From Stictocephala bisonia (Eukaryota; Arthropoda; Insecta; Hemiptera; Membracidae), in NCBI GenBank assembly GCA_035578905.1, contig JAQJVL010001209.1:155001-219000 (forward strand): a stretch of DNA of 64,000 nucleotides, given 5' to 3'. Shown here in pieces: positions 1-64,000 of this stretch (position 1 is the first letter of the stretch; the number at the start of each line of letters is the position of its first letter). A model generated the notes under the pieces. It saw only the letters and a list, made by a program, of their open reading frames with translations, was not told the origin of the DNA and ran no database searches. A program made the translations under genes and the position numbers.

Positions 1-2484
1 GTAATAGCCCCATCGAAAATGCTTACATCAACATATTTTACATTATTCCGAATATGTAAAGAAAAAAATGCTTTTTAGTGTTTTTAAATAATCTATCCAG
101 TGGTTATCTTAAAGGAGAATGCATAACTATCATCATATGATAAATAAAATCAATGAGGTTTCCTGATATTATATCCAGTGGATTGGCCTAATAGAAAGTT
201 TCTTATATTACCCTCGGTTATCTATAGATATATAATATCTTACAATTTGAATGATGAATAATAATAAGGTATTAATGTTGGCGCAGACATTATGTACATC
301 CATCTGAGTTTGAAGGTTGTTTAGTACGAAACTAAGAGGCCTATAACATAACCACTCACAACAGTGTTTTCCTCCTTCACTCAAAAATCTGTTATTAAAA
401 TACAAATGCAAAACATTAATGTGATTTTGTGTAATAAAAGTGTAAAGTTGATGCACAGTGAAAACTAGTTAAAATTCTGGTATAATTAAATGACGAAAAA
501 TGGTGCTATTAGATGTTTCAAAGACCTCTTAGTTTCACGGTAAACAATGTTAAACTTGGGTACACATAATTTATGTGCTGACAGTAGGTAAAAAAACCAA
601 GGGCGCTTGATGGATAGAATATTCTTATATTTTGCAAGGCCCATTTATAAGGTATATATTCCACAGTCATACAGTTTATTATATTAGACTGTTGTTATAT
701 GACTTGCCTGCAGCAATTTTGCAGTCAACAAATTTATAACTTTAAAATTAGAACAACACGTAAAAATTTGTTCCTTAACAGAATAAAACCGTTCAGAAAA
801 TGTATTCTTTTATTTGCAAGCTGTTTATGTTTGGGTGGTCTCTCGTGGTTAAGCGGGAGATACAACATGATGTCAGTAACAGTAGGGGATGTCTGGAACT
901 ACAGCCCCTCAACATGTCACTACTCCCCCCCCACCACCACCTTACTTAACTCCCTTACATAGGAACACATATCGTAGACTGAACGCATAAAACCACTGCA
1001 GTCATTTTATTAACATATATCTTAAAGCCTTAAATTTTCAACAGTTAGATTTGTTTATTTCAAAAATGTATTAGGGCTTTAAAAAACACAGAAAATAGTT
1101 TACGAATATTACCATTCAAATTTAAATAAAACTTTCAAATTGAAATTCTTTATTATGCAAATTGACAATGTATACAATTGTATACATTCGTCACTTATAC
1201 TAAGAAATAAAATTAATTATAATGATTAAATAAAACATAATATTCCAATTGACATTTATGGTGGATTTAGGAAGAACTCGTCAAGAGAGTAACACGTGTA
1301 ACTTATACACACAATTTGTTCGAAATACACTACTTTTGTTCTTTTAATATGTGACATTATAAACACAAATCAATATATTTTTTAGGGAGACTGGAGGAGT
1401 TTTTTAAAATCTCAAGCTATGGTAAAATACAGTTGGTATTACCTTTTGATAATAATAACATTACAAGTACTAGTAGTATGCATGTTATATTGCCTTGAGT
1501 ATACAGTTTTACAAGTGCTGGTAGTATACAATTTGTATTACAGTATATCAATAATATTACGTGCTTTGGTAAAATAAGTCATGTATTACCTTATGTTATA
1601 CTACTACAAGTGCTGGTAAATTACCTTATGGTAATCGTGCTATTCAGCCCTACCTTGGCACGTGATCAAGTAGTATGTGAATGTAAAAGCACCAAGTGAA
1701 GTTTTGGAATGATGTTCGTAGCTTGCCAAGTACATGCTGGGAAGCAATTTGAACATCTCCCAACGAAATAATATAAATGGTTGTGTCTAAATAAAGCATG
1801 TTTTGGATGTGTAAAAACCAAATATTCACCCTGTCGTAGTTTATCTTTTAAAATAAGAATAACTTTTACGATATTACACTGAAAAAAAATATTTATAACA
1901 ATTTTGATTGTATTCATCATGTATTAATTTTTGGATGTAAAATATTGACTTTGAGAATATCTTGTATTTGAATAATACAGTAGTTGGTTTTAACTATTCA
2001 TAAGGAGTGAAGCTTAGTTAGAGTTTGTTGCTATTTTATGTAATTGTTTCTTAAATGTAAGTTTGAATTATAGGAATCATAATCCACTCTGATTAGGATT
2101 ATTATTAGTTCATGTTAGTTAGTATGTTATCTCCGTTTAAAATTCGATGGGCTGATTTTATACATTTAAGTTTGTCAGGTTATGGTTTTCATACTATTTA
2201 TAATAAATGGCTACAAAGAATTGGCACAAACTTTCCCCCATATTAAACACTAAAAAATAAAAATTTTTAAATTACCAGTTTGATTCCAAAATATGTTTTT
2301 TGCCATAACTAAAAAACTAGTCAAGTTAGTGACATGTAGTTTTTACTAAAATATTTTAAATTGTAATTCACATATTTTCCGAAAATATAATCAACATCGT
2401 TAGAGTCATGTTTGAGAAAACTCCATGTTGTCTGTTTTTGGACATACAAATAAAAATGTCAAAAAGTTAAAAAAATATTCTGGA
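1..2484. other. AT-rich DNA, nothing recognised
   Basis: No coding exon, RNA gene or tandem array could be supported on either strand. Homopolymer A/T runs and short low-complexity stretches (for example a C-rich CCCCCCCCACCACC run near 925) are present. Open frames here are short and look like chance. Confidence 0.6.
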
Positions 2485-2640
2485 GATATTGGCTAAATAC
2501 ACCTACTTACCAAATGTCATAAAAATGTATCCATCTGATGGTCTCCAACAAACAAGACGTACACACAGACACACATACGGACAGACACAAAAAATGATTA
2601 AAAAAAAAAATTTTCACAGAACCTTAAAATGTATTTTTAG
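2485..2640 (+). repeat. possible retroposon tail
   Basis: The stretch contains an acacacagacacacatacggacagac-like run followed by an A-rich segment. This resembles the 3' tails of old insect non-LTR retroposons and is similar in style to the better tail at 52290-52350. No coding remnant is attached, so the assignment is weak. Confidence 0.25.
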
Positions 2641-2644
2641 AGCA

Positions 2645-3470
2645 TCTTGTAGAATATTTTTGGACGATCACAATACTTTATCTATGCTAACGCACATGGG
2701 AGAAAGTAAACATTCTCAAACGGGTCAAAAACAACCACCATTGCTAGTCAACGTATTTACGTGAACATGTGTGGACTTCCAATGTCCTTAGTTCTTTTAT
2801 TGTATTAATTACAGTATTTGATTGGTCAAAGAGTGGTAATAATTATAGGTTTTATTATAATTATTATTTTTCTCATTCATATTTTCATTTTTACTAACAG
2901 GATTCACTTCTGAGGTTTAGGTTCCTGATTGCCTACGCTACTGGTCTCACCACTCCACGAATTGAACGTAAGGTTTCAAATTCTAGAGTTGAGTGGCATA
3001 CCAGGACGATTAACAATTGTTTATTGTTAATAGCTCTCTCATTTTGTTTCACCGAGGGATCTTTCTTAATTTAAAATTATTTACTTTTGGTAATATTTTA
3101 AACTTTACCTATTTTAATTATACTACCTGTTCCACCCTTAAAACATTAAATAATTTATTTCCTATGAATATTCTTTAATAAAGAGATGATCTACGATAGA
3201 CATTCTTCCTTTTACTTATTTTATAGAGCTAGTTAATGTCGCACCGTTTATCTAAGATGCAAGGTATTTATATCTGTTTTAGAAATATTAAGAGTAGAAA
3301 AATACGATGTAAATTTACATAAAAATCACGTACCAGCAGAGTCGTATAATCATCAAGAAACACCATTCAAAATACAACAGTTCATTCCCTTTAAGCTGTA
3401 GGTCATTTAAATCTCTTTAAACCATTTAAACGACTGATAACCATCGATATGATAACCTAGTTACCAGATT
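2645..3470. other. AT-rich spacer, nothing recognised
   Basis: No repeat boundary, RNA gene or exon could be identified here. The sequence is ordinary AT-rich non-coding DNA. Confidence 0.55.
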
Positions 3471-3870
3471 TCCGCATTCCAAACAAGGTCGCGGCCTTCC
3501 TCTCCCCCTCCCCGGCGCCCATCTCCAACCAACAATGTATGACGGATAGAGTATCGGTTAGTTTGCAGGCGCGGAGCTTTTCTCTTTATTGTTACGAAAC
3601 ACTTTAATTACAAAATTCATATAACTATGCAATTTGATGCACATATCAATAGTTATAATTTCTCAACTCTATCCGTACATTTTAAATTGTACGTGCAAGT
3701 ATTGGCGTAGATTCAGCCATAATAAACTTACTTGAGTACACACTCGGCAGCGGTGATTCTGCTAGGGAGCAGAATCGCTTTTTTACGAGTGGATACTCCA
3801 TTTTGTAAGTGGCCACTCGGTTTTATTCAACTAAAAACGGAGTTGCCACTCGCAAGTCATAAGTAGACTA
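3471..3870. other. GC-richer patch with hairpins
   Basis: Base composition changes abruptly to a C-rich stretch (3480-3530) inside AT-rich DNA. A 9-bp perfect stem (gattctgct at 3755-3763 pairing with 3768-3776, loop aggg) is followed by a run of six T. Just downstream, cgagtgg and ccactcg motifs recur in opposite orientations (3787-3860), so the area can fold further. It could be a small degenerate MITE or a regulatory patch; there is no protein evidence. Confidence 0.4.
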
Positions 3871-4533
3871 ATCGTGGTATTTATAGTGACTCATTAGCAA
3901 GCACGTATAGTGTGGTATTGGTAATATACCAAAAATAACTCCAAAACATAGTTTTAGGGTTGAAAATAAAAATTATATACTGAATTAAACAAAGTGATCT
4001 AGTCCCAAATAAATGTGATAAATATAAGAATTATTCTTTAAAAGTCACGTAAGATCCTAATTGTTTATATACATAATTTTAATGTAGATAATACATATAT
4101 AACTTAATAAAAATAAAAATAATACCAAGTTGTTTTATTTAATGTGACTTATGAAATGGAATCCGAAACATTATTTGTCCTTTTAGTTAAACATTGTAAT
4201 TTACAGTACATTTTCATCAAACAAACTAATATACTTTATGAAATTATTACAATTTCTTAATAATTCTTGAAATACATTTGTATTTTAAACTAATATTCTT
4301 TGTTTTAAATAAATACATTATCTCATATTAAAATGCAAATTTAAAGACGGAATTTTTATATCATGCCAGTAATATCTACATTACATTAACTCATATTAAA
4401 CAAATTATTTGTATTTTCTTTACACTTATTTATCCATGTATTAATAGTTCGTATAGTGAACCAAATATATGAGTTGAAGTTAGGGATAAATAAACCAACT
4501 TCCATTCAATATTAATTATTTAGTAATAGATAA
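3871..4533. other. AT-rich spacer
   Basis: Very AT-rich DNA with no recognisable gene or repeat structure. Confidence 0.55.
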
Positions 4534-4578
4534 TAATCTTTATAATATAAAGTTAAAAATTAGGGCTACTTACGTATT

Positions 4579-4703
4579 TTAGGATGTAATAAAATTAAAA
4601 AACTGAGTCACTAGAAAATGACAATAAAGTCAAAACATGTTGTGCAATGAGTTTTAATAAAAAATATAAGGGTACTCAGTTTTTTAATTTTATTACATCC
4701 TAA
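4579..4703. mobile_element. short MITE with 30-bp perfect TIRs
   Basis: A 30-bp terminal inverted repeat starting ttaggatgtaataaaatt (4579-4608) is matched perfectly in inverted orientation at 4674-4703, enclosing 65 bp of unique DNA. The element is non-coding. A 16-bp direct repeat (taatctttataatata) lies at 4534-4549 and 4701-4716 and overlaps the right TIR end, so it may be a target-site duplication of a slightly larger unit or a coincidence. The superfamily cannot be named from this copy alone. Confidence 0.75.
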
Positions 4704-5044
4704 TCTTTATAATATATATGTACAGTTTAAAATATATTTTTTGTGTGGTTGCAATCTTATGCTTTATTTGTACAACTTACAAACATATTCAACACTATAT
4801 ATATATATTAAATGTTTACTATGTTTCATATGATACGTGTATATGTTAAACAACCTACGTTCCATAAGTTGAAGCGCCGCATTTTCTTCTTACGCTTGCT
4901 GCTACACATCAAAGGTAATAGAATGCATCTTTACACTTGCAGGGGCTCAGTTAAATCCAGAACTCTCCAATGTTTTAATTGCATATTTTAGATGCTTGAT
5001 TTTAAGATTAATACTACAGTCAGTTGTTGTGTGTAGTCATTATC

Positions 5045-5068
5045 ATGGCAGACCAAGACGAGGAACGG
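5045..5068 (+). CDS. candidate first coding exon (MADQDEER), partial
   Basis: An ATG in the context tatcATGG begins an eight-codon open frame, M-A-D-Q-D-E-E-R. It runs directly into cgg|gtaagtaagt at 5069, which is an excellent match to the metazoan splice donor. Upstream, tcagtt within cagtcagttgttgtg (about 5018) fits the arthropod initiator consensus, so a transcription start about 25 bp before the ATG is plausible. The acidic Met-Ala-Asp start is a common N-terminus of cytosolic or muscle proteins but does not identify a family. No acceptor-flanked second exon was found downstream, so the rest of the gene would lie beyond long introns or outside the window. It may also be chance; the call rests on start, donor and initiator together. 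Confidence 0.35.
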
Positions 5069-5942
5069 GTAAGTAAGTATATTTATATATTGGTAAATAA
5101 GTACTGATCTACTATGACTGTTTTTAAGCCAACACTGTTTACTGTATAAATTAATGAAACAACCAAAGTACGTCGTTATAAATGACAATACTGAGCAAAG
5201 CCAAACTGACAGTATTATTTCAATTGTATTTATGTTCCATTTCAATGCTATTACATTGGACAAACTGATTCTCCCCCCCGCCCCTGAAAATTATCGATTT
5301 CCATTTTACGAGATGTCGTACGTAAATGGTTATGTAAAAAGTGGTTGTTTATAATTTGTATTTATTAAATACACATTCCTCACGTCCAATTACCTAACTA
5401 CGACTGCCATTTCTTCAGTTAAATTATATCACAGAAATAAACTGCTTTGTATAGGCTACATATAGCTGTTATCCAACAACCACAAACGCGATACACGTTT
5501 ATTCGAAATGTCATTAAATGAGGTTATGTTGTGAAATCTGTACAAAACTACATACAGTTGCATAAAGGAACATATTGAAGCTTGCTCAGGTATAACGTTA
5601 TTATTTCTATAAACTGTTCAACAGAACGCTGAAGAAGTTCAAAATTACCGTATGTTTTGATTGTCACCCAAATTACTATATGGATCTTACTGAGTTTCAA
5701 AATATTCAAGAAAAATCAGGCAATTTTGTTACAATTTTCATCGTATATAATTATCTTCAAAATGCTAAAAATTATATGTTTTCAAACGTGTTTGAAGTTA
5801 TAAGGAATTTACGTCACTCTCCCGTCCCAGTGAATGTCACTAACTATTGAGACGTTGTGATTAAATAGCTTTATCTCATAATATAAACCCATGAAACATA
5901 TGTTTTAAGTAAATGTTTGTTTATATTCATTATTCGTTAGCA
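5069..5942. other. AT-rich DNA, possible intron
   Basis: Follows the candidate splice donor at 5069. It holds a C-run at 5273-5283 and no supported exon or repeat. Confidence 0.45.
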
Positions 5943-6165
5943 GACGTCGATCGTCAAGAGGTGGGCAAATGAGTGTGATAACTGTAGATGAACGAGTGTA
6001 GTCATTGTTACTAACTAAGGTCGACTGATCCTCAGAAAGATTAATTAATAGCCCAATAGCCAGATGTATTAAGGAATAATTTTCATCGTATTGGTATCGT
6101 AACTTTACGTGGAATCCGAACCACGTAGTGTTGGTCCTGATTTTGAGCTAACTGATAAGCCTGAC
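5943..6165 (-). mobile_element. tRNA-headed SINE copy
   Basis: Read on the minus strand this copy has a tRNA-like head with a box A-like tagctca and a box B-like ggttcggattcc. A body follows that shares cattaattaatagccc-type and gttactaactaagg-type segments with the SINE at 59036-59345, and it ends with the family's tcttgacgatcg tail motif. A related copy sits in each arm of the foldback element. Diverged and presumably inactive. Confidence 0.55.
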
Positions 6166-7311
6166 ACTAAGTTCTCCTCTCTACACAATATCTGAACCTC
6201 GACTACCATCCAACATGGACACCTCAGACTTCTCTAGGATTGACCACGTCGATGGCAACCATTGAGTGGACTCCATGTCAGTATTAGGAGGAAACATGAA
6301 TCACGTTTTTATAATACTAATTCATGCACTGAATGAAGTTATTTATTAAGTTTTAGTGTTCAAACTATATCATCACAATAAGGCAACAAAAACGTTATCT
6401 ATTTGAATACGACTTACTTTTATAACACAGCAGTACAAGTATTTCTACCATCAGTTTATAATAAAAAGGAGTTTTCCCCTAAAATAATAAAGCCACAGGC
6501 CGACCGCAACTCGTAAAAAGTCACAACAAGTTGTTTTATGCCCTTTTATTGTTCCATCTCTGGAACTTGAGAAGGTTAACTTGACTGTTATGAACTGAAA
6601 CAGAATAAAAACTCACTTTTTTACTTCATCTCTCAACGAGTAAATAATAAAGCCAATTTATTGTATTCAATAATAATTAACAACAGCTCCGTCTTAAATG
6701 ACAATTGTTATAATAACAATTAATTGTTATTATTATATCCTAAACAGCCCGTGATCGAGGGTTGTTATAAATGTGCTTATTGAATTAGCATTTTGTACTT
6801 CTCAGATTATAAACTCGTTATTTATAACAATTTAGAGATTTAACAGATCCTTTAAAAAGAACTAACATAACAGATGCTAATTCGAATAGGAAATTATCTA
6901 ATTATTTCTCTTTCAACTCTCCTAAATGAGAAAGTTGGGAATTCTTTCAAAATTACTAAAGGGTCTAAATTATTATATTTGACATGAAATGCTGCATTAA
7001 AATGTATTACACTGACGTAATATAAATAATGTATTACATCTTAAAATTAAATTAAAATGTCATATAAAAATTTGTCATGCTTTTATAGACATTCTCATAC
7101 TAAAATTATAGTTTTCTTTTTCATTTGTTTTACTATTATAAAACCTATTAATTTTACTGTTAATATTTTCAAATATGTTATTTCATATTGACACTGTTAA
7201 ATTTTTAGCTGGTTTGACTTTAATGTAATGTATTGTTGACATGATCCGTCTTGGGTCTACAAATGTAGTTGATATTAACCTTCGTCACAGATAAGAAAGA
7301 AACAGAGTTCG
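6166..7311. other. AT-rich spacer
   Basis: No gene or repeat recognised. A short imperfect palindrome of aattgtta/taacaatt units lies near 6700-6740. Confidence 0.5.
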
Positions 7312-8059
7312 CATTCAATAGTGCACTAAGAGTAGTTAGTTCTCCATTTTCCAAGCATGTGGAAGGGCCAGTGCCTTGTCATTCAACAGTGCACTTAGAG
7401 TAGTTAGTTCTCCATTTTCCAAGCATGTGGAAGGGCCAGTGCCTTGTCATTCAACAGTGCACTTAGAGTAGTTAGTTCTCCCTTTTCCAAGCATGTGGAA
7501 GGGCCAGTGCCTTGTCATTCAACAGTGCACTGAGAGTAGTTAGTTCTCCATTTTCCAAGCATGTGGAAGGGCCAGTGCCTTGTCATTCAACAGTGCACTT
7601 AGAGTAGTTAGTTCTCCATTTTCCAAGCATGTGGAAGGGCCAGTGCCTTGTCATTCAACAGTGCACTTAGAGTAGTTAGTTCTCCATTTTCCAAGCATGT
7701 GGAAGGGCCAGTGCCTTGTCATTCAACAGTGCACTTAGAGTAGTTAGTTCTCCATTTTCCAAGCATGTGGAAGGGCCAGTGCCTTGTCATTCAACAGTGC
7801 ACTTAGAGTAGTTAGTTCTCCATTTTCCAAGCATGTGGAAGGGCCAGTGCCTTGTCATTCAACAGTGCACTTGGAGTAGTTAGTTCTCCATTTTCCAAGC
7901 ATGTGGAAGGGCCAGTGCCTTGTCATTCAACAGTGCACTTAGAGTAGTTAGTTCTCCATTTTCCAAGCATTTGGAAGGGCCAGTGCCTTGTCATTCAACA
8001 GTGCACTTAGAGTAGTTAGTTCTCCATTTTCCAAGCATGTGGAAGGGCCAGTGCCTTGT
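7312..8059. repeat. 68-bp tandem repeat, 11 copies
   Basis: The block is exactly 748 bp, eleven head-to-tail copies of a 68-bp unit starting cattcaacagtgcactta and ending gggccagtgccttgt. Copies differ by only a few point changes (for example the first copy, an a/c change near 7480 and g/t changes near 7970). The near-uniformity implies recent amplification or ongoing homogenisation. No coding function is suggested, since 68 is not a multiple of three. Confidence 0.97.
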
Positions 8060-10480
8060 CATTCACTTGTTTATTACCCGCAAATACCCGAGAATAAAAG
8101 TAGACATTATTACTTCAGATTTAAAAAGATGTAAATTAGTTGTAATCTGTTTATAACTAAATCTGTATAACAAGCAAGTAGCATATATTTATTTTTCTCT
8201 ATAGCTTCGTCTACCCCTATCCCCCGTGCTAAGAGCTAACATAGAACTAAGGTCTATATTATTTTTCCATCGCTAATATTTGAGCTCATAACAAGTAATC
8301 CTTTATTTTGATATCACTGGAGTACGTTATGCAATTTTAAGTATTTCACATGTAGGGGCAATAAAAAAAAAAACTAACGAACAGTTAAAGAACATTTTTG
8401 ATTTGCTGCTTCTAAAGAAAGAGTAAAGGCAGAAAAAACACTTTTTAAGTTTAATATCTGAACATCATATAAGAATGATATAGCATCTTAACAAATTCCA
8501 TGTTTTCAGTTAAGCAAAAAAGTGAAAATACCACTCTTTATGTATGGGTGGGTGGTTGGGTCAATACCATTGTACGTATGTGGGTGGGTCAATAGCACTG
8601 GGTGGGTGGGCCATTCCTACTGTACGTGTATGGGTGGTTGGGAGGGTATAACTGATAACTGTATATAAATCCTAGATCCAAGGTCAAAATGTTGTCAAAG
8701 GGTGATGTTTTTTTTCTTTTTTTCATTTAAACACTAAAACATTTACAGTTCATGGATTATTCTTGTAATTTGTGCCCAAAATTGATCCATAGATAAATAT
8801 TTTAAACTATGAGCTTGGTGTGAAAAGCTATATATTTCGAGCCAGTGAATGAGAGAGTTTAAGGTAAGAGTGTGTTATAATTTTATGTGTCGTTTCTGAA
8901 TTATACATGAATTATATGATTTTTTGGAAATTTTACAATTACAATGTTTACAGTTTTTCTTCAAAATATAAATAGCAATATAATATAATTATAAATTTAA
9001 AATATTGTTTTATATTCTATAGAATGATTATATCTATTTTGAAAAAAACATCCACTGTTCCTGTTACAGTAAAAAATGTATGAACACTGACAAGTTGAGA
9101 AAGGAACTTGTCTGTTAGCGCTGATACAGTAAAAGTACTTGTTAACTAATGACGAACACAAATAAATGTTCTATTGACGAATCAGTATAACATTTGAAAA
9201 TAAATGTAATAACCAAGCTTGAAATAAAAGTATTAAGCTAACGCTGGTTTAGCTTTTCAGAGGGGAACAATGATTTGAGGCCCTGCACAAGGGGGGAGGG
9301 GGTTAATGGCCCATTGTTATGAGTATAGCCATTCTTTGTTTATCCAATATGTGCTCTCTCTGGCATTATGAATTTCCTTTCTCACAAAACAAAATGTAAC
9401 CATAAAATTACATAATAACACAATATAATAACTGTTATGCTTTAAGATATAAATTATTTTTACTAAAAAAATTTTTATTTGTTTTTCTACAAAAAAATAT
9501 GTACAATATTTCATTACAGCTCGTATATACTCACCACATAATAGGTTTTAATTGAGTTTTATGTTAATACTTTTATAATTTTATAAAGTAAAGCTTGATT
9601 TATCTTCAATAAATTACGAGTCCAAGGTGGATCATTAAGTTCATTAAGGACAGGGATTTTTAACAGTTTTAGTTCACCGATGATAGTCAAACAATGGAAA
9701 AGACTGAATCAAAATAATAACGATCTACGTATTTTAGTAACTTGTTCATAAATTTTAAGATAAGGTCTTGAGATATTCTTATATCTGGTCAATGAATATT
9801 TATAATAAATTACTTGTGAAATGTGGAAGTATTAATGGGTAGTATTTTTATAAAACAAACAATTAAACATAGTCGTGTTGAATCAAAAGCTTTTTCAAAC
9901 ATAATCTATCGTCTCTTAACTTAGGTTAGGTTACATTAGGTCCATATGAGTTACATAACCTGATAACTACTTAACAATAAGTAATATCACAACAATTATT
10001 TATTGTTCGGATTGAACTATTGTATTGTTTACTTCAATTATCCTATTAACTTTCAACTGTCTTAAAAACTGGTTGTATATATATAGTTAAACCTGTTATA
10101 CATAGTTAACTGATTAATGTATTTTAATTTAAGGTCGTTTATATTTATTTAAATTTTACGTATATTTCATGCAGTTAGTGCACCTTAAAAAAATTTGGCG
10201 TGATAAGAAGCAGAGTTCCTACTTAATTAATTTTTTCTTGTAAAAATACGAGATCATTTTCATTAAATTATGTCCAATCTTTTAATAAACGTATTTTAAG
10301 CCGATTGCATGATTGTTCTATAAACAAAAATACTCTAGTACCATATTTTTTACTTGGTTATGATTTATTTATACATATTTAACTTGCATACATGAATTAA
10401 TTAAATAGGCAATCGTATTCCCGTGTTTAGTTAAATTTTACAAAATGTTTGTGCCACGGATATGTAAGGGGCTATAACAG
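8060..10480. other. AT-rich spacer around a minisatellite locus
   Basis: Apart from the 36-bp minisatellite at 8541-8648 nothing is recognised. A G-rich ggggggaggggg run occurs near 9290 and short ttaggttagg motifs near 9920. Confidence 0.5.
8541..8648 (-). repeat. 36-bp minisatellite family, locus 1 (degenerate)
   Basis: About three degenerate units of a G-rich motif (tgggtgggtcaata...gtacgtgtat). On the minus strand this is the same tgaccca-cccgccc-accc-atacacgtac unit seen at 10901, 15479, 41487 and 44108. Confidence 0.7.
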
Positions 10481-10525
10481 TCCTAAGCTATTCCACTTGC
10501 ATGAAAAAAGTGGAATAGCTTAGGA
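10481..10525. repeat. 18-bp perfect hairpin
   Basis: tcctaagctattccactt (10481-10498) is perfectly complementary to 10508-10525, with a 9-nt loop gcatgaaaa. The stem is too short for a normal animal pre-miRNA. It could be the relic of a foldback MITE. Confidence 0.7.
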
Positions 10526-10900
10526 AACATAGTTTATAAGGTTAGATTAGATTCTGGTTATGATAAGTTAGGATAAGCTATGTAAGGTTAGGTTAGGATG
10601 TACTATAGGACACATATTTTAAAACAATATTCAGAGCCATCGACGGAGTAAGTCTTCATAAATATTAGTTTTAAAACGGACTTTAAAAGTTCCCAGTAAT
10701 TTTCATCAAGATGCGTTCTAACAACAGATCAAGTAAACGTCACACAACACAAATGTATTACAATATAAGCACAAAATGCACAAATATATTACAATCAAGT
10801 ACAAAATGCACGAATATTATGGTGATCGATTTCAGTGAACCACACTCACCTTCCTCAGACCAGAGGGATTCACAAAAGCTTTTGATACACAATTAGCTAT

Positions 10901-11166
10901 TGACACACCCACCTATTCATACACGTACAGTGGTGTTAACCCACCCGTACACGTACAGTAGTGTTAACCTACCCGCCCACTCATACACGTACAGTGGTGT
11001 TAACCCACCCGCCCACCCGTACACGTACAGTGGTGTTAACCCACCCGCACACTCATACACTTACAGTAGTGTTAACCCACCCGCCCACTCATACACGTAC
11101 AGTGGTGTTAACCCACCTGCCCACCCATACACGTAGAGTGGTGTTAACCCACCCGTACACGTACAG
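10901..11166 (+). repeat. 36-bp minisatellite family, locus 2
   Basis: Roughly seven units of a 36-bp C-rich motif, tggtgttaacccacccgccc followed by acccgtacacgtacag, including shortened units. Because 36 is divisible by three, several frames stay open across the array and give histidine/threonine/proline-rich products, which are not evidence of a gene. Confidence 0.92.
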
Positions 11167-11519
11167 ACGTGCATGGTTTACTTGTTTAAATTTACATATA
11201 GATGATTATTCATACATTCATATTCAATATACTCTCATATGTGCATTTAGGTTACTTAACATTGGAAATGAGTGATAATATCAGTATGAACCTTAAAAAT
11301 AATATGGTATGTCTTCGAAGCTCGTGGAAATTAAAAAATAAATTCTTTTTTTTTGATTTTCAACCAAACAGAAAACTAAATTAAATATTTGATAATTCAT
11401 TAATAAAATTAAGTTTCAAATACTTAAGTAACTATTCTAAATCAGTTATCGTATAAAGTTTATGTGGCAGTAAAATACGTAAGTAATTATCAATTAAAAA
11501 AGAGATATTTTACTGTTTT
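11167..11519. other. AT-rich spacer
   Basis: No feature recognised. Confidence 0.5.
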
Positions 11520-11869
11520 GAAGAGGTCTTAAATAGAACGCTTACAGCACTTGACTCCAAGTCCCCTCCTCCCCTCTTCTACTCATGGGTGAGAAAGGTT
11601 CCGCTTTGTTTTCAAAACGCTTTCAGCAAGGTAAGGGGCGCGTATCATATTGCACAGGACTGGCGGACAATATTGCTGTTTATATTGCAGCCTGCACAGT
11701 CCACCCCAGCTCTCACACACACGCCCTTGTAACAATATTGCGTTCCCTCGACTTAAAGATACGTCGAGCTCTCTTCAATTTCAAGTACACTTGCTTTGCG
11801 TGGACAGGAACATTTTGTACCAGGAATGTACAGATTCCAAACAGTTTAAGACAATAATATTTAAAGATA
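11520..11869. promoter_or_regulatory. GC-richer conserved-looking patch
   Basis: A block of mixed composition in AT-rich surroundings, with no tandem repeats. It contains two SoxB-like acaatattg sites (about 11667 and 11730) and an agctctcttcaattt segment. Open frames of about 90 codons overlap in two frames without any recognisable domain. The appearance resembles a conserved non-coding element, but conservation cannot be tested here. Confidence 0.25.
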
Positions 11870-13100
11870 CTTTCTATAGTGCATTTCAAAAGATATTGCT
11901 ACATCAATACATACTTTTTAACCTTATTTAATAAGTTAAACACTATATATTATAAAAGAATATTATGAAATAAAAAATTTATTTTACTATGTTTTGCTAA
12001 ACCTTTACTCATATCTAATATAATACTCTGCTTAAAAATATTACAGTAAATTTATAAAAAATAAGTTATATTTATCTTTAGAAATCCTATTTATAGAAGT
12101 AACAGTTAAACTGAGGAAGATAGTGTAAACTATTAAAATTTAAACCCAGTTTACTACAATAGTAATAAGCCACAATTATAAAATTATGATAAAAAATACG
12201 TAAATATTAAGTACATTTTTTAGAAATTTTACGCTAAAAAAGTAAATACACAATTAAACTTCCAAAACACTCAAGGTTAGAGTAGTTTTTGAATGTCTTA
12301 AATTTGTTTAGTTTTCAATTAATTTAAGTCAGGTGTGTAATAAAAAACTACACGTCTGTTCATTTTTGCTTTTATCCTATTTCGTAGGTTTACATTTAAA
12401 TTTCTCGCCAACCACATGCGAAAACTCAAAAATACACATTGGCCCATAGAATATTTCAATGTTGTATTGTTCAAAAGTACTTTTCAGTCAGATTTCCTGC
12501 CTCCTAAAATATCCTAAAAATATGCATTTACTGGGAAATATTTGCATTTTTTCGATTGAAAATACATCTTCCTAGAGATGATAAAAGTAAATAAGTGGTT
12601 GTAATTTTAATTTAAAATTTTCATTATTTGCAGATTGTTAAGAAATTCATACTGTTAAAATGGTGATGAAGGCATAATACTCATAACCATATTATTCTAT
12701 ATAAATATTGTGTAAAACAAAATTAATTTCGCTGTGTGGGCCAACTCTGAATACCGATCTAACTGTGGACTGAGAATTTGAAGATCAGTAGTTACAAATT
12801 ATATATATTTTGATAACGTAATATAAACATCTCCATTACAATCTAAACTTATCAAATCATACAATTTATCAAAGGGAATATTTCAAGTTCTTGTAGCACA
12901 ATCCACATGTACACGTATTTGTAAAAATATGGCATGAAACTCATATGCCTGTAAATTGTAGATTATGATTTAAGACCATCCAATATAAAATCATGTGAAT
13001 TCAATTTACATGCCTGATGCACATTTGACCATGAGTGTTAAACATTAAATGCATGCTCTAAATTGCGAATCAAGCACATATATAGGGTTAATTAGTATAG
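11870..13100. other. AT-rich spacer
   Basis: Extremely AT-rich; no exon or repeat boundary supported. Confidence 0.5.
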
Positions 13101-13104
13101 TACG

Positions 13105-13640
13105 TTAGTCCTTCAGTGTTAGAAAGTTAGATGTGGGACTGACAGTTCGCGTGTACTCTGACAGCTGCAGGAAGAACAACAATGCATAGAACCACCGCCT
13201 GCTCACAATTAGGGAACCAGCTGTTTGGGCTGTTTCATGTTCGCCGGTCTCCCTTTATAATTCGTTAATGGCCTCCGTAATTAGGTGGTATTTAAAACCC
13301 TCTCGGTGGACTTATTCTCAAATTACCGTTAGCTTCTAGTCTTTGTGAAACGCAGTTCCTCTCTGAAATTGTTAAGGAAAGGAAGTGCCAATTCTTTAAT
13401 CGATTCTATCGTAGATATCTCGAGGAGTCCTTGTACTTCCTACCCTACTCGACGCCAATGGTCCATCTAGGGTTCTCCATCTATTTCTCAACAGGAGGCC
13501 TGTAGACTTTCAAAACCAATAAGCAACACTCGACTGGTTCTTTTGGAATGTTTTATAAGGACGTGGTTATGTGGTTTCTTTGAAGGGTCGCTGCCGACAT
13601 CCATCCCTCAACAGCTTTATTGTGCAATTATCTTTTGAGG
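13105..13640. promoter_or_regulatory. conserved-looking patch with homeodomain-type sites
   Basis: About 500 bp of balanced composition without internal repeats or long open frames. It carries closely spaced homeodomain-like cores (cgttaatggcc, cgtaattagg, tttataattc) around 13255-13290. Such sharp composition islands in insect deserts are often developmental enhancers; this is inference only. Confidence 0.3.
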
Positions 13641-13649
13641 CTTACCTAA

Positions 13650-14165
13650 TTTTATTGTTTTTTACTTTTTTTATTTCACTTTTAGAATTGTAGTATGAAA
13701 ACAATATGACTATAAATATTACACTACAATTTGAGACCATCTTACTGTTGTAATTTTTAAGCTAAACAACGGCTGGTGTACTGTACATTATAACAAAAAT
13801 TTACATGATTTAGCTACATAATTGAATTCTTTTAACTTTATGTAGACCAAAAAGATTCCTTAAATGGTACATTTTTACGTCCTTTTGCTCAGTTAATTAC
13901 TATATACCCTTCAAAGTATCAAGTACGGTTTAGAAAAAGTATAAAATGTAATATACTATTTGAATTTGAAGAATACGTCTCCGAACTAGTTAACAAAAGT
14001 ATTAAATATTACTTTAAGCATGAACCATCGAAAATAAGGTTTTTTTATTTTTAATAACGTACAAATTGACATACTCTTTATGGCAATATTCACACCCAAT
14101 ATAACATTCAAGCGAATATAAGTAAGTAGGAACAAAGTGTTGTTTATATTTTGAACTGTTGATTG
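13650..14165. other. AT-rich spacer
   Basis: Nothing recognised. Confidence 0.5.
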
Positions 14166-14169
14166 TCGG

Positions 14170-14430
14170 ACAAAAGTGCAAAGGGTCAGACTAGACATGG
14201 GAGGGGGTGTTTGCAGGTCTACGTGTTTGCTGTAGCCTCACAGACGGCTTTCTGCGAACAAACCGACTGACCGCGATGTCGCCGAGCTGTTTGATCCCTG
14301 GACAAACACAAACACCCCAGTAGTGTCCACATTCCATCGTCACTTACCTCTGTCGCTGATGTTTGATGTTTGTCTTACCCTGTGAGCCATCCCGTCGTGT
14401 CAAATAACCAGAGTTTGTTTTCCTCACAAA
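14170..14430. promoter_or_regulatory. GC-richer patch with forkhead-like sites
   Basis: A balanced-composition island with repeated tgtttg/caaaca motifs in both orientations (for example gtgtttgc near 14208 and acaaacacaaacacc near 14304), resembling forkhead-factor sites. No coding potential is seen. It could be an enhancer. Confidence 0.25.
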
Positions 14431-14579
14431 CTTTCCTAAGAGTCTCAACTAACGGACAGAGGTGGATTTATCGTAGATAAATAGTGTGTGGAGTTCTAAA
14501 TTCCAATTGAAGCTGATCTATATAAAACAAGAGTTAAAGATATTTTTATTTTTCCGAGGCGAAGTTAGGAATAAGAAGC

Positions 14580-14648
14580 CCTCTCTAACACTTAACCTGG
14601 GGATCAACGGCTTAAGGGTAACTTCCGAACCACCACCAGTGACCGGGT
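14580..14648 (-). repeat. 5S-related dispersed repeat, left half
   Basis: This GC-balanced segment (cttaacctggggatcaacgg...cttccgaacc) directly abuts the left end of the MULE. Its presumed continuation is the 5S-like segment on the other side of the MULE (30346-30470). The split is inferred from position and from the 8-bp target duplication, not from an alignment to an intact copy. Confidence 0.4.
14641..14648. repeat. MULE target-site duplication, left
   Basis: gaccgggt directly precedes the left TIR and is repeated at 30338-30345. The next outward base differs (t against g), so a 9-bp duplication with one mismatch, typical of MULEs, is likely. Confidence 0.75.
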
Positions 14649-14776
14649 GATTACGTGCCATCTCGTCCCGGTGCCATTTGGTCCCGCAACAAATTTCCTT
14701 GAAAAACGTGCTATCTCGTCCCGCTCGGGTTTACAGATTATTACATAAGCTAATGAGTAGCATCTCGTCCCAACGA
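14649..14776 (+). repeat. MULE left terminal inverted repeat region
   Basis: Three copies of a (g)tgc(c/t)atctcgtccc motif lie at about 14655, 14708 and 14758. The first is the inverted counterpart of the right end at 30302-30332. Repetition of the motif inside both termini suggests transposase-binding sites. Confidence 0.75.
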
Positions 14777-15216
14777 CATTTTGACAAGGGTTGAGGGAGT
14801 GCAGGTAGTCGTAGGCCAAGTACCAGTCGCTGTGTTATTTGACTCCCCTGCTGGTAACCCCTTTCACCCCCCCCTCTACGTTCGTTTATGTACATTGGAC
14901 AGACACTTTATTTGTTCGAGTGATATCCACGAGTTAAGGTCTTTGTTAATTATGGAGTTTTCAACTACTATAAGGGGCAAACCCAGTTTAATACTTAACG
15001 GATATACCTATTAAGAAGGAGAAGAAGTTCGGTGAAGTTGTGTGGCGTTGTGTTAATCGTTCGTATGAAGGAATAGTAATAACTAAAAATCGTGATTTTA
15101 TTAGAGAAGAGACTCATAATACGTGTGTTCCTGATGTGGCTGCTCAAGAAGTCCACAAGGCTATGGCACAGAGAAAGAAGAGAGCCCGGGAAGAAACTGA
15201 AAAATCCATTTCACAG

Positions 15217-15879
15217 GTTGGTTTATATTTTTATTAGTATGCTGAGTTAAAGTAAGAATGAATTTAGTATATTTTTTTAAGTTGTATTTTATTAGACTAG
15301 CTGGATACCCGTCCTCCGAACGGATAAATAATACATGAGGGGTTTCTGAATGTATGATAATAAATGTCACTTTACTAAAGTTTCCAATTTTATTAATATC
15401 AAGTGTATTTTTATTTTATACAAATTTTAATTTCTCAGTTAATAACTGTTCAATCTTAAAACTTTTTATTTGTCAGCGCAATGGTACTGACCCAACCACC
15501 CACCCATACAGACATGGTGGTACTGACCCACCCGCCCACCCATAGAGGCACAATGGTACTGACCCACCCGCCCACCCATAGAGGCACAATGGTACTGACC
15601 CACCCGCCCACCCACAGAGGCACAATGGTACTGACCCACCCGCCCACCCATAGAGGCACAATGGTACTTATTATTATTAATACAATGGTACACATGTCAA
15701 ATTGATTAACAAAATTGTATAGAAAGATAATCAAGTTTATATGCAACTATAGGCCTCATCTTAATGTATAAAATCTGTATACACCAATCAAGGAATATCA
15801 ATAACAATAAAGGACCGTAGGGGTGGAGTACCAAGGTGACTTTTGAAAGTTTAATTAGCCTAAAGCCTTGTTGTTTCAG
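15217..15879 (+). other. intron of the MULE transposase gene
   Basis: Bounded by tcacag|gttggt and ttgtttcag|attttt. The flanking exons read through in the order expected for FLYWCH-MULE proteins. At 15290-15345 it contains a short segment like the start of an old retroposon (actagctggatacccgtcct), and at 15479-15668 a minisatellite, so the intron has itself collected repeats. Confidence 0.6.
15479..15668 (+). repeat. 36-bp minisatellite family, locus 3
   Basis: About five 36-bp units, tggtactgacccacccgccc followed by acccatagaggcacaa, differing mainly in the last third from the units at other loci. The array stays open in frames on both strands because the unit is 12 codons long. It lies inside the MULE intron. 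Confidence 0.95.
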
Positions 15880-16265
15880 ATTTTTGGCGAAGAATTCAAT
15901 CCTCTTCTGCAATCCGGATTTGAACTAGTCACCAAAATTGCTCAATTATACAACTGCAAGTCTACTCTGCACAGACAGCGAAGGGATGCTCAGGGAGTTC
16001 AGGCTGAATCCAAAAATCGAGATGACGTTGAGCTGGACTCAGAAACTTTGAAGATGTCAGATGGAACTAATTTCCTGCTGGCTGACGACTTTGTGGTGAG
16101 CGCATACTTATATTTTCCAGTCCACAGGAAAAACTGCATGGAAAAAACACAAAATGTTTTTCATAGATGCCACCTTCAAGAGTGTAAGCATACAATTTTC
16201 GCAGTTGTACACCATCCATGTAGATTTAGGAAGCACTGTGGAGGAAACGAACGTAACCCCCGTAG

Positions 16266-16271
16266 TATTCG
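16266..16271. repeat. foldback target-site duplication, left
   Basis: tattcg sits immediately left of the foldback element and recurs at 29224-29229. Removing the element plus one copy rejoins the MULE frame from V-V-F to A-L-L-H-D-K, which confirms the boundaries independently of the sequence match. Confidence 0.9.
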
Positions 16272-16319
16272 AGTAGTGAAATAGGGAGAGAGCCAGACTC
16301 ACTTTGACCTTTGGACTTT

Positions 16320-16890
16320 CAAGATGGCGGCCGGAACCGGATCCAAGATGGCGGCGCCCATTTCCCGCCAAATTTCCTAACCTCACTTTTCCTAACCTCA
16401 AATTCCCGCCAAATTTTCTAACCTCACTTTTCCTAACCTCAAATTCCCACCAAATTTCCTAACCTCAAATTTCCTCCAAATTCCCAAATTTCCCTCCAAA
16501 TTCCCACATCATACTATATGAAATTCACTGTTAACCTTGTTATACTATATAAAATTCATTTAACTTTTTCCGTGTTATACTATATAAAATGCACTGTTAA
16601 CCTTGTTATACTATATAAGATACACTATATAAAATACAGTCTTAACCTAACTTTTTCCATGTTATACTATATAAAATTCACTTTTTTTTGTCCAATATGG
16701 CGTCTTTTTCCATATTATACTATATAAAATGCACTTTTTTGTCCAATATGGCGTCTTTTTCCATGTTATACTATATAAAATGCACTTTTTTGTCCAATAT
16801 GACGTCTTTTTCCATGTTAGACTATATAAAATGAACTTTTTTGTCCAATATGACGTCTTTCCCTCTTCAAAATTCCCTCCCAAAATTCCT
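16320..16890 (+). repeat. terminal arrays: aacctca repeats and 51-bp TATA repeats
   Basis: From 16370 to 16510 short units of aattcccgccaaatttccta / acctcacttttcct alternate. From 16515 to 16865 units of about 51 bp contain tttttccatgttatac, tatataaaatgcac and ttttttgtccaatatggcg. Perfect TATA-box-like tatataaaa occurs about ten times, and gccat-type (YY1/Pho-like) cores recur in the ccaatatggcg segments. The mirror image is at about 28565-29135. Confidence 0.88.
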
Positions 16891-16894
16891 AATC

Positions 16895-17260
16895 CAATAT
16901 GGCGACCTTTCCCTTCGGGTACTTCCGGCGACCGTCAGCTACCTTCGTACACGTCGTCTGCTGGTCGAGCGCGCATGCACCCCTTGTTACTCTACTCTAT
17001 GTGCTCGATCCGATCGTAGCGCACCTGGTGGCAAAACTTAGCGCATCCTTTCGGAACATGGCACCTTCGGAAGGGAAGTCCCCGGTGGTAATTCCCCTTC
17101 TCAAATTCGGTCTTTATACTATATAAAATACACTATTAACCTTTCTCATACTATATAAAATGCTAAAGATGGCGGTCATTTACATATGTACTATATAAAA
17201 TGCTTTCGTGTACTTCCGGCAACCGTCGGCTACCTTCGTACACGTCGTCTGCTGGTCTGA
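16895..17260 (+). repeat. GC-rich zone with a duplicated 47-bp segment
   Basis: A segment beginning acttccggcgaccgtcagct and ending gtctgctggtc (16920-16966) recurs with few changes at 17213-17257. Between them is CpG-containing sequence unlike the rest of the window, including cgcgcatgcacc and gcgcacctggtggc. It may be captured host promoter-type DNA. No gene could be named. Confidence 0.7.
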
Positions 17261-17703
17261 CGCACACCCAAATGCCACGCTCTGATTGGTTACCTCCCTA
17301 CTTTACAAGTAATCTTTCTCACACGTACTGTTAGACTACTTATTTAATTTAATTTTTTCTCAACTTTTTAATAAATACACTGTTAATATACGCTCTTACC
17401 TTCGGACACTCATCCATGGCTTCCTACACTGTTACCTATACTTATCTATCGAATCACAGATCATCCTCAAGCCCCTACTTAACACTCTAGGCAACCTGCA
17501 ATACACGTTTTAATTAAAAATCAAGGGACAGCTATTATTTATATTAATTATTTACTTCTTTTTTTATTTTTATTTAATTGTTACATACGAGACCAACTGG
17601 TGTACGGTGACCGGGCTTTATCGCTGTTATCACATCACTTGACCTCAAAGGTCAACCCGTGGCTGTTATCACATCCCACAAGCATTGTTTTACATCCCGT
17701 ATG

Positions 17704-17845
17704 AACGATGTACGAGTCTTTGTTACTAACTAGATGAACGAGTGTAGTCTTTGTTACTAACTAAGGCTGCTGGACCCTTTGATATATGATCTATTAACAA
17801 CACAGTAGTCAGGGAAACTATGACATGGAACCCAAACCCCTTAAA
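17704..17845 (-). mobile_element. SINE relic inside left arm
   Basis: Carries the gatgaacgagtgtagt / gttactaactaagg body and a ggtttgggttccatg box B-like head of the SINE family found at 5943 and 59036. The tail half is duplicated here (gtctttgttactaactaga repeated). A mirror copy lies at about 27615-27756 in the right arm, so the SINE was present before the arms were duplicated or was copied between them. Confidence 0.6.
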
Positions 17846-18249
17846 ATTTAGTTAAAATGTCCATAAATAGGGTTATTTGTGTACAAAATATGTTATAATT
17901 CCCTAAAAGCAATAAAATGCAGTGTCATAACAACGATATTTGTCCTAAACATTAAAAATTCCTTTAAAATACTCTTATAGAACCCCAGTTTGAGCTCAAA
18001 ACAACGTACAAAACTGATGTAACACTTGTAAATTAATTGTTTAAACCTACATAGCTATTTAGTTGACTCCAAACAGTTGGCAAAGTGTAAGTAGCCAATA
18101 GGAATAAATTCTCTATAATGTTCACATTTTAAGCTTGATTTTAACAAAACCTGATGCTATTGATTCTTTGCACATTAAACAAATAAACGAATAGTTAGTT
18201 GAAATGTGTCTATTGTAGAAACTTTGGTATTAACAGTAAGAAAGTTTGG

Positions 18250-19530
18250 TTTCTTTTGACTATAATATACTCGATCAGAAAATGTATATACACCACTCCC
18301 AAAGACCGAAACACATGGAGAACCTAGAACACACAACATTCTTGATAGATCACCTTCCTATTCATCACATAAGACCCTTGATTATCCATCACCTATCCCT
18401 AAGACATCTGACTGACCAACTACCCACCCAATATTCTAGACTAAACACACTCTACATACAAGACCTTTGATTGACCATCTACCTACCCTACACACACAGT
18501 ACTCTCGATAGACCACTCACCTCCCCATCACATAAGACATCTGACTAACCATCTACCCACCTAATATACTAGACTAACCACACTCTACACATAGTCCTCT
18601 TGACAGACCACACACCCCTCTCGACACATAATACATTTGACCACCTACCCACCTAATATACTAGACTAACCACACTCTACATACAAGACTTTTGATTGAC
18701 CATCTACCCACTCAACACACACAGACCCTCGATAGGCCACCCACCTCCCCAACACATAAGACATCTGACTGACCATCTACCCACCTAATATACTAGACTA
18801 ACCACACCTTACATACAAGACCTTTGATTGACCATCTACCTACCCAACAAACACAGTACCCTCGATAGGCCACACACCTTCCCAACACATAACACATCCG
18901 ACTGACCATCTACCCACCTAATATACTAGACTAAACACACCTTAAATACAAGACCTTTGATTGACCACCTACCTACCCCAACACACACAGTACCCTCGAT
19001 AGGCCACCCACCTTCCCAACACATAAGACATCTGACTGACCACCTACCTACTTAATAAACTAGACTAACCACACTCTACATACAAGACTTTTGATTGACC
19101 ACTCACCTACTAAACACACAGACGTTTGATTAAACACCCACATACTCAACACAGAGTCATGTTGATAGACCAACCCACCTTCCCCAAACATAAAACCTTT
19201 GATAGACCAACCACACACTCTACAGACATAACTTAAAATACCATCACACTACCAAAAAGGCAGTCTCTTTATAGACCCCCATCTACTCAATACATGAGAC
19301 ACTTGGTTAACCACTCGCCTACCCAACACATAGTCCTCTTGATAGACCACTCACCCCTCCCGACACATAATACATTTGACAGACCACTTACTTAACATAC
19401 AAGACTGACCATACACTCTACATCGAAGACGTTTGATTATCCACTCACCTACTCAATACATACAAAACACTTGTTTGATCACAACAATTTAACAAACACA
19501 ACTGACGATTGACATTCCACATTCCCAAAG
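18250..19530 (+). repeat. degenerate ~130-bp tandem array
   Basis: Repeating phrases ctgactgaccatctaccc, cctaatatactagactaa, cacactctacatacaaga and cctttgattgaccatcta recur about every 130 bp with much divergence and many gaps. This is an older array than the adjoining 192-bp one. The mirror image is at about 25930-27200. Confidence 0.85.
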
Positions 19531-19544
19531 CATCATACTACAAT

Positions 19545-22090
19545 GAAAATAGTCCTATTGACATACCCCTACCTACCAAACATACGTACCACACAACATA
19601 AAATCATGACAACAGTCCACCCACCTACTCAACACACAACACCTCTGATAGATAATCCACCTAAAAATTACATAAAACCTTACAGTGACACCCAAAATTC
19701 ATGGATAACCTACCTACCAAACATACGAATTGACCACATTACCAAAGCATATGAAGAACCACCTACCAAACATACGTACCACACACCATAAAATCATGAC
19801 TTAACAGTCCACCCACCTACTCAACACACAACACCTCTGATAGATAATCCTCCTAAACATTACATAAAACCTTACAGTGACACCCAAAATTCATGGATAA
19901 CCTACCTACCAAACATACGAATTGACCACATTACCAAAGCATATGAAGGACCACCTACCAAACATACGTACCACACACCATAAAAATCATGACTTAACAG
20001 TCCACCCACCTACTCAACACACAACACCTCTGATAGATAATCCACCTAAACATTACATAAAACCTTACATTGACACCCAAAATTCATGGATAACCTACCT
20101 ACCAAACATACGAATTGACCACATTACCAAAGCATATGAAGGACCACCTACCAAACATACGTACCACACACCATAAAATCATGACTTAACAGTCCACCCA
20201 CCTACTCAACGCACAACACCTCTGATAGATAATCCTCCTAAACATTACATAAAACCTTACATTGACACCCAACATTCATGGATAACCTACCTACCAAACA
20301 TACGAATAGACCACATTACCAAAGCATATGAAGGACCAATCACAAACATACGTACCACACACCATAAAATCATGACTTAACAGTCCACCCACCTACTCAA
20401 CACACAACACCTCTGATAGATAATCCACCTAACCACTACATAAAACCTATGATTGACACTCAACATTCATGGATGACCACCTACCATACATACGTACACC
20501 ATAAAACCACGACTTAACAGTCCACACACCTACTCAAAACACAACACCTCTGATAGATAATCCACCTAAACATTACATAAAAACCTTACATTGACACCCA
20601 ACATTCATGGATGACCTACCTACCATACATACGTACACCATAAAACCATGACTTAACAGTCCACACACCTACTCAAAACACAACACCTCTGATAGATAAT
20701 CCACCTAACCACTACATAAAACCTATGATTGACACTCAACATTCATGGATGACCACCTACCATACATACGTACACCATAAAACCATGACTTACAGTCCAC
20801 ACGCCTACTCAAAACACAACACCTCTGATAGATAATCCACCTAACCACTACATAAAACCTATGATTGACACTCAACATTCATGGATGACCACCAACCATA
20901 TATACGTACCACACACCATAAAACCATGACTTAACAGTCCACACGCTACTCAAAACACAACACCTCTGATAGATAATCCACCTAACCACTACATAAAACC
21001 TATGATTGACACTCAACATTCATGGATGACCACCTACCATACATACGTACACCATAAAACCATGACTTAACAGTCCACACGCCTACTCAAAACACAACAC
21101 CCTCTGATAGATAATCCACCTAACCACTACATACAACCTATGATTGACACTCAACATTCATGGATGACCACCTAACCATACATACGTACACCATAAAACC
21201 ATGACTTAACAGTCCACTCAAACATACTCAAAACACAACACCTCTGATAGATAATCCACCTAAACACTACATAAAACCTATGATTGACACTCAAGATTCA
21301 TGGATGACCACCTAACCATACATACGTACACCATAAAACCATGACTTAACAGTCCACTCAAACATACTCAAAACACAACACCTCTGATAGATAATCCACC
21401 TAACCACTACATAAAACCTATGATTGACACTCAACATTCATGGATGACCACCAACCATACATACGTACACCATAAAACCATGACTTAACAGTCCACACGC
21501 CTACTCAAAACACAACACCTCTGATAGATAATCCACCTAACCACTACATAAAACCTTTGATTGATACTCAACATTCATGGATGACCTACCTACCAAACAT
21601 ACGAATTGACCACATTACCAAAGCATATGAAGGACCACCTACCATACATACGTACCACACACCATAAAATCATGACTTAACAGTCCACCCGCCACCTCAA
21701 CACACAACACCTCTGATAGATAATCCACCTAACCACTACTTAAAACCTTTGATTGACACTCAACATTCATGGATGACCTACCTACCAAACATACGAATTG
21801 ACCACATTCTCAAAGCATAAGAAGGACCACCTACCACACATACATACCACACACCATAAAATCATAACTTAACAGTCCACCCGCCTACTCAAAACACAAC
21901 ACCTCTGATAGATAATCCACCTAAACATTACATAAAACCTTACATTGACACCCAACATTCATGGATGACCTACCTACCAAACATACGAATTGACTACATT
22001 ACCAAAGCATATGAAGGACCACCTACCATACATACGTACCACACACCATAAAATCATGACTTAACAGTCCACCCGCCTACCTCTGCACAC
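19545..22090 (+). repeat. 192-bp / ~140-bp tandem array
   Basis: Units of about 192 bp (cagtccacccacctactc..., aacacctctgatagataatc..., gaattgaccacattacc...) run from 19600. From about 20500 a shorter ~140-bp form lacking the gaattgaccacattaccaaa segment dominates, and the long form returns after 21580. The switch between long and short units points to unequal exchange or deletion within the array. The mirror image is at about 23375-25915. Confidence 0.92.
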
Positions 22091-22366
22091 ACAATTCCTT
22101 ATGACACACCCTAAACATACCACTCATCCTACAGACAAAACTCCTAGAGAACTACCCATCCACCATAAAAACAGTATTGCTTCATTTAATCATGTTTTAA
22201 AATAACATTATTACACTGTAAGATAGGTTTAATACAGCTAAAGACCTAAAGTGTTACCTAAAATTCTGTTTTATATGAGAGCCGTTGGTGGAAAACATCC
22301 AAACTAAACATAGAAAATAGGAATCAGCTAGTAGTTTCATAGAAATTCTGCTATACAACTAAAAAA

Positions 22367-22660
22367 ATATGAGAAAAAATTAGGTTTAAAAACAATGAAC
22401 ACAGAAAAAATTAGGTTTAAAAACAATGAACACAGAAAAAATTAGGTTTAAAAACAATGAACACAGAAAAAATTAGGTTTAAAAACAATGAACACAGAAA
22501 AAATTAGGTTTAAAAACAATGAGAACAGAAAAAATTAGATTAAAAAAATGAACATAGAAAAAGTTAGGTTAAAAAAATGAACACAGAAAAAGTTAGGTTA
22601 AAAAAAGAACACAGAAAAAGTTAGGTTAAAAAAAAATAAACATAGAAAAAGTTAGGTTAG
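22367..22660 (+). repeat. 31-bp tandem array next to spacer
   Basis: Five near-perfect copies of a 31-bp unit (cagaaaaaattaggttta, aaaacaatgaaca) are followed by progressively shorter variants (aaaaagttaggttaaaaaaa). Mirrored at about 22805-23100. Confidence 0.92.
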
Positions 22661-22676
22661 CAAACATCAGAAAAGT

Positions 22677-22790
22677 TCAGTTAAAATTAACAAAACTCAT
22701 AAAATGGGACATTTTTTGACTTTTGTTAATTTTAACAACTTTTCGGAAAAGTGAGGATAGCAATCAACCTTTCGGTTGTTTGCTAGACTT
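22677..22790. other. 114-bp foldback spacer
   Basis: The only central sequence not shared by the arms. It contains its own hairpin (gttaaaattaacaaaa pairing with ttttgttaattttaac) and a second small stem (caacctttcggttg). In single-stranded form the whole 13 kb could fold with this as the loop. Confidence 0.85.
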
Positions 22791-25700
22791 ACTTTTCTGA
22801 TGTTTGCTAACCTAACTTTTTCTATGTTTATTTTTTTTTAACCTAACTTTTTCTGTGTTCTTTTTTTAACCTAACTTTTTCTGTGTTCATTTTTTTAACC
22901 TAACTTTTTCTATGTTCATTTTTTTAATCTAATTTTTTCTGTTCTCATTGTTTTTAAACCTAATTTTTTCTGTGTTCATTGTTTTTAAACCTAATTTTTT
23001 CTGTGTTCATTGTTTTTAAACCTAATTTTTTCTGTGTTCATTGTTTTTAAACCTAATTTTTTCTGTGTTCATTGTTTTTAAACCTAATTTTTTCTCATAT
23101 TTTTTTAGTTGTATAGCAGAATTTCTATGAAACTACTAGCTGATTCCTATTTTCTATGTTTAGTTTGGATGTTTTCCACCAACGGCTCTCATATAAAACA
23201 GAATTTTAGGTAACACTTTAGGTCTTTAGCTGTATTAAACCTATCTTACAGTGTAATAATGTTATTTTAAAACATGATTAAATGAAGCAATACTGTTTTT
23301 ATGGTGGATGGGTAGTTCTCTAGGAGTTTTGTCTGTAGGATGAGTGGTATGTTTAGGGTGTGTCATAAGGAATTGTGTGTGCAGAGGTAGGCGGGTGGAC
23401 TGTTAAGTCATGATTTTATGGTGTGTGGTACGTATGTATGGTAGGTGGTCCTTCATATGCTTTGGTAATGTAGTCAATTCGTATGTTTGGTAGGTAGGTC
23501 ATCCATGAATGTTGGGTGTCAATGTAAGGTTTTATGTAATGTTTAGGTGGATTATCTATCAGAGGTGTTGTGTTTTGAGTAGGCGGGTGGACTGTTAAGT
23601 TATGATTTTATGGTGTGTGGTATGTATGTGTGGTAGGTGGTCCTTCTTATGCTTTGAGAATGTGGTCAATTCGTATGTTTGGTAGGTAGGTCATCCATGA
23701 ATGTTGAGTGTCAATCAAAGGTTTTAAGTAGTGGTTAGGTGGATTATCTATCAGAGGTGTTGTGTGTTGAGGTGGCGGGTGGACTGTTAAGTCATGATTT
23801 TATGGTGTGTGGTACGTATGTATGGTAGGTGGTCCTTCATATGCTTTGGTAATGTGGTCAATTCGTATGTTTGGTAGGTAGGTCATCCATGAATGTTGAG
23901 TATCAATCAAAGGTTTTATGTAGTGGTTAGGTGGATTATCTATCAGAGGTGTTGTGTTTTGAGTAGGCGTGTGGACTGTTAAGTCATGGTTTTATGGTGT
24001 ACGTATGTATGGTTGGTGGTCATCCATGAATGTTGAGTGTCAATCATAGGTTTTATGTAGTGGTTAGGTGGATTATCTATCAGAGGTGTTGTGTTTTGAG
24101 TATGTTTGAGTGGACTGTTAAGTCATGGTTTTATGGTGTACGTATGTATGGTTAGGTGGTCATCCATGAATCTTGAGTGTCAATCATAGGTTTTATGTAG
24201 TGTTTAGGTGGATTATCTATCAGAGGTGTTGTGTTTTGAGTATGTTTGAGTGGACTGTTAAGTCATGGTTTTATGGTGTACGTATGTATGGTTAGGTGGT
24301 CATCCATGAATGTTGAGTGTCAATCATAGGTTTTATGTAGTGGTTAGGTGGATTATCTATCAGAGGTGTTGTGTTTTGAGTAGGCGTGTGGACTGTTAAG
24401 TCATGGTTTTATGGTGTACGTATGTATGGTTGGTGGTCATCCATGAATGTTGAGTGTCAATCATAGGTTTTATGTAGTGGTTAGGTGGATTATCTATCAG
24501 AGGTGTTGTGTTTTGAGTAGGCGTGTGGACTGTTAAGTCATGGTTTTATGGTGTACGTATGTATGGTTGGTGGTCATCCATGAATGTTGAGTGTCAATCA
24601 TAGGTTTTATGTAGTGGTTAGGTGGATTATCTATCAGAGGTGTTGTGTTTTGAGTAGGCGTGTGGACTGTAAGTCATGGTTTTATGGTGTACGTATGTAT
24701 GGTAGGTGGTCATCCATGAATGTTGAGTGTCAATCATAGGTTTTATGTAGTGGTTAGGTGGATTATCTATCAGAGGTGTTGTGTTTTGAGTAGGTGTGTG
24801 GACTGTTAAGTCATGGTTTTATGGTGTACGTATGTATGGTAGGTAGGTCATCCATGAATGTTGGGTGTCAATGTAAGGTTTTATGTAATGTTTAGGTGGA
24901 TTATCTATCAGAGGTGTTGTGTTTTGAGTAGGTGTGTGGACTGTTAAGTCGTGGTTTTATGGTGTACGTATGTATGGTAGGTGGTCATCCATGAATGTTG
25001 AGTGTCAATCATAGGTTTTATGTAGTGGTTAGGTGGATTATCTATCAGAGGTGTTGTGTGTTGAGTAGGTGGGTGGACTGTTAAGTCATGATTTTATGGT
25101 GTGTGGTACGTATGTTTGTGATTGGTCCTTCATATGCTTTGGTAATGTGGTCTATTCGTATGTTTGGTAGGTAGGTTATCCATGAATGTTGGGTGTCAAT
25201 GTAAGGTTTTATGTAATGTTTAGGAGGATTATCTATCAGAGGTGTTGTGCGTTGAGTAGGTGGGTGGACTGTTAAGTCATGATTTTATGGTGTGTGGTAC
25301 GTATGTTTGGTAGGTGGTCCTTCATATGCTTTGGTAATGTGGTCAATTCGTATGTTTGGTAGGTAGGTTATCCATGAATTTTGGGTGTCAATGTAAGGTT
25401 TTATGTAATGTTTAGGTGGATTATCTATCAGAGGTGTTGTGTGTTGAGTAGGTGGGTGGACTGTTAAGTCATGATTTTATGGTGTGTGGTACGTATGTTT
25501 GGTAGGTGGTCCTTCATATGCTTTGGTAATGTGGTCAATTCGTATGTTTGGTAGGTAGGTTATCCATGAATTTTGGGTGTCACTGTAAGGTTTTATGTAA
25601 TGTTTAGGAGGATTATCTATCAGAGGTGTTGTGTGTTGAGTAGGTGGGTGGACTGTTAAGTCATGATTTTATGGTGTGTGGTACGTATGTTTGGTAGGTG

Positions 25701-28700
25701 GTTCTTCATATGCTTTGGTAATGTGGTCAATTCGTATGTTTGGTAGGTAGGTTATCCATGAATTTTGGGTGTCACTGTAAGGTTTTATGTAATTTTTAGG
25801 TGGATTATCTATCAGAGGTGTTGTGTGTTGAGTAGGTGGGTGGACTGTTGTCATGATTTTATGTTGTGTGGTACGTATGTTTGGTAGGTAGGGGTATGTC
25901 AATAGGACTATTTTCATTGTAGTATGATGCTTTGGGAATGTGGAATGTCAATCGTCAGTTGTGTTTGTTAAATTGTTGTGATCAAACAAGTGTTTTGTAT
26001 GTATTGAGTAGGTGAGTGGATAATCAAACGTCTTCGATGTAGAGTGTATGGTCAGTCTTGTATGTTAAGTAAGTGGTCTGTCAAATGTATTATGTGTCGG
26101 GAGGGGTGAGTGGTCTATCAAGAGGACTATGTGTTGGGTAGGCGAGTGGTTAACCAAGTGTCTCATGTATTGAGTAGATGGGGGTCTATAAAGAGACTGC
26201 CTTTTTGGTAGTGTGATGGTATTTTAAGTTATGTCTGTAGAGTGTGTGGTTGGTCTATCAAAGGTTTTATGTTTGGGGAAGGTGGGTTGGTCTATCAACA
26301 TGACTCTGTGTTGAGTATGTGGGTGTTTAATCAAACGTCTGTGTGTTTAGTAGGTGAGTGGTCAATCAAAAGTCTTGTATGTAGAGTGTGGTTAGTCTAG
26401 TTTATTAAGTAGGTAGGTGGTCAGTCAGATGTCTTATGTGTTGGGAAGGTGGGTGGCCTATCGAGGGTACTGTGTGTGTTGGGTAGGTAGGTGGTCAATC
26501 AAAGGTCTTGTATTTAAGGTGTGTTTAGTCTAGTATATTAGGTGGGTAGATGGTCAGTCGGATGTGTTATGTGTTGGGAAGGTGTGTGGCCTATCGAGGG
26601 TACTGTGTGTGTTGGGTAGGTAGATGGTCAATCAAAGGTCTTGTATGTAAGGTGTGGTTAGTCTAGTATATTAGGTGGGTAGATGGTCAGTCAGATGTCT
26701 TATGTGTTGGGGAGGTGGGTGGCCTATCGAGGGTCTGTGTGTGTTGAGTGGGTAGATGGTCAATCAAAAGTCTTGTATGTAGAGTGTGGTTAGTCTAGTA
26801 TATTAGGTGGGTAGGTGGTCAAATGTATTATGTGTCGAGAGGGGTGTGTGGTCTGTCAAGAGGACTATGTGTAGAGTGTGGTTAGTCTAGTATATTAGGT
26901 GGGTAGATGGTTAGTCAGATGTCTTATGTGATGGGGAGGTGAGTGGTCTATCGAGAGTACTGTGTGTGTAGGGTAGGTAGATGGTCAATCAAAGGTCTTG
27001 TATGTAGAGTGTGTTTAGTCTAGAATATTGGGTGGGTAGTTGGTCAGTCAGATGTCTTAGGGATAGGTGATGGATAATCAAGGGTCTTATGTGATGAATA
27101 GGAAGGTGATCTATCAAGAATGTTGTGTGTTCTAGGTTCTCCATGTGTTTCGGTCTTTGGGAGTGGTGTATATACATTTTCTGATCGAGTATATTATAGT
27201 CAAAAGAAACCAAACTTTCTTACTGTTAATACCAAAGTTTCTACAATAGACACATTTCAACTAACTATTCGTTTATTTGTTTAATGTGCAAAGAATCAAT
27301 AGCATCAGGTTTTGTTAAAATCAAGCTTAAAATGTGAACATTATAGAGAATTTATTCCTATTGGCTACTTACACTTTGCCAACTGTTTGGAGTCAACTAA
27401 ATAGCTATGTAGGTTAAACAATTAATTTACAAGTGTTACATCAGTTTTGTACGTTGTTTTGAGCTCAAACTGGGGTTCTATAAGAGTATTTTAAAGGAAT
27501 TTTTAATGTTTAGGACAAATATCGTTGTTATGACACTGCATTTTATTGCTTTTAGGGAATTATAACATATTTTGTACACAAATAACCCTATTTATGGACA
27601 TTTTAACTAAATTTTAAGGGGTTTGGGTTCCATGTCATAGTTTCCCTGACTACTGTGTTGTTAATAGATCATATATCAAAGGGTCCAGCAGCCTTAGTTA
27701 GTAACAAAGACTACACTCGTTCATCTAGTTAGTAACAAAGACTCGTACATCGTTCATACGGGATGTAAAACAATGCTTGTGGGATGTGATAACAGCCACG
27801 GGTTGACCTTTGAGGTCAAGTGATGTGATAACAGCGATAAAGCCCGGTCACCGTACACCAGTTGGTCTCGTATGTAACAATTAAATAAAAATAAAAAAAG
27901 AAGTAAATAATTAATATAAATAATAGCTGTCCCTTGATTTTTAATTAAAACGTGTATTGCAGGTTGCCTAGAGTGTTAAGTAGGGGCTTGAGGATGATCT
28001 GTGATTCGATAGATAAGTATAGGTAACAGTGTAGGAAGCCATGGATGAGTGTCCGAAGGTAAGAGCGTATATTAACAGTGTATTTATTAAAAAGTTGAGA
28101 AAAAATTAAATTAAATAAGTAGTCTAACAGTACGTGTGAGAAAGATTACTTGTAAAGTAGGGAGGTAACCAATCAGAGCGTGGCATTTGGGTGTGCGTCA
28201 GACCAGCAGACGACGTGTACGAAGGTAGCCGACGGTTGCCGGAAGTACACGAAAGCATTTTATATAGTACATATGTAAATGACCGCCATCTTTAGCATTT
28301 TATATAGTATGAGAAAGGTTAATAGTGTATTTTATATAGTATAAAGACCGAATTTGAGAAGGGGAATTACCACCGGGGACTTCCCTTCCGAAGGTGCCAT
28401 GTTCCGAAAGGATGCGCTAAGTTTTGCCACCAGGTGCGCTACGATCGGATCGAGCACATAGAGTAGAGTAACAAGGGGTGCATGCGCGCTCGACCAGCAG
28501 ACGACGTGTACGAAGGTAGCTGACGGTCGCCGGAAGTACCCGAAGGGAAAGGTCGCCATATTGGATTAGGAATTTTGGGAGGGAATTTTGAAGAGGGAAA
28601 GACGTCATATTGGACAAAAAAGTTCATTTTATATAGTCTAACATGGAAAAAGACGTCATATTGGACAAAAAAGTGCATTTTATATAGTATAACATGGAAA

Positions 28701-29184
28701 AAGACGCCATATTGGACAAAAAAGTGCATTTTATATAGGGAAAGACGCCATATTGGACAAAAAAAAGTGAATTTTATATAGTATAACATGGAAAAAGTTA
28801 GGTTAAGACTGTATTTTATATAGTGTATCTTATATAGTATAACAAGGTTAACAGTGCATTTTATATAGTATAACACGGAAAAAGTTAGGTTAACAATGAA
28901 TTTTATATAGTATAACAAGGTTAACAGTGAATTTCATATAGTATGATGTGGGAATTTGGAGGGAAATTTGGGAATTTGGCGGGAAATTTGAGGTTAGGAA
29001 ATTTGGTGGGAATTTGAGGTTAGGAAAAGTGAGGTTAGAAAATTTGGCGGGAATTTGAGGTTAGGAAAAGTGAGGTTAGGAAATTTGGCGGGAAATGGGC
29101 GCCGCCATCTTGGATCCGGTTCCGGCCGCCATCTTGAAAGTCCAAAGGTCAAAGTGAGTCTGGCTCTCTCCCTATTTCACTACT
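22791..29184 (-). repeat. foldback right arm (6394 bp)
   Basis: Inverted copy of the left arm with all internal arrays in mirrored order. The net length difference is 11 bp. One clear difference is a shortened spacer between two TATA repeats near 28739, where the right arm lacks about 10 bp present at 16709-16720. The very low divergence implies recent origin or continuing gene conversion between arms. Confidence 0.95.
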
Positions 29185-29223
29185 GGGTAAAAGTGAGCCT
29201 AAAACCATCAGTTTTTGTCTACT
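29185..29223. repeat. 39-bp right-end extension of the foldback
   Basis: Present only at the right end (gggtaaaagtg ... gtctact). Its outer end, read inverted, starts AGTAG like the left end, so it looks like an extra terminal module that the left end lacks. This places the true boundary at 29223, next to the target duplication. Confidence 0.8.
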
Positions 29224-29229
29224 TATTCG
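29224..29229. repeat. foldback target-site duplication, right
   Basis: tattcg, identical to 16266-16271. It is also the codon boundary at which the interrupted transposase frame resumes. Confidence 0.9.
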
Positions 29230-29945
29230 CATTACTTCATGACAAAAGAAAGGCAACTTATATTCGTCTCTTTAACGCCATTCTTCGGGTGATTCCAGAC
29301 TGTTCCACTGAGGCAGTGAACGCATATTTCGAAGCTGCAGTGATCGAAGCAATCAACAGTGTATTTCCTGTTGCAGAATTTCATGGTTGTTTTTTTTTTC
29401 ATTTCTCTCAGTGTCTTTGGAGGAAAGTACAAAATCTTGGGCTTGCCAACTATTACACCACGCGGCAGGAAATACGAGACTCCGTGAGAATGTTCGCTGC
29501 TCTGGCCTTTTAAAAATCGACAGATGTTGAGCAAGGCTGGCTACACGTCCACAGTGTTGCTGTAGGACATGAAAAGTTCAATGAGTTTTTTGACTATTTT
29601 GTTGGCCAGTGGTTAGAAAACCCTCATTTACCAATTGAAACATGGAATTGTACCGGCAGGCGACATCGTACCAACAATGCTGTGGAAGGATGGAACCATC
29701 GCTTGAATGGAATTGTTGGAAAACCACACCCTTGAATAAAAAATCTAATCATGACGTTAAACAAAGAAGCAGAATATACTGACAATAAAATAATCAGGAT
29801 TGACCTACATTTAGAAGGTTTGAAGATGAGAAAAAAGTATATTGTCATGGACAATAGACTTTAAAGAGCCACTGAAAATTTGAAGAAGACAGGTGAAATT
29901 AATAAGTTTTTGAGGAACGTCTCTTACATAGTAAAAATGGATTAA
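29230..29945 (+). pseudogene. MULE transposase, 3' part
   Basis: Continues the transposase after the insertion: A-L-L-H-D-K-R-K, then Y-F-E-A-A-V-I-E-A-I where family members usually carry a catalytic Asp before F-E. It goes on with F-H-G-C, an H-F-S-Q-C-L-W-R-K-V-Q segment and A-A-L-A-F, then a stop at 29511. After it the same frame continues through F-F-D-Y-F-V-G-Q-W-L-E-N-P and the diagnostic R-T-N-N-A-V-E-G-W-N-H, where E is the third catalytic acid, to a further stop near 29733. A run of nine T near 29390 lengthens a Phe tract. Several stops and the Asp-to-Tyr change show decay. Confidence 0.85.
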
Positions 29946-30220
29946 GGAGGAACAAGAAAGGACATGAGCTGCTGCATACAGTGTACACACTGTATATATT
30001 TGTTAAGAGACTCAACACCTGACAAGGCTAAAAGGCCACTTTTTAATTGCCAGATTTGGATTGTGTTTTTAATCAAACCTTTCTAGTAATGTGACGATTG
30101 GCTGAACTTGTCATAGCATTCTCATTTATAGCATCATAGAAGTCCTGAGGAACGCAGTAGATAGTGAGTATATTATTTAGTTTAAGTTATTATAGACCCG
30201 TCATACTGTCAATCATAGGT

Positions 30221-30337
30221 GGTGGGACGAAATAGCACTAGTGGGCAGGTAGAGATAACCCTCACCCTCGTGTGTCGTGCAAACGGGACGAGGTGGCACC
30301 GGGACGAAATGGCACCGGGACGAGATGGCACGACACG
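30221..30337 (-). repeat. MULE right terminal inverted repeat region
   Basis: Contains gggacgaaatagcact (30223) and a triple gggacga(g/a)(g/a)tggcac run at 30280-30332, the inverted form of the left-end motif. Confidence 0.8.
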
Positions 30338-30345
30338 GACCGGGT
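30338..30345. repeat. MULE target-site duplication, right
   Basis: gaccgggt, matching 14641-14648. Confidence 0.75.
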
Positions 30346-30470
30346 AGGCGGGCTGCGTGAAAGAATAGGATCGCTCAGACGATGGTCACCCATCCAAGGG
30401 ACAGCCACGCTCGATGTTGTTTGACTCCGTTATCTTGTGATAACTTCATAACCCTCCGGTCAAGGCCACT
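30346..30470 (-). repeat. 5S rRNA-related repeat, right half
   Basis: On the minus strand the core cttggatgggtgacc is identical to the 5S rRNA box C region. Further matches to the intermediate element and box A area follow (gcgtgg, and a caacat-cgagcg block in place of caacgtcgggcg). The 5' third is diverged and the unit is not a functional 5S gene. 5S-derived SINE-like repeats of this kind occur in arthropods. It is cut from its left part by the MULE. Confidence 0.55.
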
Positions 30471-32400
30471 GGAATTATGAATAATGTAATATCTACATTA
30501 TGAATATTAAATATCGTTAGTAAGATTACCAGATAAACACTGAAAACAAAGTAGATGTTTTGATAAGATTCTTGGAATTCAAGGAGCCATGCATTCGTGT
30601 GTAGGAGATTCACATATAACTTACAAGTGTGTATTCAATTTGTTACTGTATTTGTTAGAAATATCAGCCATATTAATTTTACAAAGTGAAATAGCACAAA
30701 ACTGATATTTAGAATAATATTTTGTAGCTCCTTAAATTTCCTATGTAATGGTGGGCGTTTCAAAATATACCTTTAGTTTTTAACTTTTATTTTTTCAAAA
30801 ATTTTGTTTTCTTAAAAATGTAAATTAAAATGGTTACTAAGGCATCGGAATTAGTTTATTAATAAATGACATTTACATCAATGAAACAATTTAAAATAAG
30901 AAGAGAATCAGTTGATTTTAATCCATTGTTGGTAAAAGTTAGCTGAAAAAACAAAAGAAACAAATTAGCTGATATAGCATTTAATATGTGTTAAAACACA
31001 TAGATTTTCATAAGACCAATCATAAGTGTTATTTAACTTCACGAGAAAATTTCAGAGAAAGGTATTTCCATTTTAAAATATTTTTTAAGATAAAAATTGT
31101 TGAACTTACTATAGATTTCTAAAGAAACCAGTTACAAAAAAAAGCTGGTAAGGCAGCAAGGCCAAGAGCTAGGATATTGTAGTGACTATGTAGCTGTTCT
31201 TTTAACATTATCCTAATTGTAGAGTAAGAAAGACGTGTAATATCCTAGTACTAATATCAAGTTCCTCATCAACTTGTTTTAGATTCTCTTCTAACAATGT
31301 ATAATATATATTGTTCTAACTAAAAAACCAGCTAAATATATTTAATTGTTAAATAAATTCTTTTTTAAATTAAACAAAAGTAATCATAAATTAACGATCA
31401 ACGTATACTTCCACTGAACTCTTCTTTCTGTTTTTTTCAATTTTTCTTTCGTCTTAAACATTTTTTTTCTCTATGTTTTACAATTTGTCCTTAACATGTG
31501 TCGTATGTAAAATAGCTTCTCATGGCATTTTAACAGTTAGTTAATCAAGTAATTTTATTGTCTCATGTATCTTTAATTTGAATGAATAAATATGTTTCCA
31601 TTTTGTCAATGAAATTTAGTATTCATGTACAATACTGGGAGGTAAACATTAACATTGAAATTAATTGTGTATTTTTCAACATAGGAAACATGTATTGTTA
31701 AATTGTCAAATGTTTTCTCCATTGTTTGTTATATTAGGCATTATTTGTTTAGTTTCACTTTAAGAGTACTTTTACCTGTTGTGAAATATTGTAAATAAAT
31801 AATGTTGTATACCTTTACTGTGAAAGAGTGTTTTTTTTAGATAAAAATCAAAAGATTATACTTCAATCTAAATGTTGTGTTGAAATTAATGTCTATGATT
31901 TTCACCTGACTATGACAATTCTAATGACTATGATGTCACCTTTTTAAAATTAAAATTTTGAGAAAATTAAAGTTAAAAAAATTAAAGTTGAAAACTAAAA
32001 TAATATTTTTATGGTTACACCGTTAGTCTGCAAGATTAACGAGCTAAAAAAATCTTTATATTACATTTATTTAGTACAATGTTATGGTTTTTAATTATTT
32101 CAATTAAAGAGAGTTAATATGGCCACCATTTTAAAGATATATCTGTTGTTCGTTAGTTTGGCCCATATAATCAGTTCTTGATATATGTCTACACATTTCA
32201 GAAACACTATGTAAATGCACAATGCAGAATAATTTAAATAGGCCTTAACTGATGCTAGCGCTCTTAGCCTATTCAAAATTAGTCATGGATGATCCAAATT
32301 TTGCACATCTGTCAAAAAATAATGGATAGCAGAATACAAAAAAAGGACAAGGAAGTCCTTGAATCTGTAATTTACCAGAACACTTAACACCGTTTCCGAT
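30471..32400. other. AT-rich spacer
   Basis: Low-complexity AT-rich DNA with many A/T runs. No gene or repeat boundary supported. Confidence 0.5.
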
Positions 32401-32635
32401 CAATTAGGTGTTTGGGTTCAGCTCTCGGCTGGTTCCTCAGGTATTCCACCCTCTTTTCTCCAGCTGCAGCCTCCCCCCCTTCACAGCTAGACAGCCACAG
32501 GGGCAGGTGTTGCCAACAGCCCCCTGCGGTTCTAGCTCGACCCTCGTCAAATTTTATTTATGTTTTTAGTGTTAGCAACCTTGTTTTGCAGGCTTCTCAA
32601 GCCCAATATTTTGGTTCTTGTAAGTGAGTCGCCAC
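32401..32635. other. GC-richer segment of unknown origin
   Basis: A C-rich stretch (ctgcagcctccccccct, 32462-32480) precedes AT-rich DNA. A 71-codon open frame from 32412 shows no recognisable domain and is probably chance; a retroelement fragment is possible. Confidence 0.3.
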
Positions 32636-33320
32636 TAGGGATAGCAACGATATATCGTAAATATCGATAAATATGTTTCGATATACTGTATCAATATATT
32701 AGAATTCATATTTTCTTTAGATAATATCGACCATATGGATATTTTTTCCGATATATCATATCACTAAATATTGATGTTATTCTCTTTCCTCAAAATCGAA
32801 AAAACCACACACAAATTGCCTATTGTGCATATAAAACATACTCTGAAATAATACAGAAATTTATTTAGTTTTTTTTTTACGTGACAAACTGTTTCCTAAA
32901 GCTGGAAAAATGGTAACGGAAAGATGAAACAGATTAGTGGAAAATTGATTTCCTCTAAAAACTTTTATTTTTAACTGATTTATCTGAGAAAAAATAAAAG
33001 TTTATTTATAATTACCACAATAATTAAAGAAATAATCATTCTTATTTTGAATTTTTTCATTCAGTCCCACATACCACAACTTGTATTTAATATTTATATT
33101 CAATAGGCTATTCAAAATAGTGTCAACAAAACATGAGTGTATTTTTGATCATCACATAGGAGTTAGTGCATAATTTTAAACAGATAAATCATTTACAATT
33201 CGATAGATCGGTTACCCGATATCGACATTTTTCTTTCGATATTATCATTATATCGGTATTTTGTTTGAGACATATCGATAATTCGTTACATAGATATGTT
33301 AAAAATATTTGCCATCCCTA
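32636..33320. mobile_element. MITE-like element with ATCGAT-rich ends
   Basis: Ends are inverted tagggatagcaa (32636) and ttgccatcccta (33309-33320). Subterminal DNA on both sides is packed with cgatat/atatcg palindromes (32650-32770 and 33195-33300). The TIR may extend outward, since gagtc/gactc also mirror each other. The tagggatggcaa end resembles hAT-type MITEs of insects, but no 8-bp target duplication is clear. Non-coding. Confidence 0.6.
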
Positions 33321-33820
33321 CTAAAGACTCATTACTTGGGCCTTTTTGAAAACCTTATAATAATATTTAGTACTACGTAAGAGTGTGTATTTAAGTTATT
33401 TAGTTTTTTAAGTGTTAGTAACTTTCATACTTATTACACATTTCATAGTAATTACACAGCTATAATCTCGATAGTATTAACAAGTTAGGGTTCGAATTAC
33501 ACTAAAAAAACACCTAAGCATAAACTGAAAACTTTATATAACAGCCAATATTCAGCTCAAATTAAAGCAAGTACATTAATTAAAAGTATCTATTTATATC
33601 GATTTTAAATTTCATTGAATATGCATTAATTCATATGCAGTTTATGTAGATCTAAAATTCAAGGACTTTAATTCAAACGACAATAGTAAGAATATAATAT
33701 AATCAATTTCTTTTTTAACTTATAACCTGATATAACACTAAAAAATACTTAAATTTTTTAGTATTTACAACTCTCAACAAATAGTTTTAATAATATTAAC
33801 TGTGCCTTCTGGCATTCCTG

Positions 33821-33865
33821 AACATAAAATAGTCATTATGTTGTGTGTAATGACTATTTTATGTT
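33821..33865. repeat. 18-bp perfect hairpin
   Basis: aacataaaatagtcatta (33821-33838) pairs perfectly with 33848-33865 across a 9-nt loop. It lies 30 bp upstream of the hammerhead motif and may belong to the same retroelement remnant. Confidence 0.7.
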
Positions 33866-33896
33866 AATATTCATGAATAAGATTCATAGTAGATGC

Positions 33897-33930
33897 CTGA
33901 TGACGTCAGTGTGCTGACGAAACGCGTCGC
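33897..33930 (+). ncRNA. hammerhead ribozyme motif (Penelope-type)
   Basis: All three conserved parts are present: CTGATGA (33897-33903), a stem II gtcag/ctgac with loop tgtg, and GAAA leading to a minimal stem III and cleavage triplet GTC (acgcgtc). Flanking bases tgc and gca can form stem I, with two further pairs beyond one mismatch. The self-complementary acgcgt around a tiny stem III is the arrangement of minimal hammerheads in Penelope-like elements, thought to act as dimers. One extra base separates CTGATGA from stem II. No reverse transcriptase is adjacent, so this would be a solo remnant. Confidence 0.6.
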
Positions 33931-33966
33931 AACTCAGCAGTAATAAGGACGTTAGAAGGTACGGTT

Positions 33967-34974
<1,008 letters not shown>

Positions 34975-34980
34975 TTTTAA

Positions 34981-35043
34981 TAAATTGAATGATAAATACA
35001 ATGAAGTACCCTTTTTATTCATTTTTATAAAAATATATGACCA
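34981..35043 (+). repeat. extra copy of the 35.3-kb repeat arm
   Basis: taaattgaatgataaatac ... aaaaatatatgaccag is a direct copy of the inner part of 35310-35364 and the inverted counterpart of 35420-35490. It shows a third fragment of the same element. Confidence 0.8.
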
Positions 35044-35195
35044 GTTTATAATAATATAATAATAATTATAATAATAATAATAATTTTTATTTGCCGTATG
35101 GATGGTTACATCATTGACAATGTCATTAAACAGTAATAATACCTAGTCAATGTAGCCTAAAATAATCTAAAAAGAAATCGCAATAATTTACACAA

Positions 35196-35551
35196 TTTTC
35201 GGCTCTTAGGCCATCTTCAGATAGTAAATAATAAAATAAATTTCCGGAAATGTAGTTTAAAGAGCATTAAAGTTTCTTTGTTTTTGTTAAAAGAACTATT
35301 CAAGAGTAAATTGAATGATAAATACAATGAAGTACCCTTTTTATTCATTTTTATAAAAATATATTAAATTATTTTAGGTTATATTATTTACTATCTAAAG
35401 ATGGCCTAAGAGCCGAAACCGGTCATATATTTTTATAAAAATGAATAAAAATGGTACTTCATTATATTTATCATTCAATTTACTCTTGAATAGTTCTTTT
35501 AACAAAACAAAGAAACTTTATTGCTCTTTAAACTACATTTCCGGAAATTTA
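35196..35551. mobile_element. inverted-repeat element with paired hammerhead-like motifs
   Basis: Arms of about 127 bp (35238-35364 and 35425-35551) are inverted copies. Beside each arm is a hammerhead-like sequence: on the minus strand at 35197-35220 (ctgaagatggcctaagagcc, then gaaaa), and on the plus strand at 35395-35424 (ctaaaga...gccgaaaccggtc). The plus copy keeps GAAAC and the self-complementary accggt before the cleavage site but has G-to-A in CTGANGA. The minus copy keeps CTGAAGA but has lost the ccggtc. Together they look like two head-to-head remnants of one Penelope-type retroelement. Confidence 0.6.
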
Positions 35552-37160
35552 TTATATTAATGACTAAAACGAGAAATGTAACCTTTTGGTTTATCTGTTA
35601 ATTTTTTATTCTTAACACCCTCTTATTTTTTGCGAATTCACCTGGTCCACTGGCATGTGTGAAACCTTTATTTAACCATAGAGTATTAGTTGAGTGGTTG
35701 GTTTTGATCAGTTAAATTATTCATTCACAATAACTATTTTTATAATCAACAATAATATTTTAAATAAGTTATAAACTCAAGAAAAAGAATACGTAAGTCT
35801 GTTTCATATAAGAGTAGGAGTTCATAAATGGAAGAACTTGATAGGAGGTTGACTTGGGTGGACCAAGAATCAGGTTTGAAGGGGAGGTTTGTAGTCCTTT
35901 TACGAGTCGAGCTCCAGAACCCGTATTTGAAGGAATTTGTGGACAGTTAGGACGTAGTGGATAAAAGATAGTGGTTATTTGGTCAAAGTGTGGTTGAAGG
36001 TTTGATAGAAGGGCGTTGACATTTCTAAAGGAAGGGTATGTAAGAAATCAGTGATAAGCTACTATTCACTGTGGTTTATTTTTCCTGTACATTGTTAAGC
36101 ATAAAGTAAATTTTTCACGTTTGCAAGTTTCTTACATTCGATAATTCGGCAGAAGCCTTATCTCAATAATTAATTTATGTCTTCTCTTTGTTGGTAAAGC
36201 TTTCATTATTTGTATAATATGTAAAAACGATTGCATTTTCTTCCTTGACTTTAAATAATCATACATACTTTGATATAACTATTAATAACGGAAATGTCTT
36301 AATTGTTAATATTCGCTAGTCAATTTTGTTTTGTGTATTATAATTTGGGAATTTTTGAAGTTGTAAGATGGTTTTTATTTGAAATAAGCGTGACACTTTT
36401 GCATCTGAATATTTTCAGCAGTTCATGTATTTATTTCTTTTTTTAGCATGGCTCAATATTTTGTAATATGTTTTATTATAATGGCGTAGCAAGAAAATAG
36501 TTAGCTGATTGACAATATATAGGTTCATTATTATAAAAAAATAATCATGAAACTATCCACATTCTAAACAATTATGATGATAAGTATAGCAAAACATACT
36601 TAAGTTTTCATTTACAAATTAACGATTTCACATTGAGAAGGTTTATACTCTGTAGTACACATTTAGATTTCCATAACTTACTATTATAGCATATACACTT
36701 ACGAATCTAATTGAAAATATGCGACAATATTGAAATGATAAAAAAATTTATCAGACCATTACTATAAAATAATTTTCAAATAATTAGACCGAAATACCAA
36801 AATAATTATAGTTTAATTAAGTATTTAATGACCGTAAACAGCTCAAATTGACTAAATTACAAGTAAAAAAAGTAAAAATATTATTATTATAGTTTTCTTT
36901 AAACGACGTTTACTATCATCAAACAAGAGGGAATTAACAGGAGATTTAAGACTGTTAGACTAAATAACTTTAGTTTTTTATACAATATGTCTTTGTGATG
37001 CACTTGTCTCAGGGTAGTAAATGAGGTTTGACAAAATTCATCTCTATAATATTTATATTTGTTATTTGTTTCCTAATATATTTTGTATGTGATGTTCCTA
37101 TCTTGATCTTTTGTTTGACTCAATATTGACTAAGATGAAAAAAATATGCTTGTTTTCTCT
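35552..37160. other. AT-rich spacer
   Basis: No exon, RNA gene or repeat supported. Confidence 0.5.
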
Positions 37161-37164
37161 CTTC

Positions 37165-37560
37165 TCATCATACGTTGGCAAGAGAAGAGACTGTCCACTA
37201 TAAAGCTGCATATGATTATGATGCAGCTGACATGACTAGCTCATGATAAATAGTTGCATAATTAATGATGGCAGAACGTCAAGGGAAATACGCTTATTAA
37301 CGTTTAGGAATTTGACTTGCTGTCAAAATAAATGGTCCGGAATCGGTCCAAATTAAGAATGGGGAGACCCGGGGCTGCGTGACGAAATTAAAAGCTGTCA
37401 AATGTCTGACACAGGACCTTGGCGGCCGCTTTGATAATTAACAGCTTTGTGAGGAGTTGTCCTGCTACTTTTTCTCCTGGGACAACCGTGTGTTAATCGG
37501 GTTTCACCTCTGTTTCTTTCCGAATGAAGCATAAGTTTCCATAAACCGTAAAACAAACTG
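37165..37560. promoter_or_regulatory. conserved-looking patch with TALE/homeodomain-type sites
   Basis: A balanced-composition island in AT-rich DNA. It contains several tgaca/tgtca cores (gcagctgacatgac, cttgctgtcaaaataaatgg, agctgtcaaatgtctgacac) together with ataattaatga and tgataattaac, a mix typical of Hox/TALE-responsive enhancers. A NotI-type gcggccgc lies at 37422. No coding frame. Function is inferred only from motif content. Confidence 0.3.
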
Positions 37561-38875
37561 TAAAGACCAATAAACCAACATTAAAATTACAATTTTATAC
37601 AACAGTATGGATAATACCTTTTGAAACGTTTCATAAAGAACCTAATTTGAATCATTATATTTCATTTACCATCGATATGGTAAATGAATGGTATATGATG
37701 GTATTTAAAAAGTTTTAACGTCATTTCCTGCACCCCCTTCTTAAGAAGTGCTCAAAACATTTACAATAGAAACACGTAATTTCGTTTATTTTTCCCAAAT
37801 CTATAAGTTTTTATCAGTAGATCTTTATTTTCTAAGTACATTAAGTGTATTTATCTTGTCAGTGGGTAGTGTGATACATCTTAGATTTACAAACTGCGGG
37901 TTCTCACTTCAAAATGTATAGAGGTAAAACAAATGTTTAAAGATAACAGCAAATAACCAATAGCTGTTTGTTTCTCATTTTGATAATTTCTCACAACTTG
38001 TAGCAAAAACTTAGTTTCATCTTAGAAATTTATTCAAAACCCATATTTGTGAATGTATTTTGACGATCGGTATCTTAAGAACTGATAAAACTTGTATTAC
38101 ATCCTAATTTAAGCTTTCGTTATTTTAATGTCATTTGACAAAATAAGTGGGCTGTACTTTTGAAAAAGCAACACTAATTGGGACATCTTTCATATTGACT
38201 GACAGGTGATATATAAGCATTTGATGAGAAATAGATGTTTGAGCACTGTTTATTGGCAATAGACTGTTTATGATTATGACTGATTAAATATTTTTTATTA
38301 GTTCGTATATTTTGGAATTGATCATCTGATCCATGCAACTGAGAAACAACCAGTTTTAATCTCAAAATTTAGTAATATTTTAAAACGAGAAGGCATTAAA
38401 CATATTCTAAACACCGTAATCAGAATATCTGTTTGAGTATGTCTTTTGCTCTGTACACCTTTCATTTAGCAACTTAAAAAAAAATCCGATTGTTATTATC
38501 ATTCGATTTCTACTAAGTCACTGTTAAATCATACATATATTTTCGTATTATAGTAGATTAAAAATGTATGTACATATAAATTCTATACTTTTCAAATTAT
38601 CTATAAAAACGTCACATAAAACGTATTAATGACTTTTTAAAGTTAGGTATTTAAACATTTTAATGCTTTTATGATGTCTATTTGAGCATAGAGACGGGTT
38701 AAACAGAGAATGAATACGTAACGAAATGAAGTTCTACAAAAGTGTTGCAAAAACATCGTAATACACATCTAAACGACATATTTACACGCTAAAGTGAAAA
38801 TATTACGATCAACTTTATGTAAAGGGAGTGTTTCATTTCCTTAATACAAATAGAAATATAAACTGTTTAAACACA
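37561..38875. other. AT-rich spacer with possible SINE-tail relic
   Basis: Mostly featureless. At 38038-38080 tttgacgatcggtatctta resembles the 3' motif of the SINE family (tcttgacgatcggcgtctta at 59277), so a decayed copy may be present. Confidence 0.35.
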
Positions 38876-39130
38876 ACGAGAGCCGTAACAGTGTTTTCAA
38901 GAGCGTCCTCAAACGCGAGTGCTATTTAACTAAACAAGACAGGATTTTATTTAGTGGACAAAATGAAAAGGGAAAATTGTATTAAGGTCCGCTGGAGTTT
39001 TAATATTCCAGCACAATTTACAGTGCAGCTTGAAATATGGCCAACGATAAGCCTGGCTTGGGTGTGTTTTACACGGTTCTGGACGCTGAGGTTTATCTAG
39101 AAACTCGTTGAAACGGGAACAAAGTTCACA
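38876..39130. promoter_or_regulatory. conserved-looking non-coding patch
   Basis: A second balanced-composition island (gagagccgtaacagtg ... ggacgctgaggttta) with no tandem structure and no open frame of note. Possible conserved regulatory element; no direct evidence. Confidence 0.22.
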
Positions 39131-39396
39131 GTAATTATTTAGCTCTATAAATTATTCTCTTTATTCTTAATCCGAAAATATTTTTCATTATATGGTTTTT
39201 GTAATAAATCCCTGTTTTCTGAGTTAAACTTTTTAATTTTAAAAAACTTTTCTAGAAGTTAGTTAGTAAACAATCATAACACTTAAAATATTGTATTTAC
39301 CTTTATATTACATAAGGTTATATTTATAAATATTGTTGTTACTTAAATTACAGAGAAGACTAATTAATAATAAATTAATAATAGTCTAATTAATAA

Positions 39397-39445
39397 TAGT
39401 CTTACCATAATTGCCACTCTTTATGTGACAATTATGGTAAGACTA
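39397..39445. repeat. 17-bp perfect hairpin
   Basis: tagtcttaccataattg (39397-39413) pairs with 39429-39445 over a 15-nt loop. It is preceded by direct taattaataatag units. Likely a tiny foldback relic. Confidence 0.7.
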
Positions 39446-41286
39446 ATTGACGAAAGACATTGCCTGAACAATTACAATTATTTTGCAGTGCTTTATCAAA
39501 CGTATGATGGTTTTCCAGTGAGATTTTGTTCGTTTCTACTAAATTACGAGTTAAGAGTCTCAAATTAGAAAAAAATTGGTCTATCACTAACCTATTACAG
39601 AAAAAATTACTTTAATTTTTTTAATTATCATCTGAATTTCAAACAATTACTGTGTTTTATAGATTTTTTGTGGTTCTCCTCGAAATACTAGTTGTACTGT
39701 TGTATCTAATAGTTAGCTCAAATATAATATCATACAAAAATGGTGGCGTGTTTCATGAATTTACTGAAATATTCAACAAATTGTTCTCTCCGTGATCATC
39801 CGATTGATAGTGTATTTCTACGAAACAAATTCCATAAACAATAAGCAAAAAATGTGGAACCGTACAATATTATTTACGTAAAATAAGTAAGTCCAAGCAA
39901 GATAACCAAAAGCTCTGCTAGGTCAAAACAATACGATTACTTTTATAGTATCTAGTTTTTTGTTTGTTTTGACGAGATCAAAATACAAAATCAAATTTTT
40001 CAGTTTCATTGTGAAGTATCATTTTCTTAGCAATTGAAATTACTGCAACTATAGCATCTCTTGGAAATAGCCCTCTACAACGAGTCGGGAATTTAAGATT
40101 TTTTACGTGACATGTGGTAGATAGAAATTTTATGTTATTGGAACTAGAAACACTGATGGTGTAAGTTTTGACCATGGAAATACATTTATGAAGAGTGTGA
40201 ATTTTTTCAAATGATACGTGCACATTTTTTGAATTGAATTTTGTTTATAAATAGATATATGTTAAATTTCAATAACTAATTACCATCAATTATTTATATT
40301 AAATTTGTTTCTAACTTTTGATAATATTTCTCATAACCAAACTAGTGTAAAATAAGAAAAGTCATGGAAACTAATTATTGATTAGGATGTTTTTTTTTTT
40401 GTGAACACATTTTTGCTAATTCCTTCTATGGTAGTAGTATTTAATAAAAGTGTTAGTGAGTAATCTACCAGCTACACACCTTCGTAATATAACCATAATT
40501 TACCTTTAAAAGCTATTGTGTAATGTATATATACGTTAACGGAGTGTGTACGTTCTCCCCCTTCCCCCTCCCACCCGCATGCACGAAGGACATTCGTTTT
40601 GTTGTGTCACACGTTTTATGTCCAGCTGTTTTTAATCTGTTTTGTCTGAGACTTATCCCCACATATTCATCCCCTACCCCACGACAAAAGGGGTTGTGCA
40701 TGCGCTTGGTTATTGTAGTCGCGAAAGGGTAGTGCCACACAAAAGAGCATATTCTGTATTATTCGATTTCCTCCTTCCATATCCTGTCTTTCTTTAGTAC
40801 AAAGAGTGTCTTTTGATCAAATGCTAAAGATATTCTGATAGTAGCTTTTAGTTACTTCTAAATTCAAAATTCAAAGCGAAGATTTTGTGAAAACAATGGA
40901 AGGTTTTGCTGGAGTTATCATAAATATTAGTTATTAGGTTAAATATTAGTTATCAATATGCAAAATATCATACTTTATGTACAATTACTTTTAGACTAAT
41001 AAAATTAATGAAAAGAAAAAATAATAATTGTACACTAGTGTCATAAAATTACTATAAGTAACTGAATAATTTTACATGAAATGTAATAAATGAAACGAAA
41101 AAGAATCACTAAATGCTCTCTCCCACCCATCCAAAATTTAATGATTAGTATCATTAGACCTACTAGGTCGTACTGTTTTTATGGTTCTAAAACTCGTTTA
41201 CACAACTAAAATATCTACTTTGTTTTTGAAATTTGTTAATGATGGAGTATCAGATGAGGGAGACAAAGGTAGTTGGACATTTGCCA
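39446..41286. other. AT-rich spacer with one GC-richer patch
   Basis: A C-rich stretch at 40553-40575 and balanced DNA to 40740 include open frames of about 70 codons on both strands without a recognisable domain. The remainder is AT-rich. Confidence 0.4.
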
Positions 41287-41305
41287 TCATTACGTGAAAA
41301 ATAAC

Positions 41306-41352
41306 AATCACGACGTTTCGATTTGGTAAAACCCAAACCTTTTTCAAGTGCT
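41306..41352 (-). ncRNA. degenerate hammerhead-like motif
   Basis: On the minus strand: cac, a cttgaaaaa segment in place of CTGANGA, a stem ggtttgg/ccaaatc, then GAAAC and GTC followed by gtg, which can pair with the upstream cac as stem I. The 5' core is mutated, so activity is unlikely. The architecture matches Penelope-type hammerheads. Confidence 0.4.
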
Positions 41353-41486
41353 AAAAACTAAATTACATCTACACAAACATGTTATAAAACTACGTTCTTA
41401 AACTAATAAACTTATCTACTTTAATAATTATCTACATTTTAACCTAGATCCTAGAATGGAGTACAACAAAATGAACTTCTACTAAA

Positions 41487-41650
41487 TTCCACTGTACATG
41501 TATGGGTGGGCGGGTGGGTCAATACCACTGTACATGTATGGGTGGGCGGGTGGGTTAATTCCACTGTACATGTATGGGTGGGCGGGTGGGTCAATTCCAC
41601 TGTACATGTATGGGTGGGCGGGTGGGTCAATACCACTGTACATGTATGGG
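41487..41650 (-). repeat. 36-bp minisatellite family, locus 4
   Basis: About 4.5 near-identical 36-bp units, plus-strand form ccactgtacatgtatgggtg followed by ggcgggtgggtcaata. The unit is 12 codons long, hence open frames on both strands. Orientation is opposite to loci 2 and 3. Confidence 0.95.
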
Positions 41651-42309
41651 TCTACGTAAACACATCTGAAATGAAATTCAGTTTATTAATCAGATATACA
41701 GAGAAAATACGAGATAGTGAATGTAAACAAACAAAATATAATTAAACATATTAATGGGTAGGTTAATATCTTAAGTTTAACATAAAAATCTTTAGTGTCG
41801 TACCAGAAAATAGTGTTACATACCTTCAATCTAAGCTTTATTTAAAAACCAATAAATATTAGGCTTTTGAGTCTTTATACTTAGTATTGTACCAATAACA
41901 GGAACATGAAACAGTAAAACATGAAATGATTTTATAATTGTACTTAAAATTTATTTATAGATTATATTCTTTTCTCAAGGCTATGTATAAACTAATATAA
42001 CAGAATGTCTCTAAAACATTTTTATATCTAGGAAATTTTGTTTGATTTATAGCCAAAATAAAATTTAATGTGTACTTATAGCAATATAATTTTAAAATGA
42101 TCCACAAAATATATGGTCATTTATAAAATGTTAAACTTCTGCACTTTTGATTGCTTTACAGCTTTAGGGTTGGTCACAACAAACCTATGTTAAACATAAA
42201 TTATTGTAATAAAACAGCACCTTTTCAGTATATTCAAGTTTCTATCTATATTTCAATCACTAGCCCAGTAATAATAATTAATTATTAAAGTTCTGTGTTA
42301 CAAAACATT
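41651..42309. other. AT-rich spacer
   Basis: No feature supported. Confidence 0.5.
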
Positions 42310-42570
42310 TGCCTTTAAATCATATTAGGATTCTCTGTCTTTGGGTGATAACTTTCCTCATAAATTCTAAGAAAAATCTATTAATCCCCAGAAGATAAAC
42401 CTACCGTTTTCAAGATATCGTGAGGACGTGTTCAAAGGAGGGTCTCTTATCACTGGTTTCCTGCTCATTAATCAGTAATTAAGTATTGGTATCTCTAGTT
42501 AGCAGCCTGCGGGCTTTCAGGATGCGGCTTTGTATCTGGATTGATTCATTACTGTGAAAGATAATTAAAT
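42310..42570 (+). repeat. duplicated module A, copy 1
   Basis: Shares a run of conserved blocks with 55550-55708/57065-57150 and 62260-62500: ctttgggtgataactttcct, gtgaggacgtgttcaa, tttcctgctcattaatcagt, agttagcagcctgcgggctt and attgattcattac. GATA-type (gataa/ttatc) and ATTA cores lie within the most conserved stretches. Non-coding; possibly a duplicated enhancer. Confidence 0.8.
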
Positions 42571-43262
42571 TAATTTTCTGCTGTTGTAAGAACGTGTATT
42601 TATAATTAATTTTTGATCGTACTAATTTTATACATCGATCATTCATTGTAAAGAAATAAATTAATACAAAACGTCCCTAATGTATTATATATATTTACAT
42701 TCATTCAATGTGTATGACATCGATTATTATCTATGAAAGTTGGTATCTAAAGTAAAATATTATTTTAATGTATTATGTAAACAAACTAAACGTGTGCTCT
42801 ATGGCATTTTTATGTATTGATAAAGAAAAAAGTCAAATTAAAAAAGAAAATTTACATCGCAAGTGTGAATTATTATAAACTTCAACCATAGACAGGAAGG
42901 TAAAGTGATATGTTAGTTGTGTTGAACCACAGTGAGAACTCCCTCCTATATAGTGTTGACTTACGTGTATGCTATCTTACATCATAATTTTGTATATTAA
43001 AGATCATCTCCTTCCCGTCGAAAGTTATTAGACCACACATATAAAATTATCTTGTGCTTAGATGACATCCTTACCGATTTATATTTTCATTTACATAGTA
43101 TGTACGTCTATTGTAAATAATGTTATATATTGTGTGAAATTATTTGTCATTAATTGTGAAATATATTCCTTGATTATATTATATTTTCACTTACTTTTCT
43201 CAATGCTCTACAAAATATGTGGTGCATTAGTATTAAGTTTAAACAATTCATAACTTTCTAAC
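42571..43262. other. AT-rich part of the duplicated segment
   Basis: Diverged spacer following module A; no gene recognised. Confidence 0.45.
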
Positions 43263-44545
43263 TACATAAAACAATGTATACATGGTACAGCGAGTTTGTT
43301 CATCGCTGCAGAGCATTGTCAACTCGTCCAATATGCCGATGACACGACCCTTTGCTATAGTGAAAACTGTAAAGAAAATCAAGAATTAAACGTTTACATT
43401 GATTTGAACAGTTGTGCTCAGCATTTTATTATGCTGAACCTTAAAACAAATTAAACAAAATCACAAGTCATCAACTTTTGTTTGAGGCCCATTGATTTCG
43501 GAAGTAGCCCCTCAGTGTTACTGGCGGATTTTGTGCTAGAAGAAGTGGAGTCCACTAAATTCCTTGGAATATACCTCGACAGAGGTTTGACATGGGTTGA
43601 TCATATAAGTAGTGTTTGCTCTAAATTATCCTCAGGCAATTATGTACTGAGGACTCTCTCTAAATACTGCCCTATTCAGGTACTGATGACGGCATATTAT
43701 GGTCTCATTTACCCTCACCTTTCCTATGTACTTGTGATTTGGGGAAGTAGTGTATATAGTGAATTCTTGAGAGTTTCTAGACTACAAAAGTAGGCAGTCC
43801 GAATTATTGCAAATTTAATGAGCAGAGAGTCGTGCAAACCAATGTTCAAACAACTCAAGCTGTTGACTCTGCCTTGCTTGTATATTCTAGAAACAATTTT
43901 ATATTGTATGTCCAAATGCAACCTGATAACAGGCAGTGACTTACATAATTATAATACTATAGGCAGAGATAACAATTAATTTAAAGTGAATTTTGATATT
44001 ACTCACATAGTTTATGAACATTGTAACATGAATTTAAAACAACGAAGGGCATTTGTCTCTTCGTTTATCAAACAATTACACGTGCAGTAGATTTGGAAAT
44101 ACACACACAGTGGTATTGACCCATACACGTACAGTGGGCAACACAGAACGTTAGTCTATCAACACCTGCCCTCGCAGGTGGGTGTCAAATTAATTAACAG
44201 CTTACCTAAGGAAATTAAAATTGTTCCAGATTCAAAAATGTTTAAGACCCGCTTGAGAGACGTACTGTTGCCCAGGCTTTTTACAGCATCGGAGAATTCC
44301 TAGCACACGACTGGGAGACCAACTTAATTGGCTAGACACATCACGTTGACTGTTGTGGGAGTTTCAAACACTATAGGTAGATTTGTGTGAATGCCCTCCT
44401 TGTATGTATGTTTGTGTGTATTTATTGTTATGAATGATTGGTTAAATTAAAGCCTTAGGTTAATTAATTTTAATACTGACGTTTGCGATACAATGTTTTT
44501 TACATTGTTCATGCAATAAAGGATTTATTGTTATTATTATTTGTA
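43263..44545 (+). pseudogene. non-LTR retrotransposon (Jockey-like) reverse transcriptase fragment
   Basis: Begins within the RT domain: Q-Y-A-D-D-T-T-L (43329 on) is the catalytic YADD motif, followed by a typical L-N-L-K-T-N segment. After a stop at 43452 come K-F-L-G-I-Y-L-D-R-G-L-T-W, Y-Y-G-L-I-Y-P-H-L-S-Y, W-G and L-T-L-P-C-L-Y-I-L-E, the usual C-terminal RT and thumb region of insect Jockey-superfamily LINEs. The final part reads V-G-V-K-L-I-N-S-L-P-K-E-I-K. The 3' end has a caataaagg signal and a ttattgttattatta tail. It is 5'-truncated with several stops, and its frame is interrupted at about 44108 by minisatellite sequence. It lies between modules A1 and B1. Confidence 0.85.
44108..44136 (+). 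repeat. 36-bp minisatellite family, locus 5 (single unit in LINE)
   Basis: cagtggtattgacccatac followed by acgtacagtg is one shortened unit of the family. It sits inside otherwise colinear LINE coding sequence, so it arrived by insertion or template switching after the LINE. Confidence 0.75.
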
Positions 44546-45767
44546 TCGTGCCTATAACTTACAATTTATAATATACGTGATTAAAGTATGCTGTTTACAA
44601 AATACATTCTAATAATTTGAACAGCTCGATGGGGTTTCTCCACTTCAAAGGAGTCTTGCCGACAAGCTGTCAAGGGTTGAGAGAGACACCTGGTCACATT
44701 TCCTTTCCGGTTAGTTATCACAGTCTTGAAGTTTAGTAGATTATGTTGAGAAATCTTCTTTATTGTAAGTGATGACACGTGCTCCCTTTTAAGACTCCTA
44801 TACATTCACACTACAAAGGATCTAAATAAAATTAAAAAAATCACATGAATATTTACATTGTACAGTAACTATTTCACCTATGTTTCCTTATTTCTTTAAT
44901 AACATCATACATAAGTCATACAATGATACATTAAGTTTAAATACGATAGCTATGTTTTCAAACACTATATTCGGTCATACAATAATATCTATATTGAACT
45001 AAATTATTCATTAAAGTACAGTAATTTTGGACAACCCATTTGGAATATGAAAGTATTAGTAGCAAAAGTACAATATAGATTTGCATTTTTGCTTAAAGTG
45101 AAAATAATATTAAATTTACATTTTCTCCATAAACGTAATGTAACTAAGAGAAGTGTGGGTGGACAGACATGACTTGAAACACAAAACCAACGTAGCCCAC
45201 ACACAAACTATCCCACACATATTTCAAAACGCAACCATGATATTTGTCTAATCTAACATAAAACATTTGGGAACTTGCATTTGAACTTAACATGTATCGA
45301 ATAGATTCGTTTTGGGATTTTAGATCTACATCTGCAGTTAGTCAATACCTAGTCTATAATACATTTGCACGATCTATGCTCATCTGTTATAAAAGTTGCG
45401 TAGACATTGATTGACAATGACCCACAGGTTATTTGATATTTGAGGTTGTTAATCAGTCACAAAACGTAATCCCAGATCTGTGCGAGTCAAAATCTGCACA
45501 GACAGATAACTATCATTTTATTGACTGCAAATCTAAACTTAAGACAAAAGTCTAATGCATAGCTCTGTTCCAATCTTACCATTTTAATTTTGTTTGTTTG
45601 TATCTTGACCTATTTTTTTCAGAGTAGTTCTTAATCAATAAAAATAACTTCTGGACAATGTTTATCTAAATACATTTGTGTTATTAGCACAATTATATTT
45701 TATTTATTTTGTAGTTGTGTCAAGTTACTTCATATAAATCCACTTAAATTCTCCCTACCTAAGAAAC
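44546..45767. other. spacer between modules A1 and B1
   Basis: Mostly AT-rich. The part 44600-44770 is less AT-rich but shows no domain or repeat. Confidence 0.45.
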
Positions 45768-45990
45768 ATTCACTAGTTCTTCCCCATTTATTTCTTAGAT
45801 TAGATATTTTAGAGAATAGCACGAGCCTTTCCTAATCATTTATCAAAGAACTGAGGCGAAGCTATCTGTAATTGAACACTTGTGTAGAATGAGGGTGAAA
45901 CCAAGATATCAGCCTTTAAGTGATTTACAGGCTTTCAAGATAGTTCAACCATGTCCTTCCGATTTGAAAATTGCTTTTAATGGAGCATTT
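45768..45990 (+). repeat. duplicated module B, copy 1
   Basis: Conserved with 58790-59005 and 63815-64000 through ctatctgtaattg, aacttgtgtagaa-gaggg, tatcagcctttaagtg and caaccatgtccttcc. It follows module A in the same orientation, as in the other copies. Confidence 0.8.
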
Positions 45991-46610
45991 GAGCTTATAT
46001 TTTAAAAAAATAAATTGAACGATTACTACCTACATAACTTATTTTCAAATTACTTTCACAGCTACAAATCTTACTCTCCAAGATTGTTGACTCATAACTT
46101 AATATCCTCTCGACCTTTAAAGATTTTAATAGGAATAAGGGTTGGTGTAATTTTCGAACATAAAAATAACGATCGAAAATGTTCGAAATCGTCTTGGCTT
46201 GGGGTGTATTCATTTAAACCATATTTATACAATTTAAACATTTTTCCTTATAACAAATAATTATATTAACAATTGCGTGAACCTTTTTTTTGTACACGTA
46301 ATAAAGATTGGCTAGATTAAGAAAATGTTTAGTATTGATAAGTCGAGTGGATAATTGATTTATCATTATTTTCTAATGTATATTTGTTTTAGTAGTATTC
46401 ATTTTGAGTTATACTTCTCTGTGACTTTCAGAATATATTTATGTTATAGATGTGAGGAGTATTAAAATGTATGTAAAGGTTTTGTTAATATTGAAAAAAG
46501 ACACACAGATTTAATTATTTTATCATAAATTCAACTAAAATATTGATATAAAAACTGATAATATATAGCCTCTGAACTGTTAATATTAAAAATATTTATA
46601 CATACCAGTC
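45991..46610. other. AT-rich spacer
   Basis: Two overlapping open frames of 70-80 codons on opposite strands have no recognisable features. Confidence 0.45.
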
Positions 46611-46935
46611 AAAAGTTCAAAATGAGGTGAAGAAGTTTTATTTTCTCACGAAATGTTTCGACGTAAATATATCATCTTCAGGAGAATACAAGAAATATTA
46701 TGATAACTTTACAAAACTAAACACAAAAAAATCTAAATGAAAAATAAGAAAATTAAAATGTAGAAATCAAAAGAACTATCAATACAGTTCTGTTAAGTTG
46801 ATAAACACATATTACATGTTTCCATGGTGATTGAATGTGAGTTAAAGAGGAGGTTTATCGATTTATAAGATTTATTTATATTTATATCGAAACATGTCAT
46901 GAGGAAATAAAACTTTTCCACCTCATTCTACTGAT
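46611..46935. mobile_element. inverted-repeat element, diverged arms
   Basis: aaaatgaggtgaagaagtt...cgaaatgtttcgacgta (46618-46670) is mirrored by tatcgaaacatgtcatgag ... ccacctcatt (46885-46925). The left arm on the minus strand shows ctgaaga ... gtcgaaac, reminiscent of the hammerhead-like motifs elsewhere, though a stem II is not convincing. Probably a non-coding retro- or DNA-element remnant. Confidence 0.5.
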
Positions 46936-47170
46936 GACAGGTATGTCTAAATATTTTTTAAATATTAACATTAAAATATTAAATTATATATTTTTTAAGG
47001 TCTTCCTTTTAATGTAAAATCGCCAAAAAATGTTCCAGCACAGGAGGTATTCTGTTGTTTTATACCCGAGAGGTGTTGACATCACTTACATTGGGGAGGA
47101 AATATGAAACAAGCTGGCTCCAGACACAAGAAACCCCAAACCGCAACTCCCTCAGTCATTGTCACGCTTT
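46936..47170. other. lead-in to satellite array
   Basis: AT-rich, then from about 47040 GC-balanced DNA that grades into the first repeat unit. No gene supported. Confidence 0.45.
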
Positions 47171-49835
47171 TACCCTCCCTACATCCCTGCTAAGTGGGGC
47201 TGACGCCAGTTGTGAACACAACACACGTGTGTGTCATCATACGACATAACTTGCTTCCGTACATATCAAATGTAGCCCTCCCTACAACCCTGCTAAGTGG
47301 GGCTGACGCCAGTTGTGAACACAACACACGTGTGTGTCATCATACGACATAACTTGCTTCCGTACACATCACATGTAGCCCTCCCTACAACCCTGCTAAG
47401 TGGGGCTGACACCAGTTGTGAACACAACACACGTGTGTGTCATCATACGACATAACTTGCTTCCTTACACATCAAATGTAGCCCTTCCTACACCCCTTCT
47501 AAGTGGGGCTGACACCAGTTGTGAACACAACACACGTGTGTGTCATCATACTACATAACTTGCTTCCGTACACATCAAATGTAGCCCTCCCTACAACCCT
47601 GCTAAGTGGGGCTGACGCCAGTTGTGAACACAACACACGTGTGTGTCATCATACGACATAACTTGCTTCCGTACACATCACATGTAGCCCTCCCTACAAC
47701 CCTGCTAAGTGGGGCTGACACCAGTTGTGAACACAACACACGTGTGTGTCATCATACGACATAACTTGCTTCCGTACACATCAAATGTAGCCCTTCCTAC
47801 ACCCCTTCTAAGTGGGGCTGACACCAGTTGTGAACACAACACACGTGTGTGTCATCATCATACGACATAACATGCTTCCGTACACATCAAATGTAGCCCT
47901 CCCTACAACACTGCTAAGTGGGGCTGACACCAGTTGTGAACACAACACACGTGTGTGTCATCATACTACATAACTTGCTTCCGTACACATCAAATGTAGC
48001 CCTCCGTACACCCCTTCTAAGTGGGGCTGACACCAGTTGTGAACACAACACACGTGTGTGTCATCATACTACATAACTTGCTTCCGAACACATCAAATGT
48101 AGCCCTCCGTACACCCCTTCTAAGTGGGGCTGACACCAGTTGTGAACACAACACACGTGTGTGTCATCATACTACATAACTTGCTTCCATACACATCAAA
48201 TGTAGCCCTCCCTACACCCCTTCTAAGTGGGGCTGACACCAGTTGTGAACACAACACACGTGTGTGTCATCATACCACATAACTTGCCTTCGTACACATC
48301 AAATGTAGCCCTCCCTACAACACTGCTAAGTGGGGCTGACGCCAGTTGTGAACACAACACACGTGTGTGTCATCATACTACATAACTTGCTTCCGTACAA
48401 ATCAAATGTAGCCCTCCCTACAACACTGTTAAGTGGGGCTGAAGCCATTTGTGAACACAACACACGTGTGTGTCATCATACGACATAACTTGCTTCCGTA
48501 CACATCAAATGTAGCCCTCCCTACAACCCTGCTAAGTGGGGCTGACACCAGTTGTGAACACAACACACGTGTGTGTCATCATACCACATAACTTGCTTCC
48601 GTACACATCAAATGTAGCCCTCCCTACAACACTGCTAAGTGGGGCTGACGCCAGTTGTGAACACAACACACGTGTGTGTCATCATACGACATAACTTGCT
48701 TCCGTACACATCAAATGTAGCCCTCCCTACAACACTGCTAAGTGGGGCTGACGCCAGTTGTGAACACAACACACGTGTGTGTCATCATACTACATAACTT
48801 GCTTCCGTACACATCAAATGTAGCCCTCCCTACAACACTGCTAAGTGGGGCTGACGCCAGTTGTGAACACAACACACGTTTGTGTCATCATACGACATAA
48901 CTTGCTTCCGTACACATCAAATGTAGCCCTCCCTACAACCCTGCTAAGTGGGGCTGACGCCAGTTGTGAACACAACACACGTGTGTGTCATCATACTACA
49001 TAACTTGCCTTCGTACACATCAAATGTAGCCCTCCCTACAACCCTGCTAAGTGGGGCTGACGCCAGTTGTGAACACAACACACGTGTGTGTCATCATACT
49101 ACATAACTTGCTTCCGTACACATCAAATGTAGCCCTCCCTACAACACTGCTAAGTGGGGCTGACACCAGTTGTGAACACAACACACGTGTGTGTCATCAT
49201 ACTACATAACTTGCTTCCGTACAAATCAAATGTAGCCCTCCCTACAACCCTGCTAAGTGGGGCTGACACCAGTTGTGAACACAACACAGGTGTGTGTCAT
49301 CATACTACATAACTTGCTTCCGTACACATAAAATGTAGCCCTCCCTACAACACTGCTAAGTGGGGCTGACGCCAGTTTTGAACACAACACACGTGTGTGT
49401 CATCATACTACATAACTTGCTTCCGTACACATCAAATGTAGCCCTCCCTACAACACTGCTAAGTGGGGCTGACACCAGTTGTGAACACAACACACGTGTG
49501 TGTCATCATACTACATAACTTGCTTCCGTACACATCAAATGTAGCCCTCCCTACAACACTGCTAAGTGGGGCTGACACCAGTTGTGAACACAACACAGGT
49601 GTGTGTCATCATACTACATAACTTGCTTCCGTACAAATCAAATGTAGCCCTCCCTACAACCCTGCTAAGTGGGGCTGACGCCAGTTGTGAACACAACACA
49701 CGTATGTGTCATCATACGACATAACTTGCCCTCGTACACATCACATGTAGCCCTCCCTACAACCCTGTTAAGTGGGGCTGACGCCAGTTTTGAACACAAC
49801 ACACGTGTGCGTCATTATTTGACATAACTTTTTTC
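47171..49835. repeat. 103-bp satellite-like array, about 26 copies
   Basis: Units of about 103 bp contain tagccctccctacaaccctg, ctaagtggggctgacgccag, ttgtgaacacaacacacgtg and acataacttgcttccgtaca. Two alternative blocks (acaaccctgct/acaccccttct) and two bases (cgacata/ctacata) shuffle between copies, as expected from unequal exchange or conversion. Every unit carries the 14-bp palindrome acacacgtgtgtgt with a CACGTG E-box at its centre. Homogeneity is high in the middle. Confidence 0.97.
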
Positions 49836-50005
49836 CTCCCTACAACCTTAATAGATGGGGCTGTGAACACGACAAAACTGTTTGTCACCAAATGATATAG
49901 GTCGTTTCCGGACACACTGTATATTTGCTCCTCTCAGAACATAGCTAAGTGGGGCTTTCATCAGTTGAAAACAGGACACATGTGTTTCTCATCATGTGAC
50001 ATGGA
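49836..50005. repeat. decayed edge of the 103-bp array
   Basis: Two strongly diverged units (gatggggctgtgaacacgac and ctaagtggggctttcatcag), as expected at the edge of a tandem array where homogenisation fades. Confidence 0.8.
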
Positions 50006-51617
50006 TATTACAGAATACGTCACGTATTTCTCACTAAAACTAGAACGATTAAATTATTTGTATAGTGCTTGTTTTGTCTATCTTATTTTTGTTGTAGAGG
50101 GGGTGCAATTGAAGATGCAAGATGTTATTAATTTTTTAATTTGTTAATCACTGAGGCATTGATTGTTATGATATTATTGATTGATGGGTATTGATTCATA
50201 ATTAATTTGTTAGTACTCTTTGCTATTATTGGGGTGACCCGTTTGTAAATCATTAAGTCCTAATTTTTTTTTATTCACAAATTATTTAATTAAAGTTTTT
50301 TAATAATATCAAATGTTTATAACTTTACTAGGAACATTGGAAAGTGTGTATTGTTAGCCCCACTATACATGTTAAAATAAAAACATTTTTAACGTAATGT
50401 TAAAATAAGACTGATATTTTTAAACAGTTAAGTGAATATTCTATTACAGAATGGAGACAAATATCATTCAGTTTTCAATATCAAATGAGTTTATTTGCAA
50501 ATAAACCAGTTTTATTGAAAAGTAGGCGAGCTAATTTACTATGGACTAAAAGTAAAACTTTTTCAATATAAATTATTGTATTACTTATAAAAAGTATGAG
50601 TTGTGTGCTCTATTTTTAGGCTACCTGTTATGACATAGTTTAAATTACATGATCAATTTGTAGTATAAAAACAAAATTACTATCATGAGGACATTTAAGT
50701 AAAGCGCTAAAATAACATTTAAAAATACATTACGTCGATTTGAAATATTAGCACTTAAAAAGTATTATAATGTATAAAAAATCACATATTTATGAATTGC
50801 TGAAACAGGTAGAATTTGTTTGAACATATTTATTGACTGGACCTTGTCATGAGAAATTAAAATTTTAATCAGACAATTAATTTCTTAATGAAGCCAAAAT
50901 AGAAAAGTATACTTACAAATTTGAAATATGTTTGTTTTAAAAGATACGAGGGCAATTATAATATTTTTTTTTCATAAGATATATAAGTTTACTACACAAA
51001 CCATGTAACTTGAACTATTTAAAAGCACTCATTAATTAAAAAATCTTACTTATTTAATAAACGTCCTAAAACCATTACAACTCACAATTAATAGACAAAG
51101 TAAACTTATTCTTCAGTGGTTACTGCTAGTTGTATTTTACACAAGGAGTTAAACAAATTTTTAGTATTTTAGAACAGGGCCACTTGAGCCCAAAGTTGTA
51201 AAATTTGTTTTATTTTTATTTTTTTTTTGCAGCTATTACTTTTATTTTGTTATTGATTTCTCTGATTGTGGAACCGTATGCTACTATCAATATTTCGTAA
51301 TGTAATATGCAATTTTTGAACAATGTTAAAAATATTTAAAAAATATCAGGCATTGTAGTCGTTATTATTCACATAATAAATTAGTTTTTATTATTTGTCT
51401 TTTTTATTTACTGTTACTTTGTGTGTATTTTTAATATTACTATATAGAATTAATATCATTTACGTGGATATTACTATTTAAAGTATTTCCTGTATGATGA
51501 TAGAATTTTATGTACACTTATATCATCTATAAACTTCAGAGTTCTAATGAGTGGTTTATTATTTAATTGGTTTTGGCTATTGCTTGAATATTTATATTAC
51601 GTTTTATTAATTATTTA
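50006..51617. other. AT-rich spacer
   Basis: No exon, RNA gene or repeat boundary supported. Confidence 0.5.
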
Positions 51618-52352
51618 TAAACTAGCATGTCCTTCGTACGGGGTTTACTTTGATCTATATTGTGCTTATTGCGTTCATTAATAGAAAACATGATAAAATA
51701 AGTTAACTGTAGGTTAGGTTTGGCATGTACCTACTGGCATCTGTATAACACAAATGTGCGTTGTGGTTAGGTTTGATACGATACCTAGTAAAGAAGACGG
51801 TAGGTATCACGCGCATCTCCCATGACGTCACATAGGCGAAATGACAAAAATAAACACAAAAAATGTTGAGCCTTGAAGATGGGACTCAACATGCAACCCA
51901 AAACGTCGGCCTATATATAATTTACCAATCCTTTGACGCGTTAGGATGCAGAAGTCTATGATTATAGATATAGTTTTGACGACATATCCATTAAGCTGGA
52001 ATCTTATCCATTAAGCTGATAAGTGGTAAATAAATTGATTACTATTTAGTTGAATGCTTCTATGTAATTATTAGATTTAGTTGCCAGTATTTAATAAAAT
52101 AAACAAATCAGCTGATTTCTCTCATGTGACGTCAAATTAGTATTACCATAGGGCTTGCATCGATACTTCTTAGAACCACTGGGGAGATGCCCTGATGGAA
52201 TCTCAAAATAAAGACAGTCTACGAATGTCAACCAGAGACCCTAAGAATGTCAATGCAACATTTTAGCTGAAAGGGTCTAGTAGTTTTTGCGTGATTGAAT
52301 AACAGACATACCCATACACAGACACCATTACATTTTTATATAATAGTAAGAT
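51618..52352 (+). mobile_element. retroposon-like composite repeat
   Basis: Starts aaactagcatgtccttcgta and ends gtagtttttgcgtgattgaa ... atttttatataatagtaaga, the start and end style of a widespread insect retroposon group. It includes a degenerate hammerhead-like segment at 51868-51910 (ttgaagatggg ... cccaaaacgtc). No protein remnant was found, so the family is uncertain. Confidence 0.45.
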
Positions 52353-52479
52353 GGTACATTATTCAATGTAATGCCACTTTTTAATTGACATATATTGTAA
52401 AGAGGCATTACAAAATATAATTTTTAAACTTGCTGACTGTTGAATTGTATTTTTTATATTCTCGCTTAATTTTGAAACT

Positions 52480-52720
52480 TGGTTCGATTAGTGGTCTCTG
52501 TAATCTCCAAACGTTGGCCTCTAACTTGTGGTTGGTTCAGTGTTTACATTACCTTCCAATGTGTTAGCTTCAAGTTGGTTATAGGGCACTTCCATACTTG
52601 TTTGCTCAGTACATGACTTTCTCATATAATATCCTATCATTTTATAGTGACATATTTTCGTGACTAATCCAGAACGCGTATTCATCAATTCTATCAATGT
52701 CAACAAACAAATATTAATAA
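52480..52720 (-). repeat. dispersed repeat R, copy 1
   Basis: Shares cttgtggttggttcagtg, ttcaagttggttatag and gcacttccatacttg-type segments with 60240-60350. Here the DNA between cagtacatg and cgtgactaatcc is short (about 60 bp) and lacks the 39-bp array seen in copy 2. A weak 61-codon minus-strand frame resembles the tail of the longer frame in copy 2 (Y-N-Q-x-x-A-N-T-x-E-G), which suggests shared ancestry, not a gene. Confidence 0.65.
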
Positions 52721-53381
52721 AATGTACATAACATAAATAAATAATATATTTAAATAAATAGGCTTCACATAGATAATAAATATGTTAGATGTATTTCGAT
52801 TTATTATCTAAAATCATTTACAATATATGTTCATAAAAAAGATATTTTAGAAAACAACTATTTATCTGAATTGTTTATTTACAAATTTACACCTTCACCA
52901 AAAAAAGGCATACCGAAACGGACATAAATAACTACAAATTTATAATTTCTTTTTATTATATAATCATTGTTAATATAAACATCTTAAATCACCATACTTT
53001 ACTTATGTATATTATTTCTGAACTTAATGTAAGTATAATGCTCTAAGTAGGACGCTTGTAATATACACATGTAATGCAGAAAATACTGAATAACTTTTTT
53101 TTCAGTTTATTTGCTGAATTCAATTCTCCCAAAATATTATCTGAAACATCAGGGTTTTTTCCATTCCTTTCATAAACAAATGTATGTTACGACTAGAAAT
53201 AAAATAACATTTGTAAGTTAACTCATGAATTTAAATGTAACAAAGATATATGTTTCGTCTGTTACAAATGCAAGATTCTATTATTAGAACATATACTTAA
53301 ACATTACGTATAGCCAAAGACAATTTATTGATAATAGTATTCATTTATTGCCAAAGTTTTACAGCGTTGACAAAAAACAGG
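52721..53381. other. AT-rich spacer
   Basis: Nothing recognised. Confidence 0.5.
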
Positions 53382-53545
53382 CATGGAGGATCAGTGGCTA
53401 AGGCTTCGGACTGCGCAGGGCAAGTTCCAAAGTTCGAGTCCCCACTGAGCCAACGATCGGTACTACACTCGTTGAATATAGTTCACGCACAGGCTTGCAA
53501 ATCCATGTGCACTGGCCTGAGTGAAGTTAAAAAGAAAAACAATCA
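53382..53545 (+). mobile_element. tRNA-derived SINE
   Basis: Head with box A-like tggctaaggctt (53395) and box B agttcgagtcccc (53431), spaced as in a tRNA promoter. A body and an A-rich end (gttaaaaagaaaaacaatc) follow. The head differs from that of the 59-kb SINE, so this is a second family. Confidence 0.6.
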
Positions 53546-53968
53546 AAACTACAGAAAAGATTTGCAAGTAAATCTTAAAATACTAAACCCTCAAATTATA
53601 ACACCCATAAAATAATAAACTAGGGTTAGAAATATATTTTATTTATTTTTGAAGTTATACTTCTTTGCGCCCGTTAGACACTTTGGGATGGGATGTTGGT
53701 CGAGAAACCGCGTCACGCTGAAAAGTAAGAACAAATCTTTAAGAACTATCGATTAATCGATTGTTAATCGAAGAAATTACTGATAATGATAATATAGGTG
53801 TATAATATAATAATGAAGTCACGTATAATATATTGAAGATAAATATATTGAATAATATTGAAAAATGTCTTATATTTCATTTATATATCCTGTCTGTTTG
53901 TGTGCATGAGTGGGTGTATGAGAATGGCCAAAGAAGTATAACTTCCACCGTGTGGTCCGACGCACACC

Positions 53969-53971
<3 letters not shown>
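53546..53971. other. AT-rich spacer
   Basis: Nothing recognised except gtggtccgacgcacaccca (53952-53970), which closely resembles a segment of the foldback arms near 17250. Confidence 0.45.
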
Positions 53972-54043
<72 letters not shown>

Positions 54044-54240
54044 ATTGAGGGAAGGGACCTCAGTAATTCTCCACCCCCTAACTTATCTTTCTACTGGATG
54101 TGTCTCTCGACGTTAGAAAAAAGTCTGGTTCCGTCAAGAATATATGTGGAACACTTGTTTTATTATTCTAATGGCTGAACTCTCTTTTCGGTTTAAATTA
54201 AACACAACGAACTTATGTCAATAGCAGATGACATGTGACA
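53972..54240 (-). mobile_element. retroposed sequence with 67-base poly(A) (poly-T on plus)
   Basis: An uninterrupted run of 67 T (53972-54038) on the plus strand is preceded, in minus-strand sense, by ccctcaataaagt, a polyadenylation signal just before the tail. This marks the 3' end of a retroposed transcript or LINE/SINE on the minus strand. The body upstream could not be identified and its 5' boundary is a guess. The pure tail implies youth. Confidence 0.6.
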
Positions 54241-54989
54241 CCTCCCCCTATTGAGTAAAAACACTAAATAAGTAACTACTTGCAATGCTAAATTTTATTA
54301 GTAGTAATTGACTTCAATTAGTCGAAAATAATGTCAAAATAAATATAAATACACGATTTAAAACTTTCACTACAACATTACCTAGACGCATAGCCCTACG
54401 CTAAATTCCTCTGCTAAAACTTACATTTAAACTAAGTTATACGCACATTAACTACATAACAAACCATATTAGAAATTCTATATACTAAAAACTTATATTT
54501 ATATAATTATAAAAATATATAACGGTAACTAAACTGTTCATAACATGATGTTACAGTACTAATTTAAAAAAATTGTTAGTTTACTTTTATTATTTTAAAA
54601 TACTTTTGTTCTGAGGTAAACGGAGTTTACAAAATCAATAACCGTACGATATTTAGTTTTGTATTTTTAAAATTGTAAGGTACAGTATGTTATAGGTAGG
54701 TGAAACACAGTGACAGAAAATTTTAATAGAATTTTCAGAATTGACAATATTTCTATTTTACCCAAGTGAACTATAACGTAAAATAGAATCATTCAGAACT
54801 GTATGGGAAAGTTCTTTAGATTAAAATATGTAGTATTGTAAGAAGTTTAAAATTTACAACGCAGTATTAAATGTGGTTTTGGTATTTATATAAACAGCCC
54901 TAAAAATAAACAGATATAAATTTTATCTAACAAAATAATGTTTAGCTATCAACAAATCACAAAAAGCTTTATGATTCGTTAATCGAGAG
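54241..54989. other. AT-rich spacer
   Basis: Nothing recognised. Confidence 0.5.
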
Positions 54990-55330
54990 GAAATACATTA
55001 GCTGTACCGATCACCTTAGTTTATTTACATTGACTAGGTATTTACCGGTCGATAAGCCTTCAGGGATAAACATTCAACACCTTAATTAAACCCAATTTCA
55101 CTTTATCGTCACACTTCCAATGGGATCAACAAGATTTAAGGCAGCTCTGAGCGTCCGTTTGATGTTTGTGTACAAGCTTAATTTGGAACAGCACAGTGAT
55201 AACACAGTGATAAGGGAGGGGCAGACTGACACCATGGAGTGGGTGTCGATTCATCTGTTTGTAATTGGATAAACAAACGAAGGAAGAGAAATCCTACCAT
55301 CTATCGTAAATGGACACTAAATGTGCGGTA
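54990..55330 (+). repeat. duplicated module C, copy 2
   Basis: Highly similar to 61590-61980: gggatcaacaagattta, tttgatgtttgtgtacaagc, ttaatttggaac, cacagtgata, atcatctgtttgt-type and ttggataaacaaac blocks are conserved in order. GATA (gataa) and forkhead-like (tgtttgt) cores are present. Non-coding. Confidence 0.88.
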
Positions 55331-55708
55331 TTTTATAATAACTATGTTACTGTGCAAAAGGTAAATAAATGAAAATCAATTAGCATAACCAACAATAGTT
55401 CTAAATAAATACCAATGGTAAAGGTACTTAATTAATGCCATGTTTTATTTTTATCACATTGTAGTTATTAACCAATTATTCATACCGCTCATAATTATGA
55501 GACAGTTTCCCTCATTTTTGTTTCCTCAACTTCACCCTTAAATCAAGATTAGCCTTCTCTGCCCTTGGGTGATAAGTTTCCTCGTAAGTTCCATGAAAAA
55601 TCTATTAAATGCCGAGAAGATAAACTTTCCAATTTCAAGATAATGTGAGGACGTGTTCAATGGAGGGTCTCTTATCATTAGTTTCCTGCTCATTAATCAG
55701 TAATGAAG

Positions 55709-57064
55709 TATTGAATGAATGAATGAACTTAACTGTAAGTATTCACTTTATTCCAGCTAACTTTACAGTGATTTTTAACAATAACAACATATTTAAAATA
55801 GTTTAAACAATAATAATCAAAGATAAACAAGTAAATTAAATAACTAAGTGTACTGTAACGTTTGCAATATGAAAACATTGGTCTTAGGAACCAACAGACT
55901 TAGGTGTTATAGCCTGTGCGTCTGCTGCGTTGTCGTTGAAAATTAAAGTAGACCTAATTAGTTTGAAAAGATTATTTGATATGAATATAAATAAAAAGAA
56001 AAAAGGAAAGATAAACAAATGTAAAATATTTGGTTGAGACGATTTAAATACAAAAATTGAGTAGCTTTAAACAGTTGAACAGCAGAGATGACAGCTCACA
56101 GATCTCGTCAGCTAGGCGAAGAAAGAACGACGGCCAGCTTGAGGGTTAAGTCAGGCACGCCGGTAATCAGCTGAGATGACAGCTCAGAAATCTTGTCAGC
56201 TAGGCGAAGAAAGAGGGACGGCCAGCTGGAGGGTTAAGTCAGGCACGCCGGTAATCAGCCGAGATGACAGCTCAGAAATCTTGTCAGCTAGGCGAAGAAA
56301 GAGGGACGGCTAGCTGGAGGGTTAAGTCAGGCACGCCGGTAATCAGCAGTGATTACAGCTCAGAAATCTCGTCAGCTAGGCGAAGAGAGAGGGACGGCCA
56401 GCTGGAGGATTAAGTCAGGCACGCCGGTAATCAGCCGAGATGACAGCTCAGAAATCTTGTCAGCTAGGCGAAGAAAGAGAGACGGCCAGCTAGAGGGATA
56501 AGTCAGGCATGCCTTTAATCAGCAGTGATGACAGCTCAGAAATATCGTCAGCTAAGTGAAGAAAGAGGAACGGCCAGCTGGAGGGTTAAGTCAGGTACGC
56601 CGGTAGTCAGCAGTGATGACAGCTCACAAATCTCGTCAGCTAGGCGAAGAAAGAGGGACGGCCAGCTGGAGGAATAAGTCAGGCAAGCCTTTAATCAGCA
56701 GTGATGACAGCTTAGAAATCTCGTCAGCTAGGTGAAGAATGAGGGACGGCCAGCTGGAGGGTTAAGTCAGGCACGCCGGTAGTCAGCAGTGATGACAGCT
56801 CACAAATCTCGTCAGCTAGGTGAAGAAAGAGGGACGGCCAGCTAGTGGGTTAAGTCAGGCACGCCGGTAATCAGCTGAGATGATCAGGTCGGCCTCATCC
56901 ATATCTAAACTGAGTACCAAGTCTTTAACATGTATTTTAAATATGTTGAGAGTGGCACAACTAAATAAATTAAACTCACTATATTGTTTGCATAAATTTA
57001 GATAAATATTATTAGATATATAAAAGGAATTCGTTGTAGAGAATATTTTGTTTAATTTTTATTG
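55709..57064 (-). mobile_element. 5'-truncated LINE with (CATT)n tail and 88-bp array
   Basis: An insert of 1346 bp flanked by tattg duplications. On the minus strand it starts with a coding remnant (57059 to about 56885) reading N-S-F-Y-I-S-N-N-I-Y-L-N-L, A-T-L-N-I-F-K-I-H-V-K-D and M-D-E-A-D-L, a LINE ORF2 C-terminus. It continues through a 3' UTR filled by an 88-bp array and ends ctggaataaagtgaatac ... cattcattcatt, with a polyadenylation-type signal and a simple-repeat tail. Short 5' truncation is normal for LINE insertion. Confidence 0.7.
56086..56880 (-). repeat. 88-bp tandem array, nine copies
   Basis: Units contain gatgacagctcagaaatctc, gtcagctaggcgaagaaaga, gggacggccagctggagggt and taagtcaggcacgccggtaa. 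Variation is modest and patchwork. The array lies in the 3' UTR of the inserted LINE. Confidence 0.96.
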
Positions 57065-57150
57065 TTATCTGTAGTTAGCAGCCTGCGTGCTTTCAGGCTG
57101 TGGCTTCGGAACTGAATTGATTTATTACAACAGGAGAGCAAATTAATTTA

Positions 57151-57393
57151 CTTACCTCTGTTTCACTGAAAATAAAACGTTTATTACGAACTTAGTTTGA
57201 AACAAAATTGTATAAATAACTAATATTAATGGAAAAAACGAATTATCATTAAATATTATATTTATTTACGATTGAAGTAATTTTGTTCATATTCAGTCAG
57301 TTTAGAAAACATAAATTCTCATCTTGAAAAGTTTGAGCCTATGGTGGAGTGTTATTAAAGTGTATATAGGGAACACCCTGCACCTAAGCATGG
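57151..57393. other. spacer of the duplicated segment
   Basis: Continuation of the duplicated segment after module A; it aligns loosely with 62500-62680 (attgaagtaa blocks). No gene. Confidence 0.5.
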
Positions 57394-57396
57394 TAA

Positions 57397-58105
57397 GGCG
57401 GGCTACACACATATGCATCTCGCACGGTGCGACTAGTATTTTTGATGCCAGTAGCACTGTGCGAGATGCATATGTGTGTAACCCGCATGCAGGCTGCATG
57501 CTCGTGGCACGTGCTAGTGGCAAAGTGAGAGAGGTGGGAACTTTTTGGCGCTCAGTTCATTGGAAAATGTCGTCGTCGTCAGATGATGAAATGCTGTTGT
57601 TACTTACCGTCATTAGAAGAAGACGACGTCAAAGAAGAATAAATATTGAACGTGAATATTGGGTACACCCTTATTGGCGCCAAAATGTTAAAAGTAGCCA
57701 ATACATAATCAGCAAACAGCTAATTTAAACTGGGGTATACACTATTTAATTACAAATTATTATTAACAAAACTCAAGCTATTCAAAAACTGACTTTCCGC
57801 ACTTGTCAACGTAGTACACCGTGGGAACAAGAGCGTCAGGGCTTGGAAATGTGTTCTGCACATGCGCCAACTCAAGATGCATGCTGCATGCAGCGCCAAA
57901 ACACCGACCGATCGGTTCCTAGTGGCGCTGCACAGTGCACGCTGCATGCGACTAGCACACAAGCTGCACGATGCCAGTAGCACCGTGCCAGTCGCATATG
58001 TGTGTAAGCTCTACGTGATTAACACAGGTTGGTCTTCGAGCTGCATGCTAGTAGCAAGAAAAATGCTAGTCGCACCGTGCGAGATGCATATGTGTGTAAC
58101 CGGCC
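57397..58105 (+). mobile_element. small PIF/Harbinger transposon
   Basis: TIRs of about 45 bp: ggcgggctacacacatatgc then atctcgcacggtgcgactag at the left, mirrored at 58060-58105. A 3-bp TAA target duplication (57394-57396 and 58106-58108) is diagnostic for PIF/Harbinger. TIR fragments recur internally (57462-57487 and 57965-58000), giving a layered inverted structure rich in gcatgc. It carries only the start of a transposase, so it is non-autonomous. Confidence 0.85.
57567..57728 (+). pseudogene. Harbinger transposase N-terminal remnant
   Basis: A 53-codon frame from ATG 57567: an acidic-serine start (M-S-S-S-S-D-D-E), an arginine-rich R-R-R-R-R-Q-R-R block and Y-W-V-H-P-Y-W. This matches the beginning of HARBI1-like transposases, whose first 40 residues typically end in W-V-H-P. 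The frame stops before the DDE domain, and the full protein is normally several times longer. An open frame extends upstream into the TIR without family support, so the internal Met is preferred. Confidence 0.65.
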
Positions 58106-58789
58106 TAACCCTGACAGTGCTCGTGTCACATCGACACTCCCCCTATGTTTGTGTTAACTCTAACATGAATTTGTTAACTATACTATTGGACTATTAAAAG
58201 AAAGATAATAAATATTATTACCCGGCGAATTTGCATTTCATACATTTATTCTTTTAATAAACTAATCATTTTCTCTCTATGACATCGGTATTTACAGCTA
58301 TAAAATCCACAAAAACGTTCGTTTTGATCACAAGAATTGTAACTTTAAGCCTTACACCAAAGTATTAACTTTTTTGCACTGAACAATGGTTCAGCACACA
58401 CCATAAAAAATCAGTGTAACAATCCTCAAATACATGTGATTTAACTACCTGCGCAGAACTATACTAAGGATATGTGCGGTTTTAGACTTAAGTTTTATGA
58501 CTGATAAACATATGGATGACCTCAAATTCCATTATGTAAAATGCAGAGAGTGTAAAAGTATAATCGTATGACGAATGAAAAAAATTAATAATAATGAAAA
58601 GTATTAGTTGGAATTTTGCATCATTTACACTATCGTTACGTCAACAGAATTTTCAAAACAGTTAGTTTAAACTCGATAAAAATTTTAGTAATACATATAC
58701 ATTTTTTTCAATTAGTTAGGATTATATTTTACCAGAGTTATTACTTTAACATTTATGTGAAATAACTTTGGAAATATCCACACAAAATC
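58106..58789. other. AT-rich spacer of the duplicated segment
   Basis: Nothing recognised. Confidence 0.45.
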
Positions 58790-59005
58790 TCCCTAACATT
58801 AATCAAAGCCCTTTAATTTATTTCTTAGATTGGAAACTGCGAGAAACTCGCATGGGCCTTCCCGTTCATTTATAAGGGAATTGAAGCGACGCTATCTGTA
58901 ATTGGCAACTTGTGTAGAAGGAGGGTGAAACCAAGGTATCAGCCTTTGTGTGATTTACAGGCTTACAAAATTGTTCAACCATGTCTTCCTGATGTAGAAG
59001 TGTAG
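58790..59005 (+). repeat. duplicated module B, copy 2
   Basis: Near match to 63815-64000 and clear match to 45768-45990: gagaaactcgc, cttcccgttcatttat, gaagcgacgctatctgtaat and cttgtgtagaaggagggt. Confidence 0.9.
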
Positions 59006-59035
59006 AAGTATTTTTGGTAAATTGGTAAAGGAAAG

Positions 59036-59345
59036 TAAATTGGTCGGTAGCGTAGTTGGTTCAATCCCAGCTTCATGTGCTAAAGTTTCTCAGTTCGATC
59101 CCAATCAAAGTCAATACATTTTGAGAAGGATCAGCTGATAACCTCCGGCTGTTCATTTGTCATTGGGCTATTAATTAATGACACTTTCTAAGGAATAGTC
59201 GGCCTTAGTTTGTAACAATGACTACATTCGCTCATCTACACTCATCACACTCATTCGAAATCCATATTCACCCATATCTTGACGATCGGCGTCTTATTAA
59301 TAAATAAAATAAAAAATAAATAAAAATAAATAAATAAATTTTTTT
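59036..59345 (+). mobile_element. tRNA-headed SINE, fullest copy
   Basis: Box A tagcgtagttgg (59047) fits the Pol III consensus at every fixed position, and box B agttcgatccc (59090) is also intact. The body has attgggctattaattaatg and ttagtttgtaacaatgact. The 3' end is tcttgacgatcggcgtctta followed by a (TAAA)n-type tail. Best reference copy in the window for the family also seen at 5943 and in the foldback arms. Confidence 0.75.
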
Positions 59346-59420
59346 AAATAAATTTATGAACCTTATATTTTTATAAAAGGACTCTTGTTTGAATTGCTAG
59401 TTATATTACTAATATTCAAA

Positions 59421-59876
59421 CCACTGTAGTCTTGTGTTCACTGATCTACTGTGGTCTTGTGTTCACTGATCTACTGTGGTCTTGTGTTCACTGATCTACT
59501 GTGGTCTTGTGTTCACCGATCTACTGTGGTCTTGTGTTCACCGATCTACTGTGGTCTTGTGTTCACTGATCTACTGTGGTCTTGTGTTCACCGATCTACT
59601 GTGGTCTTGTGTTCACTGATCTACTGTGGTCTTGTGTTCACTGATCTACTGTGGTCTTGTGTTCACCGATCTACTGTGGTCTTGTGTTCACTGATCTACT
59701 GTGGTCTTGTGTTCACCGATCTACTGTGGTCTTGTGTTCACTGATCTACTGTGGTCTTGTGTTCACTGATCTACTGTGGTCTTGTGTTCACCGATCTACT
59801 GTGGTCTTGTGTTCACTGATCTACTGTGGTCTTGTGTTCACTGATCTACTGTGGTCTTGTGTTCACTGATCTACTG
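59421..59876. repeat. 25-bp tandem array, about 18 copies
   Basis: Unit ctactgtggtcttgtgttca followed by ctgat or ccgat. The two variants alternate without a strict order. Three units span 25 codons, so frames remain open through the block; not coding. Confidence 0.97.
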
Positions 59877-60129
59877 TTGTTTTATTAACATTCAAACAAA
59901 AACTATCATATACAATTGTTACAGCACTTGGCTTGCGTTACTAAACATAACCAGTAGGTAATTATGATTTATAAATTACCATATTTTAAAATCAAACTAT
60001 CTCAGTCTCTATGATTGTCATGATAAAATTTTAGGATTTGTTTAAAACATTAGCACAATTCATTTCGGGGCCTCTAATTCAATTAATACAGAAAAGGGTT
60101 AATATATATGCTGTGGTTTATTTAAATTT

Positions 60130-60960
60130 CCCAGATTCTACTTTATTTTGAAATATGACTTAATTGGTGGTCATATATGGCCTAATCACCCAAGCATAAC
60201 ATAATTGGCGGCTATGTAGGCTCCTAATAACCAAAGTTACACACCCAGCTTGTGGTTAGCTCAGGCTTCACATTGTTTACATTGACCCTCAAATGTGTTT
60301 GCTTTAAACTGGTTATAGAACACTTCCCATGTTAATTTGCTCACTACCTCGTTTTGTCTAATATTAATCTGTCGTTGTAACAACATGTTTTCTTGTCTAA
60401 TATTAATCTGTCGTTGTAACAACATGTTTTCTTGTCTAATATTAATCTGTCGTTGTAACAACATGTTTTCTTGTCTAATATTAATCTGTCGTTGTAACAA
60501 CATGTTTTCTTGTCTAATATTAATCTGTCGTTGTAACAACATGTTTTCTTGTCTAATATTAATCTGTCGTTGTAACAACATGTTTTCTTGTCTAATATTA
60601 ATCTGTCGTTGTAACAACTTGTTTTCTTGTCTAATATTAATCTGTCGTTGTAACAACATGTTTTCTTGTCTAATATTAATCTGTCGTTGTAACAACATGT
60701 TTTCTTGTCTAATATTAATCTGTCGTTGTAACAACATGTTTTCTTGTCTAATATTAATCTGTCGTTGTAACAACATGTTTTCTTGTCTAATATTAATCTG
60801 TCGTTGTAACAACATGTTTTCTTGTCTAATATTAATCTGTCGTTGTAACAACATGTTTTCTTGTCTAATATTAATCTGTCGTTGTAACAACATGTTTTCT
60901 TGACGAATCCACTAGTTTTACTGTTTAACTGCTAACAAAAACGTTTTAATATTATGTTTA
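60130..60960 (-). repeat. dispersed repeat R, copy 2 (with array)
   Basis: Flanks match repeat R copy 1 at 52480-52720 (gcttgtggttagctcagg, ctggttatagaacacttcc, ttgacgaatccact). A 39-bp array is inserted at the position corresponding to 52620-52660. Confidence 0.65.
60354..60899. repeat. 39-bp tandem array, exactly 14 copies
   Basis: 546 bp of ttgtctaatattaatctgtc followed by gttgtaacaacatgttttc, almost invariant (one a-to-t change near 60618). The 13-codon unit leaves long open frames on both strands (188 and 210 codons, periodic L-Q-R-Q-I-N-I-R-Q-E-N-M-L on minus). They have no start context or domain and are products of the repeat. Confidence 0.98.
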
Positions 60961-61589
60961 AAACATAATGACCTACAGTGACAGTAATTAGGGCTCCTGT
61001 GATGTATAGGGATCATCATTTTTTGATTCATGACTTCATAAAAAATTTGATGGACAACAACATTTCAGAAACATCAGCTTACACTTAATATTAAAACCTA
61101 CTTAAACTCCTGCTGCTTACGATAATATGTTTGTGTAATGGATAGATGAACAAACTAAATTGAAACGTAAAAGCTCGTCTTTGATGACATGTTTATGAAT
61201 AAACATACTATGAGTAGATTTGTTTCTGTTTCAGAATGCCAGTTTGTAGCATTTGTTGATTTGATTTTATTGAAATTAAACTACCAATATTTTAAAATAC
61301 GTGAATTTAATGAGCTTTTAAAAACCATATTCTGATTAATAATACCAGAAAAATTAAAAAAGTACTTGATTTTTCCTTCTAAAAAAGTCATCTAGAAATA
61401 AGAAAAACGCTGGTAAATGAATACAATTGTAATTTGAGTGTCAAATTTATTGCAGTTTTTTAGTAAAAATACTTAGGAAAACTAAATAAATTTATATTGA
61501 ACTCAACACATCACAATGACATACCAACTCTTTCATAAATGGGTGAGTCAAAGGGAAATACTAATACAACAAAGATACTAAATATCTTT
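60961..61589. other. AT-rich spacer
   Basis: Nothing recognised. Confidence 0.5.
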
Positions 61590-61980
61590 GTTTATTTACA
61601 TTTACTAGGTAAATGTAATCGTCTCATGTAATCTGCTACATTTTTACAATTTACAGTAGTTCTAAGTAAGTCCGCTGTACATTTACTAGATAAATGTAAT
61701 CGATTGATAAGCATTCAGGGAAATACGTCCAACACTTAGATTAAACCAAATTTCACTCTATCAACACGTTTCCAAAGGGATCAACAAGATTTACAGCAGC
61801 TCTGAGCTGCTATTTGATGTTTGTGTACAAGCTTAATTTGGAACTGCACAGTGATAGCACAGTCATAGGGGAGGGCCAGACTGACATCATGGAGTGGGCG
61901 TCGATTTATCTGTTTGTGATTGGATAAACAAACTGAGAGAGCGTAATCCTGGCACTGTTCGTAAATGGATTTTGAATATC
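61590..61980 (+). repeat. duplicated module C, copy 3
   Basis: Matches 54990-55330. Here the palindromic tacatttactag-taaatgta stretch occurs twice (61598 and 61678), a small internal duplication absent from copy 2. Confidence 0.88.
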
Positions 61981-62259
61981 AGCCCTTTTGTGTACGATAT
62001 TTTTATAATAACTACTTTACTGTGTGAAAATTCTGCGAATAAAATACCCATAAGCATAACCTAGCAGTAGTACTAAATAAATACCAGTGGCACAAGATAA
62101 TCTTTTATTCATCTTTTACGGTATGATTAAATTAATATTTTTTATTACGATACATTGGAATGCTACTAATATAGTATGGGCGTTAGTAAGTAAGCACCCG
62201 ATTACGACACAGTTCCTCTTATCTGTGTTTCCACAATTTGTTTTTAAATAAAGATCAAC

Positions 62260-62500
62260 CTTTGCTGCCTTTGGGTGATAAATTTCCTCGTGAATTCTAA
62301 GAAAAATGTACTAAGTCTTCAAAAGATAGTTTGAAGATAACAGGTCTCAAGATAACGTCAGGACGTGTTCATTGGAGGGCTTATTATCACTGCTCTCTTA
62401 CTCATTAATGAGTAATGAAGTATTATTATCTTTAATTAGCAGCCTGAATGCTTTCAGGCTTCGGCTTTGGAACTGAATTGATTCATTACAGCAAAACAGC
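62260..62500 (+). repeat. duplicated module A, copy 3
   Basis: Uninterrupted copy of the module seen at 42310 and 55550 (tttgggtgataaatttcctc, cgtcaggacgtgttca, attagcagcctgaatgcttt). Confidence 0.88.
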
Positions 62501-63814
62501 AAACTAATTTACTCTTTTTTGTTTTAATGAAAATGAAACTTTTATTAGTAACACAATATGACCCAAAATTGAGTAGTCAACTATGAATCATAATAAAGAT
62601 TTAACTTAACATACATTATATATTAATTTACCATTGAAGTAACTTACTATCTGTTTCACATCGAACAGGGTGGTTTGGTGGAACCATGTACTTTCTTTGT
62701 AGTAGTCACAGTTTCGGGGCTCGAAGCTCCTCTTGAGTAACCCCCTTATTTTGTTCTGTCACAAGGCCTCTTTAAAGTTCATTATTAAATTCATTATGGA
62801 CATTATGAATACAAGCAATAATGTGTTGTACAAATGACTTCTTAATCCATAATACACCCTATTGTTAATGTTACTAAATCAAGTTTTATTAATGTAACAC
62901 TCGTACTTATTTGTATCCTTTCATACTTTTTTTAAGAATTAAAAAAACTGAAATAAATAAAAATACAGAGTAGTTTTGGACCAGCAGTATAAATATGAAT
63001 TTAAATGTTTCTATACTTATCTACCAAAAGTTAGAACCTCATGGGGTGAAATAAACTATTACTGAACATGCGAAATTTAAGCAATGTTAGCATTGAGGGA
63101 AAAGATATTTTATAGAACTCAAAACAAACTTGGCCCACAGGCCAACTATTCAGACTATCCCATTTTTTTCTATAGAAAAAGTGTAGACATATCCCACATG
63201 CAACTAAGGGATGATATTAGTACAACCCCACGTACGAGTTAGTCTAGGAGTTGTTTTTAGTAAACATTCAAACAACGAATAGCCAGTTTTTGTATTATAT
63301 TACTCTACTATTTCAGTTGATAGACAAGTTTATTATCCACACATACGGTCAATCACACCTACGTAATTCATATGTGCATTCAATGACATAAGAACGATCT
63401 ACATGTGCACTATTGACCCAAGCAAACAATTAATCGTAAACAAAATATACACGTAATTAGTAAAACAAGCCTTAAATATACATGCCTTAACTAAATTCTA
63501 AGTCAAACGATGTAAACTAATAGATGAAAATATTTTACATCGTATGAACTTAAACGTTAAAGGTATGACTGATAAACACTTAGATGTTATCACGTTTATT
63601 GTCCATCCAAAACGCAGATAGAGTTAGTTATAATTTTAAATAGAAAAAAAAGCGTTCTGTGTTTCAATAACGTAACGGTCACAAGTAAAGTTATTTTGTT
63701 ACATATTTATAACAGTTGTAAATCGATAGCTATTTTAGTATTGCTTCCGGAATACTATTAAATAAATGCAATTTCTTTAGTACCAAGCTTATTAGATTTA
63801 GAGTGACATAAAAT
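62501..63814. other. spacer of the duplicated segment
   Basis: Less conserved part of the third copy. No gene; a short GC-richer stretch at 62660-62770 has no domain. Confidence 0.45.
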
Positions 63815-64000
63815 CATTTAGGATATATCCACACAAAATCTACCTAGCAGTAATCAAATCCCCTTCAGTTATTCCTTAGATCGAAAACTGGGAGAAACTC
63901 GCTCGGCCTTCCCGTTCATTTATCAAGGAATTGAAGCGACGCTATCTGTAATTGGCAACTTGTGTAGAAGGAGGGTAAAACAAACATATCAGACTTTAAG
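63815..64000 (+). repeat. duplicated module B, copy 3 (cut by window end)
   Basis: Matches 58790-58970 nearly base for base through gacgctatctgtaattggca and cttgtgtagaaggagggt. It continues beyond the window. Confidence 0.9.

What the first reader, a model, noticed from the sequence alone, without database searches (positions are those of the whole stretch)
16272..29223. Giant 13-kb foldback element with Polinton-like end signature but no genes
Two near-identical 6.4-kb inverted arms enclose 114 bp. The boundaries are fixed by a 6-bp duplication (tattcg) and by exact restoration of the host transposase frame. A 6-bp duplication with 5'-AG...CT-3' ends is the known signature of Polinton/Maverick elements (established), yet no integrase, polymerase or capsid remnant is visible. 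Arms made of nested tandem arrays resemble Drosophila Foldback/Galileo, which make 9- and 7-bp duplications. This may be an undescribed class of giant non-autonomous foldback.
Basis: partly seen in the sequence, partly recalled or inferred. Interest (0 to 1): 0.88.

Follow-up and report, generated by a model that had tools for sequence, protein, structure and literature searches.

The report
Giant palindromic satellite of a Polinton
A 13-kb gene-free DNA palindrome in this genome has ends and 6-base target duplications like those of gene-bearing, virus-like Polinton transposons in the same genome, so it is likely a parasite that copies and inserts itself with their proteins.

Summary
Window 16272-29223 is a 12,952-bp insertion with two 6.4-kb arms (12 mismatches in 6,414 aligned bases), a 114-bp loop and the 6-bp duplication TATTCG; the empty site reads through in a MULE-transposase frame.

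18 of 18 two-ended copies read have AGTAG...CTACT-type ends and perfect 6-bp duplications. Five are gene-bearing, 13.8-14.1 kb; the four read through show PolB, rve/chromo integrase, ATPase and double-jelly-roll capsid ORFs (some broken), i.e. Polintons (Mavericks). Three of these share their outer 60 bp exactly with the window's left arm. Nine are foldbacks, part of a large recent family: the 40 best loop-region matches scored are 97-100% identical.

So it is not a class with its own machinery, but a non-autonomous, palindromic Polinton derivative. Polinton DNA recognisable in the arms comes from the PolB side. Arms match within an element, array counts mostly included, more closely than between elements, which suggests that one arm templates the other, as in snapback defective viral genomes. 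Transposition in trans and snapback copying are inferred. The paper searches listed no such element.

The parts
16266..16271 (+). left target-site duplication TATTCG
16272..22676 (+). left arm (6,405 bp), starts AGTAGTGAAATAG
16272..17303 (+). Polinton-derived outer part of the arm: TIR-like outer part (first 60 bp identical to gene-bearing C2215/C269/C4062), then sequence homologous to the PolB side of C119
17608..17675 (+). short stretches matching the PolB-side subterminal region of gene-bearing Polintons (81-97% over 36-62 bp)
16651..16860 (+). 51-bp tandem array, x4.1
18638..19120 (+). 133-bp tandem array, x3.6
19571..20494 (+). 192-bp tandem array, x4.8
20359..21603 (+). 137-bp tandem array, x9.0
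21446..22080 (+). second 192-bp tandem array, x3.2-3.3
22372..22658 (+). 31-bp tandem array, x9.5
22677..22790 (.). 114-bp asymmetric loop; present once in 5 of 5 foldbacks found through their ends, 98-100% identical
22791..29184 (-). right arm, same arrays in mirror order, equal unit counts in the five arrays found in both arms
29185..29223 (-). extra outer 39 bp of the right end (long-form terminus, reads AGTAGACAAAAACTG inward)
29224..29229 (+). right target-site duplication TATTCG
29230..29510 (+). 3' part of the interrupted MULE-type transposase frame (5' part ends at 16271)

Best explanation
The window holds a gene-free 12,952-bp palindrome with Polinton ends and a 6-bp target duplication, one of a large family of such foldbacks that are likely copied and inserted in trans by the gene-bearing Polintons of the same genome. 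Shown: ends, duplications, shared loop, family size (lower bounds), gene-bearing Polintons with the same termini, PolB-side sequence in the arms, arm-to-arm homogeneity. Inferred: (1) the founder arose by a snapback event at the PolB-side end of a Polinton, joining two copies of that end head to head around what is now the 114-bp loop; (2) the inner arms gained foreign tandem arrays; (3) the Polinton terminal protein/PolB would start at the AGT-repeat ends and the Polinton integrase would insert the product; (4) because the displaced strand can fold into a hairpin, one arm would repeatedly template the other, keeping arms and array counts equal; (5) exchange with active Polintons refreshes the ends.
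For: 18 of 18 two-ended copies read have AGTAG-type ends and 6-bp duplications. Four of four gene-bearing copies read through show the same set of ORFs, some of them broken; Pfam and homolog searches on pieces of C2215, C269 and C2643 name rve+chromo integrase, A32-like ATPase (below cut-off), DJR capsid and PolB. Foldbacks C437 and C8256 share their outer 300 bp with gene-bearing C2215 at 99-100% but with the window at 85-86%; from 301 to 600 bp C437 turns to 292 of 300 aligned bases with the window while its match to C2215 fades: end exchange. The loop is present once in 5 of 5 foldbacks found through their ends. Polinton sequence in the arms is from the PolB side: 4 of 4 gene-bearing copies match there, none on the capsid side beyond one 21-bp match at the TIR edge. 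Inner arms of 19 elements: within-element divergence median 0.11%; between elements about 3.2%, A-A equal to A-B (3.23 v 3.25%), C8256 set aside for the between figures. Array counts are equal in both arms but differ between elements in the window, C865 and C3476.
Against: No expression, particle or replication intermediate was seen; mobilisation in trans is inferred from shared ends. C437's arms differ by ten 140-bp units (24.2 v 14.2), C1829's inner arms by 0.96% with 130 gap columns and C7259's by 62 gap columns, so homogenisation is not perfect. In 6 of 38 inner arms the own partner is not among the nearest. The PolB-side evidence beyond 1 kb rests on 36-62-bp matches, the one in C437's arm is in the opposite orientation, and C119 lacks its capsid side. 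14 of the 19 centres were fetched because they matched the loop, so they do not test whether the loop is universal. Copies were picked as best matches with both ends present, so intact ones are over-represented.
Confidence: 0.82

Rival explanations
1. Same Polinton derivative, but the arms stay equal by gene conversion between the two arms in the chromosome, or by cruciform cutting and repair, not by hairpin-templated copying during element replication.
For: Any palindrome of 99% identity can convert (general knowledge); A and B arms mostly group by element, which conversion would give too.
Against: Whole array counts match between arms in three elements, which would need long conversion tracts in each lineage. 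Nothing here excludes it.
Confidence: 0.3
2. An internal-deletion derivative that kept the two original Polinton TIRs and later grew its TIRs inward, with no snapback event.
For: C119 is a 3.5-kb deletion derivative with both TIRs and a PolB fragment; Galileo TIRs grow by recruiting internal sequence (PMC3573991, passages read).
Against: The arms carry PolB-side sequence and no capsid-side sequence beyond 21 bp; 5 of 5 foldbacks found through their ends share one loop.
Confidence: 0.15
3. A separate, undescribed transposon class whose ends only resemble Polintons.
For: Most of each arm has no match in the gene-bearing pieces held, and 0 of 10 Polinton protein pieces match in four foldbacks.
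Against: Outer 60 bp identical to three gene-bearing Polintons, 300 bp at 99-100% in C437 and C8256, same 6-bp duplications.
Confidence: 0.03
4. A Foldback/Galileo-type element moved by a MULE or P transposase; it sits in a MULE gene.
For: Long internally repetitive arms; the target is a MULE-type frame.
Against: 6-bp duplications in 18 of 18 copies, not 7-9 bp; ends equal Polinton ends.
Confidence: 0.02
5. Assembly fold.
For: Arms are 99.8% identical; C8256's right arm looks poorly polished (94 of 128 gaps are extra bases there).
Against: Two different flanks with a shared duplication in 18 of 18; the loop region at 40 scored places; asymmetric ends in the window.
Confidence: 0.01

Closest known systems
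Polinton/Maverick (adintovirus-like) elements
   Same: 6-bp duplications, (AGT)2//(ACT)2-type ends (PMC8097293, passages read), identical outer ends in the same genome
   Different: No genes; inverted arms of about 5-7 kb against TIRs of 46-1,447 bp reported for intact vertebrate Mavericks; whole element a palindrome
AAV snapback genomes (defective interfering; PMC8235507, passages read)
   Same: Self-complementary genome from one viral end, depending on helper functions
   Different: There seen in virion DNA of a virus with hairpin replication; here integrated copies tied to a protein-primed element, with tandem arrays
Drosophila Foldback and Galileo (PMC3573991, passages read)
   Same: Long, internally repetitive inverted arms, copy-number variation of arrays
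   Different: Other transposases, 7-bp (Galileo, read) or 9-bp (Foldback, recalled) duplications; Galileo TIRs about 0.3-1.2 kb
Tlr elements of Tetrahymena
   Same: Were once suggested to be non-autonomous Polinton derivatives (PMC4028283, passage read)
   Different: That paper argues they are an ancient sister lineage with their own capsid gene, not derivatives; the element here has no genes and shares its ends with Polintons of the same genome

Membership tests
Polinton/Maverick | 6-bp target-site duplication | tested here: met
   18 of 18 two-ended copies, window included
Polinton/Maverick | AG...CT ends with short AGT repeats for jumping-back | tested here: met
   27 of 27 ends begin AGTAG; 9 of the 10 further ends as printed, the tenth (C2251 right) after moving the border by one base. 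Strict (AGT)2 in the window's left end only; its right end reads AGTAGA
Polinton/Maverick | encodes protein-primed PolB and rve integrase | tested here: not met
   0 of 10 Polinton protein pieces match the window element; met by the partner elements, where PolB is named from homologs, Pfam's PF03175 did not fire
Polinton/Maverick | TIR of tens to about 1,500 bp | tested here: not met
   arms 6.4 kb; partners 431-820 bp
Polinton/Maverick (partner elements) | capsid, ATPase, protease set | tested here: inconclusive
   DJR capsid E 4.6e-107 and A32-like ATPase E 1e-3 (below cut-off) found; no protease named by Pfam
Non-autonomous Polinton derivative | same cis ends as a gene-bearing copy in the same genome, no genes | tested here: met
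Snapback defective genome | both arms from one end of the parent | tested here: met
   rests on 521 bp matching C119 and on 36-62-bp matches to four gene-bearing copies
Snapback defective genome | found as replicating or packaged self-complementary DNA | not testable with these tools
   no reads or virion data
Foldback/Galileo | 7-9-bp duplication and MULE/P transposase | tested here: not met
   6 bp in 18 of 18 copies; the transposase part was not searched

The most novel reading that the evidence does not exclude
An inherited satellite virus: a self-complementary hairpin genome that parasitises a Polinton virus, is packaged in its capsid, and uses tandem arrays as stuffer to stay near the capsid's length limit (nine foldbacks measured at 11.2-13.6 kb, five gene-bearing helpers at 13.8-14.1 kb).
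Probability: 0.3. Interest if true: 0.88.

Novelty: new variant of a known kind. Interest (0 to 1): 0.74.

Why it matters
Polintons are thought to be virus-like, but their particles have not been observed (PMC8097293, abstract as listed). A high-copy gene-free passenger with only Polinton ends would show by comparison which cis sequences suffice for movement, gives a natural record of end choice (long and short termini in one copy), and offers a size series that could test for a packaging limit. If the passenger interferes with its helper, it would be a defective-interfering genome kept in a germline.

Tried and rejected
Pfam scans of ten arm ORFs at E up to 1 gave only hits at E 0.13-0.61, far below cut-offs. 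Pfam did not name the 1,067-aa polymerase ORF; homologs of its counterpart did. A solved-structure search with the capsid protein found nothing. C8256 was set aside as age evidence: its right arm has mostly extra bases (94 of 128 gaps), which looks like poor polishing. Total lengths extrapolated from marker distances were not used, because C7042 (13,071 bp measured) and the left end of C5923 show such estimates to be off by up to about 1 kb; the shortest C437-type pair, C200, has its markers only 2.0 kb apart. Naming the host by COX1 failed: every request with PF00115 met a busy machine. The arrays as a free satellite: of 24 contigs that I counted by eye in the (cut) listing, 19 also hold a foldback loop or arm marker at that place; 5 were not resolved.

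Papers: ten searches, seen as listings, showed none whose title or abstract start describes a foldback or non-autonomous Polinton; (six exact phrases) and one search had zero hits. Passages were read in PMC6431247, PMC4028283, PMC8097293 (plus sections 8 and 14 part 1), PMC2836005, PMC3573991 and PMC8235507. Only open-licence papers are held; Kapitonov and Jurka 2006 and Repbase reports were not seen.
Full report
1. Observation. The insertion at 16272-29223 is real and exactly bounded: 12,952 bp, TATTCG on both sides. The arms align with 6,402 matches, 12 mismatches and 13 gaps, around a 114-bp loop. The flanks, joined, give one open frame of a MULE-type transposase (Pfam MULE on the right part at E 8e-6, slightly below the curated cut-off). 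The right end has 39 bp that the left end lacks. Each arm holds nested tandem arrays of 51, 133, 192, 137, 192 and 31 bp units.

2. Other copies. The window lies in a 1.68-Gb assembly of 11,105 contigs. The first 300 bp of the arm gave 47 matches, from 40 scored candidates of 1,923, many in +/- pairs. I read both ends of 18 elements: the window, C865, C2215, C437, C269, C8256, C2643, C4062, C3476, C119, C16, C1250, C3764, C3676, C375, C7042, C2251, C6648. All 18 have perfect 6-bp duplications, and all 18 duplications differ. At the right ends of C2643 (one extra AGT), C119 and C2251 (one base) I placed the border by eye, at an AG of the terminus. By content nine are foldbacks (window, C865, C437, C8256, C3476, C1250, C3676, C7042, C2251), five are gene-bearing, C119 is a deletion derivative, and three (C3764, C375, C6648) were not typed. 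These copies were chosen because both ends were among the best matches, so damaged copies are under-represented.

3. The gene-bearing partner. Four of the 18 (C2215 14,069 bp, C269 14,087, C2643 14,061, C4062 13,816) have short TIRs (about 820 bp, in C4062 431 bp) and the same set of ORFs. Some genes are broken: PolB is split in C269 and C4062, the capsid gene in C2215 and C2643 (ORF table). Pfam was run on three ORFs of C2215 and seven of C269: an integrase with rve (4.5e-9) and chromo (3.4e-6) domains, an A32-like ATPase (1e-3, below cut-off), a double-jelly-roll capsid protein (4.6e-107), a phospholipase-A2-like protein (3e-12) and a protein with a phage tail-fibre-like match (3.2e-11); four of the ten had no family, and the PolB ORF had only a weak Endonuclease_7 match. 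The 1,151-aa polymerase ORF of C2643 has 1,377 homologs at E up to 0.001, among them 'PolB [Parasteatoda house spider adintovirus]' at 46% identity and arthropod and mollusc proteins; the best named one is from Lycorma delicatula, 52%. A fifth copy, C16 (13,924 bp), holds the capsid gene. In the whole genome 105 of 105 scored capsid matches (2,661 candidates) cover 392-394 of 394 residues at 91-100%, and most have no stop inside. These are Polintons/Mavericks by content, ends and duplications. No protease was named.

4. The foldbacks are their derivatives. The outer 60 bp of the window's left arm equal those of C2215, C269 and C4062 and differ at one base from C2643's left end; 27 of 27 ends compared begin AGTAG. 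In foldbacks C437 and C8256 the outer 300 bp are 99-100% identical to gene-bearing C2215, though only 85-86% to the window. Beyond about 300-350 bp the match to C2215 fades, and C437 then agrees with the window at 292 of 300 aligned bases from 301 to 600; further in, the matched stretches of C437 and the window are 86-96% alike. So ends are exchanged between foldbacks and Polintons. None of 10 Polinton protein pieces matches the window, C865, C437 or C8256. The one match in C3476 falls in its nested LTR retrotransposon, and C119 keeps 279 aa of PolB at 89%.

5. Origin of the arms. Arm positions 512-1032 match C119 on the PolB side of its TIR (83%), and 1337-1404 match the PolB-side subterminal region of all four gene-bearing copies (81-97% over 36-62 bp; in C437's arm this stretch lies in the opposite orientation). 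On the capsid side there was only one 21-bp match near the TIR edge. The arms therefore carry one and the same Polinton end, as in a snapback genome. The matches beyond 1 kb are short, and C119 has lost its capsid side, so this step is likely, not proven. The rest of each arm has no match in the Polinton pieces held.

6. A mobile family. The loop is present once in 5 of 5 foldbacks found through their ends, at 98-100%. The loop region (241 bp) searched in the genome gave 40 scored places at 97-100% identity (678 candidates). An arm marker gave 40 scored matches at 98-100%, 34 of them as 17 +/- pairs (2,710 candidates), and a C437-type marker another 40 at 97-100% with 17 pairs (1,542 candidates). 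These lists are capped at the best 40, so copy numbers are lower bounds. Measured lengths of foldbacks with both ends: 12,952, 13,164, 12,418, 11,235, 12,565 (C1250), 13,558 (C3676), 13,071 (C7042), 12,954 (C2251, called a foldback by one arm marker), and 11,811 for C3476 without its nested element. All nine are shorter than the five gene-bearing copies.

7. Arms are copied from one another. I oriented 19 centres (5 full foldbacks and 14 fetched by their loop match) by the asymmetric loop and compared the inner 900 bp of the loop-5' and loop-3' arms. Within-element divergence has a median of 0.11% over all 19 (mean 0.93%); without C8256 the mean is 0.22%, against 3.2% between elements. Between elements, A-A (3.23%) equals A-B (3.25%), so there is no separate lineage of 5' and 3' arms. 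In 32 of 38 arms the own partner is among the nearest rows, ties included; 6 are not. Array counts agree: the 192-bp array has 4.8/4.8 units in the window, 9.8/9.8 in C865, 6.8/6.8 in C3476; the other arrays of these three elements that were found in both arms agree within 0.2 unit (the window's 51-bp array passed the filter in one arm only). C437 is an exception (24.2 v 14.2), and C8256 could not be judged. Hairpin-templated copying in each cycle explains this; gene conversion in the chromosome is the main rival and is not excluded.

8. Ends. Vertebrate Mavericks end in (AGT)2//(ACT)2 or (AG)3//(CT)3, have 6-bp duplications and TIRs of 46-1,447 bp, and the end repeats are thought to allow jumping-back in protein-primed replication (PMC8097293: passages, sections 8 and 14 part 1 read). 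Here C2643 has (AGT)2 at one end and (AGT)3 at the other. The window has a short left and a 39-bp longer right terminus. The long form occurs at both ends of C3676 and C7042 (both foldbacks by their loop hits), with a near relative at C375. That fits a start at alternative AGTAG repeats (inference). In every one of the 27 ends compared, AAGATGGCGGC starts at least twice within the first 113 bp, against none in the 51 kb of window outside the element; I recall this as a YY1-type site, not tested.

9. Comparison. It works like a snapback defective genome (AAV case: PMC8235507, passages read) and looks like Foldback/Galileo (PMC3573991, passages read), but belongs with Polintons as a non-autonomous derivative. 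Non-autonomous Polinton derivatives have been suggested before: the Tlr elements, a view that PMC4028283 argues against (passage read). The vertebrate Maverick paper argues from lengths that genome size is constrained. The foldbacks' 11.2-13.6 kb against 13.8-14.1 kb invites the packaging idea, but nine lengths do not prove it, and shorter copies are indicated (C200).

10. Limits. No reads, RNA or particle data were available. Each DNA search scored at most 40 candidates.

Noticed in passing
L011-L013 (C3476), element positions 10516-20828: A 10,313-bp LTR retrotransposon nested in the right arm of foldback C3476, LTRs 1,092 bp and 100% identical, flanked by CATTTT.
   Followed up: partly
genome G000: At least 105 full-length, mostly open double-jelly-roll capsid genes: a very large recent Polinton expansion.
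   Followed up: partly
L021-L022 (C8256), right arm: Right arm differs from the left by many short insertions, which looks like unpolished sequence.
   Followed up: partly
window 10920-11166, 15479-15668, 41485-41651: Dispersed 36-bp arrays of related units (ACCCACCCGCCCACCCATA-like) at three places in the window, and similar repeats in the flank of foldback C25.
   Followed up: no
window 47173-49830: 103-bp satellite array, 25.8 copies, 95% matches.
   Followed up: no
window 60354-60902: 39-bp array, 14.1 copies at 99%, open in several frames on both strands.
   Followed up: no
L014 (C119): 3.5-kb Polinton deletion derivative with both TIRs, a 6-bp duplication and a PolB fragment.
   Followed up: partly
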